A stretch of DNA of 64,000 nt from Oerskovia douganii (GTDB lineage Bacteria > Actinomycetota > Actinomycetes > Actinomycetales > Cellulomonadaceae): positions 125,618 through 189,617 of the forward strand of contig NZ_JACSPN010000001.1 of NCBI RefSeq assembly GCF_015142735.1. The letters are read 5' to 3'. The notes below the pieces were generated by a model. It saw only the letters and a program-made list of their open reading frames with translations. It had not been told where the DNA came from and did not search any database. Made by a program: the position numbers and the translations under genes. The number at the start of each line of letters is the position of its first letter. Position 1 is the first letter of the stretch. This document shows positions 1-64,000 of the stretch, in pieces.

Positions 1-39
<39 letters not shown>

Positions 40-97
40 ACCCCTGGTCGACCGGCCACGACCTCCTGCTCGGCGCCGGCGGTCGTAGGCTTCCCGG

Positions 98-682
98 GTG
101 ACCTCCGCCGAAGACCTCGCCGCCTCAGCCCTCGACTCGATCCGGTCCTGGGAACCGTTGAGCCCCGCGCAGGGTGCGCTGCGCGAGGAGTACGTGGCGT
201 TCGTCGAGGAGGGCCGGGGCGACGTGATCCTCCGCGGCGGCCCGGAGCACCTCACGGGGAGCTGCTTCGTGCTGACCCCGGACCTGCTGCACGTGCTGCT
301 GTGCTTCCACCGCAAGGGCCAGTTCTGGGTCCAGGTCGGTGGGCACGTCGAGCCGGGCGACCGGAGCCTCGCGGCGGGGGCGTTCCGTGAGGCCCGCGAG
401 GAGAGCGGGATCGAGACGCTCGAGCCCTTCGAGCCCGACGGCGCCCCCGTGGACCTCCACCGCCACGCGCTGTCCTCGCGCTTCGGTACGTGCCTGGTCC
501 ACTGGGACGTGGGGTACGTCGCGTTCGCGGACCTCGACGCCCTGCCCGTGGTCAGCGACGAGAGCGAGGCCGTCGCGTGGTTCCGTGTCGACCGGCTCCC
601 GTCCGACACGCCCGAGGACTTCCCCGTGCGGCTCCGCACGGTCCTCGAGGAGATGACCCACCGCCGTCGGGCCTCCGTCTGA
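98..682 (+). CDS. Nudix hydrolase family protein
   Basis: A 194-residue protein expected to hydrolyse a nucleoside diphosphate linked to another moiety; the substrate cannot be told from sequence. The Nudix box lies at about residues 82-105 and reads GGHVEPGD followed by AFREAREESGI. The first acidic position is Asp rather than Glu, and there is one extra residue before the RE pair, a spacing I associate with an actinobacterial subgroup. The GTG start is chosen because a TAGGCT -10 box at 86-91 lies 6 bases upstream, indicating a leaderless message. The gene stands alone, and its stop lies 35 bases before the next start. Confidence 0.82.
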   Translation: MTSAEDLAASALDSIRSWEPLSPAQGALREEYVAFVEEGRGDVILRGGPEHLTGSCFVLTPDLLHVLLCFHRKGQFWVQVGGHVEPGDRSLAAGAFREAREESGIETLEPFEPDGAPVDLHRHALSSRFGTCLVHWDVGYVAFADLDALPVVSDESEAVAWFRVDRLPSDTPEDFPVRLRTVLEEMTHRRRASV

Positions 683-698
683 CGAGGCGCCCCGCACC

Positions 699-720
699 CA
701 TGTGTACGCTTGTACACATG
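699..720. promoter_or_regulatory. Palindromic operator overlapping the acetyltransferase start codon
   Basis: Perfect inverted repeat with 9-base arms CATGTGTAC and GTACACATG around GCTT. It contains a TACGCT -10 box (705-710) and ends exactly on the ATG at 718-720, so a bound repressor would block both polymerase and the leaderless start. The overlapping TetR gene downstream (1299-1865) is the obvious candidate repressor, by inference. Confidence 0.75.
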
Positions 721-1302
721 ACCTTTCCCGACCCCACCGACCAGCGCCCCATGCGCGAGCGCATGCTCGCCGGCGACCTCTACCTCGCCGACGACCCGCA
801 GATCGCCGCCGACTCCGAGCGCGCCATGGCACTCAGCCACCGTCTGAACACCCTGGACCCGAACGACGGCGCTGCCCGTCGCGAGGTGCTGACCGAGCTG
901 CTCGGCGCGTTCGGCGAGGGCAGCGACATCCGCCCCCCGTTCCGCTGCGACCTGGGCTACCGGACGACGATCGGCGCACGCGTGTTCGTCAACTTCAACC
1001 TCGTGTGCCTCGACGTCGCGCCCGTCACGATCGGCGACGACGTGCTGATCGGCCCCAACGTCCAGCTCCTCACCCCCACGCACCCCGTCGAGCCCGGCCC
1101 GCGCCGCGACAAGTGGGAGGCCGCGCAGCCCATCACGATCGGTGACAACGTGTGGCTCGGCGGCGGCGTGACCGTGTGCCCGGGGGTCACGATCGGCGAG
1201 AACACGGTCGTGGGCGCAGGCTCCGTCGTGACGCGCGACCTGCCCGCGAACGTCGTCGCGGTGGGCAACCCGGCCCGCGTGCTGCGCCACATCGACGAAT
1301 GA
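718..1302 (+). CDS. Maltose/galactoside-type sugar O-acetyltransferase
   Basis: A 194-residue left-handed beta-helix acyltransferase that would transfer acetyl from acetyl-CoA to a sugar hydroxyl in the cytoplasm, as Maa and LacA do. The N-terminal region MRERMLAGDLYLADDP matches the Maa entry motif. It is followed by hexapeptide repeats such as ITIGDNVWLGGGVTVCPGVT and the C-terminal VVAVGNPARVLR. The catalytic His of this family is probably in LTPTHPVEPGPR. The ATG at 718 lies 7 bases after a TACGCT -10 box inside a palindrome, so the message is leaderless. The stop codon overlaps the next start (ATGA), so the enzyme and its probable regulator are translationally coupled. The acceptor sugar is unknown. 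Confidence 0.85.
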   Translation: MTFPDPTDQRPMRERMLAGDLYLADDPQIAADSERAMALSHRLNTLDPNDGAARREVLTELLGAFGEGSDIRPPFRCDLGYRTTIGARVFVNFNLVCLDVAPVTIGDDVLIGPNVQLLTPTHPVEPGPRRDKWEAAQPITIGDNVWLGGGVTVCPGVTIGENTVVGAGSVVTRDLPANVVAVGNPARVLRHIDE

Positions 1303-1865
1303 CCGGCGTGCGCCGCGTCGACCCCGACCGCAAGGACCGGATCGTCGACGCGGCCCTCGACGTCATCGCCGAGCACGGTGTCGCGGGAGCCACGCACCGG
1401 GCGATCGCGGCCGCGGCCGACGTCCCGCTCGGGTCCATGACATACCACTTCGAGAACCTCGACGAGGTGCTGCGGCTCGCGTTCGAACGGCACGCGGTCC
1501 AGTCCGCGGCGCGCTTCGAGGCGGCCATGGACGCCGTGCCCGAGGGCGGAGACCCCGTCGAGGCGATCGTCGCGCTCGTGTGCGGCGAGGCGGGCAACTA
1601 CCAGCGGGACCTGCTGGTCGCGCTCGAGCTCTACGTGCTCGCTGCCCGCAAGCCCGCCTTCCGCACGGTCACGCAGCGGTGGATGGCTGCGAGCAGCGCC
1701 GCCCTGCGCCGGCACGTCGACGCGGAGGTCGCGCCCGACGTCGACGCGCTCATCGAAGGGCTGGTGCTGCACGCGGCGCTCTCGACCGGGTCCGACGGCC
1801 GACCCCTCGACCGCCCGCTCGACCCCGGCCGCGTGCGCCGCGCGGTGCGGCGCCAGGTGGGATGA
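1299..1865 (+). CDS. TetR family transcriptional regulator
   Basis: A 188-residue regulator. The N-terminal helix-turn-helix covers about residues 12-55, with AALDVIAEHGVAGATHRAIA and a recognition helix VPLGSMTYHFENLDEV typical of TetR. The rest is the variable ligand and dimerisation domain. The start codon overlaps the stop of the acetyltransferase (ATGA). No promoter of its own is visible, so it is probably made with the upstream gene and represses both through the palindrome at 699-720. The inducer is unknown. A weak hairpin at about 1876-1901 follows the gene. Confidence 0.85.
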   Translation: MTGVRRVDPDRKDRIVDAALDVIAEHGVAGATHRAIAAAADVPLGSMTYHFENLDEVLRLAFERHAVQSAARFEAAMDAVPEGGDPVEAIVALVCGEAGNYQRDLLVALELYVLAARKPAFRTVTQRWMAASSAALRRHVDAEVAPDVDALIEGLVLHAALSTGSDGRPLDRPLDPGRVRRAVRRQVG

Positions 1866-1910
1866 GGCCCCGCGCGTCCGGCAGCGAGCGGGTGCCGGCG
1901 GACGGGGACC

Positions 1911-2576
1911 TCAGCCCAGCAGGATCACGTGGAGCGTGCGGGGCCCGTGGACACCCTCGACGCGAGACAGCTCGATGTCGCTCGTCGCGCTCGGCCCCGA
2001 GATCCACGTCTGGGGCCGGGTGGGGTGCGCGGCGAGGATCGTCACGGCCTCGGGCAGCGTGTGCACGACGTCCTCGGTCCGCACGACGCACACGTGCAGG
2101 TCGGGGACCAGGGTGATCGCGCGGCGCCCCTGGTCGTCCTCGCCGTCCAGGACGATCGTCCCGGTGTCCGCGACGGCCAGCCGCGACGCGGTCAGGACGG
2201 CGTCGACGTGGTCGAGCTCGGCCGCGGTCCGGCGGTCCTCGCGCGAGTCGTGCACGACGGCGGTCCCGTCCGCGAGCCCGCTCGTCCAGGTCGTGGGGAC
2301 CCCAGGGGGCACGACGACGGAGCGCGCGCCCGCGAGCAGCTCGCCCACGGTGCGCGCCAGGTCCTCGGTGGTCGCGGCCCGGTGCACGAGCGCCCGGTAG
2401 TCGACCAGCCGGTCGACGAGGACCTCGATCGCCTCGGCGGACCCGGGGGAGTGCTCGCCCGTGGTCCGGTACCCGCGCGAGACGGGGGCCTGCTCGGCCA
2501 CGGCGTCCCCGAGGTGCGCGCCGTCGTTGATGACGGCCGCGCGCACGCGGGCCAGGATGTCGTCGCGCGCGCTCAT
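1911..2576 (-). CDS. lutC: LutC-type lactate utilisation protein
   Basis: A 221-residue member of the LUD family and third gene of the lactate oxidation operon. LutC works with the iron-sulfur proteins LutA and LutB in converting L-lactate to pyruvate in the cytoplasm. Family signals include LAVADTGTIVLDGEDDQGRR and the C-terminal TWISGPSATSDIELSRVEGVHGPRTLHVILLG, where SATSDIE..R..GVHGP is the conserved signature. The ATG at 2574-2576 overlaps the lutB stop (ATGA). A longer upstream reading would add an Arg-rich segment with no family match. Confidence 0.9.
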   Translation of the reverse strand: MSARDDILARVRAAVINDGAHLGDAVAEQAPVSRGYRTTGEHSPGSAEAIEVLVDRLVDYRALVHRAATTEDLARTVGELLAGARSVVVPPGVPTTWTSGLADGTAVVHDSREDRRTAAELDHVDAVLTASRLAVADTGTIVLDGEDDQGRRAITLVPDLHVCVVRTEDVVHTLPEAVTILAAHPTRPQTWISGPSATSDIELSRVEGVHGPRTLHVILLG

Positions 2577-4156
2577 CGGGCGTCTCCGGTGGTCTCGGGG
2601 TCGGACGCGGTGTGCTCGTCGGCCCACCACTCGCGGAAGCTCTGCTTCGGCAGCACGGGCAGGTCGCGGGCGTCAGTCCACCTCGAGCCGGGGAACGGCA
2701 ACGACGTGATGCGCCCCGTGCTGCCCCCCAGCACACGGGTCACGCCGCCGGCCTTCTCGGCGAGCTCGAACCGGCCGGGCTTGGCCATGACGAACGACGC
2801 GGCCTTCATGGCGGCGCCCCAGGCCGTGGGACGGCCCCGGTCCTGGTCGACGTCGCGTGCCCGCAGGTGCACGAGCAGCGTCGGGATGTCGATCTTCACG
2901 GGGCACACGTCGTAGCACGCACCGCACAGCGTCGAGGCGTACGGCAGCGAGTTGTTGGGGTCCGACCTCCCGGTCGACCCCGTGAGCTGGGGCGTGAGGA
3001 TCGCGCCGATGGGGCCCGGGTAGACGGACCCGTACGCGTGCCCGCCCACGCGCTCGTAGACCGGGCACACGTTGAGGCAGGCGGAGCACCGGATGCAGTG
3101 CAGGGCCGCGCGGCCCACGTCGTCGGCCAGGGCCTTGCTGCGCCCGTTGTCGAGCAGGACGAGGTGGAACTCCTGGGGCCCGTCGCCCGGCGTGACGCCC
3201 GTCCACAGGGACGTGTACGGGTTCATCCGCTCGCCGGTCGAGGACCGGGGCAGCAGCGCCATGAAGACCTCGAGGTCCTGGTAGGTGGGGATGAGCTTCT
3301 CGATGCCCATGACGGTGATGAGGGTCTCGGGGAGCGTGAGGCACATGCGCCCGTTGCCCTCGGACTCGACGACCGCGAGCGTGCCCGTGTCCGCGACCGC
3401 GAAGTTCGCGCCGCTGATCGCGACCTTCGCGGAGAGGAACTTGCGGCGCAGGTGCGCGCGCGCCGCCATGGCGAGCTCGCGCGGCGCGTCGGTCAGGTCG
3501 GGCGGTGCGTCTCCCATGCGCTCGAGGAAGATCTCACGGATCTCCGAGCGGTTGCGGTGGATCGCGGGCACCAGGATGTGGGACGGCATGTCGTCCGCGA
3601 GCTGCACGATGAGCTCGGCGAGGTCCGTCTCGAACGCCGCGATGCCCTCCTCGGCGAGGGCCTCGTTGAGGCCGATCTCCTGGGTGACCATCGACTTGAC
3701 CTTGACGACCTCGGTCTCGCCAGTGGCCTTGACCAGGTCCGTCACGATCCGGTTGGCCTCGGCCGCGTCCCGGGCCCAGTGCACGACGCCGCCGCGCGCG
3801 GTCACGTTGCGCTCGAGCTCCTCGAGGAGCTGCGGGAGGTCGCTCATCACGTGGGCCTTGATGGTCGAGCCCGCGTCGCGGAGCTCCTCCCAGTCGGGCA
3901 CCTCGCCGACGACCGCAGCCCGCTTGGCGCGGATGGTCGAGGTCGCGTGGGCCAGGTTGCGCCGCAGCTGCGTGTTCTGCAGGGCCTGCCTGGCGGCCTC
4001 GGGGAAGGTCTCGCCCCAGCGCAGCGGGGCGTCGGGGTGGGGCACGTCGGTGGCCCAGCCGGGGCCCACGGTGGTGCCGGGCGTGCCCGGGGGCGCGCCG
4101 CCGTCGGGCAGGGACTTGGCGCCTCGGCGGGTGGGGAAGCCCAGGAAGGTGCTCAT
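2573..4156 (-). CDS. lutB: LutB-type iron-sulfur lactate oxidation protein
   Basis: A 527-residue protein combining an LUD domain with a ferredoxin-like part. Two cysteine clusters are visible: CIRCSACLNVCPVY at about residue 350 and CGACYDVCPVKI at about residue 410, each suited to a 4Fe-4S cluster. The LUD part shares the AVADTGTLAVVESEGNGR motif with LutC. It should pass electrons from lactate oxidation. The N-terminal 45 residues are Gly/Pro-rich. The gene overlaps lutA upstream and lutC downstream by ATGA, so the three are translationally coupled in the order lutA-lutB-lutC. Confidence 0.92.
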   Translation of the reverse strand: MSTFLGFPTRRGAKSLPDGGAPPGTPGTTVGPGWATDVPHPDAPLRWGETFPEAARQALQNTQLRRNLAHATSTIRAKRAAVVGEVPDWEELRDAGSTIKAHVMSDLPQLLEELERNVTARGGVVHWARDAAEANRIVTDLVKATGETEVVKVKSMVTQEIGLNEALAEEGIAAFETDLAELIVQLADDMPSHILVPAIHRNRSEIREIFLERMGDAPPDLTDAPRELAMAARAHLRRKFLSAKVAISGANFAVADTGTLAVVESEGNGRMCLTLPETLITVMGIEKLIPTYQDLEVFMALLPRSSTGERMNPYTSLWTGVTPGDGPQEFHLVLLDNGRSKALADDVGRAALHCIRCSACLNVCPVYERVGGHAYGSVYPGPIGAILTPQLTGSTGRSDPNNSLPYASTLCGACYDVCPVKIDIPTLLVHLRARDVDQDRGRPTAWGAAMKAASFVMAKPGRFELAEKAGGVTRVLGGSTGRITSLPFPGSRWTDARDLPVLPKQSFREWWADEHTASDPETTGDAR

Positions 4157-4950
4157 CGCGCGGCCTCCGTCTCGTCGTCGGAGCGTGCCGGCTCGAACGT
4201 CGGTGCGTCCTGCGTCGAGGCGAGGATCTCCGCGAGGTGCATGGTCCGCACGCCGGTGCGCAGCTTGGAGAGCCCGCCGCCGATGTGCATGAGGCACGAG
4301 TAGTCGCCCGCCGTGAGGACCTCGGCACCGGTCGACTTCACGTTGGTCATCTTGTCGCCGAGCATCGCGGTCGACGTCTCGGAGTTCTTGAGCGCGAACG
4401 TCCCGCCGAACCCGCAGCAGCTCTCGGCTCCGGGGAGCTCGACGAGGTCGATCCCCTCGACGGCCCGCAGGAGCCGGAGGGGCTTGTCGCCCACGCGGAT
4501 CATGCGCAGCGAGTGGCACGTCGGGTGGTAGGTGACGCGGTGCGGGAAGTGCGCCCCGACGTCGGTCAGGCCCAGCACGTCGACGAGCAGCTCGGACAGC
4601 TCGTAGGTCTTGGCCGCGAGGGCCTCGGCGGTCGCTCCGAGCCTCTCCTGCCCCGCGCGACGGCACACCATGGCCTGCTGGTGGCGGATGGACCCGGTGC
4701 ACGAGCCCGACGGCACGACGATCGCGTCCCACTCGCCGTCGAGCGCGGGGGCGAACGTCTCGACGTGGTTCCTGATGACGGGCACGGCCTCGTCGAAGTA
4801 GCCCGTGTTGACGTGCATCTGCCCGCAGCACGTCTGCTGCTCGGGGAAGTACACCTGGTGGCCGAGGCGTTCGAGGAGCCGGACGGTGGCCTGGGGGGCC
4901 TGGGGGAACATCGCGTCGGCGATGCAGGTGGCGGCGAGGGCGATGCGCAC
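4153..4950 (-). CDS. lutA: LutA-type CCG-domain lactate oxidation protein
   Basis: A 265-residue first gene of the lactate operon, related to glycolate oxidase subunit GlcF and heterodisulfide reductase CCG proteins. Two CCG motifs are present, QQTCCGQMHVNTGYFDEA near residue 40 and ESCCGFGGTFALKNSETS in the C-terminal half, expected to bind iron-sulfur clusters. The GTG at 4948-4950 is chosen because the protein then begins RIALAATCIADAMFP, which matches the family, and GGAG lies upstream. Translation from further upstream would add low-complexity residues. Transcription probably starts between the two palindromes at 5067-5129. Confidence 0.92.
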   Translation of the reverse strand: MRIALAATCIADAMFPQAPQATVRLLERLGHQVYFPEQQTCCGQMHVNTGYFDEAVPVIRNHVETFAPALDGEWDAIVVPSGSCTGSIRHQQAMVCRRAGQERLGATAEALAAKTYELSELLVDVLGLTDVGAHFPHRVTYHPTCHSLRMIRVGDKPLRLLRAVEGIDLVELPGAESCCGFGGTFALKNSETSTAMLGDKMTNVKSTGAEVLTAGDYSCLMHIGGGLSKLRTGVRTMHLAEILASTQDAPTFEPARSDDETEAAR

Positions 4951-5066
4951 TGGGGGACTCCAGCCGGGCAGGGGGCGGTGGGATTCAGTCTGGTCCCGGC
5001 GGGCGGCGAGTGCCTGTCGGGGCATCGCGCGGGCGGGCCCTGGGTTCTGCTCAGCGATGAGCCGAC

Positions 5067-5081
5067 TGTGGTCTGACCACA
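5067..5081. promoter_or_regulatory. Operator 1 for the lactate regulator
   Basis: Fifteen-base perfect palindrome TGTGGTCTGACCACA lying between lutA and the divergent FadR-type regulator. The TGGTC-N-GACCA core fits operators of FadR/LldR-type GntR proteins. Its centre lies 48 bases from that of the second copy. Confidence 0.85.
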
Positions 5082-5114
5082 CGGTGTCCGAGCCACTGTA
5101 GACCATCGAGCGGC

Positions 5115-5129
5115 TGTGGTCGGACCACA
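5115..5129. promoter_or_regulatory. Operator 2 for the lactate regulator
   Basis: Second perfect palindrome TGTGGTCGGACCACA, identical to operator 1 except for the central base. The pair sits in the divergent promoter region and probably controls both lutABC and the regulator gene, by inference. Confidence 0.85.
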
Positions 5130-5207
5130 TGGCCACGGTGCGTCAGATCGGGGCGGCCTCGCGGTCGCACCCGTTCCGACCGGCCCGCCCGGCACTACGC
5201 TGACCCC

Positions 5208-5894
5208 GTGCGCACCCACGAGATCGTCCTCGCCCGGATCGAGGCGGACCTGACCGCCGGCCGCTGGGGCCTCGGCGAACGCCTCCCGGCCGAGCGCGCG
5301 CTCGCCGAGGAGCTCGGCGTCTCGCGCCCGTCGGTCCGTGAGGCGCTGCGGGTCCTGGAGGCCATGGGCATCGTCCGCACCGCGGTGGGTTCCGGGCCCG
5401 ACGCCGGCGCGACCGTGATCGACCGGCCCGCCGCAGGCCTGGGTGCGGCCGTGCGGCTGCACGTCGCGTCCGGGACGCTCGTGGTCGGCGACGTCGTCGA
5501 GACCCGGGTGCTGCTGGAGACCTGGGCGGTCGGACGGGCCGCCACGACCGCCGCCGGAGCCGGGCTCACGGAGGCCGTCGCGCTGCTCGACGCCATGGAG
5601 GACCCGGCGCTCGACGCGGCCGGGTTCCGTGAGCTCGACGCCGCGTTCCACGTCGAGCTCGTCCGGCTCGCGGGGAACACGCTGGTCGAGGCCGTCATGA
5701 CCGGGCTCCGCGGGGCGATCGAGTCCTACGTCGAGGCCGGGACGGACCGGCTCGAGGACTGGCCCCGTACCGCCGTGCGGCTGCGCGCCGAGCACCGGGC
5801 GATCCTCGACGCGGTCGCACGCGGCGACGGCCCGGGGGCCGAGGCGGCGGTGCGTGAGCACATCGAGGGCTTCTACCGGGAGGCGGGGCTGTGA
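5208..5894 (+). CDS. FadR-subfamily GntR regulator, probable lactate regulator
   Basis: A 228-residue regulator with an N-terminal winged helix (about residues 5-70, containing RLPAERALAEELGVSRPSVREALRVLEAMG) and a C-terminal FCD helical domain (about 90-220). FCD domains often bind a metal and a carboxylic acid ligand through His and Asp residues, seen here in FRELDAAFHVELV and the C-terminal HRAI and EHIEGF segments. The GTG start lies 6 bases after a TACGCT -10 box (5196-5201). Divergence from lutABC and two palindromes between them make it the likely lactate-responsive repressor. Its stop overlaps the next gene's start (GTGA). Confidence 0.87.
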   Translation: MRTHEIVLARIEADLTAGRWGLGERLPAERALAEELGVSRPSVREALRVLEAMGIVRTAVGSGPDAGATVIDRPAAGLGAAVRLHVASGTLVVGDVVETRVLLETWAVGRAATTAAGAGLTEAVALLDAMEDPALDAAGFRELDAAFHVELVRLAGNTLVEAVMTGLRGAIESYVEAGTDRLEDWPRTAVRLRAEHRAILDAVARGDGPGAEAAVREHIEGFYREAGL

Positions 5895-6835
5895 GCATCG
5901 ACCACCTGGACGTCCTCGCCGCGGCCCAGCGCATCGCGGGCCAGGTGCGCCCCGTCACGCTCGCGCCCCTGGACCCGGGGGCGCTGGGGGCGGCCACGGG
6001 GGTGTTCGCGCTCGAGCTCATGCAGCACACCGGCTCGTTCAAGGCGCGGGGGGCCCTCAACTTCGTCGGGGCGCACCTGGAGGCGGGCACGCTGCCCGAG
6101 TCCGGGGTCGTGATCGCGTCGGGCGGCAACGCGGGCATGGCGAACGCGTGGGCCGCGCGGGCGCACGGGGTCCGCGCGACCGTGTTCGTGCCCGTGACCG
6201 CCCCGGCGGTCAAGGTCGCTCGGCTGCGCACGCTGGGCGCAGAGGTCCACCAGGTCGGTGCCGAGTACGCCGAGGCGCTCGACGCCGCGCAGCGCTTCGC
6301 GTCCCGGACGGGGGCCCTGTCCTCGCACGCCTACGACGACCCGTTGATCGCGGCGGGGGCGGGCACGCTCCTGGAGGAGATCGTCGCGGCCCGCCCGGAC
6401 GTCGGCACGGTCGTGGTGGCGGTGGGCGGCGGCGGGCTGTTCAGCGGCGTGGCGGCAGCGGCGCGCCCGCGAGGGATCCGGGTCGTGGCGGTCGAGCCCG
6501 ACGGGGCGCAGGCGATGCACGCGGCGCTCGACGCGGGCCGTGTGGTCGACGTGCCCGTCGCGTCGGTCGCGGCCGACTCGCTCGGTGCGCGTCGGACGTC
6601 CGAGACGGCGCTGCGCCTCGCGCAGCACGCCGACGTGCGCTCGGTCCTGGTGACCGACGCCGCGATCGTGGCCGCGCGTCGGCACCTGTGGGACGAGCGG
6701 CGGCTCGCCGTCGAGCACGGGGCCGCCGCGGCGCTCGCGGCCCTCGAGTCGCGAGCCTACGTGCCGGAGCCCGGCGAGAAGATCGCGATCGTGCTGTGCG
6801 GGGCGAACACGGACCCGGCGGACCTCGCACGCTGA
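5891..6835 (+). CDS. PLP-dependent threonine/serine dehydratase
   Basis: A 314-residue fold-type II PLP enzyme expected to deaminate L-threonine or L-serine to a 2-oxo acid. The Schiff-base lysine is Lys51 in HTGSFKARGA, the substrate loop is SGGNAGMANA, and the phosphate-binding glycine loop is VGGGGLFSG. There is no C-terminal ACT regulatory domain, so it resembles the short catabolic class rather than biosynthetic IlvA. Its GTG start overlaps the stop of the lactate regulator. Co-regulation with lactate use would fit pyruvate production from serine, but which amino acid is used is not shown. Confidence 0.85.
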   Translation: MSIDHLDVLAAAQRIAGQVRPVTLAPLDPGALGAATGVFALELMQHTGSFKARGALNFVGAHLEAGTLPESGVVIASGGNAGMANAWAARAHGVRATVFVPVTAPAVKVARLRTLGAEVHQVGAEYAEALDAAQRFASRTGALSSHAYDDPLIAAGAGTLLEEIVAARPDVGTVVVAVGGGGLFSGVAAAARPRGIRVVAVEPDGAQAMHAALDAGRVVDVPVASVAADSLGARRTSETALRLAQHADVRSVLVTDAAIVAARRHLWDERRLAVEHGAAAALAALESRAYVPEPGEKIAIVLCGANTDPADLAR

Positions 6836-6842
6836 GCGGTCG

Positions 6843-6868
6843 TCGGGGCGGGCGGCCGCCCGCCCCGA
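6843..6868. terminator. Perfect GC palindrome between convergent genes
   Basis: A 26-base perfect palindrome built on TCGGGGCGGGC lies 7 bases after the dehydratase stop and about 75 bases from the stop of the convergent MFS gene. It can terminate transcription from either side. No T-tract follows, as is usual in this GC range. Confidence 0.6.
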
Positions 6869-6944
6869 GCGCTCGTGACAGCCCGGCGCCCGACGGCCCG
6901 GCACCCGACGGCGCAGCGCACCGACGAGGGTCGGCGCGGCGGGA

Positions 6945-8306
6945 TCAGGCTGCGCCGCCGGTGGCGGGGAGCGAGTCGTCGGCCCAGGTCTGCGGGGTGC
7001 CGATCCGCCACAGCGGTCGGACCGTCGCGATCGCGCCGACGGTCCCGGCGAGCAGCCCGGCGAGCACGACGAGCGCCGTGCCGATCCCGTAGCGCTCCAG
7101 CAGACCGGCCCCCACGAGCGGGATCAGCGGCCCCGCGACGAGTCCGGTCAGGCCCATGATCGACGCGAGGCGCCCCTGCATCTCGTGCGGGGTGATCGCT
7201 GCGGCGTAGCCGGCCAGGCCGGCGTTGACGGCGGGGACCAGGAGGACGGCGACGGGGAGCGTCGCGACGTAGACCGCGTAGGTCTGCGCGGTGGCCATGA
7301 CGACCGCGCCGACCGCGAGCAGGGTGAGGGCCGCGACCGTGAGGGCGCCCGCGCGGACGCGCGCCACGAGCTGTGGTGCGAGCACGGCGCCGACGAGGAC
7401 GCCTGCGCCGACGGAGAGGTCGACGACCCCGATGAGGACGGGGGCGACCCCGGTCCGGACGAGCTCGAGGTTGATCCCGACGAGGAGCCCCCCGAACGCG
7501 ATGTTGATGACGACGAAGAGTCCCAGGAGGGCCCGGAAGACGGGGACCGACCAGACGAAGCGCAGCCCTTGGCGCAGGGCCTCGACGGGGCGGGTCGCGC
7601 GCGCCGCGGCCGTGTCCCTGTTGAGAGGCTCGCGCACCGCCCAGGTGCAGACCGCGGTCGCCGCCGACCCGACCGCGGCCGCGGCGAGCGGGACGGCGTG
7701 CCCGATCGCGAAGAGCAGGCCGCCGACCGGCCCGGCGAGCAGGCTCGCGACGGCGTCGCGTCCCTGGGAGGCGGCGAGCGCGGTGGGGAGCTGCGGGGGC
7801 GGGACGACGGACCGGAAGGCCCCGCTCGTCGCGGGATCGACGAACGCCCCCACGACGGATGCGCCGAACAGCACGAGGGCGAGGTGCCAGGCGGTGAGGG
7901 ACCCGAGCGCGGCGGCGACGCCTGCCGTGACCCAGAGCGCTGCACCTACGGTGCTCGCCCCGACGACCAGGCGTCGACGGTCGACGCGGTCCGCGACGAC
8001 CCCGGCCGGGAGCGTCGTGAGCAGCGCGCCGACCTGGCCCACGGCCGCGACGAGACCGGCCTGGAGGACCGACCCGGTCAGCGAGTACGCCACGAGCGGG
8101 ACCGCGAAGAGGGCGAGGCCGGCGCCGAGCGACTCGGTCGTCAGCCCCGTCATGAGGAGCATGTAGGAGCGGTTGCGGAGCAGGCTCGGCACGGCCGGCA
8201 CGGCTGGCACGGCCGGCACGGCGGACGCCTGTGCCGCCCCGGGCGGCGCGGGCTCGTCGCCCGGAGCGTCGCGGGGCGGGGGTGGCGTGCTCTGGGCGGT
8301 CGACAT
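6945..8306 (-). CDS. MFS efflux transporter
   Basis: A 453-residue major facilitator with about twelve membrane segments, likely an exporter of a small molecule or drug. The N-terminal cytoplasmic tail (about 45 residues) is Pro/Ala-rich and contains a short AVP repeat. A typical MFS loop motif, GVVADRVDRRRLV, follows the second segment. The ATG at 8304-8306 is preferred; a longer reading runs through the operator. It is divergent from an ArsR regulator with a 20-base palindrome between them, so it is probably the repressed target. The substrate is not predictable. Confidence 0.82.
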   Translation of the reverse strand: MSTAQSTPPPPRDAPGDEPAPPGAAQASAVPAVPAVPAVPSLLRNRSYMLLMTGLTTESLGAGLALFAVPLVAYSLTGSVLQAGLVAAVGQVGALLTTLPAGVVADRVDRRRLVVGASTVGAALWVTAGVAAALGSLTAWHLALVLFGASVVGAFVDPATSGAFRSVVPPPQLPTALAASQGRDAVASLLAGPVGGLLFAIGHAVPLAAAAVGSAATAVCTWAVREPLNRDTAAARATRPVEALRQGLRFVWSVPVFRALLGLFVVINIAFGGLLVGINLELVRTGVAPVLIGVVDLSVGAGVLVGAVLAPQLVARVRAGALTVAALTLLAVGAVVMATAQTYAVYVATLPVAVLLVPAVNAGLAGYAAAITPHEMQGRLASIMGLTGLVAGPLIPLVGAGLLERYGIGTALVVLAGLLAGTVGAIATVRPLWRIGTPQTWADDSLPATGGAA

Positions 8307-8335
8307 GCGGCACACGCTAATCCCGCAACATCCAA

Positions 8336-8355
8336 TGCGCAATAGTCATTGCGCA
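8336..8355. promoter_or_regulatory. ArsR-type operator between MFS and regulator
   Basis: Perfect inverted repeat with arms TGCGCAAT and ATTGCGCA around AGTC. It lies 30 bases upstream of the MFS start and 41 bases upstream of the ArsR start, where it could repress both divergent promoters. Confidence 0.82.
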
Positions 8356-8396
8356 ATCTGTCGTGCGGATGAGCGTCGCGTTGCTAGCCTCGACCC

Positions 8397-8984
8397 ATGC
8401 TCGAGACCTTCCGTGTCCAGGACCCCGCGGCGCTCCGGGCCATCGCCCACCCGACGAGGCAGCGGATCCTCACCGAGCTCGCGGTCCTCGGGCACGCCCG
8501 TGCCGCGGACCTGGCACAGGTCATCGGCGAGCCCGCGAACTCCGTCAGCTTCCACCTGCGGGTCCTGGCCAGGGCCGGGATGATCGTCGAGGCGCCGGAG
8601 CAGGCGCGCGACCGGCGGGACCGGGTGTGGACCAACGTCGCCGAGAGCTACGTCGTCGACCCCGGGTCTCCCGAGGTCGTCCGCGAGGTGGTGCGCCCCG
8701 CGCTGAGGTGGGCCGAGCGGTTGTTCGCGGAGGCGAACAGCGCGGGGGCCCGGCACGAGGACCGGCTGTTCGCCATCAGCGCCCTCGTCCTGACGCCCCA
8801 GCAGGCCGCGGAGATGACCCAGGAGGTCACGGAGCTGCTCGAGCGCTGGGCGCACCGCGCGCTCACCGAGGCCCAGGACGACCCCGACCCCGCGCGGCGC
8901 GCGTACCAGGCCCTGACGGTGCTCGCGCCCCGCGCGGAGAAGCGCGATCCGGACGACGACCCGCCCGCCGTCGGGCAGGGCTAG
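8397..8984 (+). CDS. ArsR family helix-turn-helix regulator
   Basis: A 195-residue regulator. Residues about 8-85 form a winged helix of the HTH_20 type (AIAHPTRQRILTELAVLGHARAADLAQVI, then NSVSFHLRVLARAGMI). The C-terminal half is helical and lacks clustered cysteines, so metal sensing is unlikely and a small organic ligand is more plausible. The start follows a TAGCCT -10 box at 8385-8390 by 6 bases, making the message leaderless. It probably represses the divergent MFS gene. Confidence 0.85.
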   Translation: MLETFRVQDPAALRAIAHPTRQRILTELAVLGHARAADLAQVIGEPANSVSFHLRVLARAGMIVEAPEQARDRRDRVWTNVAESYVVDPGSPEVVREVVRPALRWAERLFAEANSAGARHEDRLFAISALVLTPQQAAEMTQEVTELLERWAHRALTEAQDDPDPARRAYQALTVLAPRAEKRDPDDDPPAVGQG

Positions 8985-9088
8985 CCTCCGCGCCGCGACG
9001 GCGGCGGGTCGCCCTGGTGTTGCGCCTCGGGGTGGCCCCTCCCACGCTGGAGGGACGTCGGTCGGCACACGCCAGGAGGAGACCAGCG

Positions 9089-10678
9089 ATGAGCGACACC
9101 GCGCAGTCCTCGACCCAGGGGGCCGACCAGCCCGAGCTGGTCCTCTCCCAGGGCACCGTCTACGTCATCTTCAGCGCGCTGCTGGCCGCGATGTTCCTGT
9201 CCGCGCTGGACCAGTCCGTCGTCGGCACGGCTCTGCCCACGATCGTGGGAGACCTCGGCGCGGCCCAGGACGAGGGCTGGATCATCACGGCCTACCTCCT
9301 CGCGATCGCGATCGTGATGCCGATCTACGGCAAGGTCGGCGACCTGCGCGGACGGCGCCTGCCGTTCCTCGTCGCGATCGCGATCTTCGTGGTCGGCTCG
9401 ACCGGCTCGGCCCTGTCGTCGTCGTTCGTCGAGCTCGTGGTGTGGCGCTCGGTCCAGGGCCTGGGGGCGGGCGGTCTGGTGATCCTGAGCCAGGCGATCA
9501 TCGCCGACATCGTCTCGGCACGGGACCGCGGCCGCTACATGGGGCCCATGGGGGCGGTGTTCGGCATCGCGACGGTCGCCGGGCCCCTGCTCGGCGGGTG
9601 GTTCACCGAGGGGCCCGGGTGGCGCTGGTGCTTCTGGCTCAACGTGCCGATCGGGTTGGCCGCGCTCGCGATCGCGTACTTCAAGCTCCGGCTCCCGTCG
9701 CGCACCCCGAGCACGCGGTTCGACGTCGGCGGCGCCGTCCTGATGGCCGTCACGACCGCGGGCATCGTGCTCCTCACGAGCTGGCGGACGATCTCGAGCG
9801 ACCGGACGTACGACTGGAGCAGCCCGGGCCTCCTCGGTCTGGTGGCCGTCACGGTGCTCGCGCTGGTCGCATTCCTCGTCGTCGAGACCCGGGTCGCCGA
9901 TCCCCTCATCCCGCTGCACCTGTTCAGGAGCCCCACGTTCTCGGTGTCGGTGTCGATCGCCCTGGTGCTGGGCATGACGATGTTCGCCGCGTTGTCGTTC
10001 CTGCCGACGTTCCTGCAGATGGCGCAGGGGTACAGCGCCACGGAGGCGGGGCTGCTGATGCTGCCCATGACGATCGGGCTCATGATCACGGCGATCGGCT
10101 CGGGCCTGCTGATCGCCCGCACGGGTCGGTACAAGATCTACCCGATCCTCGGGATGGGGATCGCGACGGTCGGGCTGGTCCTGCTGACGCAGCTCACGGC
10201 CGACATGTCCATGGTGACGTTCGGCGCCATGATCTTCGTGCTCGGGTTCGGCCTCGGGCTGGTCATGCAGACCATCGTGATCGCGGTCCAGAACTCGGTC
10301 GCCCCGGAGATGGTCGGTGTGGCGACCTCGACCAACAACTTCCTGCGGGAGATCGGTGCGGCGGTCGGCACCAGCCTGTTCTCGACCGTGTTCACCACGA
10401 ACCTCACGTCCAGGCTGTCCGAGGCGACCAAGGGGATCCCGCCGAGCGACGTCCCCGAGGGCTTCGGTGCGAACTCCCTCACGCCGGAAGCGGTCAAGGA
10501 CCTGCCCGCGCAGCTGCACGACCTCGTCGTCACGGCCTACACCGAGGCGCTCGCCCCCGCGTTCTGGTACCTGGTGCCGCTGGGCGTGCTGGGCTTCGTC
10601 ATCGCGTTCTTCATGAGGGAGGTCAAGCTCTCCGACCAGGCCGGCCTCGTCGCGCGGGGAGCCGCGGTCGCGAGGTGA
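9089..10678 (+). CDS. DHA2 (EmrB/QacA) family drug exporter
   Basis: A 529-residue proton-coupled exporter with about fourteen membrane segments. The family signature LDQSVVGTALPTIVGDLG is in segment 1, the MFS motif GKVGDLRGRRLPF follows segment 2, and the antiporter motif GPLLGGWFTEGPGWRWCFWLNVPIG is in segment 5, cited here in overlapping parts because of its length. A strong ribosome site (AGGAGGAG) precedes the ATG at 9089. It lies 104 bases after the ArsR gene on the same strand and could share its control, but a separate promoter is equally possible. A long hairpin follows at 10746-10798. Confidence 0.86.
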   Translation: MSDTAQSSTQGADQPELVLSQGTVYVIFSALLAAMFLSALDQSVVGTALPTIVGDLGAAQDEGWIITAYLLAIAIVMPIYGKVGDLRGRRLPFLVAIAIFVVGSTGSALSSSFVELVVWRSVQGLGAGGLVILSQAIIADIVSARDRGRYMGPMGAVFGIATVAGPLLGGWFTEGPGWRWCFWLNVPIGLAALAIAYFKLRLPSRTPSTRFDVGGAVLMAVTTAGIVLLTSWRTISSDRTYDWSSPGLLGLVAVTVLALVAFLVVETRVADPLIPLHLFRSPTFSVSVSIALVLGMTMFAALSFLPTFLQMAQGYSATEAGLLMLPMTIGLMITAIGSGLLIARTGRYKIYPILGMGIATVGLVLLTQLTADMSMVTFGAMIFVLGFGLGLVMQTIVIAVQNSVAPEMVGVATSTNNFLREIGAAVGTSLFSTVFTTNLTSRLSEATKGIPPSDVPEGFGANSLTPEAVKDLPAQLHDLVVTAYTEALAPAFWYLVPLGVLGFVIAFFMREVKLSDQAGLVARGAAVAR

Positions 10679-10745
10679 GCCCGGCCTCGTGACGGGCCTC
10701 GCCGGTCACCCGGAGGCCTGGCCGCCCGGTGTCCCGGACGCCCGA

Positions 10746-10798
10746 CGCCCGACGCCGGAGCGCACCTGGGAGGCCCGGGTGCGCTCCGGCGTCGGGCG
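10746..10798. terminator. Bidirectional hairpin terminator
   Basis: A 21-base-pair perfect stem (arms 10746-10766 and 10778-10798) around an 11-base loop lies between the exporter and the convergent unknown gene. The arm contains GCCCGACGCCGGAGCGCACC. Nearly the same stem recurs at 13622-13671. Confidence 0.8.
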
Positions 10799-10802
10799 CC
10801 TC

Positions 10803-11150
10803 TCAGTGGGGGTAGCGGTTCACCCCCGGGAAGGCCCCCGCGTTCGGGGGGAGGGCGGCGATCGCGGCCACCTGCGCCGCGGGGGTCTGCATGGCCCAGT
10901 TCGCCCACCCCGGGATGTACGAGTTGCCGGCCACGACGGCGCCGGCGGGGGTGAAGTGGATGTGGCCCACGACGCAGAGCGTCATGCCGCCGAACGGCAC
11001 GAACGTGTATGCGTAGCGGGTCACGCCCGCGGCCGCCGTGGTGACGTACACGGGGGCTGCGAAGTTCGCGGCGTGGACCAGGTTGGTCGCGTCGGCGTTC
11101 GTGAACGGGACGGGAAAGCCGTTGACGCACTTGATGGGATCCCAGGGCAT
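10803..11150 (-). CDS. Small protein of unknown function, second gene of an unknown pair
   Basis: A 115-residue protein I do not recognise. It has few charged residues, many Ala, Val, Tyr, Phe and Pro, and two Cys (positions 8 and 59). No signal peptide or membrane helix is evident. Phrases such as FVPFGGMTLCVVGHIHF and YIPGWANW suggest a compact beta-rich fold, by inference. A good ribosome site (GAAGGAGAG) precedes the ATG. It follows the 360-residue unknown gene on the same strand by 73 bases, so the two are probably one operon. A hairpin directly after the stop ends the unit. Confidence 0.75.
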   Translation of the reverse strand: MPWDPIKCVNGFPVPFTNADATNLVHAANFAAPVYVTTAAAGVTRYAYTFVPFGGMTLCVVGHIHFTPAGAVVAGNSYIPGWANWAMQTPAAQVAAIAALPPNAGAFPGVNRYPH

Positions 11151-11223
11151 GGTTCTCTCCTTCGGTCGGGTCGATCGGGTGGTCGGGACGGGGTGGTTCG
11201 TGCTGAGGTGCGGACGTGCGTGG

Positions 11224-12306
11224 TCAGCCGACCGCGCCGGTGCCGCGCTCGACCGCGCGCGTGGCGCCCGGCCACACCCCGTAGAGGTCGATGACGATCT
11301 GGCCGTTCGGGAACTGCCCCACGGGCGACGGCCAGTTGAACCGGTGCTTCTCGTCGTCGAACATCCCCTTGAAGGCCAGGTCGAGCTGGAGGCCCGTCGC
11401 GTTCACCGGGATGGGGTTCATCGCGGTCGCCCGCCCGCCGGAGACCGACGCGCTCGACGAGTGCTGGACGCCGTCGACCGTGTAGGTGGCCGTGGCGTCG
11501 ACGATGTACGTCCCGCTGTGCGAGTCGTCGAGCAGGATCGAGATCCCCGAGAGGTTGTTGACCCACCCCAGCACCGGGGTCTGCCCCACGAACGACGCGA
11601 ACTGGTACGCGACGGGCATCAGGGTGGTCGCGACGACGTTCGGGTCCGCCGGCCACAGGTGCTGCTCGAACGAGCTGCTGGACTTCGTCTGCGCGTAGGA
11701 GCCCTTCGCGTCGCCGCCCGCGTTGCCCGCCATGGCGTTGGTGGCGCCGACCGACCCCGTGATCGAGAACGACGAGTTCGAGGACTGGGCTCCCAGGTTG
11801 AGCCCGCTCACGGCCATGAGGGCCTGCGTGATGATGCCGAACCCCTGCGTGATCTGCCCGTTCTGGTACATCCCCGCGCTCTTGGCCTGCGCGACGAGCC
11901 AGTCGCGGTGCGAGTCGATCTGGCTCAGGGGCGACGCGAGGTAGGACTGGTTGGCGAGCAGGAACGTCGAGCTCAGCGAGCCCTCGTGCCCGAACTTCCA
12001 GGTCAGCTCGAGACCGGCGTCGACCTTGGTCCCGGTGTCGGGGTCGACGACCGAGCCGTTGAGGTTGACGGCCGCGGAGGACGTCGAGACGTCCGACGAC
12101 TGGACCTTCCACTCGTTGGACGGCGACGTCGTGGTCGCGACGTCCGCGTCCGGGAGCGTCGAGACGTACTGGAAGGCGCCGGTCGTCGGGGTGACGATGC
12201 CGACGGCCCCCGCCGCGACGTGCGCGTCCAGGCTCCAGTTGCCCCAGTAGGACGGTTGGGTGTTGCGCAGCATCTGGGTGAATCCCAGGTTCCAGTTGGT
12301 GCTCAT
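11224..12306 (-). CDS. Protein of unknown function, first gene of an unknown pair
   Basis: A 360-residue protein I cannot assign. It is rich in Ser, Thr, Asn, Gln, Gly and Ala with low charge, has no signal peptide or clear transmembrane helix, and looks mostly beta-structured. Recognisable stretches are PSYWGNWSLDAHV near the N terminus, a central helical part QGFGIITQALMAVSGLN, and KGMFDDEKHRFNWPSPVGQF near the C terminus. The ATG at 12304-12306 is preferred over an in-frame ATG 12 bases upstream because GGAGG lies correctly spaced before it. The gene faces a SARP-type regulator across about 460 bases. The low-charge, Ser/Thr-rich composition resembles self-assembling or membrane-inserting proteins, but this is only suggestive. 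Confidence 0.75.
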   Translation of the reverse strand: MSTNWNLGFTQMLRNTQPSYWGNWSLDAHVAAGAVGIVTPTTGAFQYVSTLPDADVATTTSPSNEWKVQSSDVSTSSAAVNLNGSVVDPDTGTKVDAGLELTWKFGHEGSLSSTFLLANQSYLASPLSQIDSHRDWLVAQAKSAGMYQNGQITQGFGIITQALMAVSGLNLGAQSSNSSFSITGSVGATNAMAGNAGGDAKGSYAQTKSSSSFEQHLWPADPNVVATTLMPVAYQFASFVGQTPVLGWVNNLSGISILLDDSHSGTYIVDATATYTVDGVQHSSSASVSGGRATAMNPIPVNATGLQLDLAFKGMFDDEKHRFNWPSPVGQFPNGQIVIDLYGVWPGATRAVERGTGAVG

Positions 12307-12760
12307 CAGGTCCTCCATCGCATCGCAGGACGGCGCCGGGCGGCGCCGAGAACCTCCTCATCGGAGCAGGGCCGGCGCACCGGGCGGCACGGTCCGGCGT
12401 CGCCCGCACGCCGCGTGCGGCAGGCGTCGCCGCACGCTCGAGGGGCTGCGACGACGGGGCGCGTCGCCGCACCGCACGGCGGTGTCCCGGGCGCGCACGG
12501 GTGCTCGCCGCGGGCCGCGTCGCCATCCGTCGCGCCGCCGCGGGGACCCGTGCGGACGTGCCGGCCCGCCGCGTCGGACCGGCCGGCGCCCCCGTCCGTG
12601 CGTCGTCCTGGCGCACCGCGGCGGACGGGCCGGTGGGTCGGTCGAGCGGCCGGCGAGGCCCCGCACCGACGGCCGTGCGGGGCGCGGCGGGCGCGGGAGC
12701 CCTCGGGCCGTGACACACCCGCACGGCCGGATTCAGAGAGAATGTCCCTCGTGCGCGCCC
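12307..12760. other. Long divergent intergenic region without a gene
   Basis: About 450 very GC-rich bases separate the unknown operon from the SARP regulator. Open frames here encode only Arg/Ala/Pro-rich nonsense. It must hold the promoter of the unknown operon and probably SARP binding sites. I found no clear heptamer direct repeats by eye. Confidence 0.6.
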
Positions 12761-12766
12761 TACCAT
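12761..12766 (+). promoter_or_regulatory. -10 box of the SARP leader transcript
   Basis: TACCAT lies 6 bases before the ATG of an 18-codon leader reading frame, the same spacing seen at other leaderless genes in this window. Confidence 0.55.
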
Positions 12767-12772
12767 GCGTCT

Positions 12773-12829
12773 ATGAGTCCTGAGCCCGCTCGCGACCATG
12801 CTGTCCCCCCGAAGATCGGGGCCGAGTGA
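12773..12829 (+). CDS. Candidate 18-residue leader peptide coupled to the SARP gene
   Basis: This short frame starts with ATG 6 bases after a TACCAT box and encodes MSPEPARDHAVPPKIGAE. Its stop overlaps the SARP start codon as GTGA. A small hairpin (arms CCCCGA and TCGGGG) lies just before the SARP start. The arrangement suggests that SARP translation depends on ribosomes leaving the leader. It is not rich in one amino acid, so a classical attenuation peptide is unlikely. It may simply be the way a leaderless message supplies ribosomes to an internal start. Confidence 0.45.
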   Translation: MSPEPARDHAVPPKIGAE

Positions 12830-13596
12830 GTCCGGCGGACTCCCAGCGCGTGCGGCGCGAGCTGCGGGTGATCGGACCGTTCCAGGTGCGCGTGGACGGG
12901 CAGGTGCGCCCCATGCCGCACAGCGCGGAGCGGGTGCTCGCCGTCGTGGCGCTCGTGGGTCCGCTCGCCCGGTCGCGGGCCGCCGCCCTGCTGTGGCCCG
13001 ACGCGAACCCGTCGCGCGCCGGTGCCAACCTCCGCGCTGCGCTGTCCCGCCTGGGCGACGTCGCCGAGGGGTTCGTCCACGTGTCCGGCGAGGTGCTCGC
13101 GCTCGCGGAGGAGGCGTCGCTCGACCTCGAGGCCGCGTTCGCGTGGATCAACGCGACCATCTACGACGACGTCCTGCCGGTGGCGGGCGCACCGCCCGCG
13201 TGGATCGGCCGGACCCTGCTCCCCGGGTGGGAGGACGGGTGGCTCACGGGCCCCAACGAGCGGTTGCAGATGCTCGAGGCACAGGCGCTCGAGAGCGCCG
13301 CGGAGCGGCTCCTCGCCGCGGGGCACCCGGACGGGGCGCTGCCCTACGCCCTGTCCGCGGTCGAGGTGCAGCCGTGGTCGGAGAGCGCCAACCGGCTCAC
13401 GATCGAGATCCACGCCCGCAGGGGCGACCCGAGCAACGCCCTGCGGCACTACCGCCGCTTCCGCCACGCGCTCGGGCAGGAGCTCGGCGTCGAGCCCGGC
13501 CCCGACATCCGGGCGGCGATCCGGCAGCTCTACCCGTTCGGCAACCCGCTGGTCGACCCGGTCGACCCCGCCGACCCGCAGGCGGCGCGCAGCTGA
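12826..13596 (+). CDS. SARP-type regulator with a BTAD domain
   Basis: A 256-residue transcriptional activator-like protein. Residues about 10-90 resemble an OmpR-type winged helix (LRVIGPFQVRVDGQ, then SRAAALLWPDANPSRAGANLRAALSRL). Residues about 110-250 match the bacterial transcriptional activator domain, with ERLLAAGHPDGALPYALSAV and HYRRFRHALGQELGVEPGPDI. It lacks the ATPase and repeat domains of large SARPs. In Streptomyces such small SARPs switch on adjacent gene clusters. Here the only plausible neighbour target is the divergent unknown operon at 10803-12306. The GTG start overlaps a leader peptide. Confidence 0.82.
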   Translation: MSPADSQRVRRELRVIGPFQVRVDGQVRPMPHSAERVLAVVALVGPLARSRAAALLWPDANPSRAGANLRAALSRLGDVAEGFVHVSGEVLALAEEASLDLEAAFAWINATIYDDVLPVAGAPPAWIGRTLLPGWEDGWLTGPNERLQMLEAQALESAAERLLAAGHPDGALPYALSAVEVQPWSESANRLTIEIHARRGDPSNALRHYRRFRHALGQELGVEPGPDIRAAIRQLYPFGNPLVDPVDPADPQAARS

Positions 13597-13621
13597 CCCG
13601 CCTGCCCCGGGGCGCCCGGAC

Positions 13622-13671
13622 GCCCGACGGCGGAGCACACCCGGGGACGCGGGTGCGCTCCGCCGTCGGGC
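13622..13671. terminator. Bidirectional hairpin terminator
   Basis: A 21-base stem with one A-C mismatch (arms 13622-13642 and 13651-13671, loop 8 bases) lies between the convergent SARP gene and prfC. The arm is nearly identical to that of the hairpin at 10746-10798. Confidence 0.75.
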
Positions 13672-13686
13672 AGGGGGAGCGGGCGG

Positions 13687-15357
13687 CTACTGGCCGAAGA
13701 TCTCGTCCTCGAGCAGGACCACGCCCTCGAGACGGTTGCGCACCGACGTGACGCGCCAACGGTCCGGGAAGAGGGCCAGGTACTCGCCGTCCTCGCGCTG
13801 CAGGACCTCGACACCGGGCTGCTCGTTGAGCTTCGCGACCCAGTCCTTCGTGGTGCGCAGCGCCATGGAGTAGCCCAGGCGGTCGAGCGTCACGGGGGCG
13901 TTGAACTCGGTCGCCATGCGGTGCTCGGCGACCTCGAACTGCATGGGGCCCACGACGGCCAGGACCGGCGCCTGGTCGCCACGCAGGTCCGAGCGCAGGA
14001 CCTGGACGACACCCTCCGCGCCGAGCTGCATGACGCCGCGCTGGAACTGCTTGTAGCGCGAGACGTCCTTGGCGCGCATGACCGCGAAGTGCTCGGGCGC
14101 GAACGTCGGCAGCGGCGGGAACTCGACCTTCTTGTCCAGGTAGAGCGTGTCGCCCACGCGCAGGCCCGCAGCGTTGACGAGGCCCACGACGTCGCCCGGG
14201 TACGCGGTGTCGACGATCGTGCGCTCGCGGCCGAACACCTGCTGCGCGTACTTCGTCGCGAACGGCTTGCCCGTGCGTGCCGAGCTCACGACCATGCCGC
14301 GCTCGAACACGCCCGAGCAGATGCGCGCGAACGCGAGCCGGTCGCGGTGCGCGGTGTCCATCCCGGCCTGCATCTTGAACACGAACGCGCTGAAGGGCGC
14401 CTCGACGGGGCGCGTGTCGCCCGTGACGGTCTCGCGCGGCGACGGGGAAGGGGCGATGTCCACCAGGACGTCGAGCAGCGCGTGGACGCCGAAGTTCTGC
14501 ACGGCGGACCCGAACAGCACGGGCGTCGTCTGCCCGGCCAGGAACGACTCCTGGTCGTGGTCGCCGTTGGTGTCGGCGAGCAGCTCGGCCTCCTCGGTCG
14601 CGGTCGTCCACGCGTCCCCCTCGCGTGCCAGGGCCGCGTCGGGGTCCATGACCTCCTCGGGGGCGATCGTGGTGCCGCCCGCCGTGCGCGTGTAGTGCAC
14701 GTACTGCCCCGTGCGGCGGTCCAGGACGCCCCGGAAGTCGCCGCCGACGCCCACGGGCCACGTGAGCGGGGTGGGGACCAGGCCCGTGCGCTCCTGGATC
14801 TCGTCCATGAGCTCGAGCGCGTCCTTGCCCGGGCGGTCCCACTTGTTGATGACCGTGATGAGGGGGATGCCGCGGTGCTTGCAGACCGCGAAGAGCTTCA
14901 TGGTCTGGACCTCGAGGCCCTTGGCCGCGTCGACCAGCATCACGGCGGCGTCGACCGCGGACAGCACGCGGTACGTGTCCTCGGAGAAGTCGGCGTGCCC
15001 CGGGGTGTCGACCAGGTTGATCATGGCGTCGCGGTAGGTGAACTGCAGGGCGGCGGACGTGATCGAGATCCCGCGGTCCTGCTCCATGTCCATCCAGTCG
15101 GACACCGTGCGCTTGCCCGCCTTGCCGTCGGCGCGGCCCGCCTCGCGGATCGCGTTCGCGTGCAGGGCGAGCGCCTCGGTGAGCGTCGACTTCCCGGCGT
15201 CCGGGTGGCTGATGACGGCGAACGAGCGGCGGCGCGACGCCTCCGCGAGGACGGTCGCCTGCTCCTTCGCCGCGCTGCCCGGCGAGCCGGACGCGCCCGC
15301 CGGCGAGGCGGGGGCGGTGGTGCTGGAGGTCGTGGTGGGCTGGTCCGCTGAGGGCAC
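13687..15357 (-). CDS. prfC: Peptide chain release factor 3
   Basis: A 556-residue translational GTPase that recycles release factors 1 and 2 after termination. The G domain shows the P-loop HPDAGKST (residues 51-58), DTPGHADF and NKWDRPG, and the C-terminal RF3 domain contains QFQRGVMQLGAEGVVQVL and VVGPMQFEVAEHR. The GTG at 15355-15357 is chosen because it leaves a short Ser/Thr/Pro-rich tail before the conserved core, and AGGA lies upstream. A GTG much further upstream is open but adds residues unlike the family. RF3 is not universal, and its presence here is unremarkable. Confidence 0.92.
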   Translation of the reverse strand: MPSADQPTTTSSTTAPASPAGASGSPGSAAKEQATVLAEASRRRSFAVISHPDAGKSTLTEALALHANAIREAGRADGKAGKRTVSDWMDMEQDRGISITSAALQFTYRDAMINLVDTPGHADFSEDTYRVLSAVDAAVMLVDAAKGLEVQTMKLFAVCKHRGIPLITVINKWDRPGKDALELMDEIQERTGLVPTPLTWPVGVGGDFRGVLDRRTGQYVHYTRTAGGTTIAPEEVMDPDAALAREGDAWTTATEEAELLADTNGDHDQESFLAGQTTPVLFGSAVQNFGVHALLDVLVDIAPSPSPRETVTGDTRPVEAPFSAFVFKMQAGMDTAHRDRLAFARICSGVFERGMVVSSARTGKPFATKYAQQVFGRERTIVDTAYPGDVVGLVNAAGLRVGDTLYLDKKVEFPPLPTFAPEHFAVMRAKDVSRYKQFQRGVMQLGAEGVVQVLRSDLRGDQAPVLAVVGPMQFEVAEHRMATEFNAPVTLDRLGYSMALRTTKDWVAKLNEQPGVEVLQREDGEYLALFPDRWRVTSVRNRLEGVVLLEDEIFGQ

Positions 15358-15480
15358 TGGAACGTCCTGTGGCTTCCTGCAGTTTCCTGCACGATCGAGG
15401 TCAAGGGGGCGGGGCGCATCCGCGCGGGACGCAGCACCCAGCTCTCCATTCTCCCGCGAGATCGAGGCGACGATGACCAC

Positions 15481-17079
15481 TCACCCGGGTGCCGGGTCTC
15501 CCCGGCTCAGCCGGATCTCCTCGAGGTCGAGCCGCGCCTGCACCTGCCGCAGGACCGTGTCGTCGATCGCGCGCTGGTCGCGCAGGCGCACGACCGTCTC
15601 GCGCTTGCGGGCCAGGAGCGCGAGGCGCAGCTCGGTGTACTCGTCGTCGAGACGCAGCACCGCGGGGTCGTCGCCCTCTGCGCCCTCGGTGCTCCGGGCC
15701 CGCAGCAGCGTGAGGTGCTCCTCGTACTCCCCGCGCAACCGGTCGACCACGGACGGGTCGGTCCCGAGCGTCGCGGCCACGTCGGGGAGCGCGTCGAGCG
15801 CCTCCTGGGCGGCCGTCTCGTCGGCGAGGCGACGCTCGGAGGCGAGGCCGTCGTCGTCGGGCAGGCGCGCCCACCGGATGGTGGGGGCCAGCAGCAGGCC
15901 CTGGACCACGAGCGTCGTCGCGACCACGCCGCTCGTGATGAACACGATGAGGTCGCGGTCGGGGAAGGGTGCGCCCGAGCTCAGCGTGGTGGGCACGGCG
16001 AGCGCAGCGGCCAGCGACACCGCGCCCCGGAAGCCCGCGACCGTGCTCACCGCGCGGGCCCGGTTCGTGACGCGCCGCGCACGCTGGGAGGGACGGCGGT
16101 CCACCAGGCGGATCGTGTACGCCGAGACCACGAGGAACACGAACCGCACCGCGAGGATGACCCCGCACACGACCACGACCCCCACGACCGCCGTCACCAG
16201 GTCCTCGGAGACCAGGTTGCGGACCGCGGACTGCGCCTCGAGGCCCACGAGCACGAACAGCGACGCGTTGATGAGGTACGTCGAGACGGACCAGAACGCG
16301 ACGGTCTGCTGCCGCGTGGCCGCGCGCCCGATGCGCGGCCCGACCTGGCTCATGACGAGCCCGCACACGACCACGGCGAGCACCCCGGACGCCTCGATCA
16401 GCTCGGCGAGCAGGTACGCCGTGAACGGGATGAGCAGGACGACGACGTTGCCCAGCAGCGGGTCGTCGATGCGGCGCCTGGCCTGGACGGCGAGCCACGC
16501 GACGAGCAGACCCACCACGATCCCGCCGCCGTACGCGAGCACGAACAGCCATGTCACGTGTCCCGCGCCGAGGGTCTCCTCGCCCACGGTCACGCCCACC
16601 GCGACGCCGTAGAGCACGAGCGCGGTGCCGTCGTTGACGAGGCTCTCGGCCCGCAGGACCGTGACCGTGCGCCGGGGCAGGGCGCGCGCGAGGACCCCGA
16701 CGGCGGTCGCGTCCGTCGGCGCCACCGCCGCGCCCAGGACCCACGCGGGCCCCCACGGCAGGCCCAGGGCGTGGGCGGCGGTCGCGACGGCCGCCGCGGT
16801 CACGACGACGAGGAGGGTGCTCGTCAGGACGATCCCGCGCAGCGCCGCGCGGATCTCCCGCAGCGAGATGGTGATGGCCTCCCAGTAGAGGAGCACCGGG
16901 AGGAACACGAGCAGCATGAGCTCGGGCGGCAGGTGCACCTGACGCAGCGCGGGCACGAACCCGAGCACGATCCCCGCGACGAGCAGCAGGATCGGGGGCG
17001 CGACGCGGGCGCGGCGCGCGAGGACCCCGCACACGACGACGACCGTTCCGAGGACCACGACGAGCTCGAGACCGATCAC
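15481..17079 (-). CDS. CPA1 family Na+/H+ antiporter
   Basis: A 532-residue antiporter with about twelve membrane helices followed by a hydrophilic C-terminal tail of some 110 residues with coiled-coil character (EEHLTLLRARS, LRLALLARKRETVVRLRDQ). Ion-binding motifs of CPA1 are clear: AVAPTDATAVGVLARAL and ESLVNDGTALVLY, with FRGAVSLAAALAVP in a later helix. It would exchange Na+ or K+ for protons at the plasma membrane. The GTG start at 17077-17079 has a consensus AGGAGG site. An upstream in-frame start would add a charged, unrelated stretch. Confidence 0.9.
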   Translation of the reverse strand: MIGLELVVVLGTVVVVCGVLARRARVAPPILLLVAGIVLGFVPALRQVHLPPELMLLVFLPVLLYWEAITISLREIRAALRGIVLTSTLLVVVTAAAVATAAHALGLPWGPAWVLGAAVAPTDATAVGVLARALPRRTVTVLRAESLVNDGTALVLYGVAVGVTVGEETLGAGHVTWLFVLAYGGGIVVGLLVAWLAVQARRRIDDPLLGNVVVLLIPFTAYLLAELIEASGVLAVVVCGLVMSQVGPRIGRAATRQQTVAFWSVSTYLINASLFVLVGLEAQSAVRNLVSEDLVTAVVGVVVVCGVILAVRFVFLVVSAYTIRLVDRRPSQRARRVTNRARAVSTVAGFRGAVSLAAALAVPTTLSSGAPFPDRDLIVFITSGVVATTLVVQGLLLAPTIRWARLPDDDGLASERRLADETAAQEALDALPDVAATLGTDPSVVDRLRGEYEEHLTLLRARSTEGAEGDDPAVLRLDDEYTELRLALLARKRETVVRLRDQRAIDDTVLRQVQARLDLEEIRLSRGDPAPG

Positions 17080-17158
17080 GGCTTCCTCCTCGCGGTCACC
17101 GCCCGCCGCAGGAGCGCATGGCACCGATCATCCGGCACCGTGCGGGTCCGCGCACGCG

Positions 17159-17755
17159 TCAGCGCTCGACGATGGTCGTCACGACGTCCGTCACGGTCGG
17201 CCGTCGCGGCACCGAGCCGAACCCGAACCGGACGGGCGGGTCGACGTCGCGCAGGTCTCCCAGCGGGTCGCCCGCCCACGAGGCCCGTGCGGCCGTGATC
17301 CGGTGCACGTCCGTCGCGCCGTAGTGCTCGACGCGTCCCGGCCCCGCGCTCCCGCGCGTCCGGACCCCGCGGAGCAGGACCCTGGCGACGGGGTCCGTGA
17401 GGACGGTGGCGTGCCGGGAGGTGGCGACCGGCCGGGGCAGTCCGCGCAGCAGGCGGCCGAGCGCCGTACGGCGCCCCACGTCGACCCACGCCTCGAGCGG
17501 CCCGGCGACCACGTGCCACCCGTCGGACACGGCGACCGGGCACACCTCGACCCGGTCGAACCGGTAGGTCGCCGCGACGAGGTCCGCGACGTGGTGCGAC
17601 GGGGCGAGGAGGACGCGCTCGCCGTCGGGCCGCTCGACCATGACGTCGGCGAACGACCCGAACGGGGACACGTCCCACCTGCCGACGACCACACGCGTCC
17701 CGGACGCGGTGCCCCACCCGGCGATGCGACCGTGGAACCGCAGGACGCTCGACAC
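17159..17755 (-). CDS. Conserved actinobacterial hypothetical protein
   Basis: A 198-residue soluble protein I cannot assign. It starts with MSSVLRFHGRIAGWGTASG and appears to be a beta-rich protein with no membrane helix. The GTG start lies 6 bases after TAGGCT (17767 down to 17762), which itself overlaps the stop codon of the neighbouring membrane gene, so transcription of this gene begins inside that gene's end. The two may still be partly co-expressed. Confidence 0.7.
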   Translation of the reverse strand: MSSVLRFHGRIAGWGTASGTRVVVGRWDVSPFGSFADVMVERPDGERVLLAPSHHVADLVAATYRFDRVEVCPVAVSDGWHVVAGPLEAWVDVGRRTALGRLLRGLPRPVATSRHATVLTDPVARVLLRGVRTRGSAGPGRVEHYGATDVHRITAARASWAGDPLGDLRDVDPPVRFGFGSVPRRPTVTDVVTTIVER

Positions 17756-17764
17756 CCGGGCAGC

Positions 17765-18157
17765 CTAGATCGTCGGGGAGAACCCGGTCGAGAAGAACGC
17801 CGCGACGACCGCCGCGCAGGTCACGACCGCGTACGTCGCGAACAGCAGGCGCTCGGCCCCGGGCCGGCTCGCCCATGCCTGGCGTCGCGCGACGAGCAGC
17901 AGGGCCAGCCCCAGCGCGACCACACCCGCCGACGCCAGCGCCGCGCCCACCCGGACGCCCTGCGCCGGGCAGGGAGGAGTCGCGACGACGGAGCCGCCCG
18001 CCCCACCCCCTGCCGCTGCGCACACGACCTCGAGCGTCGCGCTCCAGGCCAGCGCCACGCACGCCGCGGCGGCCAGCAGCACCGCACGCCGGACCGGGTG
18101 GACCGAGGCAGGGGCGCGTCGTGCCTCGGGGGCCGTGGAGCTCTCGTCGTCGAGCAT
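17765..18157 (-). CDS. Small hypothetical membrane protein
   Basis: A 130-residue protein with a charged N-terminal tail and three predicted membrane helices at about residues 24-46, 68-90 and 104-124. The loop between the first two carries a Cys pair (VVCAAAG and TPPCPAQG). I do not recognise the family. It precedes the 198-residue hypothetical on the same strand with a 9-base gap. Confidence 0.7.
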   Translation of the reverse strand: MLDDESSTAPEARRAPASVHPVRRAVLLAAAACVALAWSATLEVVCAAAGGGAGGSVVATPPCPAQGVRVGAALASAGVVALGLALLLVARRQAWASRPGAERLLFATYAVVTCAAVVAAFFSTGFSPTI

Positions 18158-18241
18158 CGCAGCAGTCTGCCAAGCCCCGCCGGATCCCGCCAGACCCGCA
18201 CCGGTTTCTCCCAGGCCCTGGTCCGGGGCGAAGATCTACCC

Positions 18242-19126
18242 GTGCACCGCAGCCACCCCGACACCGACGTCCCCGCCCCCGCCGACCCCGGCGCGACCCC
18301 GACCACGGGCCGCACGGGCCACAACGCCTGGAGGCTGTACAGGACGGCGACCCCGTCCCCCGCCCACGACGCCCCGCAGCCCCCGCCCGTCCTGCTCCTG
18401 CACGGCGTGACCGACTCGGGGGAGTGCTGGCCCGGCACGGTCCGCCACCTCGTGCGCTCGCGCGACGTCCTCGCGCTCGACGCCCGGGGTCACGGCGGCT
18501 CCGACGTGCCCGACGAGCCGTTCACGCTCGCGGCGCTCGCGGACGACGCGGCCCGCACGGTGCGGGAGGTCCTCGGGCGCCCGGTGGTCGTCGTCGGGCA
18601 CTCGATGGGCGGCCTCACCGCGCAGGAGCTCGCGCTGCGGCACCCGGACCTGGTCCTGGGCCTGGTCCTCGAGGACCCGGCGTGGGGCGTCCTCGACGCC
18701 GAGCACGACGAGGGCGGGCGCCCCGTGTTCCTCGCGCCGGGCATCGACGCGGCCCGCGGGCGCCCGACGGCGGAGCTCGCCGCCGAGTTCCGCGCCCGCT
18801 ACCCGCAGTGGTCGCCCGAGGAGTCGGAGCCGTGGGCGCGCGCGCAACAGGCGGTCTCGCCCCGGCTCCTGGAGGTCCCGCACGAGTGGACCGCACGGGA
18901 CTGGCCGGTCGCGTTCGACGGGGCGGCGCCCGTCGTGGTCGTCGCGGGCGAGGAGGCGCACGGCTCCCTGGTCTCCGACGACGGTGCACGCCGCGCGGCC
19001 GACGTCCTGGCGGGCGCGGTCTGGGTCGTGCGGGTCGCGGGAGCCGGGCACAACGTGCGCCGCGACGACCCCGTGACGTTCCTCGGGCTGGTCGACGGGC
19101 TGCTCGCCGAGGTCGAGGCGCGCTGA
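18242..19126 (+). CDS. Alpha/beta hydrolase
   Basis: A 294-residue serine hydrolase of the alpha/beta fold. The oxyanion region is LLLHGVTDSGECW, the nucleophile elbow is GHSMGG, and the catalytic His is in VAGAGHNVRRDDP. The acid residue is probably in the segment before VVVAGEEAHGS. The N-terminal 35 residues are Pro/Thr-rich. The GTG at 18242 is the start that keeps this tail short; no strong ribosome site is seen. The substrate is unknown. Confidence 0.82.
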   Translation: MHRSHPDTDVPAPADPGATPTTGRTGHNAWRLYRTATPSPAHDAPQPPPVLLLHGVTDSGECWPGTVRHLVRSRDVLALDARGHGGSDVPDEPFTLAALADDAARTVREVLGRPVVVVGHSMGGLTAQELALRHPDLVLGLVLEDPAWGVLDAEHDEGGRPVFLAPGIDAARGRPTAELAAEFRARYPQWSPEESEPWARAQQAVSPRLLEVPHEWTARDWPVAFDGAAPVVVVAGEEAHGSLVSDDGARRAADVLAGAVWVVRVAGAGHNVRRDDPVTFLGLVDGLLAEVEAR

Positions 19127-19159
19127 CCGGCCGGCGGTCGGCGGGCGACCGGAGGGCGA

Positions 19160-19179
19160 GCGCCGTGATCGCACGGCGC
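19160..19179. terminator. Hairpin terminator between convergent genes
   Basis: Stem GCGCCGT with ACGGCGC around a 6-base loop, extendable by an outer GGGC/CCC pairing, lies between the hydrolase and the convergent amidase gene. Confidence 0.55.
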
Positions 19180-19198
19180 CCGTTCTCCGACCCCTCGC

Positions 19199-20146
19199 CT
19201 AGGCGAGGACGAGCTTCTCGCCGTCCGCCGCGTGGTCGGCCAGCGCGACGCTGCGGACCGCCGGGTCGTCGTAGGTGTTCCAGTAGTACGTCGTCGTCCT
19301 GGACGAGAAGAGCCCGGTGTAGATCGTGATCTCGAACTCGCCGGATCCCATCGCGGCGCAGCCGTCGACCATCGCGACCTGCTGCAGCGTGTGGAACGCC
19401 CGGCTGACGTTCTCCTCCTCGGTCCCCTTGGCCGGGTAGTGGGCGTTGACGTAGGCGGCGCGGACGAACCGGGAGGGCGAGTAGTAGTCCCCGGGGATCC
19501 CGCGCATGTGCGAACCCGAGCCGAACGGCGTGAGGTGCGCCTTGCCCAGCACGGTCTCCTGAGGGAACTCGGGGGAGGCGTTGAGGTAGTTGCGCAGGTT
19601 CTCGTGGTGCCAGGCGAACCCGGGCTGGTTCGTCAGGACGTCGACGTCGTCGTCGAAGACGTGCAGGCCGTCGCTCGTGTGCTCCACGACGATCGCCCGG
19701 TCGGCGTCGGCGATGACCCAGTGCAGCAACGAGCTCGGGTACTTGTCGTTGATCGGCTTGTCGACGATCACGACGTCCTTGAGCGCGGCCTCCACCTCGT
19801 CCACGCTCGCGAACTGCGAGCACACCCACAGCGGGAACTCGTACGCGGCGACGTTGACCGCGCCGTCCACGGGACCCGGGGCGTACGCCGCGTACCCGGG
19901 GAAGTTGAGCCCGGCGACGGCCAGGCCCGCGTCGTTGCCCGCGTCGAAGTAGAGCGGCGTGTCCTCCTCGACGATGCCCATGCCGATCGTCGCGTGCTCG
20001 ATGCTGCGCACCGCGCCGAACGGTGACCGCGGCGCGTAGCCCGTGGGGGTGATCACCACCTGCTCCCCGTACCCGCTCGTCCAGTCGAGGTTCCGTGCGA
20101 GGTAGACGTTGCCCTGACCGTCCGAAAACCGGATTCCCGTGCACAT
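19199..20146 (-). CDS. Choloylglycine hydrolase-type Ntn amidase (bile salt hydrolase/penicillin V acylase family)
   Basis: A 315-residue N-terminal nucleophile hydrolase that cleaves linear amide C-N bonds. Removing Met1 would expose Cys2 as the nucleophile. Arg18 and Asp21 (LARNLDW), Asn81 (AGLNFPG), Asn173 (LTNQPGF) and Arg226 (SPSRF) correspond to the family's catalytic set. No signal peptide is present. In soil bacteria such enzymes often hydrolyse penicillin V or acyl-homoserine lactones rather than bile salts. Which applies here cannot be told from sequence. It is monocistronic, with the divergent FabH-like gene about 180 bases away. Confidence 0.88.
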   Translation of the reverse strand: MCTGIRFSDGQGNVYLARNLDWTSGYGEQVVITPTGYAPRSPFGAVRSIEHATIGMGIVEEDTPLYFDAGNDAGLAVAGLNFPGYAAYAPGPVDGAVNVAAYEFPLWVCSQFASVDEVEAALKDVVIVDKPINDKYPSSLLHWVIADADRAIVVEHTSDGLHVFDDDVDVLTNQPGFAWHHENLRNYLNASPEFPQETVLGKAHLTPFGSGSHMRGIPGDYYSPSRFVRAAYVNAHYPAKGTEEENVSRAFHTLQQVAMVDGCAAMGSGEFEITIYTGLFSSRTTTYYWNTYDDPAVRSVALADHAADGEKLVLA

Positions 20147-20329
20147 AGCGCTGCTCCCGTCGTCGATGCAAGTTCGCGGCGGACGCGGCTCGTCGCACCG
20201 CCGCGTCGTGCCCCCGTCCTTCCCATCGTGGTGCTTGGGAGCCGATCGCGCTCAGCGGGGCTCGCACCCGACGGGGACGTCGAGACAGGCGACTTGGTCG
20301 ATCCGCCCACCCGGGGGAATGATCGACCC

Positions 20330-21352
20330 ATGCTCACCCTCACCGGAGCCGCCGGCTCGCGCATCGTCGGGATCGGCCACCACCAGCCCGAGCGGACGCT
20401 CACCAACGACGACATCGCGCAGCTGGTCGACACGAACGACGAGTGGATCCGGTCCCGGACGGGGATCGTGACGCGCCACGTCGCGGCCGAGGACGAGACC
20501 GTGGCCGACATGGCGACCGCCGCGGCACGCCACGCCCTGCAGGACGCCGGCGTCGCGCCGAGCGAGGTCGACATGGTCATCGTCGCGACGGCCACGGCGC
20601 GCGACCGCTCGCCCAACACCGCGGGCCGCGTGGCGTACAACCTGCGCACGGGCGTCATGCCCGGCCAGTCCACGCCGGAGGAGGAGGACGCGCCGGACCT
20701 GCGCGGCGTCGTCGGGCCCGTGATCCTGGACGTCAACGTCGCCTGCTCGGGGTTCGCGCACGCCCTGGCGCTCGCGGACCAGGCCATCCGGACGGGCTCC
20801 GCGACGACGGCCCTGGTCATCGGCGCCGAGAAGCTCACCGACTTCACCGACTGGACCGACCGCGTGACGTGCATCCTCACGGCCGACGGCGCGGGGGCGT
20901 TCGTGGTGCAGGGCACCGACACCCCAGGGGTCGGGCCGGTCGCATGGGGATCCGAGCCCGAGCTGACCCCGGCCGTGCTCATCGAGGCGCCGGACGAGAA
21001 GTTCGTGCAGGACGGTCGGGCCGTGTTCCGCTGGGCCATCACGCGCGCGGCGGACCGGGCGCGCGCCGCGGTCGAGAGGTCGGGCCTGACGCTCGACGAC
21101 ATCGAGGTGCTCGTCGCGCACCAGGCGAACCTGCGCATCATCGAGCCGCTCGCCAAGGCGCTGGGCCTCGAGGACAAGGTCGTCGTCACCGACATCACCG
21201 AGTCCGGCAACACCTCGGCCGCGAGCATCCCCCTGGGCCTGTCCAAGTGGTGGCACGCGGGCAAGATCCCCGCCGGGGTCCCCGCACTGCTCATCGGGTT
21301 CGGCGGCGGCTTCGCCTGGGCCGGGCAGGTCGTGCAGACGCCCACGCGCTGA
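20330..21352 (+). CDS. fabH: 3-oxoacyl-ACP synthase III (FabH-like)
   Basis: A 340-residue thiolase-fold enzyme that condenses an acyl-CoA with malonyl-ACP. The Cys-His-Asn triad is visible: Cys139 in NVACSGF, His264 in AHQANLR and Asn294 in SGNTSAAS. Residues about 107-128 form an acidic insertion (STPEEEDAPDLRG) in the segment before the active-site Cys. The gene is not next to fabD, acpP or fabF, so it may be a second copy used for starter-unit choice or a specialised product. ATG 20330 gives the normal family length. Confidence 0.88.
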   Translation: MLTLTGAAGSRIVGIGHHQPERTLTNDDIAQLVDTNDEWIRSRTGIVTRHVAAEDETVADMATAAARHALQDAGVAPSEVDMVIVATATARDRSPNTAGRVAYNLRTGVMPGQSTPEEEDAPDLRGVVGPVILDVNVACSGFAHALALADQAIRTGSATTALVIGAEKLTDFTDWTDRVTCILTADGAGAFVVQGTDTPGVGPVAWGSEPELTPAVLIEAPDEKFVQDGRAVFRWAITRAADRARAAVERSGLTLDDIEVLVAHQANLRIIEPLAKALGLEDKVVVTDITESGNTSAASIPLGLSKWWHAGKIPAGVPALLIGFGGGFAWAGQVVQTPTR

Positions 21353-21416
21353 GGTCCTCCGCGCCCTCGCAGGTGCATCCCGGGACGGCCGCGCGCCGCC
21401 GTGCCACGCTGGGCGC

Positions 21417-22061
21417 ATGGCTCGCGAGGAACGCGTCCGCCTGCGCCGCGAGGCGTGGGGGTTCGTCCTGGGCTCGGCGTGCTTCCTGGTCGGCGCGGTG
21501 CCGTTCTACGCGCAGGCCGTGGGACCCGTCGTCGTCGGTGTGACGTTCTGCGGGGGCTCGGTCCTCTTCACGCTCGCGGCGGCGGTCCAGCTCAGCCTGA
21601 GCGGACGCCGCGTTCCCCGCCGGGGGACCAGCCCGGCCGACCGCTGGGACTGGTGGGCCGCGGCGGTCCAGCTCGCCGGGACCCTCTTCTTCAACGTCAG
21701 CACGGCGGCCGCGCTGGGCGCGGCGATCGCCGACCCCGCGCGACTGGGCGCGGGCTGGCGGCCCGACGCGTACGGGTCGGTCGCGTTCCTCGTCTCGAGC
21801 GCGTTCGCGGTGCTCGCGACGAGGGACCGCGGTCACCTGTGGGACAGGGACGCGCGGACGTGGCACGGGACCTGGCTCAACCTCGTGGGGTCGGTCGCGT
21901 TCGCCGCGTCGGCCGTGGGGGCGTACGTGGTGCCGGAGACGGGCTCGCTCGTGAGCGCGTTCTGGGCGAACCTCGGCACGCTGGTGGGGGCGGCGTGCTT
22001 CCTGGTCGCGGCGCTGCTGTCGCGGCGGACGATCGGCGAGGAGGCGCCCGCGGCGTCGTGA
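21417..22061 (+). CDS. YrhK-like integral membrane protein
   Basis: A 214-residue protein with about six membrane helices arranged as two related halves, each with a Trp-Gly or Trp-Leu entry and a Ser-x-x-Phe pattern (AWGFVLGSACFLVGAVPF and TWLNLVGSVAFAASAVGAY). This resembles the YrhK domain, whose function is unknown. The ATG follows a CACGCT box by 6 bases, so it may be leaderless. It converges on the MarR gene with 5 bases between the stops. Confidence 0.65.
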   Translation: MAREERVRLRREAWGFVLGSACFLVGAVPFYAQAVGPVVVGVTFCGGSVLFTLAAAVQLSLSGRRVPRRGTSPADRWDWWAAAVQLAGTLFFNVSTAAALGAAIADPARLGAGWRPDAYGSVAFLVSSAFAVLATRDRGHLWDRDARTWHGTWLNLVGSVAFAASAVGAYVVPETGSLVSAFWANLGTLVGAACFLVAALLSRRTIGEEAPAAS

Positions 22062-22066
22062 CCCGG

Positions 22067-22585
22067 CTATCGCGCGGGGCGTGGGCGGGCTCGTGCCGAG
22101 GACGTGGCGTCCATGCCCTGCACGACGACGGCGCACCGGTCCTCGTCGTGGGCGGCCCCGTCGGCGGCGCGGTCGAGCAGGCGTCGCAGCGTCGCGCGGT
22201 CGGCGGCGTCGAGCCCGCCGAGCAGGTCCTCCTCGGCTGCGGCGACGCGGGCGTCGAGGTCAGCGAGGACCTCGCGCCCCTTGGCGGTCGCGACGATGCG
22301 GCGGGCCCGGCGGTCGGTGGGGTCGGCCTGGCGCTCGACGAGGTCGCACTCGACGTACTTGTCGATCAGGTACGTCATGACGGTCCGGTCGATGCCGAGG
22401 CGCGCGGCGAGCGCGGCCTGGCTGGGCGGGGTGTCGTGCACGACGGCGGAGAGCACCTGGTAGCAGCGCGTCCCGTCGGGCAGGTCCTCGGCGAGCGCGT
22501 CGACGCGCGCGCTCCAGCCGCGCAGGAGCGCGGCCAGGGGCCAGCCGAGAGGGGAGCGGGTGGCATCGGGTGTCGCGAGGGTCAC
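22067..22585 (-). CDS. MarR family transcriptional regulator
   Basis: A 172-residue regulator with a winged helix at about residues 50-115 (PPSQAALAARLGIDRTVMTYLIDKYVECDLVERQADPTDRR, given in part only) and the DRRARRI wing typical of MarR. I chose the GTG at 22583-22585 because TATCCT (22597 down to 22592) lies 6 bases upstream, as at other leaderless genes here. An in-frame ATG at 22646-22648 would add 21 polar residues and would lie inside the palindrome at 22637-22657. The divergent flavoenzyme fusion is the likely target. Confidence 0.82.
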   Translation of the reverse strand: MTLATPDATRSPLGWPLAALLRGWSARVDALAEDLPDGTRCYQVLSAVVHDTPPSQAALAARLGIDRTVMTYLIDKYVECDLVERQADPTDRRARRIVATAKGREVLADLDARVAAAEEDLLGGLDAADRATLRRLLDRAADGAAHDEDRCAVVVQGMDATSSARARPRPAR

Positions 22586-22636
22586 GGGACAAGGATACAC
22601 CGGAATGGTCTGCCATCGAGATGAGTTGCTGGTGAT

Positions 22637-22657
22637 ATCGTCTGTCATTCAGACGAT
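22637..22657. promoter_or_regulatory. Palindromic operator between MarR and flavoenzyme genes
   Basis: Perfect inverted repeat with 8-base arms ATCGTCTG and CAGACGAT around TCATT. It lies 46 bases upstream of the flavoenzyme start and close to the -35 region of the MarR promoter, a good position for repression of both. Confidence 0.75.
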
Positions 22658-22702
22658 CTTGGAGACGACCGCCGCCCACCGCGGCACACGGAGCGCGCAC
22701 GC

Positions 22703-24979
22703 ATGACGGACTACGGCCACGACCTCATCCTCGGGACCTTCCTGACCCCGCAGAACAGCGATCCCCAGGTGCCCGTGCGCCTCGCGCAGGTCACCGAGCA
22801 GGCAGGGCTGGACCTGGTGACCTTCCAGGACCACCCCTACCAGCCGGCGTTCCTCGACGCGTGGACCCTCATGACCTGGGTCGCCGCCGCGACCGAGCGC
22901 GTGCACGTCGCGGCCAACGTGCACAACCTGCCGCTGCGCCCGCCGGCCGTCCTCGCCCGGTCGGCCGCGAGCCTCGACCTGCTCTCGGGCGGCCGCTTCG
23001 CCATGGGGCTCGGCGCGGGCGCCTTCTGGGACGCGATCGAGGCAATGGGGGCGCCGCGGCTCACGCCGGGCGAGGCGGTCACGGCCCTCGACGAGGCGCT
23101 CGACATCATCCGCGGCATCTGGGACACGAGCGACCGCACGCCCCTGCGCGTGCACGGCACGCACCACCAGGTCGACGGCGCCAAGCGTGGCCCCGCCCCC
23201 GCGCACGACATCCCCATCTGGATCGGCGCCGTCAAGCCCCGCATGCAGCGCCTCATCGGCCGCAAGGGCGACGGCTGGCTGCCCTCGATGTCCTACCTGC
23301 AGCCCGGCGACCTCGCCAAGGGCAACGCCGTGATCGACGAGGCCGCGCTCGGTGCCGGGCGCGACCCCAGCGCGGTCCGCCGCATGGTCAACCTCAACGG
23401 CCGGTTCTCCGCGGGCCGGCTCGGCCACCTCCAGGGGCCGCCCGAGCAGTGGGTCGAGGAGCTCGGTGCCCTCGCGCTCGAGGACGGCGTCTCCGGCTTC
23501 ATCCTGGCGACCGACGACCCGCGCGACATCCAGACCTTCGGCGAGGAGGTCGGCCCGGCGCTGCGCGAGCTCGTCGCGGCCGAGCGCCGGTCGACGGGCA
23601 CCGCTCCCGCCGGTCGCCGCCGCGGGGCCCTGGCGCTCGCGGCGCGCCGCGAGGGCATCGACTACGGGTCGGTTCCCGCAGCGCTGGCCGAGCGCGCGGT
23701 CGAGCCCGGTGACAGGGCGTACGACGCGGTCCGCCACACCTACATGCGCTCGGGCTCGCCCGGCATCGTGCTGCGCCCCCGCACGAGCGACGAGGTCGCC
23801 GAGGCCGTCGTCTGGGCCCAGGAGCAGGGTGTGCCGCTCGCGGTCCGCTCGGCCGGGCACGGCATCAGCGGCCGCTCGACCAACGACGGCGGTGTCCTGA
23901 TCGACGTCGGCGCCTTCGACCAGGTCCACGTGCCCGACGACGGCACCCACCGCGTGCGCCTCGGTGCCGGCGGGACGTGGGGCCAGGTCGCCGAGGTCCT
24001 CTCCCCGCACGGGCTCGCGATCAGCTCGGGCGACTCGGGCGGCGTGGGCGTCGGCGGTATCGCGACGACGGGCGGCGTCGGGCTCCTGGGCCGCAAGCAC
24101 GGCCTGACGATCGACCACGTCGTCGCGGCCGAGATCGTGACCGCGGACGGCCAGGTCCGCGTCGTCGACGCCGAGCACGACCCCGAGCTGTTCTGGGGCC
24201 TGCGCGGGGCGGGCGGCAACCTGGGCGTCGTGACCTGGGTCGACGTCGAGGCCACGCCCGTGACCGACCTCGTCTACTCGATCATGGTCCTGGACGCGTC
24301 CGACACCGCCGGGCTCGTCGAACGGTGGGCCGCGACCGTCGAGGCCGCGCCCCGCGAGCTCACGAGCTTCCTGCACATGAGCGCCGCGCGGGGCGGGCGA
24401 GGCCCCATGGCCCAGCTCATGACCGTGTGGGCCGACGACGACACGGGCGCTGCGATCCGCGCGCTCGAGGAGCTGGCCGACGCGGCCCCGCTGCTCGACC
24501 ACCAGGCCGTCCTCACGCCCTACTCGGGCATCGTGCGCCGAGCCGACGCCCAGCACACGGGCGGCGGCGAGCCCGGCTCGCGCTCGGGCCTGATCGAGCA
24601 CGTCGACCGGGGCGCCGCGCGCGACCTCGCGGCCTTCCTCGCCGGTGGCGGCGCGCAGCTCCTCCAGCTGCGCGCGGTCGGCGGCGCCGTCAACGACGTC
24701 GCGGCCGACGCGACGGCGTACGCGCACCGCACCCAGAACTTCTCGGTCGCGGCCTTCGGGTCCCGCGGAGGACCCGTCGGCATCGACGGCGCGTGGGACG
24801 AGCTGGTGCACCCGCACACGGACGGCCTGTACCTGTCGTTCGAGACCGACACGCGTCCCGAGCGCCTGGGCGAGGCGTTCCCCGAGCCCACGCTCGCGCG
24901 CCTGCGCCGGCTCAAGCGCCAGGTCGACCCGGCCAACGTGTTCTCGGCGAACTTCCCCATCCCGCCCGCGGAGGGCTGA
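22703..24979 (+). CDS. Fusion of luciferase-like flavin oxidoreductase and FAD-binding (BBE-type) oxidase
   Basis: A 758-residue two-domain flavoprotein. Residues about 1-295 form a luciferase-like monooxygenase barrel (LILGTFLTPQ, VTFQDHPYQ, DLLSGGRFAMGLGAGAFW, IPIWIGAVKPRM). Residues about 340-755 form a PCMH-type FAD domain with VRSAGHGISGRSTNDGG, where His386 is the expected covalent FAD attachment residue, and end in a berberine-bridge-like tail (QVDPANVFSANFPIPP). No second flavin-linking Cys is evident. The joint is in one open frame with no sign of a frameshift. The two activities probably act on one substrate in sequence. A divergent MarR gene and a palindrome suggest induction by a small aromatic or similar ligand. 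Confidence 0.87.
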   Translation: MTDYGHDLILGTFLTPQNSDPQVPVRLAQVTEQAGLDLVTFQDHPYQPAFLDAWTLMTWVAAATERVHVAANVHNLPLRPPAVLARSAASLDLLSGGRFAMGLGAGAFWDAIEAMGAPRLTPGEAVTALDEALDIIRGIWDTSDRTPLRVHGTHHQVDGAKRGPAPAHDIPIWIGAVKPRMQRLIGRKGDGWLPSMSYLQPGDLAKGNAVIDEAALGAGRDPSAVRRMVNLNGRFSAGRLGHLQGPPEQWVEELGALALEDGVSGFILATDDPRDIQTFGEEVGPALRELVAAERRSTGTAPAGRRRGALALAARREGIDYGSVPAALAERAVEPGDRAYDAVRHTYMRSGSPGIVLRPRTSDEVAEAVVWAQEQGVPLAVRSAGHGISGRSTNDGGVLIDVGAFDQVHVPDDGTHRVRLGAGGTWGQVAEVLSPHGLAISSGDSGGVGVGGIATTGGVGLLGRKHGLTIDHVVAAEIVTADGQVRVVDAEHDPELFWGLRGAGGNLGVVTWVDVEATPVTDLVYSIMVLDASDTAGLVERWAATVEAAPRELTSFLHMSAARGGRGPMAQLMTVWADDDTGAAIRALEELADAAPLLDHQAVLTPYSGIVRRADAQHTGGGEPGSRSGLIEHVDRGAARDLAAFLAGGGAQLLQLRAVGGAVNDVAADATAYAHRTQNFSVAAFGSRGGPVGIDGAWDELVHPHTDGLYLSFETDTRPERLGEAFPEPTLARLRRLKRQVDPANVFSANFPIPPAEG

Positions 24980-25125
24980 GACACCTGGACGTCGGACGAG
25001 CGTGGGGCGATGTGCACCGCGCCCGTCCGGCGGGGGATCGTGGGGCCACCTGCGCGCCGTGTGGGGGAGGTGCTCGGGCAGCCGGCCGAGATCGTGGCCC
25101 GGGGCCTCGGGTGCACAATGGCACC

Positions 25126-26169
25126 ATGCCTCTCGCACCCCGCTACCTCGCCGCCGAGGACCGCTACGAGTCCATGTCCTACCGTCGCGCGGGCCGCAGC
25201 GGCCTCGCCCTGCCCGCGCTGTCGTTGGGGTTGTGGCACAACTTCGGGGACGTGAACCCGTTCGACAACCAACGTGCGATCCTGCGCCGCGCGTTCGACC
25301 TGGGGATCACGCACCTCGACCTCGCGAACAACTACGGCCCCCCCTACGGCTCGGCCGAGGAGAACTTCGGGCGCCACCTCGCGCGCGACCTGCGCCCCTA
25401 CCGCGACGAGCTCGTGATCTCGAGCAAGGCCGGGTACGACATGTGGCCCGGCCCCTACGGCGACGGCGGCTCGCGCAAGTACCTGCTGTCCTCGCTGGAC
25501 CAGTCGCTCGCCCGCATGGGCCTCGACTACGTGGACATCTTCTACTCGCACCGCTTCGACCCCACGGTGCCCCTGGAGGAGACCATGGGAGCGCTGCACA
25601 CGGCCGTCGTGAGCGGGCGCGCGCTGTACGTCGGCGTGTCCAACTACTCGCCGTCCCAGACGCGCGAGGCCGCGCAGATCCTGGCCGACCTCGGCACCCC
25701 GCTGCTCATCCACCAGCCCAGCTACTCGATGTTCAACCGGCACGTCGAGCTGCCCGAGGCCGGGCACGAGGACGGCGAGAACCTGCTCGACGTCGTCGAG
25801 GACCTCGGGATCGGGACGATCGTCTTCTCGCCGCTCCAGCAGGGGCTCCTGACGGACCGCTACCTGTCGGGCGAGGTGCCCGCGGGCTCGCGCGCCGCCG
25901 TCGGGCACTTCCTCAAGCCCACCGCGATCTCCGAGACGTACCTCGAGCGCGCTCGCGCCCTGAACGAGATCGCGGCCGGGCGCGGGCAGTCGCTCGCGCA
26001 GCTCGCGCTCTCCTGGGTCCTGCGCGACGAGCGCATCACGTCGGCGCTCGTCGGGGCGAGCAGCGTCGCGCAGCTCGAGAACAACGTCGCCGCGCTCGAG
26101 GCCCCGCCGCTCACGGCCGAGGAGGTCGCCGCGATCGAGCCGCACGCGGTCGACGGCACGACGCGCTGA
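25126..26169 (+). CDS. Aldo-keto reductase, YghZ/glyceraldehyde-phosphate reductase type
   Basis: A 347-residue NADPH-dependent reductase with the (beta/alpha)8 fold. The catalytic tetrad is visible as Asp in THLDLANNYG, Tyr in the same motif, Lys in ISSKAGYDMWPGPYG and His in FYSHRFD. The MWPGPYG loop and the RRAGRSGL N terminus are typical of the YghZ/L-glyceraldehyde 3-phosphate reductase group. The ATG at 25126 follows a CACAAT box by 6 bases. It is followed by a long hairpin and converges on the ABC ATPase. Confidence 0.88.
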   Translation: MPLAPRYLAAEDRYESMSYRRAGRSGLALPALSLGLWHNFGDVNPFDNQRAILRRAFDLGITHLDLANNYGPPYGSAEENFGRHLARDLRPYRDELVISSKAGYDMWPGPYGDGGSRKYLLSSLDQSLARMGLDYVDIFYSHRFDPTVPLEETMGALHTAVVSGRALYVGVSNYSPSQTREAAQILADLGTPLLIHQPSYSMFNRHVELPEAGHEDGENLLDVVEDLGIGTIVFSPLQQGLLTDRYLSGEVPAGSRAAVGHFLKPTAISETYLERARALNEIAAGRGQSLAQLALSWVLRDERITSALVGASSVAQLENNVAALEAPPLTAEEVAAIEPHAVDGTTR

Positions 26170-26185
26170 GCCGCTGGCCGGCGGC

Positions 26186-26247
26186 TGCCGAACCCGAGGT
26201 CGGTCGGGCAACGTGACGCGGGTGCCTGACCAACCTCGGGTTCGGCA
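26186..26247. terminator. Long imperfect hairpin terminator
   Basis: Outer arms TGCCGAACCCGAGGT (26186-26200) and its exact complement (26233-26247) enclose an inner stem GGTCGGGCA/TGCCTGACC with one wobble. It lies between convergent genes and can serve both strands. Confidence 0.75.
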
Positions 26248-26261
26248 CCTCGCGGGGTGAC

Positions 26262-27035
26262 TCAGCTCCAGCGCTGGACCGCGAGCGGCGCGGCCTCCGC
26301 CAGCTCACGGACCACGGGGTGCTCGCTCTCGGCGAGGACCTGCTGCAGGGGACCGGACTCGACGAACTCGCCGTCGACCAGCAGGTGCGCCGACGACGTC
26401 ATGCGGTGGACCAGCTCGAGGTCGTGCGAGACCAGGAGCACGCCCGTGCCGAGCTGCCTGGCCGTGTCCTTGACCCGGCCGGCGATCTCGCCGCGCATGG
26501 TCGGGTCGAGCGCCGTCAGGGGCTCGTCGAGCAGCAGGACGTCGGGGCGCGTCGCGAGCGCGCGGGCCAGGGCGACGCGCTGGCGCTCGCCACCGGACAG
26601 CGTGCGCAACGGGCGGTCGGCGTAGCGGTGCTCGAGGCCCACGAGGTCGAGCAGGTCCTCGATCGACTGCCCCGAGGGCCGCCCGCCCTTGCGCGCGTCG
26701 GTCAGCCCGGACTTGAGGACGTGCTTGACCGTGCTGGCAGGGTCGGTGCCCGGCAGGCCGTCCTGCGACACGCGCCGGACCGCGGCCTTGAAGAGCTTCT
26801 TGTCGCGGCGGCCCAGGCGCGTCACGGTCCGCCCGGCCCACGTGACGGTCCCGCTCGACGGCTTGATCTCGCCCAGGAGCGCGCTCACCAGCGTCGACTT
26901 CCCGACGCCCGACGGGCCGACGATCCCCACGGGATCCTGCCCGGCCGCGAGCTCGATCGACACGCCCCGCAGGACGTCCGTGCCACCGTGCCCGGCCCAG
27001 AGGTCGCGTGCCTGGAGGATGTGGGTGCTCGTCAT
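26262..27035 (-). CDS. ABC transporter ATP-binding protein without an adjacent permease
   Basis: A 257-residue ATPase close to the oligopeptide/nickel subfamily. It has Walker A GPSGVGKST, a Q-loop at VSQDG, the signature LSGGERQR, Walker B VLLLDEP and a switch His in VSHDLELV. The ATG at 27033-27035 is the only sensible start. No permease or binding-protein gene is nearby, so it must work with subunits encoded elsewhere or serve another role. It lies downstream of the ROK regulator on the same strand with 136 bases between. Confidence 0.85.
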   Translation of the reverse strand: MTSTHILQARDLWAGHGGTDVLRGVSIELAAGQDPVGIVGPSGVGKSTLVSALLGEIKPSSGTVTWAGRTVTRLGRRDKKLFKAAVRRVSQDGLPGTDPASTVKHVLKSGLTDARKGGRPSGQSIEDLLDLVGLEHRYADRPLRTLSGGERQRVALARALATRPDVLLLDEPLTALDPTMRGEIAGRVKDTARQLGTGVLLVSHDLELVHRMTSSAHLLVDGEFVESGPLQQVLAESEHPVVRELAEAAPLAVQRWS

Positions 27036-27171
27036 GCTCGGTCCTTCCGAGGGTGGGTCAACCGCTGCGGGGCGAGGTGGCCCCGGTGGTCCAACGAACG
27101 ACGGTACCCGCGTTCTCCCGGTCGCCGGTGCGGCGCGGGTCACACCGGCCGCCGGGCGTGCGGCCCGCCCG

Positions 27172-28488
27172 TCAGTCGCCCGTCGTCCAGGCCGACGGTG
27201 CCGCGACCACGTCCCGCAGCACCGTGCGCGCGCCGCCGACCATGGCCGCGTGGTCCGCGACGAGCGCGGGGCGCAGGTCGAGCTCGGTCCACGGCGACGC
27301 GAGGACCCGCGTGGTGAGCTCGGTCGTCACGGCGTCGCGCAGGTGGGGCAGCAGGTCGGTGTAGATGCCGCCGAGCAGCACGGTCTCGATGTCGACGAGG
27401 TTGACGAAGTTCGCGAGCGCGCGCCCCAGGGCGGTCCCCGCGGAGACCGCGGCGGCGAGGGCCGACGGCGTGCCCGCCTCGAGCGCGTCGAGGAACGTCT
27501 CGATGGGCGCGTCCAGGGCGATGCCGGCCGCGCGCAGCATCGCGTCCTTGCCCGCGTACTGCTCGAGGCAGCCCGTGGCCCCGCACAGGCAGCGGGGCCC
27601 GTTCGGGTCGACGACGACGTGCCCGATCTCGCCGCTCCAGCCGCGGTTGCCGAGGAAGAGCTCGCGGTCGATCACGATCGCGGAACCGATGCCCACCTCG
27701 CCCGAGACGTACAGGAACGACGACGGCACGGGGGGAGCGGCGCCGTCGGGCGTGCTGCCGGGACGGTCGCCGGACGGCTCGCCGGACCGTGGTCGCGTGC
27801 CGGCCGGGCCCGCGGCGTCGCCCGGCGCCGCGAGCTGGGCGAGGCCCGCGAGGTTGGCCTCGTTGGCGATCTCGACGGGCAGGCGCTCGGGCAGGCCGAG
27901 CAGCGGGACGGGCAGGAACGAGGACCAGCCGAGGTTGGGCGCGACCTGGAGGCGGCCCGCGCGCGCGTCGACCAGGCCGGGCAGGGCCAGCCGTGCGCCT
28001 GCGACCTGCATGTCCTGGGCCTCGACCTCCTCGACGAGGCGGCGGGCCAGGGCGCCCAGGCGCCCGAGGACCTCGGCGGGGTCGCTGCCGTGCAGGTCGC
28101 CCGGGACGACCTCCTGCGCGACGACCTGCCCCGTGAGGTCGAGGACCGTCCCGCCCAGGTAGTCGACGTTGACCTCGAGGCCCAGCCCCACGATCGTGCG
28201 CTCGGCGGGAGTCAGGGGGACGGCCGGGCGGCCCGCGCGCTGTGGTGTCACGGGCGGGAGCTCGCGCACGAGGCGGGCGTCGATGAGCTGGTCGACCAGC
28301 ACCGACACCGTGGCGCGCGTGAGCCCGGTGGCCGCGGCGAGGTCGGCGCGCGACCGGGGGCGGGGCGCGTCGAACAGGGCGTGGGAGACCAGGGCGAGGT
28401 TGTACTCGCGCAGGGTGTGCTGGCGGGCGGCGGTCGAGCGCCCTCGGGCTGGCGTCCTGCTGCTGGTCGAGGCCTCGTCGCGGTTCAC
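27172..28488 (-). CDS. xylR: ROK family transcriptional repressor (XylR)
   Basis: A 438-residue repressor. The N-terminal winged helix (about residues 20-85) has RADLAAATGLTRATVSVLVDQL. The ROK sugar-binding domain follows, with a zinc-type motif GHVVVDPNGPRCLCGATGCLEQYAG. An insertion of about 35 Pro/Gly/Asp-rich residues (about 215-250) interrupts the domain and is probably a flexible loop. The GTG start lies 6 bases after TAAGGT (28500 down to 28495), and that box overlaps the xylA -35 element on the other strand. Divergence from xylAB makes it the xylose-responsive repressor, by inference from the family. Confidence 0.88.
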   Translation of the reverse strand: MNRDEASTSSRTPARGRSTAARQHTLREYNLALVSHALFDAPRPRSRADLAAATGLTRATVSVLVDQLIDARLVRELPPVTPQRAGRPAVPLTPAERTIVGLGLEVNVDYLGGTVLDLTGQVVAQEVVPGDLHGSDPAEVLGRLGALARRLVEEVEAQDMQVAGARLALPGLVDARAGRLQVAPNLGWSSFLPVPLLGLPERLPVEIANEANLAGLAQLAAPGDAAGPAGTRPRSGEPSGDRPGSTPDGAAPPVPSSFLYVSGEVGIGSAIVIDRELFLGNRGWSGEIGHVVVDPNGPRCLCGATGCLEQYAGKDAMLRAAGIALDAPIETFLDALEAGTPSALAAAVSAGTALGRALANFVNLVDIETVLLGGIYTDLLPHLRDAVTTELTTRVLASPWTELDLRPALVADHAAMVGGARTVLRDVVAAPSAWTTGD

Positions 28489-28491
28489 GTC

Positions 28492-28540
28492 TTGACCTTA
28501 CCGACAGGAGCGCATAAGTTCATCCGTACAACAAATGACG
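28492..28540. promoter_or_regulatory. Overlapping divergent promoters of xylR and xylA
   Basis: For xylA, TTGACC (28492-28497) and TAAGTT (28515-28520) are separated by an ideal 17 bases. The xylR -10 box TAAGGT occupies 28500-28495 on the other strand, so the two promoters share bases and should compete. An AT-rich segment at about 28517-28540 containing GTACAACAAATG resembles half of a ROK/XylR operator and lies just after the xylA -10 box. Confidence 0.7.
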
Positions 28541-28586
28541 CCTGCTCTCGACGACGGAGCCGGCCCATCTCGACGAGGAGACTGTC

Positions 28587-29768
28587 GTGGCTGACGCGAT
28601 CGACCAGAACATCAACTTTTCCTTCGGCCTGTGGACCGTGGGCTGGACCGGGCAGGACCAGTTCGGCGGAGCCAGCCGCCCCCACCTCGACCCGGCCGAC
28701 TCTGTCCGCAGGCTCGCCGACCTCGGCGCGTGGGGCTTCACGTTCCACGACGACGACGTCGTGCCCTTCGGCTCGGACGACGCGACCCGCGAGCAGCTCC
28801 TCGGCGACGTCAAGAAGGCCGCCGACGAGACCGGCCTGACCATCGAGATGGTCACGACCAACCTCTTCAGCCACCCCGTCTTCAAGGACGGCGGACTCAC
28901 GTCCAACGACCGCGGCGTCCGCCGCTACGCGCTGCGCAAGGTCCTGCGCAACGTCGACCTCACGGCCTCGCTCGGCGCCAAGACCTTCGTCATGTGGGGC
29001 GGCCGCGAGGGCACCGAGTACGACGGCGCCAAGGACCTCCACTCCGCGCACGAGCGCTACGCCGAGGGCCTCGACCTCACGGCCGCGTACATCAAGGACC
29101 AGGGCTACGACATCAAGATCGCGCTCGAGCCCAAGCCCAACGAGCCCCGCGGCGACATCTTCCTCCCGACCATCGGGCACGCCCTCGCGCTCATCGCGAA
29201 GCTCGAGCACGGCGACATCGTGGGCCTCAACCCCGAGACCGGCCACGAGCAGATGGCGGGCCTGAACTACACGCACGGCCTCGCACAGGCCCTGTGGGCG
29301 GGCAAGCTCTTCCACATCGACCTCAACGGCCAGCGGTCCATCAAGTTCGACCAGGACCTCGTGTTCGGCCACGGCGACCTGCTCTCCGCGTTCTTCACGG
29401 TCGACCTGATCGAGAACGGGTTCCCCAACGGCGGACCCCGCTACGAGGGCCCCCGCCACTTCGACTACAAGCCCTCGCGCACCGAGGTCGAGGTCGGCGT
29501 CTGGGACTCGGCCAAGGCCAACATGGAGACGTACTCGATGCTCGCGCGCAAGTCCGCCGAGTACCGGGCCGACCCCGAGGTCCAGGCCGCGTTCAAGCAC
29601 GCGGGCGTGTTCGAGCTCGGCGAGAGCACCCTGGGCGCGGACGAGACCGTCGCGGACCTGCTCGCCGACCGTGCGGCCTACGAGGAGTTCGACGTCGAGG
29701 CCGCCGCGGAGCGCGACTTCGGCTTCGTGCGCCTCAACCAGCTCGCGCTCAAGCACCTGATCGGCTGA
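28587..29768 (+). CDS. xylA: D-xylose isomerase
   Basis: A 393-residue class I xylose isomerase converting D-xylose to D-xylulose. Catalytic His54 and Asp57 (FTFHDDD) and metal-site residues Glu181 and Lys183 (LEPKPNEP) fall exactly at the Streptomyces enzyme numbering. The carboxylate-rich metal segments FHIDLNGQR and FDYKPSRTE are also intact. The GTG start has GAGGAG upstream. It is the first gene of xylAB, with the stop overlapping the xylB start. Confidence 0.95.
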
Positions 29769-31255
29769 TGGGCGAACTCATGACCAGCGCTCTCGTCGCA
29801 GGGATCGACTCCTCGACGCAGTCGTGCAAGGTCGTCGTCCGGGACGCACGGACCGGGGCGCTCGTGCGCTCCGGCTCGGCGTCCCACCCCGACGGCACCG
29901 AGGTCTCGCCCGACGCGTGGTGGGTCGCGTTCCGGACCGCGGCCGAGGTCGCGGGCGGGCTCGACGACGTCGCGGCCCTGGCCGTGGGCGGGCAGCAGCA
30001 CGGCATGGTCGTGCTCGACGCCGACGGCGAGGTGATCCGTCCCGCGCTCCTGTGGAACGACACCCGCTCGGCCGGTGCCGCGCAGGACCTGGTCCGTGAG
30101 CTCGGCGACGGGGACCCCGGGGCCGGGGCCAAGGCGTGGGCCGAGGCCGTCGGGTCCGTGCCCGTCGCGTCGCTCACCGTGACCAAGCTGCGCTGGTTGC
30201 GTGACGCCGAGCCGCAGAACGCGGCGCGCGTCGCGGCCGTCGCGCTCCCGCACGACTGGCTCACGTGGCGCATCGCGGGCTACGGTCCGCGGAGCGAGGG
30301 CCTCGAGCCCGACCTCGGCGCGCTCGTGACCGACCGCTCCGACGCGTCCGGGACGGGCTACTTCGACGCCTCGGCCGACGGCGGGCGCGGTGCGTACCGC
30401 GCCGACCTGCTCGAGCTCGCGCTCGGACGCTCCGACGTCGCGCTGCCCCGGGTCCTCGGACCGGGGGAGTCCACCGGGCCCGCGGCTCGCGGCGTGGCCG
30501 GGGCCGGGGTGGCCGCTGGGGCCCTGATCGGCCCCGGTGCCGGGGACAACGCGGCCGCGGCCCTGGGTCTCGGCATGCGGGCGGGCGACGTCGCGGTCTC
30601 GATCGGGACCTCGGGGGTCGTGTCCGCCATCGCGTCGTCCCCCACGGCCGACGCGAGCGGGCTCGTCAACGGGTTCGCCGACGCCACGGGCAACTACCTG
30701 CTGCTCGGGGTGACCCTCAACGCGAGCCGCGTCCTCGACGCGACCGCGCGGGTCCTGGGCGTGGACCACGCGGGCCTGTCCCGGCTCGCGCTCCAGGCGC
30801 CGGCGGGGGCCGACGGCCTGGTGCTCGTCCCGTTCCTCGAGGGCGAGCGGACCCCCAACCGGCCCGACGCGAGCGGCACCCTCCACGGGATGCGCCTCGC
30901 GACCATGACGCCCGCGCACCTGGCGCGGGCCGCCGTGGAGGGCATGCTGTGCGGCCTGGCCGACGGCCTCGACGCCCTGCGTGCGCAGGGCGTCACGGTC
31001 GAGCGGCTCCAGCTCATCGGCGGGGGCGCGCAGTCCGAGGCGGTGCGGCGCATCGCGCCGCAGGTCTTCGGCCTGCCCGTCACGGTCCCCGAGCCGGGCG
31101 AGTACGTGGCCGACGGCGCCGCTCGCCAGGCGGCCTGGGTGCTGTCGGGCGAGGCGGAGGCCCCCCGGTGGGAGACGTCGTCGAGCACGGGCTACGACGC
31201 GGAGCCCGAGCCCGGGATCCGCGCGCGGTACGCGGCGGTGCGCGACCTGACCTGA
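29768..31255 (+). CDS. xylB: Xylulokinase
   Basis: A 495-residue FGGY kinase that phosphorylates D-xylulose to D-xylulose 5-phosphate. The N-terminal phosphate loop is [14 protein letters not shown], the substrate loop is [10 protein letters not shown] with LLWNDTRS, and the C-terminal ATP site contains [11 protein letters not shown] 29768 overlaps the xylA stop (TGATG); an in-frame ATG at 29780 gives a start closer to most homologues, and neither has a strong ribosome site. The gene is followed by an exceptional palindrome. Confidence 0.92.
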
Positions 31256-31300
31256 GGTCGGGCGCCACGGCCGGAGGGCAGCCGCCGAGTGCGGAGCTGT

Positions 31301-31357
31301 CGAGTGCGGAGCTCTTGTGCGACACGCCAGGCGTGTCGCACAAGAGCTCCGCACTCG
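31301..31357. terminator. 57-base near-perfect palindrome between xylB and an aldo-keto reductase
   Basis: Two 28-base arms (31301-31328 and 31330-31357) are exact reverse complements around a single A at 31329. The core reads CGACACGCCAGGCGTGTCG. It sits between convergent genes and can act as a strong bidirectional terminator, although it is much longer than that role needs. Confidence 0.75.
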
Positions 31358-31410
31358 CCGTGTGCGAGCCCGGCCGGCTCGCACTCGCCGTGTGCGAGCC
31401 CGGCCGGCGC
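31351..31410. repeat. Tandem 30-base direct repeat
   Basis: Two adjacent 30-base units (31351-31380 and 31381-31410) begin GCACTCGCCGTGTGCGAGCC and differ only at one base near their ends. The first unit overlaps the right arm of the 57-base palindrome. A shorter GAGTGCGGAGCT duplicate lies just left of it at 31287-31298. The repeats end 3 bases before the stop of the aldo-keto reductase. Confidence 0.8.
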
Positions 31411-31413
31411 CGG

Positions 31414-32583
<1,170 letters not shown>

Positions 32584-33159
32584 TCAGACCCCGCCCGCGA
32601 ACCCCGTCTGCCGCCATGCCTCGTAGATCGCGATCGAGGCGCTGTTCGTGAGGTTGAGCGACCTGCGCCCCGGCAGCATGGGGATCTTCACGTGGTCGGT
32701 GACGCGGGGGTGGGCCAGGACGTCGTCGGGCAGCCCGGTCGGTTCGGGGCCGAACAGCAGCACGTCGCCCGGGCGGTACTCGACGTCGGTGTGCCGCGTG
32801 GTCGCCTTGGTCGTGAAGGCGAAGACGCGGGCCTCGGGCATCGAGGACAGCGCGGCGTCGATGTCGGCGTGCACCTCCATCGCGGCGAGGTCGTGGTAGT
32901 CGAGCCCGGCGCGACGCAGCTTGGGCTCGTCGAGGTCGAAGCCCAGGGGTTCGACCAGGTGCAGGCGCGCCCCGGTCACCGCGGCGAGCCGGATCGCGTT
33001 GCCGGTGTTGCCGGGGATGCGGGGCTCGAAGAACACGAGGTGGGGGAGCGTCGGGGCCGGGCGCCCGGCGTCGGTGCCGAGGTGCGGTCGCCAGTCCTCG
33101 GTGCCGGTGACCCCGGTGGACGGTGCGGGCGCGGGAGCGGAGGGTGCGTCGTCGGGCAT
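32584..33159 (-). CDS. trmL: tRNA (cytidine(34)-2'-O)-methyltransferase
   Basis: A 191-residue SPOUT methyltransferase that methylates the wobble ribose of tRNA-Leu. Its three motifs are clear: FEPRIPGNTGNAIRL, LLFGPEPTGLP and IPMLPGRRSLNLTNSASIA. The last forms the deep knot that binds S-adenosylmethionine. The first 40 residues after the ATG at 33157-33159 are Pro/Ala-rich and dispensable in appearance. Some homologues start close to the motif. Confidence 0.9.
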   Translation of the reverse strand: MPDDAPSAPAPAPSTGVTGTEDWRPHLGTDAGRPAPTLPHLVFFEPRIPGNTGNAIRLAAVTGARLHLVEPLGFDLDEPKLRRAGLDYHDLAAMEVHADIDAALSSMPEARVFAFTTKATTRHTDVEYRPGDVLLFGPEPTGLPDDVLAHPRVTDHVKIPMLPGRRSLNLTNSASIAIYEAWRQTGFAGGV

Positions 33160-33332
33160 GGTCCTGATTCTCCCACCGGGAGCAGGGGCGCTCCCGCCGC
33201 GCACGGGGACGACCCGAGCGCCGAGCGTGCAGCTCGGGTCGTCGTCGCGGCGGATCGACGACCCGGTCGTCACACTCGGCGAACCGAGGTGCACGCTCCC
33301 GTGAGTTCATCGAATCGTGTACTGTCCGACCC

Positions 33333-33665
33333 ATGGAGACCGCGACCCTCACGCACACGGCCGCGCTCGCACGGCTCGGCCACGCGCTGTCCGACGAGAC
33401 GCGCACCCGCATCCTGCTCACGCTCCGGGAGGCCCCTGCGTACCCCTCGGACCTCGCGGACGCCCTGGGGGTCTCACGTCAGGTCATGTCCAACCAGCTC
33501 GCATGCCTGCGCGGCTGCGGGCTCGTCGAGTCCGTGCCCGACGGACGGCGGACCTGGTACCGGCTCGCCGACAGCCACCTCGCGCCCGCCCTCGACGACC
33601 TGCTCCGCCTCGTCGTCGCGGTCGACCCGACGTGCTGCTCGCCCGACGGGTGCACGTGCTCATGA
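33333..33665 (+). CDS. cmtR: CmtR-type ArsR metal-sensing repressor
   Basis: A 110-residue winged-helix repressor. Cys58 and Cys62 in LACLRGCGLV, within the DNA-binding helix, match the Cd/Pb ligand pair of mycobacterial CmtR, which also uses a C-terminal Cys. Here the C terminus holds four Cys (101, 102, 107, 109 in TCCSPDGCTCS). The ATG lies 7 bases after TACTGT (33320-33325), so the message is leaderless. The stop overlaps the start of the transporter gene. It should release DNA when Cd(II), Pb(II) or a similar soft metal binds. Confidence 0.87.
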   Translation: METATLTHTAALARLGHALSDETRTRILLTLREAPAYPSDLADALGVSRQVMSNQLACLRGCGLVESVPDGRRTWYRLADSHLAPALDDLLRLVVAVDPTCCSPDGCTCS

Positions 33666-34426
33666 CCGAGGTGACGACCGGGTCGCGCCGGCCCGCAGGC
33701 CACGGCCGGCCAGCCGACCTCGCCCCCGCCCGCCGGGCCCTGCTCGAACGACGCGTCCGGTGGGTCGTCACGGCGACCATCGCCTACAACGTGGTCGAGG
33801 CGGTCGTCGCGATCACGGCCGGACGCATCGCGTCCTCGGCGGCCCTCGTAGGGTTCGGCCTCGACTCGATCGTCGAGGTCCTGTCCGCGGCTGCCGTCGC
33901 GTGGCAGTTCGCGGCCCCCGACCCGCACCGCCGCGAGCGGACGGCGATGCGCCTCATCGCGGTGTCGTTCTTCGGCCTCGCGGTGTTCGTGAGCATCGAC
34001 GCCGTCCGGACCCTGCTCGGGGCCTCGGAGCCCGACCACTCGACCGTCGGGATCGTGCTCGCGGCCGTGAGCCTCGCGGTCATGCCGTTCCTGTCCTGGT
34101 TCGAGCGCCGCACGGGCCGCGAGCTCGGCTCGGCGTCCGCCGTCGCCGACTCGCGCCAGACGCTCCTGTGCACCTACCTGTCCGCGGTGCTGCTCCTGGG
34201 TCTGCTGCTCAACTCGACCCTGGGCTGGACGTGGGCCGACCCGGTCGCAGCCCTCGTCATCGCAGCCGTCGCGATCAGGGAGGGCGTCGAGGCCTGGCGG
34301 GGCGACGCGTGCTGCTCGCCGGTCGCGGCGCTCCACGCCGCGGAGGTGTCCGCGCCGTCGGGCACACCCGGCGAGGTGCGCGGCGCGACGCCCGACGCCG
34401 ACGGGTGCACCTGCTGCGCCGACTGA
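33662..34426 (+). CDS. CDF-like cation transporter with a Cys-rich tail
   Basis: A 254-residue membrane protein with six predicted helices. Helix features such as AALVGFGLDSIVEVLSA and ADSRQTLLCTYLSAV match the metal-binding helices of cation diffusion facilitators. The usual soluble C-terminal domain is reduced to a tail with Cys clusters (GDACCSPVAAL and DGCTCCAD). It is translationally coupled to the CmtR-type regulator (ATGA). Export of the metal sensed by that regulator is the natural role, by inference. Confidence 0.83.
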   Translation: MTEVTTGSRRPAGHGRPADLAPARRALLERRVRWVVTATIAYNVVEAVVAITAGRIASSAALVGFGLDSIVEVLSAAAVAWQFAAPDPHRRERTAMRLIAVSFFGLAVFVSIDAVRTLLGASEPDHSTVGIVLAAVSLAVMPFLSWFERRTGRELGSASAVADSRQTLLCTYLSAVLLLGLLLNSTLGWTWADPVAALVIAAVAIREGVEAWRGDACCSPVAALHAAEVSAPSGTPGEVRGATPDADGCTCCAD

Positions 34427-34562
34427 CTCTCGACCGGTCGCCGGCGCTCCGCCCCGGCCTCCGATGGCGCCCCCGGAGAACCCCATCTACCGTCGAGGTG
34501 GACCCGCGCCCCCACGGGGACGGCGTCCTCCGACAACCGACGACGACGGAACGAGGCATGTG

Positions 34563-35060
34563 GTGGCGACGCTGACCGTATGGAAGTTCGAGACTCCCGA
34601 GGGTGCGCAGCAGGCGGAGGACGCGCTCCTGGCGCTCCAGAAGCAAGAGCTCATCCAGGTGCAGGACGCGGCGATCGTGTCCTGGGAGGAGGGCAAGAAG
34701 AAGCCCAAGACGCACCAGTCCAACAACACGACCGGAATCGGGGCGCTCGGCGGGGCGTTCTGGGGCCTGCTGTTCGGGCTCATCTTCTTCATCCCGATCA
34801 TCGGCGTCGCGATCGGCGCGGCCGCCGGGGCCCTCGCGGGGTCGCTGACCGACGTCGGGATCGACGACGACTTCATCGACACGGTGCGGTCCAAGGTCAC
34901 GCCCGGCACGTCGGCCCTGTTCGTCCTGACCTCGGGGGCCGTCATGGACCGCGTCCACGAGGCGCTCCAGGCGCAGGGCATCCACGGCGAGCTCATCCAG
35001 ACGAACCTGTCGGCCGACGAGGAGGCCAAGCTGCGCGAGGCCTTCGACGAGAACGTCTGA
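34563..35060 (+). CDS. DUF1269 family membrane-associated protein
   Basis: A 165-residue protein of the DUF1269 family, function unknown. The core is a Gly-rich hydrophobic hairpin (TGIGALGGAFWGLLFGLIFFIP and a second IGAAAGALAGS part), flanked by a soluble N-terminal alpha/beta part (LTVWKFETPEGAQQAEDALL) and a C-terminal part with DRVHEALQAQGI. I chose GTG 34563 because it follows GAGG and yields the family's usual MATLTVWKF start. The in-frame GTG 3 bases upstream is equally open. Confidence 0.8.
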   Translation: MATLTVWKFETPEGAQQAEDALLALQKQELIQVQDAAIVSWEEGKKKPKTHQSNNTTGIGALGGAFWGLLFGLIFFIPIIGVAIGAAAGALAGSLTDVGIDDDFIDTVRSKVTPGTSALFVLTSGAVMDRVHEALQAQGIHGELIQTNLSADEEAKLREAFDENV

Positions 35061-35083
35061 GGACGTCCGCACGCACGAGACGC

Positions 35084-35114
35084 ACGGCCCCGGACCCTCG
35101 CGGACCGGGGCCGT
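35084..35114 (+). terminator. Hairpin terminator after the DUF1269 gene
   Basis: Arms ACGGCCCCGGACC and GGACCGGGGCCGT pair over 13 positions with one A-A mismatch and a 5-base loop, 23 bases after the stop. Confidence 0.75.
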
Positions 35115-35415
35115 CGTCGTGCCGGGCCCCGGGAGCGGGGACCGGGACCGCGCGGCGGCGCGCGGCCCTGGGGCCCGGTACGGACGAGCGAAGCCCGGTC
35201 GATCAAGGGGGGTGACCGACCGGGCTCCGCGTCCGAGGGGCGGCGCGCGCAGCGCGCGCTCGCCGGTGGACGGGACTACGCGGACAACCCTCGGTCCTGC
35301 GTGCGACCGTCCTCCGCTCACGCTACGCCTCCGATCCCAGGATTGTGCAATGCAGGACGGATGGTGTGCGACGCGGACGAGCGCGACGGCGGCCCGACCG
35401 GGGCGACGAGAGGCG
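35115..35415. other. Structured intergenic region before the trpS leader
   Basis: About 300 bases without a gene. Several GC hairpins are visible, including arms AGCCCGGTCG (35192-35201) and CGACCGGGCT (35217-35226), and a GCGCGC-rich palindrome near 35240. I found no tRNA cloverleaf and no T-box consensus. Its role, if any, is unclear. Confidence 0.4.
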
Positions 35416-35421
35416 TAGCCT
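35416..35421 (+). promoter_or_regulatory. -10 box of the trpS leader transcript
   Basis: TAGCCT lies 6 bases before the leader-peptide ATG, so transcription should start at or next to the ATG and the leader is translated leaderlessly. Confidence 0.65.
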
Positions 35422-35427
35422 GGACCC

Positions 35428-35469
35428 ATGACAACGCGCAACTGGTGGTGGCTGCCCTCGCAGCCGTGA
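35428..35469 (+). CDS. Tryptophan-codon leader peptide of trpS
   Basis: This 13-codon frame encodes MTTRNWWWLPSQP, with three consecutive Trp codons. It begins 6 bases after a TAGCCT box and ends 93 bases before trpS. It closely resembles actinobacterial trp leader peptides, which share an NWWW core. When charged tRNA-Trp is scarce, a ribosome should stall on the Trp codons and change folding of the RNA ahead of trpS. Confidence 0.85.
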   Translation: MTTRNWWWLPSQP

Positions 35470-35558
35470 CCAGTCGTGTCCCCGAGCTGCCCTCCGTGCA
35501 GCCCGGGACGGCCCTCCGTCGCCTGCGGCGAGCGAGGGCGGCTCCTGAACCCAGGAGC
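35450..35558 (+). promoter_or_regulatory. Attenuator with alternative RNA hairpins before trpS
   Basis: Hairpin A forms at 35450-35465 (GGCTGC/GCAGCC, overlapping the last leader codons). A terminator-like stem pairs GCCCTCCGTCGCC with GGCGAGCGAGGGC around TGC, ending at 35539. A third hairpin, GCTCCTG (35541-35547) with CAGGAGC (35552-35558), hides the trpS AGGAG ribosome site. The leader segment 35451-35460 (GCTGCCCTCG) can instead pair with 35533-35542 (CGAGGGCGGC) over ten positions with one wobble. That offers a switch between structures depending on ribosome position. Confidence 0.65.
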
Positions 35559-35562
35559 ACCC

Positions 35563-36705
35563 ATGACCCTCTCCACCGCGGCCCCCGTCGCAGCGACGAC
35601 CCCCGCCCAGGTGACCCGCCCGCACGAGGCGGGCTCCGCCGTCGGGACCCTCGACGCGGCCCGGGCCCGCAGCCTCGCGGTCGAGGCCCGGATCGCCACG
35701 GACCCCGCCGGCTTCCGCGTCCTGACGGGCGAGCGCCCGACGGGAGCGCTGCACATCGGGCACTACTTCGGGACCGTCGCCAACCGTGTGCGCCTCCAGC
35801 AGGCGGGCGTCGAGATCTTCCTGGTCCTGGCCGACTACCAGGTCATCACCGACCGCGACGAGGCCGGAGACCTGCCCGCGACCGTGCGCGAGATCCTGCT
35901 CGACTACCTGGCCGCGGGGATCGACGCCGACCGGACCACGGTCTTCACGCACAGCGCCGTCCCCGCGCTCAACCAGCTCCTGCTGCCGTTCCTGAGCCTC
36001 GTGAGCGTCGCCGAGCTCGACCGCAACCCGACCGTCAAGGCCGAGACCGCGGCCACCGGCGGCCGGGCGATGAGCGGGCTCATGCTGACCTACCCCGTGC
36101 ACCAGGCCGCCGACATCCTGTTCTGCCACGGCAACCTCGTGCCCGTCGGGCAGGACCAGCTGCCGCACCTCGAGATGACACGCACCGTCGCGCGGCGCTT
36201 CAACCAGCGGTACTCCGCCGCAGACCCCTACTTCCCCGAGCCCGACGCGCTGCTCGCACCCTCGCCCACGATCCTGGGGACGGACGGGACCAAGATGAGC
36301 AAGAGCCGTGGGAACACCCTGCCGCTCGGAGCGAGCGAGGACGAGACGGCCCGGTGGGTCAAGCGGGCCAGGACCGACGCCCAGCGGGCCATCACCTACG
36401 AGCCCGAGACCCGCCCCGAGGTCGCGAACCTCCTGACGATCGCGTCGCTGTGCACAGGGAGCACGCCCGAGCAGGTCGCGGACGAGGTGGGCGGCGCGGG
36501 GGCCGGGCGGCTCAAGGCGCTCGTGACCGAGGCGCTCGTCGAGCACCTGCGGCCCGTCCGGGCCCGACGCGCGGCGCTCGCCGCCGACGACGGACCGGAC
36601 GTGCTCGAGATCCTCGCGCGCGGCAACGCGCGGGCGAACGAGATCGCGGACCGCACGCTCGCCGACGTGCGCGAGCTCATGGGCATGGTCTACCGCCACG
36701 GGTGA
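35563..36705 (+). CDS. trpS: Tryptophanyl-tRNA synthetase
   Basis: A 380-residue class I synthetase that charges tRNA-Trp. The ATP motifs are HIGH at residues 64-67 (ALHIGHYFG) and KMSKS at 244-248 (DGTKMSKSRG). An N-terminal extension of about 45 residues precedes the core. The ATG at 35563 follows AGGAG, which is locked in a hairpin. Regulation by a Trp leader peptide is known for the auxiliary, indolmycin-resistant synthetase of Streptomyces, so this may be an auxiliary form; whether a second trpS exists is outside the window. Confidence 0.93.
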   Translation: MTLSTAAPVAATTPAQVTRPHEAGSAVGTLDAARARSLAVEARIATDPAGFRVLTGERPTGALHIGHYFGTVANRVRLQQAGVEIFLVLADYQVITDRDEAGDLPATVREILLDYLAAGIDADRTTVFTHSAVPALNQLLLPFLSLVSVAELDRNPTVKAETAATGGRAMSGLMLTYPVHQAADILFCHGNLVPVGQDQLPHLEMTRTVARRFNQRYSAADPYFPEPDALLAPSPTILGTDGTKMSKSRGNTLPLGASEDETARWVKRARTDAQRAITYEPETRPEVANLLTIASLCTGSTPEQVADEVGGAGAGRLKALVTEALVEHLRPVRARRAALAADDGPDVLEILARGNARANEIADRTLADVRELMGMVYRHG

Positions 36706-36711
36706 CGCGAA

Positions 36712-36750
36712 CGCCCGGCGAGGGTGACGTCGCGTCACCCTCGCCGGGCG
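36712..36750. terminator. Bidirectional terminator between trpS and pckG
   Basis: A perfect 18-base-pair stem (36712-36729 with 36733-36750) closed by the 3-base loop TCG lies 6 bases after the trpS stop and about 70 bases from the stop of the convergent pckG gene. Confidence 0.85.
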
Positions 36751-36819
36751 CGGTGGGCCGTCGTCGGCGTGCGGGACCGACGGCGCCCCGTGGTCACCCT
36801 CGGCGAGGAGGGCGACGGC

Positions 36820-38775
<1,956 letters not shown>

Positions 38776-38878
38776 GGTGGGTCTCCGGTCCTGGGCGGGT
38801 GTCGGTTCCGCCCGGTGGGCGTCGTGGTGCTGTTTCCACCATCGACCCGGAACTCAACGGTTTTCCACCCAGATTCCA

Positions 38879-38911
38879 GTCAAGAATCGCTGATCTTGAC
38901 ATAGGGTCAAG
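38879..38911. promoter_or_regulatory. GTCAAG half-site array between pckG and the RamB-type gene
   Basis: Three copies of one half-site occur: GTCAAG (38879-38884), CTTGAC (38895-38900) and GTCAAG (38906-38911). The last two form an inverted repeat with a 5-base spacer ending 2 bases before the regulator ATG. This could be an autoregulatory site. It does not match the corynebacterial RamB consensus I know. Confidence 0.5.
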
Positions 38912-38913
38912 GA

Positions 38914-40407
38914 ATGGCAGTCGACGAAGACCGCAAGATCCCCACGACCCCTGAGGTCCCCACCCCGGCGAGCACCGACCTCATCACGCTCGGTCGCCGG
39001 ATCCGGTACTTCCGGACCGGCCGCGGACTCACGCTCGACGCGCTCGGTGCGCAGGTGGGCACGACCGCGAGCCTGCTGTCGCTCATCGAGAACGGCAAGC
39101 GCGAACCCCGGCTCTCCCTGCTCCAGGCGCTCGCGGGCGCGCTCGACGTCCCGGTGACGGACCTGCTCGCGGACGAGCCGCCGTCGCGCCGCGCCGCGCT
39201 CGAGATCGAGCTGGACCGCGCCCAGCGCGGCCCCCTGTTCGCGACCCTCGGCCTGCCCACGGTCAAGGCCTCGCAGAAGCTGCCCATGCCCGTGCTCGAG
39301 AACCTGGTCGGCCTGCACGGCGAGCTCGCACGACGTGCGTCCGAGGCCATCGCGACGCCCGAGGAGGCGCGGCGCGCCAACACCGAGCTGCGCCTCGAGC
39401 GGCAGTCGCGCAACAACTACATCCCCGAGCTCGAGGAGCTGGCTGAGGAGATGACGCGCCGCGCGGGCTACACCTCGGGCGCCCTGACGCACCGCACGGT
39501 CGCGCGCATGGCCGAGCAGCTCGGCTTCACGCTCCTCCACGTGGACGACCTGCCCCACTCGACCCGGACGGTCACGGACCTGCGCAACGGCCGCATCTAC
39601 CTCCCGCCTGCCTCGATCCCGGGCAGCCACGGCCTGCGCTCGCTCGGGCTCCAGGCGATCGCGCACCGCGTGCTGGGACACCAGCGCCCGACGTCGTACG
39701 CGAACTTCCTGCGCCAACGGGTCGAGATCACGTACTTCGCGGCGTGCTGCCTCATGCCGCAGTCCGCGGCCGTCGAGTTCCTCGAGCAGCGCAAGAAGGA
39801 GAAGGACCTCGCGGTCGAGGACTTCCGCGACGCGTTCGGCGTCTCGCACGAGGCCGCGTCCCAACGGTTCACGAACCTCGCGACGTCGCGACTGGGCATC
39901 CCGGTGCACTTCATGCGCGTGGGCGACGACGGCGCGCTGTACCGCGGGTACGCCAACGACGGGCTGCCGTTCCCCGCCGACGTGACGGGGGCGATCGAGG
40001 GGCAGCTCGTGTGCCGCCGGTGGGCTGCGCGCGAGGCGTTCGCGCGCCGCGACCGCGCGACCGAGTCCTACCAGTACACGGACACCCCCGCGGGCACGTT
40101 CTGGTGCAGCACCCAGACGGGCACGACGACGACGGGCGAGTTCTCGATCACCGTCGGCGTCCCGTTCTCCTCGGCCAAGTGGTTCCGGGGGCGCGAGACG
40201 ACCGCGCGGCGGGCCTCGACGTGCCCCGACGAGGCCTGCTGCCGGCGACCGGCAGCCCAGCTCGCGCGCCACTGGGAGGAGGTCGCGTGGCCCAGCGCTC
40301 GCATGCACCAGTACGTGCTGTCCGCGCTGCCGTCCGGGGCGTTCCCCGGCGTCGACGCCTCGGAGGTCTACGCGTTCCTCGAGAAGCACGCCCCGCGCGA
40401 CGACTGA
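38914..40407 (+). CDS. ramB: RamB-type XRE regulator with IrrE/DUF2083 domains
   Basis: A 497-residue regulator. Residues about 25-80 are an XRE helix-turn-helix (LGRRIRYFRTGRGLTLDALGAQVG and LLSLIENGKREPRLSLLQALA, in part). An ImmA/IrrE-like region follows in the middle (HRVLGH, ITYFAACCLMP), and the C-terminal DUF2083 part carries Cys residues (QLVCRRW, FWCST, STCPDEACCRRP). Corynebacterial RamB, with the same layout, represses acetate and gluconeogenic genes. The divergent pckG fits that role. The gene starts 2 bases after an inverted repeat, so it is probably leaderless and autoregulated. Confidence 0.85.
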   Translation: MAVDEDRKIPTTPEVPTPASTDLITLGRRIRYFRTGRGLTLDALGAQVGTTASLLSLIENGKREPRLSLLQALAGALDVPVTDLLADEPPSRRAALEIELDRAQRGPLFATLGLPTVKASQKLPMPVLENLVGLHGELARRASEAIATPEEARRANTELRLERQSRNNYIPELEELAEEMTRRAGYTSGALTHRTVARMAEQLGFTLLHVDDLPHSTRTVTDLRNGRIYLPPASIPGSHGLRSLGLQAIAHRVLGHQRPTSYANFLRQRVEITYFAACCLMPQSAAVEFLEQRKKEKDLAVEDFRDAFGVSHEAASQRFTNLATSRLGIPVHFMRVGDDGALYRGYANDGLPFPADVTGAIEGQLVCRRWAAREAFARRDRATESYQYTDTPAGTFWCSTQTGTTTTGEFSITVGVPFSSAKWFRGRETTARRASTCPDEACCRRPAAQLARHWEEVAWPSARMHQYVLSALPSGAFPGVDASEVYAFLEKHAPRDD

Positions 40408-40445
40408 CCCGGCGTCTGCCGCCGGGCAGGCGCGTCAGGGGACCC

Positions 40446-40487
40446 GGGGTACGGGACCCGGGACCCGGGGTACGGGACCCGGGACCC
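40446..40487. repeat. Two tandem 21-base GC repeats
   Basis: Two identical 21-base units (40446-40466 and 40467-40487) start GGGGTACGGGACCCGGGACC, preceded by a partial unit from 40438. Each contains internal CCCGGG palindromes. They lie between the convergent ramB and unknown genes and may add up to a terminator. Confidence 0.75.
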
Positions 40488-40529
40488 GGGGGGACGGGCC
40501 CCGGGCCGGCCGGGCGGAGGCCGGGCGGC

Positions 40530-41660
40530 TCAGGCCATGGCGTCGGCGACCGCGCCGACCGCGCCGACCGCGGTGTCGCGCGAGGCCTCGGCGGCGTCGG
40601 CCGCTCGTGCGAGGTCGGCGATCTGCCCGAGCACCTCGGTCGTCTCGACCTGGACGCGCAGCTCGATGCGGTCGAGGCCGATGGCCGCGGCGTCGGCCGC
40701 CGAGCCGAGCAGCGCACGCAGGTCGGCGACCGCGGCGGACGCGGCGTCGACCGTGGTCGCCCGCTCGGCCCGGGCCGTCACGAGGCCGAGGCTCAGGCCG
40801 AGGTCCTCGGCCACGTCGGACCGGGCCGTCAGGAGGGTGGACGCGGCGCGGGCCAGCGCGCCGACGCGCTGCCCGAGGTCCCGGGCCGACAGGCGGGCGG
40901 ACGCGAGATCCGTCGCGCGGTCGTCCAGCTCGCGGGCGACGAGGGCGCAGGACGCGTCGCGCAGGTCCTCGACGTAGGTGCGGTGGCCGCCGCCCTCGAC
41001 GAGGACGCGCTGGGTGCGGTCGAGGGCCCAGGTCGGGTCGCGGTCCGCGGCGTGCAGGAAACGGTCCAGGTCGACGGCGTCGAGGGCCTCGTCGTCCTCC
41101 CCGGCCAGCCATCGTCCGACGCGGGCGAGGTCGTCGGGGCGGTCGACGTCGAGCCCCACCGTCGCCAGGACGTCGAGCCAGGTGCCGGTCGTCGGGTCGT
41201 ACAGCGGGACGAGGTGCTCGTCGGAGGGGCCGAGGGGCCGCACGTGCCGGCCGCGGTGCGGGTCGTGCAGGAGCACCCACCGTTCGCCGTCGATGACCAC
41301 GGGACCGGACTCGGTCATCTCGAGCACGACGCGGGTGGCCCACTCGTCGTAGGTCTCGCCCCAGGTCCGGCCCGTCGTCGGGTCGTGCAGGGTGCTCGGC
41401 GACCGGAGTCGTGCGGGCAGCCACAGGAGGGGGTGCCACAGGGCCGCCGGCCGCAGCCCGGGCCAACGGCGGTGCCCCGCGGGCACGGTCCACGGCATCG
41501 GCAGGGGGCTGGCGGTCAACGGCGAGAGCAGGAGCTCGCCGTCGTGCAGCCCCGTGAAGGCGCGCCACAGGTGCAGCCGCCCCATCGTGTCGAGCGCCGA
41601 TGCGGGCAGGAGGAGATGCTCCCCCGGCCCGACGTCGAGCGCTCGGCGCCTGTGCTCCAC
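40530..41660 (-). CDS. Hypothetical protein with a helical C-terminal half
   Basis: A 376-residue protein I do not recognise. The N-terminal half is rich in Trp, His, Leu and Pro (HLWRAFTGLHDGELLLSPL, ALWHPLLWLPARL) and contains two DPTTG phrases. Residues about 215-376 are Ala-rich, amphipathic and helical (coiled-coil-like). No signal peptide is seen. The GTG start follows an AGGA site by a suitable gap. It is divergent from another unrecognised gene, across 166 bases that contain a CRP-like site. Confidence 0.7.
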   Translation of the reverse strand: MEHRRRALDVGPGEHLLLPASALDTMGRLHLWRAFTGLHDGELLLSPLTASPLPMPWTVPAGHRRWPGLRPAALWHPLLWLPARLRSPSTLHDPTTGRTWGETYDEWATRVVLEMTESGPVVIDGERWVLLHDPHRGRHVRPLGPSDEHLVPLYDPTTGTWLDVLATVGLDVDRPDDLARVGRWLAGEDDEALDAVDLDRFLHAADRDPTWALDRTQRVLVEGGGHRTYVEDLRDASCALVARELDDRATDLASARLSARDLGQRVGALARAASTLLTARSDVAEDLGLSLGLVTARAERATTVDAASAAVADLRALLGSAADAAAIGLDRIELRVQVETTEVLGQIADLARAADAAEASRDTAVGAVGAVADAMA

Positions 41661-41754
41661 GTTCGTCCTCTCCTCGCCTACGGTCTCGGGTCGCCTATGC
41701 CGCGGCAGCGTGCGGCAGCCTGCGCGGTGCGAGGTCCGGGCCCGCTGGGGCGAG

Positions 41755-41770
41755 TGTGGTGCAGATCACA
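41755..41770. promoter_or_regulatory. CRP-like site
   Basis: TGTGG-N6-TCACA matches the CRP/GlxR consensus TGTGA-N6-TCACA with one change. It lies 56 bases before the unknown gene at 41827. A perfect 10-base palindrome CGTGATCACG follows nearby at about 41801. Confidence 0.45.
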
Positions 41771-41826
41771 TCACCAGGGGGGCGCCGAAGCCCGAATTCC
41801 GTGATCACGCCGCACACACACCTGCC

Positions 41827-43098
41827 ATGCAGACCATCACCGTCACCGCCGACGCCGACGCCGACGCCGCCGCCGTCCGTCCGAACGTCCACGACCGCGC
41901 GAGCGACGAGCTGGACCGCACCACGACCGAGGTCGCCCGGAGGGTGCGCTCCGGCGACCTCGCCGAGCGCGAGGCACGCATGATCGTCTTCGAGGCGGTC
42001 TTCCGCACGGGGATCGTCCCCTCGGAGACCATGCGCTACTGCTACCGCCACAGCATCGCCCGCTTCCTCCACGACGACATGGTCGACGCAGCCGTGGACT
42101 TCTACACCCGCAAGATCCTCGACCTGCCGAGCGTCGACGGAGCCGAGGGCGACTCCACCGGGCGCAACGGCACGAAGTTCTTCGACCTCGAGGTCTTCGC
42201 CGGGGGTGCGAGCGCGGCCGGATCCATCCGCCAGGCGCTCGGCGACTACACGCTCATGCACCGGACCCTGCTGCGCAGCGTCCGGGCCGCACGCAAGATC
42301 GGCCAGATCGTCTCGACCGACTTCCTCGAAGGCACGATCGACAGCGAGGGGCGACTCGCCGGGCTCGTGCACGAGCTCCCGGTCGTCCCCGACCTGGCCG
42401 GCCAGGTGCTCGACGCGGGGCGCGACGAGGAGCTCGACCGTCTCTGCGCCGCGCACGAGAGCGCCGCCACCCGCCAGCGTGGCGTCCTGCGCACCCACGT
42501 CGACGCCGCCGCGATCCGCGACGCGTTCGCGCTCCCCACGCTCGAGCGTCCCCTGGACCCGGACGTCCGCGCCCGCATGCTCGCCTGGGTCGAGGAGGAC
42601 GAGAGCCTCGCGCTGCGCTCGGTCCTGGCCCTCACGGACAGCCCGCTGGACCCGCGTGTCGCGACCCTCGGTGAGTTGTGGGCGACGTACGAGGACGAGC
42701 ACGTCGAGACCGTCGCCACGCACGAGTACGGACGCAAGATCGCGCACCTCCTCGTCCGTGACGTCCTGGCCGACCGGGCCCGCCCCGGCCGACCGGCGCT
42801 GTCCCGCACGCGCGTCGCGGTCAAGCAGGCCGTCGCCACGTGCGGCGTCGACGCGACCTGGGTCACCGAGCTCACCGCGGTGTTCGTCGAGCACGAGCAC
42901 GAGGCGCGCTCCGCGTGGGACCCGGACCGGGGGACCGGCGAGTCCACGCGCGACACCGACCGGTACCTGGACGCCCTCGCGGCCGCGGCCGCGCTGCCGG
43001 GCGCGCCCTTCGGCTCGACGGACGTCGAGGTGCGCTCCACCCTGGCGGACATCGTCTCCGCGGCCCGCCAGGTCGTGCGGGTCGCCGAGGCGGGCTAG
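41827..43098 (+). CDS. Hypothetical helical protein
   Basis: A 423-residue, largely alpha-helical, acidic protein that I cannot place. An N-terminal AspAla repeat (ADADADAAA) precedes the first helical block, ARRVRSGDLAEREARMIVF. No membrane segment, P-loop or classic catalytic motif is visible. The gene ends about 35 bases from the point where the convergent peptidase gene loses its homology, so it may have been inserted there with a rearrangement. A CRP-like site lies upstream. Confidence 0.7.
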   Translation: MQTITVTADADADAAAVRPNVHDRASDELDRTTTEVARRVRSGDLAEREARMIVFEAVFRTGIVPSETMRYCYRHSIARFLHDDMVDAAVDFYTRKILDLPSVDGAEGDSTGRNGTKFFDLEVFAGGASAAGSIRQALGDYTLMHRTLLRSVRAARKIGQIVSTDFLEGTIDSEGRLAGLVHELPVVPDLAGQVLDAGRDEELDRLCAAHESAATRQRGVLRTHVDAAAIRDAFALPTLERPLDPDVRARMLAWVEEDESLALRSVLALTDSPLDPRVATLGELWATYEDEHVETVATHEYGRKIAHLLVRDVLADRARPGRPALSRTRVAVKQAVATCGVDATWVTELTAVFVEHEHEARSAWDPDRGTGESTRDTDRYLDALAAAAALPGAPFGSTDVEVRSTLADIVSAARQVVRVAEAG

Positions 43099-43797
43099 CG
43101 CTCCCGCGCCCCGGCCGCACGACGGCCGGCGACGCGCGATCCGGTCGGCGATGCGCGCGAGGCGCGCGACGTCGTCGGGGAAGCGTGCCGCGAAGCGCGC
43201 GTTCTTCGCGGCCGTGCGCGGGTAGGTGCGACGGTAGACCTCGGTCGCGTCGGCCTCGAGGCCCGCGAGCCCGCCCGTGACGTAGCAGGCGGTGAGCCCT
43301 TCCGGGGCGTGCGAGAGGTACGTGAGCGTGAGGAAGCCGCCGTAGCTCTGCCCGAGCGTGGCCCAGCGGCGCCCGCCGAACAGGGTGCGCCGCAGGTGCT
43401 CGGCGTCGGCGACGATCGAGTCCGCGCGGAAGTGCGCGAGGTACTCGGCCTGCGCGACCGCGTCGCCGAGCGCGGCCAGGTGGTGTCCGCGCACGGCCGA
43501 GCTGCGACCCGTCCCGCGCTGGTCGAGCAGGATCACGCGGTGCGTCGCGAGCAGGGTGCCCACCCAGCCGTCCGGTCCCGTGGGGCGCGGGCCCTTGCCG
43601 CCCGGGCCGCCCTGGAGGAACACGAGCAGCGGGAGGTCCTCGTGCCGTCGGACCGGGTCGACGAGCTCGCGGGCGAAGACCGTGATCCGTCGCGGGTCGG
43701 TCTCGTCGAACCAGTCGAGGGGGACCTCGACCGCGTGGTCCGTGACGTGGATGCCGGGGAGGGTGTACGCGGTCCGGTGCGCGGGGCTGGTGGTCAC
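43099..43797 (-). pseudogene. Proline iminopeptidase, truncated at its C-terminal half
   Basis: About 221 residues (43797 down to 43135) match the N-terminal half of prolyl aminopeptidases: the oxyanion region LLVFLQGGPGGKGPRP, DQRGTGRSS and the nucleophile elbow GQSYGG with Ser151. Homology stops after FPDDVARLARIADRIA, in the lid region. Family members run to about 420 residues and need an Asp and a His from the missing half. The frame stays open but then reads antisense to the gene at 41827-43098, giving no family match. The GTG start still has a TAGGCT box 7 bases upstream (43810 down to 43805). The protein is almost certainly inactive. Confidence 0.78.
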
Positions 43798-43855
43798 GGC
43801 CTCCAGCCTACGGGGGCACCAGGGAGCCGCGTGCGTTGCCTTGGGTCGTTCGTTG

Positions 43856-43886
43856 TTTTGACTCAATCAAAAGAAGGCCGTAGGGT
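43856..43886 (+). promoter_or_regulatory. Fur-type box and promoter
   Basis: Inverted repeat TTTTGA-CTCAA-TCAAAA (43856-43872), an AT-rich island in this GC background, lies just upstream of a TAGGGT -10 box (43881-43886), which is 7 bases before the fur ATG. This is the expected layout of an autoregulated Fur-family gene. Confidence 0.72.
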
Positions 43887-43893
43887 CGTAGCC

Positions 43894-44358
43894 ATGGACA
43901 CGACCGGGGGACCGCGCAGCGCCACCGACCGGGCCGGAGACCTCCGCGCCCGAGGGCTGCGTGCGACGGCAGGCCGCGTCGCGGTGCTCGCCTACATCGA
44001 CGAGCACCCGCACGTGACCGCCTCCGACGTCTTCCGGGCGCTCCGCGAGGAGCTGCCGTCGACGTCGCCCCAGGCCGTCCACAACATCCTGCAGGACCTG
44101 CACCAGCGGGACCTGCTCCGCCGGACGGACCTGTCCGACTCCGGCGGTGCGCGGTACGAGACCCGCACGGGCGACAACCACCACCACGTGCAGTGCGTGG
44201 TGTGCGGCCGCGTCGAGGACGTCGACTGCGTGGTGGGGCACGCGCCCTGCCTCGTGCCGTCGGACAGCCACGACATGCGCGTCTTCGTGACCGACGTGAC
44301 CTTCCGCGGGATCTGTCGATCCTGCGAGCAGACGGAACCGGCCCGCGCCGCGGACTGA
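43894..44358 (+). CDS. Fur family metalloregulator (FurA/PerR-like)
   Basis: A 154-residue regulator. The winged helix occupies about residues 15-80 (GLRATAGRVAVLAYIDEHPHVTASDVFRAL, in part). The dimerisation domain has the metal-binding HHHVQCVVCGRVEDVDC motif and a second CxxC near the C terminus (ICRSCEQ), the structural zinc site of the family. The start is leaderless behind TAGGGT. In many actinobacteria the next gene after FurA is katG; here it is a small unknown protein. Confidence 0.87.
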   Translation: MDTTGGPRSATDRAGDLRARGLRATAGRVAVLAYIDEHPHVTASDVFRALREELPSTSPQAVHNILQDLHQRDLLRRTDLSDSGGARYETRTGDNHHHVQCVVCGRVEDVDCVVGHAPCLVPSDSHDMRVFVTDVTFRGICRSCEQTEPARAAD

Positions 44359-44398
44359 CGCGCGCCACCGGCTCCACATCTCCACCGAGAGGAACACC

Positions 44399-44761
44399 AT
44401 GGCGACCATCGCCCAGACCCCCGACACCACCGTTCTCGACCAGCCGTCCGTTCTCCAGGAGACCGTGCTGGTGGGGACCGTGAGCATGTCCGACCTGCGC
44501 CAGCAGCACGAGGCGCCGCGCACCCTGCGCGACGACGAGTTCGTGGCCACCCTGGCCTGCAACAGCCCCGGCGCGCCCAGCCACGTCATCGGCCGGCGTG
44601 CCGACGGCCGCGCCTACGACCGCATCGCCCTGGCCTACGAGTCGGCCGGCCGGGTCGAACGACGGATCTGGTCCCTCGACGCCGACCACGGCACCGAGGC
44701 GCGCTACCGGCTCCTCGAGGACACGGGCACGCGCGGCGGGTTCGCCGTCCACTGCGGCTGA
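44399..44761 (+). CDS. Small conserved-looking protein downstream of fur
   Basis: A 120-residue soluble protein I do not recognise. It has one Cys pair (ACNSP and VHCG) and a mixed alpha/beta look with RADGRAYDRIALAYESAG. A GAGAGGA ribosome site precedes the ATG and the gene starts 40 bases after fur, so the two are probably co-transcribed and iron- or peroxide-regulated. It occupies the place usually held by katG. Confidence 0.68.
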   Translation: MATIAQTPDTTVLDQPSVLQETVLVGTVSMSDLRQQHEAPRTLRDDEFVATLACNSPGAPSHVIGRRADGRAYDRIALAYESAGRVERRIWSLDADHGTEARYRLLEDTGTRGGFAVHCG

Positions 44762-44771
44762 CACCGGCCGC

Positions 44772-44822
44772 ACGACGACGGAGGGTGGGGCGCTCGACGA
44801 GCACCCCACCCTCCGTCGTCGT
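44772..44822. terminator. Bidirectional terminator between the fur operon and glpK
   Basis: A perfect 19-base-pair stem (44772-44790 with 44804-44822) is topped by an inner GCTC/GAGC hairpin. It starts 10 bases after the stop of the small gene and 28 bases from the glpK stop. Confidence 0.85.
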
Positions 44823-44849
44823 CCCTCCGGGGGACGGGGACGCGACGAC

Positions 44850-46367
44850 CTACTTCTCGACGTCCTCGTCGACCCAGTCCAGGGTCTTGCTCACGGCCTT
44901 CTTCCAGTTGCGGTAGAGGCGCTCGCGCTCGCTCTCGTCCATCGACGGGCTCCAGCGCTTGTCCTCGGCCCAGTTGTCGATGACGTCCTGCTCGCCCTGC
45001 CAGAACCCGACCGCGATGCCCGCGGCGTACGCCGCACCGAGCGCCGTCGTCTCCGCGACCTTGGGCCGCACGACGTCCACGCCGAGCTGGTCCGCCTGGA
45101 ACTGCATGAGCAGCTCGTTCTGGACCATGCCGCCGTCGACGCGCAGCTCGGTGAGGTCGACGCCCGAGTCCGCGTTCATGGCGTCCAGGACCTCGCGGGA
45201 CTGGAACGCGACGGCCTCGAGCGCGGCGCGCGCGATGTGGTTCTTGTTGACGTAGCGCGTGAGGCCGACCAGGGCGCCACGGGCGTCGGAGCGCCAGTGC
45301 GGCGCGAACAGGCCCGAGAACGCGGGCACGAAGTACGCACCACCGTTGTCCTCGACCTTCTGGGCGAGCCACTCGACGTCGGGCGCGTCCGAGAACATGC
45401 CCAGGTTGTCGCGCAGCCACTGGATGAGCGACCCCGTGACGGCGATCGAGCCCTCGAGCGCGTAGCGCGCGGGCTGGTCACCGATCTTGTAGCAGACCGT
45501 GGTCAGCAGACCGTTGCGGGACTGGACCTTCTCCGTGCCCGTGTTCAGGAGCATGAAGTTGCCCGTGCCGTACGTGTTCTTGGCCTGGCCGACCTCGAAG
45601 CACGCCTGCCCGAACGTCGCGGCCTGCTGGTCTCCCAGGATGCCCGCGATCGGGACGCCCGGGAGCAGCCCGCCGGGACGCCCGACGCCGTACACCTCGG
45701 ACGACGACCTGATCTCCGGGAGCATCGAGAGCGGGATGCCCATGTCCGCCGCGATGTCCTCCCGCCAGCTCAGGGTGTCGAGGTCCATGAGCATGGTGCG
45801 CGACGCGTTGGTCACGTCCGTGACGTGCACGCCGCCGTCGACGCCGCCCGTCATGTTCCACAGCACCCAGGTATCGGTGTTGCCGAACACGAGGTCGCCG
45901 GCGTCGGCGGCCTCGCGGGCACCCTCGACGTTGTCGAGGATCCACTTGACCTTGGGGCCCGAGAAGTAGGTCGCGAGGGGCAGGCCGACGATCGACTTGT
46001 ACTTCTCGGGGCCCGCGTCGCCACCCAGGTCGTCGACGATCTTCTGCGTGCGCGTGTCCTGCCAGACGATCGCGTTGTAGACGGGCTTGCCCGTCCTGCG
46101 GTTCCACACGACCGCGGTCTCGCGCTGGTTGGTGATGCCGACCGCGGCGATGTCCGTGTAGGTCACGTTCGCGCGGGTCAGGGCGAGGCCCACGGCCTCG
46201 CGGACGTTGTTCCAGATCTGCTCCGGGTTGTGCTCGACCCAGCCCGCCCGCGGGAAGATCTGGTCGTGCTCGAGCTGACCGGAGGAGACGATCTGCCCGG
46301 AGTGGTTGAAGACGATGGCCCGGGAGCTGGTGGTTCCCTGGTCGATGGCGAGAACGTAGTCGGCCAT
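44850..46367 (-). CDS. glpK: Glycerol kinase
   Basis: A 505-residue FGGY kinase forming glycerol 3-phosphate from glycerol and ATP. Diagnostic motifs are the N-terminal [45 protein letters not shown] and the C-terminal [16 protein letters not shown]. Length and start agree with the family. It lies 176 bases after glpF on the same strand, within glpD-glpF-glpK. Confidence 0.95.
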
Positions 46368-46543
46368 GGTGTGTCAGTCCTTCACGTCGGAGGTGTCGAG
46401 GGGGCGCCGCGCCGGGCGCGGCGGAGGAGCAGGGGGCCGTGGGCATCGCGCGGGGCGGCCGGGCCCGACGGCGGGGGGCCGCGTGACCGGGGCGGGGCGC
46501 CCACGCCCCGGTCGCGCGGGTAGGTCAGGGCAGGTGCCCGGGA

Positions 46544-47305
46544 TCAGCCCCAGGCCTTGCCGAGGAGGCCGGCGAGCACGCCGCCGACGAGCGGACCTGC
46601 GACCGGGACCCAGGAGTAGGCCCAGTCGCTCGAGCCCTTGCCACGGATGGGCAGGAGGGCGTGGGCGATGCGGGGACCCAGGTCACGAGCAGGGTTGATG
46701 GCGTACCCGGTGGGACCACCGAGCGACGCACCGATGCTGACCACGACGAGTGCGACCGCGAGCGGCCCGAGACCGGACGGCGTGTTGCCCGACGCGACGA
46801 CGAAGAACACGAGCACGAACGTCGCGATGACCTCGGTGACGAAGTTCCAGCCGTAGGAGCGGAGCTCGGGGCCGGTCGAGAAGACCGCGAGCTTGGTGGC
46901 GGCGGGCGCCTCCTCGTCGAAGTGCTTCTTGTACGCGACGAACGCGAGCACGGCACCGACGATCGCACCGATCATCTGTGCACCGAAGTAGATGAACATG
47001 TTGCTCACGGTCGGCTCGATCGTGGCCGTGAGGATCCCTTCAGGTCCCGTGACCTGGTAGAAGGGCCGGTCCGCGGTGAAGAGACCGATGGTCACCGCCG
47101 GGTTCAGGTGTGCGCCCGACTTGTACGCGACGTAGACGCCGGTGAAGACAGCGAGGCCCCATCCGAAGTTGATGAGGAGCCATCCGCCGTTGAAGCCCTT
47201 GGTCTTGGGGAGGATCACGTTGGCCACGACGCCGGCACCCAGCAGGATCAGGGTCGCGGTGCCGAGGATCTCGGACCAGAAGGCGTTGAGGATGAGTGTG
47301 TCCAT
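46544..47305 (-). CDS. glpF: Glycerol uptake facilitator
   Basis: A 253-residue aquaglyceroporin with six membrane helices and two half-helices. Both NPA boxes are present, HLNPAVT in the first half and INPARDLGPR in the second. The longer loops typical of glycerol facilitators are also seen. The ATG at 47303-47305 gives the normal length. An upstream in-frame start would add a charged 17-residue stretch without a match. Confidence 0.93.
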   Translation of the reverse strand: MDTLILNAFWSEILGTATLILLGAGVVANVILPKTKGFNGGWLLINFGWGLAVFTGVYVAYKSGAHLNPAVTIGLFTADRPFYQVTGPEGILTATIEPTVSNMFIYFGAQMIGAIVGAVLAFVAYKKHFDEEAPAATKLAVFSTGPELRSYGWNFVTEVIATFVLVFFVVASGNTPSGLGPLAVALVVVSIGASLGGPTGYAINPARDLGPRIAHALLPIRGKGSSDWAYSWVPVAGPLVGGVLAGLLGKAWG

Positions 47306-47523
47306 CAGGTTCTCTCTTTCTTGGTGGACTTCGTTGTCGCAACCACCCCGGCGCATCCGTGCGGCGGGGCCCCGGTGCGCCGCGAGGTGCGCACCGTGAG
47401 GTTGGGGGGTGCCGCCCCCCGGTCCGTCGACGTGAGCCGAACGGGCCGGGGACCGGCGGATGAAGTTGTTCTCGGGGAGCCGAGGCTCCGGGCGGTCAGG
47501 GGATGGTCAGGAAGGCAGGCCGG

Positions 47524-49272
47524 TCAGGAGGCGTCGAGCGGCTTGAGCGGGGCGATGTCGTCCGCGGCGAGCCGGGTGCGCTCGGCCGTGGCGTCGTCGG
47601 GCTCCTGCTCGGCGGCCTCCTCGGCCGCCGCGCGAGCCGTGTAGGACTCGATCTCCGCAGCCCGCTGCTCGTCGCTCCAGCCGAGGAGCGGTGCCGCGAT
47701 GTCGGCGATCTCCGGGAGAGCGCCGAGCCCGCGATCGAGCACCTCGTAGTTGAGGCGCGTGCGGTGCAGGAGCAGGTCCTCCAGGTGGAGCGCGCCCTCG
47801 TGGGTCACGCCGTAGCTGATCTCGGCCCGCAGGTAGGCGGGCGCGTGCTCGAGCGGCTTCGCCAGCGTGGGGTCGGCCTCGCACAGGGCGACGATGTCGC
47901 GCAGGTTCGAGCCGTAGCGGTGCAGCAGGTGGTCGACCATCTGCGGCGTCCAGCCGAACTTCGAGGCCCACGGCCGCGCCTGGCGGCGGACCGCGTCGAG
48001 GCCCACGGCCCCGATCAGCGGGATCTTGTCCGTGATCGAGGGCAGGGCCGCCGAGCGCTGGCCGATCGCGAAGTCGACCGCGTCCTTGGCCATGACACGG
48101 TAGGTCGTGAGCTTGCCGCCTGCGATGACCGTGAGGCCGGGCGTCGGCGACGCGGTGGTGTGCTCGCGCGAGACCTTGGCCGAGCTCGTGCCCTCCTTGG
48201 TGCCCGGCTGGAGCAGGGGGCGCAGGCCGGCGTACGTGCCGATGATGTCGTCGCGCGTCAGGGGCTGGGCGAGGACGGCGTTGGCGTGCTCGAGGATGTA
48301 CTCGATGTCGGCCGACGTCGCCACGGGGTGCGTGAGCTCCTGCTCCCACGGGGTGTCGGTCGTGCCGATGACCCAGTAGCGCGACCACGGGATGATGAAG
48401 AGGACCGACTTCTCGGTCTGCAGGATCAGACCGACCTGGCCCTTGATGCGCTCGCGCGGGACGACGATGTGGACGCCCTTCGAGGCGAGCACGCGCAGGC
48501 CTCCCTCGGAGCCCGCGAGGGCCTCGGTGTCCTCGGTCCACACGCCCGTCGCGTTGATGACGGCGCGTGCGCGGACCGTGATGCGGCGGCCCGTCTCGAG
48601 GTCCTCGAGGATCGCGCCGTTGACCGCCCCGGTGGGGCCCTTGGTCAGCTCGACGACCTGGGTGCGGGACGCGGCGTGCGCGCCGTAGGAGGTCGCGGTG
48701 CGGATGAGGGTCGAGACCAGGCGGGCGTCGTCGACCGAGGCGTCCCAGTACTGGACAGCGCCGATCGCGGCGTCGTGCGCGAGGTCGGGGAACTTGCGCT
48801 CCATCTGCTTGCGCGAGAGGTGGCGGTGCAGGGGCAGGGCCCGCTTGCCGGGGGCCATGCTCGCGAGCGTGTCGTAGAGCGCGATGCCGGCGCCGACGTA
48901 GGCGCGCTCCCACACACGGTGCTCGAGCGGGTAGAGGAAGGGGACGGGGCGCACGAGGTGCGGCGCGAGGTCCTTGATGAGGAGGTCGCGCTCGGTGAGC
49001 GCCTCGTGGACCAGGTGGAAGTCGAGCATCTGCAGGTAGCGCAGCCCGCCGTGGACCAGCTTGCTCGAGCGGCTCGACGTGCCGGCGGCCCAGTCCTGGG
49101 CCTCGACGATCGCGGTCGACAGCCCGCGGGTCACGGCGTCGAGGGCGATGCCCGCCCCGGTCACGCCGCCGCCGATCACGAGGACGTCGAGCTCCTGGTC
49201 CGCGCTCGTGCTCGCCTCGAGCGCGCTCAGCGCTCGCTGGCGAGACTCTGCGGTGAGTCTGCTGGAAGTCAT
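47524..49272 (-). CDS. glpD: Glycerol-3-phosphate dehydrogenase
   Basis: A 582-residue FAD-dependent, membrane-associated dehydrogenase giving dihydroxyacetone phosphate and passing electrons to quinones. The N-terminal dinucleotide loop is LVIGGGVTGAGIALDA (residues 31-46), followed by TSSRSSKLVHGGLRYL. The C-terminal domain is the helical DAO_C region. It is the first gene of glpD-glpF-glpK and is divergent from a SorC/DeoR regulator. Confidence 0.94.
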   Translation of the reverse strand: MTSSRLTAESRQRALSALEASTSADQELDVLVIGGGVTGAGIALDAVTRGLSTAIVEAQDWAAGTSSRSSKLVHGGLRYLQMLDFHLVHEALTERDLLIKDLAPHLVRPVPFLYPLEHRVWERAYVGAGIALYDTLASMAPGKRALPLHRHLSRKQMERKFPDLAHDAAIGAVQYWDASVDDARLVSTLIRTATSYGAHAASRTQVVELTKGPTGAVNGAILEDLETGRRITVRARAVINATGVWTEDTEALAGSEGGLRVLASKGVHIVVPRERIKGQVGLILQTEKSVLFIIPWSRYWVIGTTDTPWEQELTHPVATSADIEYILEHANAVLAQPLTRDDIIGTYAGLRPLLQPGTKEGTSSAKVSREHTTASPTPGLTVIAGGKLTTYRVMAKDAVDFAIGQRSAALPSITDKIPLIGAVGLDAVRRQARPWASKFGWTPQMVDHLLHRYGSNLRDIVALCEADPTLAKPLEHAPAYLRAEISYGVTHEGALHLEDLLLHRTRLNYEVLDRGLGALPEIADIAAPLLGWSDEQRAAEIESYTARAAAEEAAEQEPDDATAERTRLAADDIAPLKPLDAS

Positions 49273-49431
49273 CCGATGGCCTTCTCTCGTCGTCGATCTG
49301 GTGCGTCACGGGGAGGCAGGGGGTGCGGCGCCCCTCCTGTGACGTTCCCACGGCTCCGCGTCCCGCGCTAGCGGTACGAGGCGGGGCCCAGGAGGGCGCC
49401 GTGCCGCGGCACAGCGCTGTCGAAATGCCGC

Positions 49432-49491
49432 TGCACGTATTAACGTCAACATGTCAGGAACGTACGCGCAAGCGCAGTGCACAAACGTGCA
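49432..49491. promoter_or_regulatory. Candidate operators between glpD and its regulator
   Basis: TGCACGTAT (49432-49440) and the inverted repeat TGCAC-AAAC-GTGCA (49478-49491) share a TGCACG half-site. They lie in the divergent region, the second inside the transcribed leader of the regulator. Binding by the SorC/DeoR protein is inferred from position only. Confidence 0.45.
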
Positions 49492-49522
49492 GACGCCGAA
49501 GGCAGAGGCAGGAGACCCGCAG

Positions 49523-50527
49523 ATGGCGGATCGTGAGCAGGACGTCCTCCGGGCGGCCTCGATGTACTACCTCCAGGACATGAAGATGGAGGCGATCGCG
49601 AAGCACCTGCGCACGTCGCGCTCGACAGTCTCGCGTCTGGTCAAGAAGGCGCGTGAGACTGGTCTGGTGGAGATCACGCTGCGCCCCACGCAGAGCAGGG
49701 CGCCCGGGCTCGGCGCGCACATCTCCGCCACCTACGGCATCGACGCCTACGTGGTGCCCGTCCCGGACTCGACCCAGCAGGTCGACCGGCTCGACCAGGT
49801 GGCCCTCACGACGGCCCGCCTGCTCGGCTCGTGGTTCGACTCCGACATGATCCTCGGCATCGCGTGGGGGACCACGCTCGCCGCGATCTCCCGGCACCTG
49901 AGCCGCAAGCCGACCCGGGGCTCCGCCGTCGTGCAGCTCAACGGCGCGGCCAACACGCGCACGTCCGGGGTGCACTACGCGGGTGACCTGATCGCCGGGT
50001 ACGGCGAGGCGTTCGACGCTCACGTGCACCATTTCCCAGTGCCCGCGTTCTTCGACTACGCCGAGACCAAGCAGGCCATGTGGCGCGAACGGTCGGTGCG
50101 ACGCGTGCTCGACGTCCAGCGGCGGGCCGACGTCGCGCTGTTCTCGGTGGGCGCGGTGTCGGGAGCCGTGCCCAGCCACGTGTACTCCGCGGGCTACCTC
50201 GAGCCCGAGGACATCGCGGTGCTGGAGGCCGAGAAGGTGGTCGGGGACGTGTGCACCGTCTTCCTGCGGGCCGACGGCACCTACCGGGACATCGCGCTCA
50301 ACGAGCGGGCCACGGGCCCCGGTCCCGACGAGCTCAAGCGGATCCCGCAGCGCATCTGCGCGGTCGCGGGCGACAACAAGGTCGCGCCGCTGCGGGCCGC
50401 GCTGCGGGCCGGTGTGGTGACGCACCTGGTGATCGACGAGATCACGGCCTCGCACCTGATCGAGCAGGAGACGGGGCGCATCGCGGTCGCCCGCACGCGC
50501 ATCGAAACTATGCAGTCGGGTGCATGA
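49523..50527 (+). CDS. SorC/DeoR family regulator of the glycerol operon
   Basis: A 334-residue regulator with a short N-terminal helix-turn-helix (EAIAKHLRTSRSTVSRLVKKA) and a sugar-phosphate-binding SorC domain (LGIAWGTTLAAIS, SVGAVSG, ICAVAGDNKVAPLRAALRAG). ATG 49523 is preferred because AGGAG lies 8 bases upstream and the helix-turn-helix then begins at the usual place. An in-frame ATG at 49451 lies 7 bases after TATTAA and would add 24 residues. Divergence from glpD suggests control of glycerol use, probably sensing glycerol 3-phosphate. Confidence 0.85.
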   Translation: MADREQDVLRAASMYYLQDMKMEAIAKHLRTSRSTVSRLVKKARETGLVEITLRPTQSRAPGLGAHISATYGIDAYVVPVPDSTQQVDRLDQVALTTARLLGSWFDSDMILGIAWGTTLAAISRHLSRKPTRGSAVVQLNGAANTRTSGVHYAGDLIAGYGEAFDAHVHHFPVPAFFDYAETKQAMWRERSVRRVLDVQRRADVALFSVGAVSGAVPSHVYSAGYLEPEDIAVLEAEKVVGDVCTVFLRADGTYRDIALNERATGPGPDELKRIPQRICAVAGDNKVAPLRAALRAGVVTHLVIDEITASHLIEQETGRIAVARTRIETMQSGA

Positions 50528-50564
50528 GTACGCACTTGGGGCCGTGGAGGCGTAGATTGTCCGG

Positions 50565-51092
50565 GTGACGAGCAGCCCCACGACCACCCTCACGCTCCGC
50601 CCCGCACTGCCCGCGGACGTCCGCGCCATCCGCGGGCTCGTCGAGCCCTACGCCGAGGAGCGCATCCTCCTGGCCAAGGAGATGGTCGGCTACTACGAGG
50701 CCGTCCAGGAGTTCGTGGTCGCCGACGTCGGCGAGCCGGACGCCCCCCAGGTCGTCGGCTGCGGGGCGCTGCACGTCATGTGGGACGACCTCGCCGAGAT
50801 CCGCACGCTCGCGGTCGACCGCGCCTGGCTCGGCAAGGGGGTGGGGCACCGGCTGGTGACCGAGCTCCTCGACCGGGCCCGCTCCCTGGGCCTGCGGCGC
50901 GTCTTCTGCCTGACGTTCGAGGTCGACTTCTTCCGTGCGCACGGGTTCGAGCCGATCGAGGGCACCCCGGTCTCGCCCGACGTCTACGCCGAGCTCCTGC
51001 GCTCGCACGACGACGGCGTGGCCGAGTTCCTCGACCTCGCCCGGGTCAAGCCCAACACCCTCGGCAACACCCGGATGCTGCTGACGCTCTGA
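50565..51092 (+). CDS. argA: Amino-acid N-acetyltransferase, N-acetylglutamate synthase type
   Basis: A 175-residue GNAT enzyme resembling the short mycobacterial N-acetylglutamate synthase, first step of arginine synthesis. The acetyl-CoA loop is VDRAWLGKGVGHRLV, and LTFEVDFFRAHGFEPI is characteristic. The GTG start lies 6 bases after TAGATT (50553-50558), so the message is leaderless. No other arg genes are nearby. Confidence 0.85.
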   Translation: MTSSPTTTLTLRPALPADVRAIRGLVEPYAEERILLAKEMVGYYEAVQEFVVADVGEPDAPQVVGCGALHVMWDDLAEIRTLAVDRAWLGKGVGHRLVTELLDRARSLGLRRVFCLTFEVDFFRAHGFEPIEGTPVSPDVYAELLRSHDDGVAEFLDLARVKPNTLGNTRMLLTL

Positions 51093-51156
51093 GGGGCGCG
51101 CTCGCGCCCGCCGCCGCTCGCCCGCGCCCGGCGCTCCGGCAGGGGCATCCGCACCG

Positions 51157-52116
51157 TCAGGCGGGCAGCCGGTAGACCTCGCCGTCCTGCTCCACGAGGC
51201 CGTCCTCGACCAGGCTCGCGACGCACCGCCCCAGCTGTGCGGCGTCGGGCCACAGCCCGGCGACGACGTCGCGGTGCACGGGCCCGTCCGCGCCGCGCAG
51301 CGCGGCCATGACCCGGCCCCGTGCCTGCCGGTCGGTGCCCTCCCAGGCCTGGGTCCGGCGTCGGGCGGCGTGCTCGTCCGGTGGGCTGCCCGCAGCCCGC
51401 CACGCGCACAGGTCCGCGACCGGGCACTCGTCGCAGCGCGGCGAGCGTGCCGTGCACACGAGCGCACCGAGCTCCATCGAGGCGGCCGCCCACGACGCGG
51501 CCTCGGCGTCCCCGGTCGGCGCGACGAGCGTCGCGAGCCGGCGCTCGGCCGCGGTGTACGACGGTGCGGGCAGCGCCGTCCCCGCCACCGCGCGCGCCAG
51601 GACGCGCCGCACGTTCGTGTCGACGACGACCGCACGGCGCCCGTGCGCGAACGCCCTCACTGCCGCGGCCGTGTACTCCCCGACGCCCGGCAGCGCGAGC
51701 AGCTCGTCCAGGTCCTGGGGGACCTGCCCCGCGTGCCGTTCGACGACTGCGCGCGCGCAGTCCTGCAGGCGCAGGGCGCGGCGCGGGTAGCCGAGGCGCC
51801 CCCAGGCGCGCAGCACATCGGCCGTCGACGCCGCCGCGAGGTCCGCGGGCTCGGGCCACCGCGCCGTCCACGCACGCCACGCGGGCTCGACCCGCACCAC
51901 GGGCGTCTGCTGCAGCATGACCTCGCTCACCAGGACGCCCCAGGGGGAGCAGTCGTCGCGCCGCCACGGCAGGTCGCGCGCGCTCGCGGCGAACCACTGC
52001 CCGACGGCGTCGCGCAGGTCCGCGTGCGGGTCAGGTCCCTGGAGGCTCGCCAGGGCAGGTCGGCGGTCGGGCGTGCGAGGACGCGGGGCGTCGAGCGAGG
52101 TGCGGGAGGACGGCAT
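51157..52116 (-). CDS. mutY: A/G-specific adenine glycosylase
   Basis: A 319-residue base-excision enzyme removing adenine opposite 8-oxoguanine. Catalytic Glu65 (SEVMLQQTPV) and Asp166 (VVDTNVRRV), the helix-hairpin-helix LPGVGEYTAAA and the 4Fe-4S ligands Cys221, Cys228, Cys231 and Cys237 (CTARSPRCDECPVADLC) are all present. The C-terminal part is short, as in other actinobacteria. ATG 52114-52116 is chosen to avoid a long unrelated extension. Confidence 0.92.
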   Translation of the reverse strand: MPSSRTSLDAPRPRTPDRRPALASLQGPDPHADLRDAVGQWFAASARDLPWRRDDCSPWGVLVSEVMLQQTPVVRVEPAWRAWTARWPEPADLAAASTADVLRAWGRLGYPRRALRLQDCARAVVERHAGQVPQDLDELLALPGVGEYTAAAVRAFAHGRRAVVVDTNVRRVLARAVAGTALPAPSYTAAERRLATLVAPTGDAEAASWAAASMELGALVCTARSPRCDECPVADLCAWRAAGSPPDEHAARRRTQAWEGTDRQARGRVMAALRGADGPVHRDVVAGLWPDAAQLGRCVASLVEDGLVEQDGEVYRLPA

Positions 52117-52285
52117 GGTGCGACCATTCTCGCCGACCCTGCGCACCCCGTGCGTCGACGGGGCCGCGCCCGTCCGCCACCCGACGGGAGCCGCGCGGTG
52201 TGGCGGTGAGGAACGGCCCCCGTGGCGACGTACCGTTGCCCCTAGTGCAGGGCGAGCCTGCGCGGACAGTCGATCGGAGCCGCAC

Positions 52286-53128
52286 GTGAGCACGGCGCAA
52301 GGTACCCGGCCGCCGACCGGGTCGAACCCGGTCCCGGGGGCCCCCGGGCACAGGCCGGGCGGCGCGTCGGCCGGCAGGCCCACGTCCCGGACGCTGCGCG
52401 TGCGCCGCACCATGGCACTCGTCCTGCTCGCGGTGATCGTGGTCGGGGTCGTCATGCTCGTCCGGGCCGCGATCGCGTTCGGCACGGGACTGCTCGCGGA
52501 GGACCCCCAGGGCAAGGTCGCCCCTCCGCCTCCCCAGGAGGTCGCCGCGACCGGGTACAAGGCCTGCCAGGCCAAGGACGTCACGCTGTGGCTCGCAGCC
52601 TCGAGCACCGAGTACGCGGTCGGGGAGAACCCGTCCTTCACCGTGACGCTGACGCACGTGGGCTCCAGGCCGTGCTTCGTCGACGCCTCGTTCGCGGTCC
52701 AGGAGCTCACGATCACCTCCGGCAGCGAGCGCATCTGGTCGTCGGCCGACTGCCCCGCGGAGTCCGAGCCCCTCCTCATGGCCCCGGGCGACGAGTGGCC
52801 GAAGACCGTGACGTGGACGAGGGAACGCTCGGCCCCCGAGTGCGCCACCGGCCTGCCGGCGACGCTCCCGGGGACCTACAGCGTGGTCGTGGCGTCGAAC
52901 GAGGCCGAGGGGCTCACGAGCCCCGCCGTGTCCTTCACGCTGGTCGCGCCCGAACCCGTGACGCCGCCCGCGCCGCGGACCCCGGCCGACGGGGCTCCCG
53001 CAGAAGGGGCCGACGAGGCCCCGGCCGTGCCCGCGGAGGGCACGGAGCCGCCCGCCGCCGGAGACGGGGAGGCGCCGTCGCAGGACGGAGCGGCGACCCC
53101 CGAGGGGGACGTCCCGCCCGAGGGGTAG
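52286..53128 (+). CDS. Membrane-anchored protein with an extracellular beta domain
   Basis: A 280-residue protein. After a polar N terminus of about 45 residues comes one membrane helix (MALVLLAVIVVGVVMLV), then an Ig-like extracellular domain with paired Cys (GYKACQAKDVTLWL, RPCFVDAS, SADCPAES, PECATGL), and a Pro/Ala/Glu-rich C-terminal tail of about 60 residues. The GTG start has GGAG six bases upstream. Function unknown; similar proteins lie next to disA in related genomes to my knowledge, but I cannot verify this. Confidence 0.75.
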   Translation: MSTAQGTRPPTGSNPVPGAPGHRPGGASAGRPTSRTLRVRRTMALVLLAVIVVGVVMLVRAAIAFGTGLLAEDPQGKVAPPPPQEVAATGYKACQAKDVTLWLAASSTEYAVGENPSFTVTLTHVGSRPCFVDASFAVQELTITSGSERIWSSADCPAESEPLLMAPGDEWPKTVTWTRERSAPECATGLPATLPGTYSVVVASNEAEGLTSPAVSFTLVAPEPVTPPAPRTPADGAPAEGADEAPAVPAEGTEPPAAGDGEAPSQDGAATPEGDVPPEG

Positions 53129-53140
53129 TCCCCGTCTCTG

Positions 53141-53160
53141 GTCCCGGGGCTGCCCCGGAC
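53141..53160. terminator. Hairpin between convergent genes
   Basis: GTCC-C-GGGGC pairs with GCCCCGGAC around a single T, with one bulge. It lies between the membrane-anchored protein and disA. Confidence 0.45.
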
Positions 53161-53184
53161 GCCGGACGTCACCGCCTCGCTGGG

Positions 53185-54270
53185 CTAGACGTACCGCTCG
53201 AGGATGCTCGACTCGGCGAGGCGCGACAGGCCCTCGCGGACCGCGCGGGCCCGCTGCTCGCCCACGCCGTCCACGGCCATGAGGTCGTCGATGCTCGCGG
53301 CCAGGAGCTTCTGGAGACCACCGAAGTGCGAGACCAGGCGGTCGATGATGGTGCCCGGCAGGCGGGGCACCTTCGACAGGAGCCGGTACCCGTGCGGTGC
53401 GACCGCCGCGTCGAGGGCCTCGCCACCACCCGGGAGGTCGAGGACGCGCCCGATGAGGGTGAGGTCGAGGAGCTGCGTCGAGTCGAGTGCACCGAGGGCG
53501 TTCTTGACGTCCGCGAGCGAGCGCTCCTTGCGGCCGAGCTCGACGTAGTCGCGGATGACGGACTCGCGGTCCGAGCCGATCCCGCCGATCAGCTCGTCGA
53601 GCTGGAGCGCGAGCAGTCGACCGTCCGTGCCGAGCTCGACGACGTAGCCCGCGATCTCCTCGGAGATGCGGCCGACCATCTCGAGGCGCTGGACCACGGC
53701 GCACACGTCGCGGACCGTGACGAGGTCCTCGATCTCCAGGGCCGACAGCGTGCCGCTGACCTCGTCGAGGCGGGCGCGGTAGCGCTCGAGCGTCGCGAGG
53801 GCCTGGTTGGCACGGGAGAGGATGGTGTCCGAGTCCTCGAGCACGTAGCGCTGACCGCCCACGTACAGCGCGACGATCCGCATGGACTGGCTGACCGAGA
53901 TGACGGGGAACCCGCACTGCTTGGCGACGCGCTCCGCGGTGCGGTGGCGCGTGCCCGACTCGGTGGTCTCGATGGTCGCGTCCGGCAGGAGCTGGACCGC
54001 CGCGCGCAGGATGCGGTTCGCGTCCCGGTCGAGGACCACGGCGCCGTCCATCTTGGAGAGCTCGCGCAGGCGGGTCGCGGAGAAACCGACGTCCAGCACG
54101 AAACCACCCGAGCACATGGTCTCGACGACCTTGTCCAGGCCGAGGACGATCAGTGCGCCCGTCCGGCCACGCAGGATGCGCTCGAGGCCGTCGCGGAGCT
54201 CGGTGCCCGGAGCCACTGCTGCGAGGGTCTCCCGGAGCATGTCGTCAGGGTGCACAGGGGAGTTGGCCAC
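53185..54270 (-). CDS. disA: DNA integrity scanning diadenylate cyclase
   Basis: A 361-residue protein making cyclic di-AMP while scanning DNA. The DAC domain has DGA at residues 75-77 and RHR at 108-110. A helical linker and a C-terminal helix-hairpin-helix domain follow ([21 protein letters not shown], in part). The GTG start follows TAGGAT (54282 down to 54277) by 6 bases, so it is leaderless. It is 86 bases downstream of radA on the same strand, a conserved pairing in which RadA can inhibit DisA. Confidence 0.95.
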
Positions 54271-54356
54271 GTGGGCATCCTACGCTGCCGGGCCGTTCGA
54301 GGGGCGAGAAAACACCGTTCCTGGGACGACCGGAGGTCACGATGGCGCAACGGTTC

Positions 54357-55841
54357 TCACTCGTCGAAGCGCGTGCGCTCCTGCTGCGAGGGAAGGTGAC
54401 CGGCGCGCGCCAGCTCGACGGCCTCGCCCAGGTGCTGCGCGGGCAGCACGGTCATGCCCGCAGGGGGCTTGGGGGACGACCCGCGAGGAACCACGGCACG
54501 GGTGAAGCCGAGCCTCGCGGCCTCGCCCAGGCGCCGGTCCAGGCCGGAGACCGGGCGGATGTCGCCGGCCAGCCCGACCTCGCCGATCGCGATGGTCCCG
54601 GGTGGCATGACCTGGTCCTCGCGGGCCGAGAACGTCGCGAGCGCGATCGCGAGGTCCGCCGCGGGCTCGGTGACGCGGGCGCCGCCGATCGTCGAGACGT
54701 AGACGTCCTGGTCGACCAGGCGGACCCCGGCGTGCCGGTGCATGACGGCGAGGATCATCGCGAGCCTGCTCGAGTCCACGCCGCTCGTGGTGCGCCGCGG
54801 GTTCGTCAGCGAGCTGGGGACCACGAGGGACTGGATCTCGAGCGCGAGCGGGCGACGCCCCTCGAGCGTCACGGTGATGAAGGTGCCGGGGGCGCCGGCC
54901 CCCGAGTGCGACATGAACAGCCCGCTGGGGTCCGTGAGACCCACGATCCCGGTCTCCGACAGGTCGAAGCAGCCGACCTCGTCGGTCGGCCCGTACCTGT
55001 TCTTGACGGCTCGCACGAGCCGCAGGCGCGAGTGCCTGTCGCCCTCGAACTGGCACACGACGTCCACCAGGTGCTCGAGCGTGCGCGGCCCGGCGACCGA
55101 GCCGTCCTTGGTCACGTGCCCGACGAGGATCACGGGCAGGTCCCGCTCCTTGGCCGCGGCGATGAGCGCCGCGGCGACCTCGCGCACCTGGCTCACGCCG
55201 CCGGGGGCGCCCTCGACCTGCGCCGAGGCGATCGTCTGCACCGAGTCGACGACGAGCATCGCGGGGTTCGTGGCCTCGATGTGCCCCAGCACGGTCGCGA
55301 GGTCCGTCTCGGCCGCGAGCAGCAGGCCCGGCGCGAGCGCGCCCACCCGCTCGGCCCGCAACCTGACCTGCCCGGCCGACTCCTCGCCCGTGACGTACAG
55401 GACCGTGCGAGGCTGCGGCGTCGGGCGCGGGGAGTCGCCCGGGGACGGCACCTTGTCGCTCACTCCGGCCGCGACGTTGCTCGCGACCTTGAGCAGCAGC
55501 GTCGACTTGCCCACGCCCGGCTCTCCCGCGAGCAGGACCACGGCCCCCGGGACCAGGCCGCCGCCCAGCACGCGGTCGAACTCGGCGACGCCCGTGGGCG
55601 TGGCGCGCGCGGTCTCGACGTCGATCTCTCCGATGGGCCGCGCCGGGTTGCGGGTCGGGGCGACCGCCGCGGTCCGGGGCCCGGCGCTCGCCGCGGCCTC
55701 CTCCGTGACGGTGCCCCACTCCTGGCACTCGCCGCAGCGGCCGACCCACTTGGCCGTGGTCCACCCGCACTCGCTGCAGCGGTAGGCGGGCTTGGCCGGG
55801 CGCTTGCTCGTGGCACGGGAGGCGGAGGTCGATGTGGTCAC
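54357..55841 (-). CDS. radA: DNA repair protein RadA
   Basis: A 494-residue RecA-like helicase used in branch migration. It has the zinc finger Cys22, Cys25, Cys36, Cys39, Walker A GEPGVGKST (residues 106-114), the RadA KNRYG motif (280-284) and a C-terminal Lon-protease-like domain. A Pro/Ser-rich insertion (DKVPSPGDSPRPTPQP) lies after Walker A. GTG 55839-55841 follows TAGCGT (55854 down to 55849) by 7 bases. The gene precedes disA. Confidence 0.94.
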   Translation of the reverse strand: MTTSTSASRATSKRPAKPAYRCSECGWTTAKWVGRCGECQEWGTVTEEAAASAGPRTAAVAPTRNPARPIGEIDVETARATPTGVAEFDRVLGGGLVPGAVVLLAGEPGVGKSTLLLKVASNVAAGVSDKVPSPGDSPRPTPQPRTVLYVTGEESAGQVRLRAERVGALAPGLLLAAETDLATVLGHIEATNPAMLVVDSVQTIASAQVEGAPGGVSQVREVAAALIAAAKERDLPVILVGHVTKDGSVAGPRTLEHLVDVVCQFEGDRHSRLRLVRAVKNRYGPTDEVGCFDLSETGIVGLTDPSGLFMSHSGAGAPGTFITVTLEGRRPLALEIQSLVVPSSLTNPRRTTSGVDSSRLAMILAVMHRHAGVRLVDQDVYVSTIGGARVTEPAADLAIALATFSAREDQVMPPGTIAIGEVGLAGDIRPVSGLDRRLGEAARLGFTRAVVPRGSSPKPPAGMTVLPAQHLGEAVELARAGHLPSQQERTRFDE

Positions 55842-55985
55842 GCGCGTCACGCTAGCCGTCGGCACCCACAGCCCGGCGGGGCCGCGGCCCGCGCGGCGCG
55901 CCGTCGGCGGCGAGGGGCGCCCGCCCCGGGGGCGGCGGAAGTGGTCCCGATGGCGCGCGGCCCGGCCCCTGCCCATCATGAAGCC

Positions 55986-56513
55986 ATGCGCAGGCTCCGG
56001 AAGGACAGCCCGTGGTGGACCGTCATCACCACCCTGGGCTCGCTCGCGGCGTGCCTGCTCCTCTACTACGGCGTGCCGCTCGGGGACGCCGACCGCGAGT
56101 GGGTGCAGATCCTGCTGTTCGCGGTCGGTTTCCTGGGGCTGTGCTACCTCGTCAGGTTCCAGGTGCGGCGCCAGCTCCGCGCGGGTCGCGAGCCGAGCGT
56201 GCGCGTCCAGTCCGTGATCGGGCTGCTGTCGCCCATCATCGTCTTCTTCTCGATCGCCTACTACCTCCTGGCGATCCACAGCGACACCGAGTTCGTGGGG
56301 ATCGAGACGCGCACCGACGCGCTGTACTTCACGGTCGTCACGCTCGGGACCGTCGGGTTCGGGGACGTCCACCCCGTCGGGCAGGCTGCGCGCGTCATCA
56401 CGATGGTCCAGATCCTGTTCGACCTCGCCGTGATCGGCGTGCTGGTCGCCGTCGCGACGCAGCGCATGAAGGAACGGGCGGAGCGGCGGGACGTCCACCT
56501 CGACGGGGACTGA
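55986..56513 (+). CDS. Potassium channel family protein
   Basis: A 175-residue membrane protein with four hydrophobic segments. The last two flank a pore loop with the selectivity filter TLGTVGFGDV. The first two resemble an extra helical hairpin, so each subunit probably has four segments and the channel is a tetramer. No ligand-binding cytoplasmic domain follows, only a short charged tail. The substrate is presumably K+. The start follows a CATCAT box by 6 bases. Confidence 0.86.
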   Translation: MRRLRKDSPWWTVITTLGSLAACLLLYYGVPLGDADREWVQILLFAVGFLGLCYLVRFQVRRQLRAGREPSVRVQSVIGLLSPIIVFFSIAYYLLAIHSDTEFVGIETRTDALYFTVVTLGTVGFGDVHPVGQAARVITMVQILFDLAVIGVLVAVATQRMKERAERRDVHLDGD

Positions 56514-56589
56514 CCAGCGCGGCTCCCACGGACGCGTGCGGGCGCACACTATTCTGGCGCCTTCACAGCGTCGCCACGAGGAGAGTGCC

Positions 56590-57279
56590 ATGAGCCAGCA
56601 GACGGGGCGGCCGCGTCCACCGTCCCAGGACCGTCCGGGCCTGAGGGACAGCCGTCACCACCGCGGTCCCTCGTCGGACGTCTTCGCACGACGGCGCCTG
56701 GTCGCCCTGGTGCTCCTCGTCGGCCTGCTGGTCGGGTTCGTCCTCCTCCTCGCGTTCGTCTGGCCGGGGTTCGCCTCGGGGGGCGCGGAGAAGGAGCCCG
56801 CCGAGGTCACCGTCACCGCACCTCCCGCGACACCGACGATCGAGCCGGTCGAGCGGTCGGCGACCACCGAGCTCGCGAAGGCGCTGCCTGCGAGCGTCCT
56901 GCAGTTCGCGCTCCGGGAGGAGGCCCCGACCGACGACTACGGTGACGCCGGGGTGATCGAGGCGCACGCGCTGACGTACGCGGACGCCGAAGGGGACGAT
57001 GCGATCCTCGTCACGGTGCTCGCAGGGCAGTGGGGCACCGACGACGAGGCGAAGGAGGCGTACGACGACCTGGTCGCCGCCGCCGTCGACGCGGGCGGCG
57101 AGCCCGCGTCCGAGGGTGACGTCGAGGTCGGTGGCGAGGTCGTGGGAACCTATGTCGTCACCCCGGTCGCAGAGACCGAGGGGACGTCGACCGTCACCTG
57201 GCGCAACGGCACGGTCGTGCTGCAGGCGACCGGACCGGTCGACGAGATCGAGAAGTTCTTCACCGCGTTCCCGCTCTAG
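56590..57279 (+). CDS. Membrane-anchored hypothetical protein
   Basis: A 229-residue protein with a positively charged N terminus, one membrane helix at about residues 37-59, a Pro/Thr linker and an extracellular alpha/beta domain of about 140 acidic residues. A GAGGAGA ribosome site precedes the ATG. I do not recognise the family. The next gene, proC, is 128 bases further on. Confidence 0.72.
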   Translation: MSQQTGRPRPPSQDRPGLRDSRHHRGPSSDVFARRRLVALVLLVGLLVGFVLLLAFVWPGFASGGAEKEPAEVTVTAPPATPTIEPVERSATTELAKALPASVLQFALREEAPTDDYGDAGVIEAHALTYADAEGDDAILVTVLAGQWGTDDEAKEAYDDLVAAAVDAGGEPASEGDVEVGGEVVGTYVVTPVAETEGTSTVTWRNGTVVLQATGPVDEIEKFFTAFPL

Positions 57280-57407
57280 CCGCGGTACCGTCGGCGACGG
57301 CGCAGCGGGGCGCACCAGGTCAGGTGCTCCCCGCGCACCGGGCTCGTCGGCCCTCGGCGGGCACCGGCCGACGGACCGGGACGCACGACCAGGAAGCAGG
57401 AACGACG

Positions 57408-58274
57408 ATGTCCTCGACGCCCACGACGACCCACGAGGAGCTCACCCCGGGGCCCGCCCCACGGCTCGCGGTCCTGGGGACCGGCGTCATGGGGGAGACG
57501 GTGCTGGCCGGAGCCCTGCGCGCCGGCTGGCCCGCGTCCGAGGTGGTCGCGACCGTGCGCCGCCCCGAGCGGGGCCACGAGCTGGGGGAGCGCTACGGTG
57601 CGACCACGACGACCGACAACGCCGGGGCCGTCCGGGGGGCGCGGGTGGTCGTGGTCGCCGTCAAGCCCAAGGACGTCGCCGCCCTGCTCGCGGAGGTCTC
57701 GCCCCACCTGGGCGAGGGGACCGTGGTGGTGAGCGTCGTCGTCGGGCTCTCGACGCGGTTCTACGAGGACCGGCTCCCGGCCGGGACGGCGGTCGTGCGC
57801 GTCATGCCCAACACCCCGTCGGTGATCGGTGCGGGCGTCAGCGCGGTCAGCGGCGGCTCGGCCGCGAGCGACGACGACGTCGCCCTGGTCGAGCGGCTCC
57901 TGGGCGAGACCGGGCTCGTGGTGCGCGTCGCGGAGAAGGACCAGGACGCGGTCGGGGCGCTGTCCGGCTCCGGCCCCGCCTACGTGTTCTACGTCGTGGA
58001 CGCGCTCGCGGAGGCGGGCGTGCTGCTCGGGCTGACCCGGGCCGTCGCGCTCGAGCTCGCCACGGCGACCGTGCTCGGCTCGGCCCGCATGCTCGACGAG
58101 ACGGGCGAGCACCCCGTGATCCTGCGCGAGAAGGTGTCGTCGCCCGGAGGGACCACGGTCGCCGCGCTGCGGGAGCTCGACGCGGGCGGGGTCCGGGCCG
58201 CGTTCCTCTCGGCCCTCGAGGCGGCCCGCGACCGGTCGCAGGAGCTCGCCGCGGCTCTCGAGGCGCAACGATGA
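57408..58274 (+). CDS. proC: Pyrroline-5-carboxylate reductase
   Basis: A 288-residue enzyme catalysing the last step of proline synthesis with NAD(P)H. It begins the Rossmann fold with LAVLGTGVMGETVLAGAL, and the C-terminal domain carries ALSGSGPAYVFYVVDAL and REKVSSPGGTTVAALREL, which hold the substrate site. The C-terminal end overlaps the LacI-type regulator start (ATGA), an unusual pairing. Confidence 0.93.
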   Translation: MSSTPTTTHEELTPGPAPRLAVLGTGVMGETVLAGALRAGWPASEVVATVRRPERGHELGERYGATTTTDNAGAVRGARVVVVAVKPKDVAALLAEVSPHLGEGTVVVSVVVGLSTRFYEDRLPAGTAVVRVMPNTPSVIGAGVSAVSGGSAASDDDVALVERLLGETGLVVRVAEKDQDAVGALSGSGPAYVFYVVDALAEAGVLLGLTRAVALELATATVLGSARMLDETGEHPVILREKVSSPGGTTVAALRELDAGGVRAAFLSALEAARDRSQELAAALEAQR

Positions 58275-59341
58275 ACGGCGAGCACGGACGGACCCGGCCC
58301 CCCGCGATGTCCGACGTCGCCGAGGTCGCCGGGGTGTCGCACCAGACGGTGTCGCGCGTCCTCAACGACCATCCGAGCGTGCGCCCGGAGACGCGGGAGC
58401 GGGTCCTCGACGCGATCGCGCGGCTCGGGTACCGACGCAACAGCGCGGCCCGGGCGCTGGTCACGGCGCGCTCGGGCACCATCGGCGTCGTGACGACGGG
58501 CTCGGCGCTGTACGGGCCGACGAGCACGCTCATCGCGGTCGAGGGCGCGGCGCGCGAGCACGGCTACTTCGTGTCCGTCGCGACGATCCGCAGCTACGAC
58601 GCGGAGACCATGAACACGGTCCTCGAGCACTTCATGGCGCAGGCCGTCGAGGGGATCGTGGTCATCGCGCCCCAGACGGACGTCGCGTCGGCGGTCGACT
58701 CGTTCCGGGCCGCGGTGCCGGTCATCCTCATCGCGGCCCGCGAGCCGGGCGAGACGCCGGGGGGTGGCCCGCACGCCGGCGCCGCGAGCATCCTGCCGAT
58801 CGCGGTCGACCAACGGCTGGGGGCGCGGCTGGCCACCGAGCACCTGCTCGACCTGGGGCACCGGACGGTCGTCCACCTGAGCGGCCCCCTCGACTGGTTC
58901 GACGCGCGCGAACGCGCGCGCGGGTGGCGGGACGCGCTCGCCGCGCGCGGGGTGCCGGAGGCCGAGCGCGAGATGATCCGCTGCACGTGGTCGTCCGACG
59001 CGGGCTACGAGGTCGGGCGCGACCTGGCCCGGCGCGTGCAGGCGGGGGACGGGCCGAGCGCGGTCTTCGCGGGCAACGACCACCTGGCGCTGGGCGTCCT
59101 GCAGGCGTTCTGGGAGGCGGGCGTCGTGGTCCCGCGCGACGTGTCGGTCGTCGGGTTCGACGACGTCGAGGGCTCGGCGCACTTCATCCCACCGCTCACG
59201 ACCGTCCGTCAGCCCTTCGACGAGCTGGGGCGCCGCTGCATGGCGCTGCTGCTCGACGCGTTCGCCGGGGCGACCCCGGAGTCCGCGCAGATCCCCCCGG
59301 TCCTCGTGACCCGGGCGAGCTCGGCCGCGCCGCGCACCTGA
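58271..59341 (+). CDS. LacI family regulator, probable arabinose repressor
   Basis: A 356-residue repressor. The helix-turn-helix covers about residues 13-35 (MSDVAEVAGVSHQTVSRVLN), followed by a hinge and a periplasmic-binding-protein-like domain (VGFDDVEGSAHFIPPLTTVRQP, in part). It starts within the proC stop (ATGA) and lies upstream of araB-araD-araA. A LacI-type operator is present in front of araB, so it probably represses that operon and is released by L-arabinose or a derivative. Confidence 0.86.
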   Translation: MNGEHGRTRPPAMSDVAEVAGVSHQTVSRVLNDHPSVRPETRERVLDAIARLGYRRNSAARALVTARSGTIGVVTTGSALYGPTSTLIAVEGAAREHGYFVSVATIRSYDAETMNTVLEHFMAQAVEGIVVIAPQTDVASAVDSFRAAVPVILIAAREPGETPGGGPHAGAASILPIAVDQRLGARLATEHLLDLGHRTVVHLSGPLDWFDARERARGWRDALAARGVPEAEREMIRCTWSSDAGYEVGRDLARRVQAGDGPSAVFAGNDHLALGVLQAFWEAGVVVPRDVSVVGFDDVEGSAHFIPPLTTVRQPFDELGRRCMALLLDAFAGATPESAQIPPVLVTRASSAAPRT

Positions 59342-59483
59342 GGCGCCCGGCGCCGCCGCCCGCCTGAACCGCCCGCGCGCCGCGCTCGAGACGTGGGCGC
59401 GCTCCCGCGGCGGGACGCCGTTCAGCGCCCTCGAGAACCTCGATCCTCCCGACAGGCCGTCGACGGGGTGGCGAAACATCGCG

Positions 59484-59497
59484 TGTGAGCGCTAACA
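59484..59497. promoter_or_regulatory. LacI-type operator before araB
   Basis: TGTGAGCGCTAACA is palindromic except at one pair and has the central CG typical of LacI-family sites. It lies 51 bases before the araB start. Confidence 0.75.
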
Positions 59498-59547
59498 TTC
59501 ACGCCAGGACGTAGCCGAGCGCGACGATGCGACGAGGAGAGACAGCA

Positions 59548-61161
59548 ATGGTGCAGCAGGACGAGGTGGTCGACCTGAGGGAGTCGGTCGTCGCCGGGAA
59601 CACCGCACTGGGGATCGAGCTCGGCTCGACGCGGATCAAGGCGTGCCTGGTCGGCCCGGACGGGACCCCCGTCGCGAGCGGCAGCCACGCGTGGGAGAAC
59701 GAGTACCTCGACCGCACCTGGACCTACTCGCTCGACGCGGTGCGCGAGGGGCTGCAGCACTGCTATGCAGACCTGGTCGCCGACGTCGAGCGCCGGTACG
59801 GCGTACGCCCGACGACGTTCGGGGCGATCGGCGTCTCCGCCATGATGCACGGCTACCTCGCGTTCGACGCCGACGGCGAGCAGCTCGTCCCGTTCCGGAC
59901 CTGGCGGAACACGACCACGGGCAAGGCGGCGGCCGAGCTCTCGGAGCTGTTCGACCACAACGTCCCGCTGCGCTGGTCCGTCGCCCACCTGTACCAGGCG
60001 ATCCTCGACGACGAGCCCCACGTGGCCCGGGTGGCGTCCCTCACGACGCTCGCCGGGTACGTCCACCGCGCCCTCACCGGCCGCCCGGTGCTCGGGGTGG
60101 GCGACGCGTCCGGCATGTTCCCCGTCGACCCCGCGACGCGCACGTACGACCGCCGCATGCTCGACGCGTTCGACGGGCTCGTCGCCACGCGCGCACCCGG
60201 CCTCGCGGTCGAGCCCCTGCTGCCCGAGGTCCTCGTCGCGGGTCAGGACGCCGGGAGCCTGACCCCCGCGGGCGCGGCCTGGCTCGACCCCACGGGCGCC
60301 CTCCGCCCGGGCGTGCCGTTCTGCCCCCCAGAGGGTGACGCCGGGACGGGCATGGTGGCGACGAGCTCGGTCGCGCCGCGCACGGGCAACGTCAGCGCCG
60401 GCACGAGCATCTTCGCGATGGTCGTGCTCGAGCACGCCCTCGCCGCCCGCCACCACGAGCTCGACCTGGTCACGACCCCCGCGGGCGACCTCGTCGCGAT
60501 GGTCCACTGCAACAACGGGGCGAGCGAGCTCGCCGCCTGGGCCGACCTGTTCGGCGAGGTCACGTCCGCGCTCGGCACCCCCGCGGCGCCCGACGACGTG
60601 TTCGGCGCGATCCTGCGCGCCGCTCTCGACGGCGACGCGGACGGCGGTGGGCTGCTCGCGTACAACTACCTCTCGGGTGAGCCCATCACCGGGCTCGAGG
60701 AAGGGCGCCCCCTGGTCGTCCGGACGCCCGGCAGCAGGCTGACCCTCGCCAACTTCATGCGCACGCAGGTCTACAGCGCGTTCGGCACGCTCGCCCTGGG
60801 CATGCGCGTGCTCGCGGCCGAGGGCGTCGCGCTCGACGCGATGTTCGCGCACGGCGGGATCTTCCGGACCGAGGGCGTGGCCCAACGGCTGCTCGCCGCG
60901 GCGATCGGCGCGCCCGTGACCGTGGGGCGGACAGCGGGCGAGGGCGGTGCGTGGGGCATCGCGGTGCTCGCCGCCTACGCACGCTCGGTGACCGGAGGGA
61001 ACGACCAGGACCTCGACACCTACCTCCGTGAGCACGTGTTCGCGACGGCCGAGCTGGACACTGCCAGGCCCGACCCGGTGGACGCGGCGGGCTTCGCCGC
61101 CTACCTCGACCGCTACGACGCGGGCCTCGCGGTCGAGCGCGCCGCCGTCGACGCGCTCTGA
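59548..61161 (+). CDS. araB: FGGY sugar kinase, probable L-ribulokinase
   Basis: A 537-residue kinase. The phosphate loop is LGIELGSTRIKACLVG and the second phosphate motif is TGNVSAGTSIFAM. The substrate region has SAMMHGYLAF and FRTWRNTTTG. Sequence alone is closer to xylulokinase-like FGGY proteins, but position in an operon with araD and araA points to L-ribulose as substrate. ATG 59548 is chosen over an ATG 21 bases upstream because AGGAG lies 8 bases before it. Confidence 0.87.
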   Translation: MVQQDEVVDLRESVVAGNTALGIELGSTRIKACLVGPDGTPVASGSHAWENEYLDRTWTYSLDAVREGLQHCYADLVADVERRYGVRPTTFGAIGVSAMMHGYLAFDADGEQLVPFRTWRNTTTGKAAAELSELFDHNVPLRWSVAHLYQAILDDEPHVARVASLTTLAGYVHRALTGRPVLGVGDASGMFPVDPATRTYDRRMLDAFDGLVATRAPGLAVEPLLPEVLVAGQDAGSLTPAGAAWLDPTGALRPGVPFCPPEGDAGTGMVATSSVAPRTGNVSAGTSIFAMVVLEHALAARHHELDLVTTPAGDLVAMVHCNNGASELAAWADLFGEVTSALGTPAAPDDVFGAILRAALDGDADGGGLLAYNYLSGEPITGLEEGRPLVVRTPGSRLTLANFMRTQVYSAFGTLALGMRVLAAEGVALDAMFAHGGIFRTEGVAQRLLAAAIGAPVTVGRTAGEGGAWGIAVLAAYARSVTGGNDQDLDTYLREHVFATAELDTARPDPVDAAGFAAYLDRYDAGLAVERAAVDAL

Positions 61162-61180
61162 CCCCGACGAAGGAGATCTC

Positions 61181-62032
61181 ATGAGCACCCTGCCCACGAC
61201 GACCGAGGCGAGCGGGCCGACCGGCTCCGCAGGCCCGGGCGGTCCGACCGGGGCCGCCGACCCGTCCCGCTCGACCGGTCCCGGCAACCCTGCCGGAAGC
61301 CCGACGGCCCCGCCGCCGGGCGTGCCCGCCCACCTGCGCGCCGCGGTCGACGCCGCCAAGGAGCGGGTGGCCGCGCTGCACGCCGAGCTGCCCCGCTGGG
61401 AGCTCGTGGTGTGGACGGCGGGCAACGTGTCCGAGCGCGTGCGCGCCGCCGAGGGTCCCGGTGGCGCGGACGGCCGTGGTGACCTCCTCGTCATCAAGCC
61501 GTCGGGCCTGTCCTACGACGACATCACACCCGAGTCGATGGTCGTGTGCGACCTCGACGGGAACCTCGTCGAGGGGGACCGTGCGCCGTCGTCGGACACC
61601 GCGGCCCATGCCTACGTCTATCGCCACATGCCCGAGGTGGGCGGGGTGGTGCACACGCACTCGACGTACGCGACGGCCTGGGCCGCGCGCGCCGAACCCG
61701 TGCCGTGCGTCCTGACGATGATGGCCGACGAGTTCGGCGGCGACATCCCGGTGGGGCCGTTCGCGCTCATCGGCGACGACTCGATCGGGCGAGGCATCGT
61801 CGAGACCCTGCGCGAGTCCCGCAGCCCCGCGGTGCTCATGCGCAACCACGGGCCGTTCACGATCGGCAAGGACGCCCGCTCGGCCGTCAAGGCGGCCGTG
61901 ATGTGCGAGGAGGTCGCCCGGACCGTGCACGTCAGCCGCCAGCTCGGCGACCCGACCCGGATCGAGCAGTCCGACGTCGACTCGCTCTACACGCGCTACC
62001 AGCACGTCTACGGTCAGCCGCCCGCGCGCTGA
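61181..62032 (+). CDS. araD: L-ribulose-5-phosphate 4-epimerase
   Basis: A 283-residue zinc epimerase giving D-xylulose 5-phosphate. Zinc ligands are in [12 protein letters not shown] and the later RNHGPFTIG segment, and the substrate phosphate loop is TAGNVSER with [11 protein letters not shown]. The N-terminal 48 residues are Gly/Pro/Thr-rich and absent from typical homologues. A strong AAGGAG site precedes the ATG, so the tail appears genuine. It is 19 bases after araB. Confidence 0.92.
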
Positions 62033-62132
62033 CGCGCGGCGGGCGGCGCGTCAGCGCGCATCCCCTCACCCGTACACCCGGCCCCGCACCGACGCGGGGG
62101 CCGACCCCACCGACACGAAAGATGTGGACCCC

Positions 62133-63641
62133 ATGAGCAAGCCCTACGCGGACCGCGAGATCTGGTTCCTCACCGGCAGCCAAGACCTGTACGGCGAGGA
62201 GACGCTGCGCCAGGTCGCGGAGCAGTCGCAGGAGGTCGCGCGCGCCCTCGACGCGTCCGCCGACGTCCCGGCGAACGTCGTCTGGAAGCCCGTCCTGAAG
62301 GACGCCTCGTCGATCCGGCGCGCGATGCTCGACGCCAACGCGGACGACCGCGTGCTCGGCGTCGTGACGTGGATGCACACGTTCAGCCCCGCGAAGATGT
62401 GGATCGGGGGGCTCGACGCGCTGCGCAAGCCGTTGCTGCACCTGCACACGCAGGCGAACGTCGAGCTCCCGTGGGACTCGATCGACTTCGACTTCATGAA
62501 CCTCAACCAGGCCGCGCACGGCGACCGTGAGTACGCGTACATGGCGACGCGGCTCGGGGTGGCGCGCACGACCGTCGTCGGGCACGTGTCGAACCCGGCC
62601 GTCACGGCACGTGTCGGGTCGTGGGTGCGCGGGGCCGCGGGCTGGGCGGCGACGCACGAGCTGCGCCTGGCCCGGTTCGGCGACAACATGCGCAACGTCG
62701 CCGTGACCGAGGGGGACAAGACGGAGGCCGAGCTGCGCTTCGGTGTGAGCGTGAACACGTGGGGCGTCAACGACCTCGTCGCTGCCGTCGACGCCGTCTC
62801 CGAGGCGGACGTGGACGCCGTCGTGGCCGAGTACGAGGACCTCTACGACGTGGCCGAGGAGCTGCGCAAGGACGGCGACCGGCACGAGTCGCTGCGCTAT
62901 GCCGCCCGCCAGGAGATCGCCCTCGAGACGTTCCTCGAGTCGGTCGGTGCCAAGGCGTTCACGACCAACTTCGAGGACCTGGGCGACCTGCGCCAGCTCC
63001 CCGGCATCGCGGTCCAGCGGCTCATGTCCAAGGGCTACGGGTTCGGTGCCGAGGGCGACTGGAAGACGGCCGTGCTGGTCCGCGCCGCGAAGGTCATGGG
63101 CGAGGGGCTGCCCGGCGGCGCGTCGCTCATGGAGGACTACACGTACGACCTCACGCCCGGCAGCGAGAAGATCCTGGGCGCCCACATGCTCGAGGTCTGC
63201 CCGTCCCTGACGACGTCGCGTCCGCGCGTGGAGATCCACCCGCTCGGGATCGGCGGCAAGGAGGACCCGGTCCGCATGGTGTTCGACGCCGACCCCGGCG
63301 TGGGCGTCGTCGTCTCGCTCGCCGACATGCGCGACCGCTTCCGCCTCACGGCCAACGTCGTGGACGTCGTCCCGCCGAGCGCGCCGCTGCCGCACCTGCC
63401 CGTCGCACGTGCCGTGTGGGAGCCGCGACCCGACTTCGTGACGTCGGCCGAGGCCTGGCTCACCGCGGGCGGCGCGCACCACACGGTGCTCTCGACCGCC
63501 GCGGGCATCGACGCGTTCGAGGTGTTCGCCGAGATGGCGCGCACCGAGCTGCTCGTGATCGACGAGAGCACCACGCGCCGCGGTTTCCGTGACCAGGTCC
63601 GCTGGAACCAGGTCTACTTCCGCGTCGCGCAGGGCCTGTGA
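62133..63641 (+). CDS. araA: L-arabinose isomerase
   Basis: A 502-residue metal-dependent isomerase converting L-arabinose to L-ribulose. Characteristic parts are [28 protein letters not shown] and [20 protein letters not shown], with catalytic Glu and His residues in the metal site. ATG 62133 gives the usual length; a GTG 9 bases upstream is also open. A GC hairpin lies in the 100-base gap after araD and may tune expression. Confidence 0.94.
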
Positions 63642-63669
63642 GCGGATCCGCCTCGGGCTCGCCGGACGC

Positions 63670-63688
63670 GGGGGGGCCCCCCCCCCCC
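63670..63688. repeat. G7C12 homopolymer junction between araA and tsf
   Basis: Seven G are followed directly by twelve C, 28 bases after the araA stop. Together with the missing rpsB upstream of tsf this looks like a join between unrelated sequences or an error-prone spot in assembly. Confidence 0.7.
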
Positions 63689-63754
63689 GCCGCACCGCCC
63701 GCTCCACGTTCTCCCCGGGGAGCCCCGGGACCCCAGACAGGTAAGGACACCACC

Positions 63755-64000
63755 ATGGCGAACTACACCGCAGCCGACATCAAGGCACTGCGCGAGCGCA
63801 CCGGCGCCGGCATGCTCGACGTCAAGAAGGCGCTCGACGAGGCCGACGGCGACTCCGAGAAGGCGCTCGAGATCATCCGTGTCAAGGGGCTGAAGGGCGT
63901 CGCCAAGCGCGAGGGCCGTTCGACCTCCGAGGGCCTCGTCGCCGTCGACATCGCGGAGACCGAGGGTGGCCAGGTCGCCACGCTCATCGAGCTCAACTCC
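63755..64000 (+). CDS. tsf: Translation elongation factor Ts (partial, cut by window end)
   Basis: The first 82 residues of EF-Ts, the nucleotide exchange factor for EF-Tu. [20 protein letters not shown] and the CKKAL-like [12 protein letters not shown] match the N-terminal UBA-type domain. A ribosome site AAGGA precedes the ATG. In nearly all bacteria tsf follows rpsB; here its upstream neighbour is araA, 113 bases away, with a G7C12 run between them. The protein continues beyond the window. Confidence 0.93.

What the first reader, a model, noticed from the sequence alone, without database searches (positions are those of the whole stretch)
10803..12306. Two-gene operon of unrecognised proteins under a divergent SARP regulator
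A 360-residue and a 115-residue protein, both low in charge and rich in small polar or hydrophobic residues, form one operon ending in a strong terminator. I recognise neither fold. SARP-type regulators normally activate an adjacent cluster, so a compact regulator-plus-two-gene unit for a dedicated product or structure is plausible. Composition suggests an assembling, surface or membrane-acting protein pair.
Basis: partly seen in the sequence, partly recalled or inferred. Interest (0 to 1): 0.62.

Follow-up and report, generated by a model that had tools for sequence, protein, structure and literature searches.

The report
SARP-controlled mobile two-gene protein cassette
Three neighbouring genes in a soil actinobacterium, an activator of the antibiotic-regulator type and two proteins of no known family, behave as one portable unit that moved between distant bacteria, and relatives of the activator stand beside an unrelated protein in the same layout, which hints at a plug-in system for making accessory effector proteins.

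Summary
ORF1 (360 aa) and ORF2 (115 aa) lie in line on the minus strand, divergent to a 256-aa SARP (BTAD) gene. Neither has a credible match in Pfam, NCBIfam or the PDB. ORF1 is rare: 2 of 7 genomes of the genus, 1 of 396 sampled from the phylum. In all three actinobacterial genomes where it was found, SARP, ORF1 and ORF2 stand in the same order. In Nocardioides speluncae the flanks differ and ORF1 is 82% identical, against 69% for elongation factor G, so the trio moved as a block. In Oerskovia it sits between two copies of a palindromic repeat; 4 of 5 module-free relatives keep one copy there.

New context: five further SARP relatives read (51-64% identical) each stand divergent to an unrelated ~258-aa family. 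That family and ORF1 both recur on proteobacterial (mega)plasmids, with LuxR-type regulators upstream in the three loci read from Burkholderiaceae and Sinorhizobium. The SARP looks like a dedicated switch for exchangeable effector proteins.

What ORF1/ORF2 do is inferred, not shown; both AlphaFold models failed (pLDDT 38 and 40). Gasdermin and RNase T1 leads were tested and not supported.

The parts
11224..12306 (-). ORF1, 360-aa protein of unknown family, pI 4.8, 37.6 kDa, 31.7% S+T+N+Q
10803..11150 (-). ORF2, 115-aa protein of unknown family, 4.3% charged residues, same strand 73 bp downstream of ORF1
12826..13596 (+). SARP-type (BTAD) regulator, 256 aa, divergent to ORF1
12307..12825 (.). 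519-bp divergent intergenic region expected to carry both promoters; no operator identified
10746..10798 (.).
13622..13671 (.). Palindromic repeat copy 2 (prfC side), -52 kcal/mol; with copy 1 it brackets the three genes
9089..10678 (+). Flanking MFS transporter gene (name recalled from its sequence; one search was given it in the wrong frame), left border; not part of the unit
13687..15480 (-). Flanking prfC (release factor 3) gene (name recalled from its sequence), right border; not part of the unit

Best explanation
A mobile, dedicated-regulator effector cassette. Step 1 (inferred from the SARP family): under a growth-phase or stress cue the SARP activates the divergent ORF1-ORF2 operon. 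Step 2 (inferred from codon use and low synonymous divergence, mixed evidence): ORF1 is made in large amounts. Step 3 (inferred): ORF1, a soluble Ser/Thr/Asn-rich protein, is the main effector, and ORF2 is its lineage-specific partner (cargo, second component or specificity factor). Step 4 (inferred, weakest): the pair leaves the producer by lysis or non-classical export and acts on other cells, most likely at their membranes, giving an occasional advantage that explains the patchy, horizontally spread distribution. Shown: the three-gene unit, its transfer, its presence/absence at a site marked by palindromic repeats, the reuse of the same SARP type beside an unrelated protein family, and regulators in front of ORF1 homologues in two Burkholderiaceae. 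Not shown: any activity.
For: Same divergent order SARP<>ORF1-ORF2 in the window genome, Oerskovia enterophila (L004) and Nocardioides speluncae (L003): 3 of 3. DNA similarity between window 5001-20000 and L003 is confined to the three genes, but for one 68-bp stretch inside transporter genes. ORF1 82% vs EF-G 69% identity between the two genera. ORF1 in 2 of 200 family genomes, 1 of 396 of the phylum, 1 of 198 of the N. speluncae family, each count including the query's own or centre genome. Presence/absence site: prfC next to MFS (2) or to the HTH gene (3) in 5 of 5 genus genomes without the module; one palindrome there in 4 of 5, two around the module in both carriers; 72-bp flanking repeat at 96% in L004. 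dN/dS between congeners 0.11 (ORF1) and 0.43 (ORF2). The four closest SARPs of the family sample outside the carriers (51-55%) and a 64% SARP on a Curtobacterium plasmid stand divergent to an unrelated ~258-aa family, 5 of 5. ORF1 homologues at about 40% on Paraburkholderia and Cupriavidus megaplasmids follow a tandem-GerE regulator in 2 of 2 loci read and are followed by small ORFs without homology to ORF2 or to each other. The 27% Vibrio homologue carries a signal-peptide-like start (judged by eye).
Against: No activity, secretion signal or fold is shown for the actinobacterial proteins. AlphaFold failed for both (pLDDT 38.3 and 40.1). No profile match to any toxin, pore-former or defence family. 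High expression is doubtful: ORF1 of O. enterophila and N. speluncae have third positions of 96.4 and 96.1% G+C, at the window median of 96.1%. The small downstream ORFs in Burkholderiaceae could be unrelated neighbours, and their charge differs (5.8 and 19%). The Vibrio homologue has no partner and no recognisable adjacent regulator in the stretch read. SARP relatives at 34-42% (4 loci) do not show the divergent large-protein layout. No SARP operator was found in front of ORF1.
Confidence: 0.42

Rival explanations
1. Intracellular conflict (anti-phage or programmed-death) effector: the SARP cassette makes a protein pair that kills or arrests the producer itself upon infection, without export.
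For: Patchy mobile distribution; no signal peptide by eye in the actinobacterial and Burkholderiaceae proteins; the 258-aa family that shares the SARP type lies near a Trypsin_2 protein (E 2.5e-6) on a Sinorhizobium plasmid, and trypsin-like peptidases occur in described bacterial conflict systems (PMC7159879, passages found).
Against: No PADLOC match for 5 of 5 ORF1 family members; no phage or viral-contig homologue was found; the Vibrio homologue looks exported.
Confidence: 0.2
2. Structural or assembling protein made during development (surface layer, inclusion or aggregate) under SARP control; ORF2 is a minor subunit.
For: Ser/Thr/Asn/Gln-rich composition (31.7%), low charge of ORF2 (4.3%), strong conservation of ORF1, strong codon bias in the window copy.
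Against: Absent from 5 of 7 genomes of the genus and from nearly all sampled relatives; found in Gram-negative bacteria, so not tied to one envelope type; charge is not low in the proteobacterial homologues (15-23%).
Confidence: 0.17
3. Gasdermin-like pore-former: the order of predicted strands and the helix in residues 95-240 resembles the gasdermin N-domain (noticed by eye).
For: Resemblance by eye only; the failed model still gives strand-helix-strand at 94-167.
Against: Profile comparison with gasdermins A3 and D gives probability 0.06% (both alignments shallow); Pfam Gasdermin matches none of 5 family members; the profile found no gasdermin among PDB chains at E 10, although they are there. 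The genome search with Pfam Gasdermin (0 of 7) says nothing, as its 14 control genomes did not ring either.
Confidence: 0.06
4. ORF2 is a ribonuclease of the T1 type carried or delivered by ORF1.
For: RNase F1 is the only PDB hit of the ORF2 profile, E 0.066 over 94 residues; its 16.8 bits exceed every one of 1985 reported F1 shuffles (best 11.6) and 199 column-shuffled profiles (best 5.2).
Against: RNase T1 scores only 3.0 bits; profile comparison with F1+T1 gives 0.9%; the catalytic His40/Glu58/Arg77/His92 of T1 (recalled) are not aligned to like residues; a single-sequence search with the L003 protein found nothing.
Confidence: 0.05
5. Ordinary rare orphan genes beside a SARP, without a shared function; the order was kept by a single recent transfer.
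For: Only three actinobacterial instances are known, and the two Oerskovia ones are at one site; transfer of a 2.9-kb block would keep neighbours together anyway.
Against: The SARP type also stands divergent to another family in 5 of 5 loci read, and ORF1 has adjacent regulators of another class in 2 of 2 Burkholderiaceae loci read.
Confidence: 0.1

Closest known systems
SARP (Streptomyces antibiotic regulatory protein) pathway-specific activators
   Same: BTAD domain at 2.4e-17 and an N-terminal region that aligns across the subfamily; stands next to and divergent from the genes it probably controls
   Different: The neighbours are not biosynthetic enzymes but one or two orphan proteins; the same SARP type is found with unrelated partners
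The ~258-aa family beside related SARPs (L051-L054, Curtobacterium L059) and on Sinorhizobium and Vibrio plasmids (L060, L066); unnamed
   Same: Divergent to the same SARP type, 26-31% S+T+N+Q, third positions 97-98% G+C, spread to plasmids of other phyla; a small second ORF about 0.6 kb downstream in L062 and L063
   Different: No detectable homology to ORF1 (profile probability 0.09%); charge 10-19%
Bacterial binary protein toxins of a ~40-kDa plus ~13-kDa component (recalled, for example the Gpp34/Tpp35 pair)
   Same: Size pairing and two-gene order only (recalled)
Bacterial gasdermins (cell-suicide pore formers)
   Same: Strand-helix-strand order by eye
   Different: Profile comparison with mammalian gasdermins negative; ORF1 has no Cys, while bacterial gasdermins are acylated on one (recalled); no recognised protease gene beside it

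Membership tests
SARP regulator | BTAD domain | tested here: met
   PF03704 2.4e-17, 64.1 bits over cut-off 22.1
SARP regulator | N-terminal winged-helix DNA-binding domain | tested here: inconclusive
   No Trans_reg_C match; a region of the right place and length aligns across 8 relatives
SARP regulator | Heptamer direct repeats with 11-bp phasing in the target promoter | tested here: inconclusive
   No exact heptamer repeat at 11 or 22 bp in the window, L004 or L003 intergenic regions, but only exact repeats were sought; repeated GTCACG seen only beside the 258-aa family
SARP regulator | Activates the adjacent genes | not testable with these tools
   needs transcription data
Gasdermin (ORF1) | Profile similarity to the gasdermin N-domain | tested here: not met
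   (one search is uninformative, its controls were silent)
Gasdermin (ORF1) | Fold | tested here: inconclusive
   model pLDDT 38.3; Foldseek best E 0.31, meaningless
RNase T1 family (ORF2) | Profile similarity to family members | tested here: not met
   F1 16.8 bits but T1 3.0 bits; hhalign 0.9%
Known anti-phage defence protein | Match to a PADLOC model | tested here: not met
   0 families for 5 of 5 ORF1 members; ORF2 not scanned

The most novel reading that the evidence does not exclude
A described regulator type (SARP) has been recruited as the fixed 'socket' of a plug-in system: non-homologous effector proteins are swapped behind the same divergent promoter, and the same effectors are plugged behind LuxR-type regulators when they cross into Proteobacteria. 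ORF1 and the 258-aa protein would be founding members of two new effector families that act on other organisms. (Raised from 0.30 after one search showed a SARP 64% identical to the window's beside the other family.)
Probability: 0.33. Interest if true: 0.74.

Novelty: new variant of a known kind. Interest (0 to 1): 0.5.

Why it matters
SARPs are searched for as markers of antibiotic gene clusters. If a branch of them drives small protein-only cassettes, genome miners who look only for biosynthetic enzymes miss a whole class of products. The SARP subfamily is also a handle for finding further orphan effector families, since whatever stands divergent to it is a candidate.

Tried and rejected
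Rejected or failed: gasdermin relationship; RNase T1 relationship of ORF2; homology of ORF1 to the 258-aa family or to ORF2 (2%); homology of ORF2 to the small ORFs downstream of the Burkholderiaceae homologues; phage or viral origin; structure prediction of both proteins and Foldseek on the failed ORF1 model; SARP heptamer repeats in front of ORF1; a housekeeping yardstick with prfC, of which N. speluncae showed only distant GTPase relatives (29% at best), replaced by EF-G (a first EF-G comparison read the wrong frame and is not used); a known structure or family for the 258-aa protein. In one search the MFS gene was given in the wrong frame, so its lack of matches means nothing. Weak PDB hits of ORF1 to BclA (E 0.1) were not followed. 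(Pfam Gasdermin in 7 genomes) is uninformative because its controls were silent. Literature: searches; I saw the listings with the starts of abstracts, and passages of PMC7159879; no listed paper describes this cassette, in a library without most subscription journals.

What limits the result: proteobacterial chromosomes were scanned only for close relatives of ORF1 (short peptide patterns); distant relatives could be sought only on plasmids, so the true spread of ORF1 there is unknown. Of 9 SARP relatives outside the module carriers at E <= 1e-30 (11 of 200 genomes), I read the neighbours of 8: the 4 closest have the 258-aa family, the fifth (42%) has three small ORFs upstream on the same strand, the next three (34-38%) show no such partner within 1.5 kb; the ninth gave no locus. 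SARPs outside that family were not searched; the Curtobacterium one came in through the 258-aa family, so it is a biased sample of that pairing.

Full report
The observation. The two ORFs are where the finding puts them: ORF1 at 11224-12306 and ORF2 at 10803-11150, both on the minus strand, and a SARP-type gene at 12826-13596 on the plus strand. Both are real genes: frames are kept in two other species, third positions are 98.6 and 95.7% G+C, and dN/dS is 0.11 for ORF1 and 0.43 for ORF2 between two Oerskovia species. The synonymous divergence of ORF1 from the congener (dS 0.11) is lower than that of prfC (0.18), SARP (0.27), ORF2 (0.25) and MFS (0.36), and its third positions are at the top of the window ORFs compared. 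I read this as codon selection, hence possibly high expression; but the ORF1 copies of O. enterophila and N. speluncae have 96.4 and 96.1%, the window median, so the point is weak. The 'strong terminator' is a hairpin of -61 kcal/mol without a T-run.

No known family. ORF1 and ORF2 have no Pfam match at E 1 (0 of 5 ORF1 family members at E 5), no NCBIfam match of weight. ORF1 has none in PADLOC and only weak ones in PHROGs (best 0.07). No PDB chain is credible.

Who has it. The genome is close to Oerskovia: Oerskovia enterophila DSM 43852 carries ORF1 at 98% (by its coordinates the same place as G043). ORF1 was found in 2 of 200 genomes of the family, 2 of 7 of the genus (overlapping), 1 of 396 of the phylum (the window genome itself) and 1 of 198 of the family of Nocardioides speluncae (that genome itself). 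ORF2 was found in 1 of 396 of the phylum (own genome), in N. speluncae (1 of 4 records asked) and in O. enterophila, and in no plasmid. On plasmids ORF1 homologues occur in 5 of 72,556 records: three Paraburkholderia, one Cupriavidus (about 40%) and one Vibrio tasmaniensis (27%). No phage or viral contig was found to have one.

The three genes move together. In N. speluncae, of another order (recalled), SARP, ORF1 and ORF2 stand in the same divergent order, at 66-70%, 82% and 66-69% identity. DNA similarity covers only the three genes, but for 68 bp inside transporter genes. ORF1 at 82% exceeds elongation factor G (named from its sequence) at 69% between the same two genomes, which vertical descent of a rare gene does not explain. 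In the genus, all five genomes without the module have prfC directly beside the MFS gene (2) or the HTH gene (3), with no trace of SARP, ORF1 or ORF2 in the loci read. Both carriers have a palindromic repeat on each side of the module; 4 of the 5 others have a single copy at that place and one (G085) has none. In O. enterophila the flanking repeats are 72 bp at 96%, in the window 66 bp at 85%. The two single-copy sites compared (L018, L020) match the left flank of one repeat and the right flank of the other, as recombination between two copies, or the state before insertion, would give. On the prfC tree the carrier G043 pairs with the empty G023 (support 0.99), with the carrier G000 next: one loss or two gains; a single gene cannot decide.

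The SARP has other partners. At E <= 1e-30, 11 of 200 family genomes have a SARP relative, two being the module carriers. The four closest others (51-55%) each stand divergent to a ~258-aa protein, 65-68% identical to the L053 one, with third positions of 97-98% G+C and unrelated to ORF1 by profile (0.09%). In two of the three such loci extended, homologous small ORFs of 92-96 aa lie about 0.6 kb downstream on the same strand (35 of 91 residues identical). A Curtobacterium plasmid has a BTAD gene divergent to a 43% homologue with two further orphan ORFs; this SARP is 64% identical to the window's (154 of 240), closer than those of the family sample, though it sits beside the other effector. 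The 258-aa family lies on 47 plasmid records: 44 Sinorhizobium, 2 Vibrio, 1 Curtobacterium. In the one Sinorhizobium locus read, a GerE regulator lies 1.2 kb upstream, and a paralogue (hhalign 96%) and a Trypsin_2 protein (2.5e-6) downstream. More distant SARP relatives do not fit: at 42% three small ORFs lie upstream on the same strand, and at 34-38% three loci show no such partner.

Burkholderiaceae. In both loci read (Paraburkholderia L007, Cupriavidus L006) the ORF1 homologue follows a tandem-GerE regulator (not annotated in the L007 record), 68 of 141 residues identical between the two, and precedes a small ORF that is homologous neither to ORF2 nor to the other. The Vibrio homologue shows neither, but begins with a signal-peptide-like stretch (judged by eye). 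Low charge is not a trait of the family: 15-16% in Burkholderiaceae and 23% in Vibrio, against 10.8% in the window. Sources include a bug's midgut and, by the abstract of PMC5026438 seen, millipede faeces; that is too little for an ecological claim.

Interpretation. The unit is a mobile accessory cassette with its own switch. That the products act on other organisms, probably at membranes, is my best inference from the patchy transfer, the changing small partner and the exported-looking Vibrio form; no activity is shown. Two more specific ideas failed their tests: gasdermin (0.06%) and RNase T1 (0.9%). Intracellular defence and a structural role remain open.

Novelty. None of my literature searches listed a description of this cassette; the library lacks most subscription journals. 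I call it a new variant of a known kind: a SARP-linked locus whose products are one or two exchangeable orphan proteins instead of a biosynthetic pathway.

Noticed in passing
window 10746-10798 and 13622-13671; L018, L020, L016, L019: A ~50-bp palindrome (GACGNCGGAGCGCACC core) occurs 3-12 times per genome of the genus by a strict pattern; in the window the only two copies with both arms bracket the module.
   Followed up: partly
L051-L054, L059, L060, L066: An undescribed ~258-aa family beside SARPs in Cellulomonadaceae and on 47 plasmid records (44 Sinorhizobium), with a paralogue and a trypsin-like peptidase next to it in the Sinorhizobium locus read.
   Followed up: partly
Intergenic regions of L051, L052, L053, L054, L059: GTCAC(G) occurs 3-4 times per region in the effector direction against 0.2-0.4 expected; spacing 11 and 22 bp in L059, 21, 32-33, 53-54 and others elsewhere. 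A candidate SARP operator for that branch. In front of ORF1 it occurs once per region.
   Followed up: partly
L055 2497-3604: A 42% SARP relative has three small ORFs upstream on the same strand; one of 106 aa has homologues on Nitrosomonas, Paracoccus and Streptomyces plasmids.
   Followed up: partly
L006 9101-9529: The 142-aa ORF after the Cupriavidus homologue has SGTHG and AYCCSAG stretches that recall a cysteine hydrolase by eye; no Pfam or NCBIfam match.
   Followed up: partly
L005 and L007 6510-6944: PLSDB labels a 435-bp gene near the Paraburkholderia homologue as VIM-73 beta-lactamase at 100% identity, while the record calls the same gene a VOC family protein; it looks like a false resistance call.
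   Followed up: no
window 12730-12744 and L003 intergenic region: A 15-bp block (CATTCTCTCTGAATC in Oerskovia, CATTTCGCCATAATC in Nocardioides, read towards ORF1) near the SARP start is partly kept; it may be a promoter or operator element.
   Followed up: no
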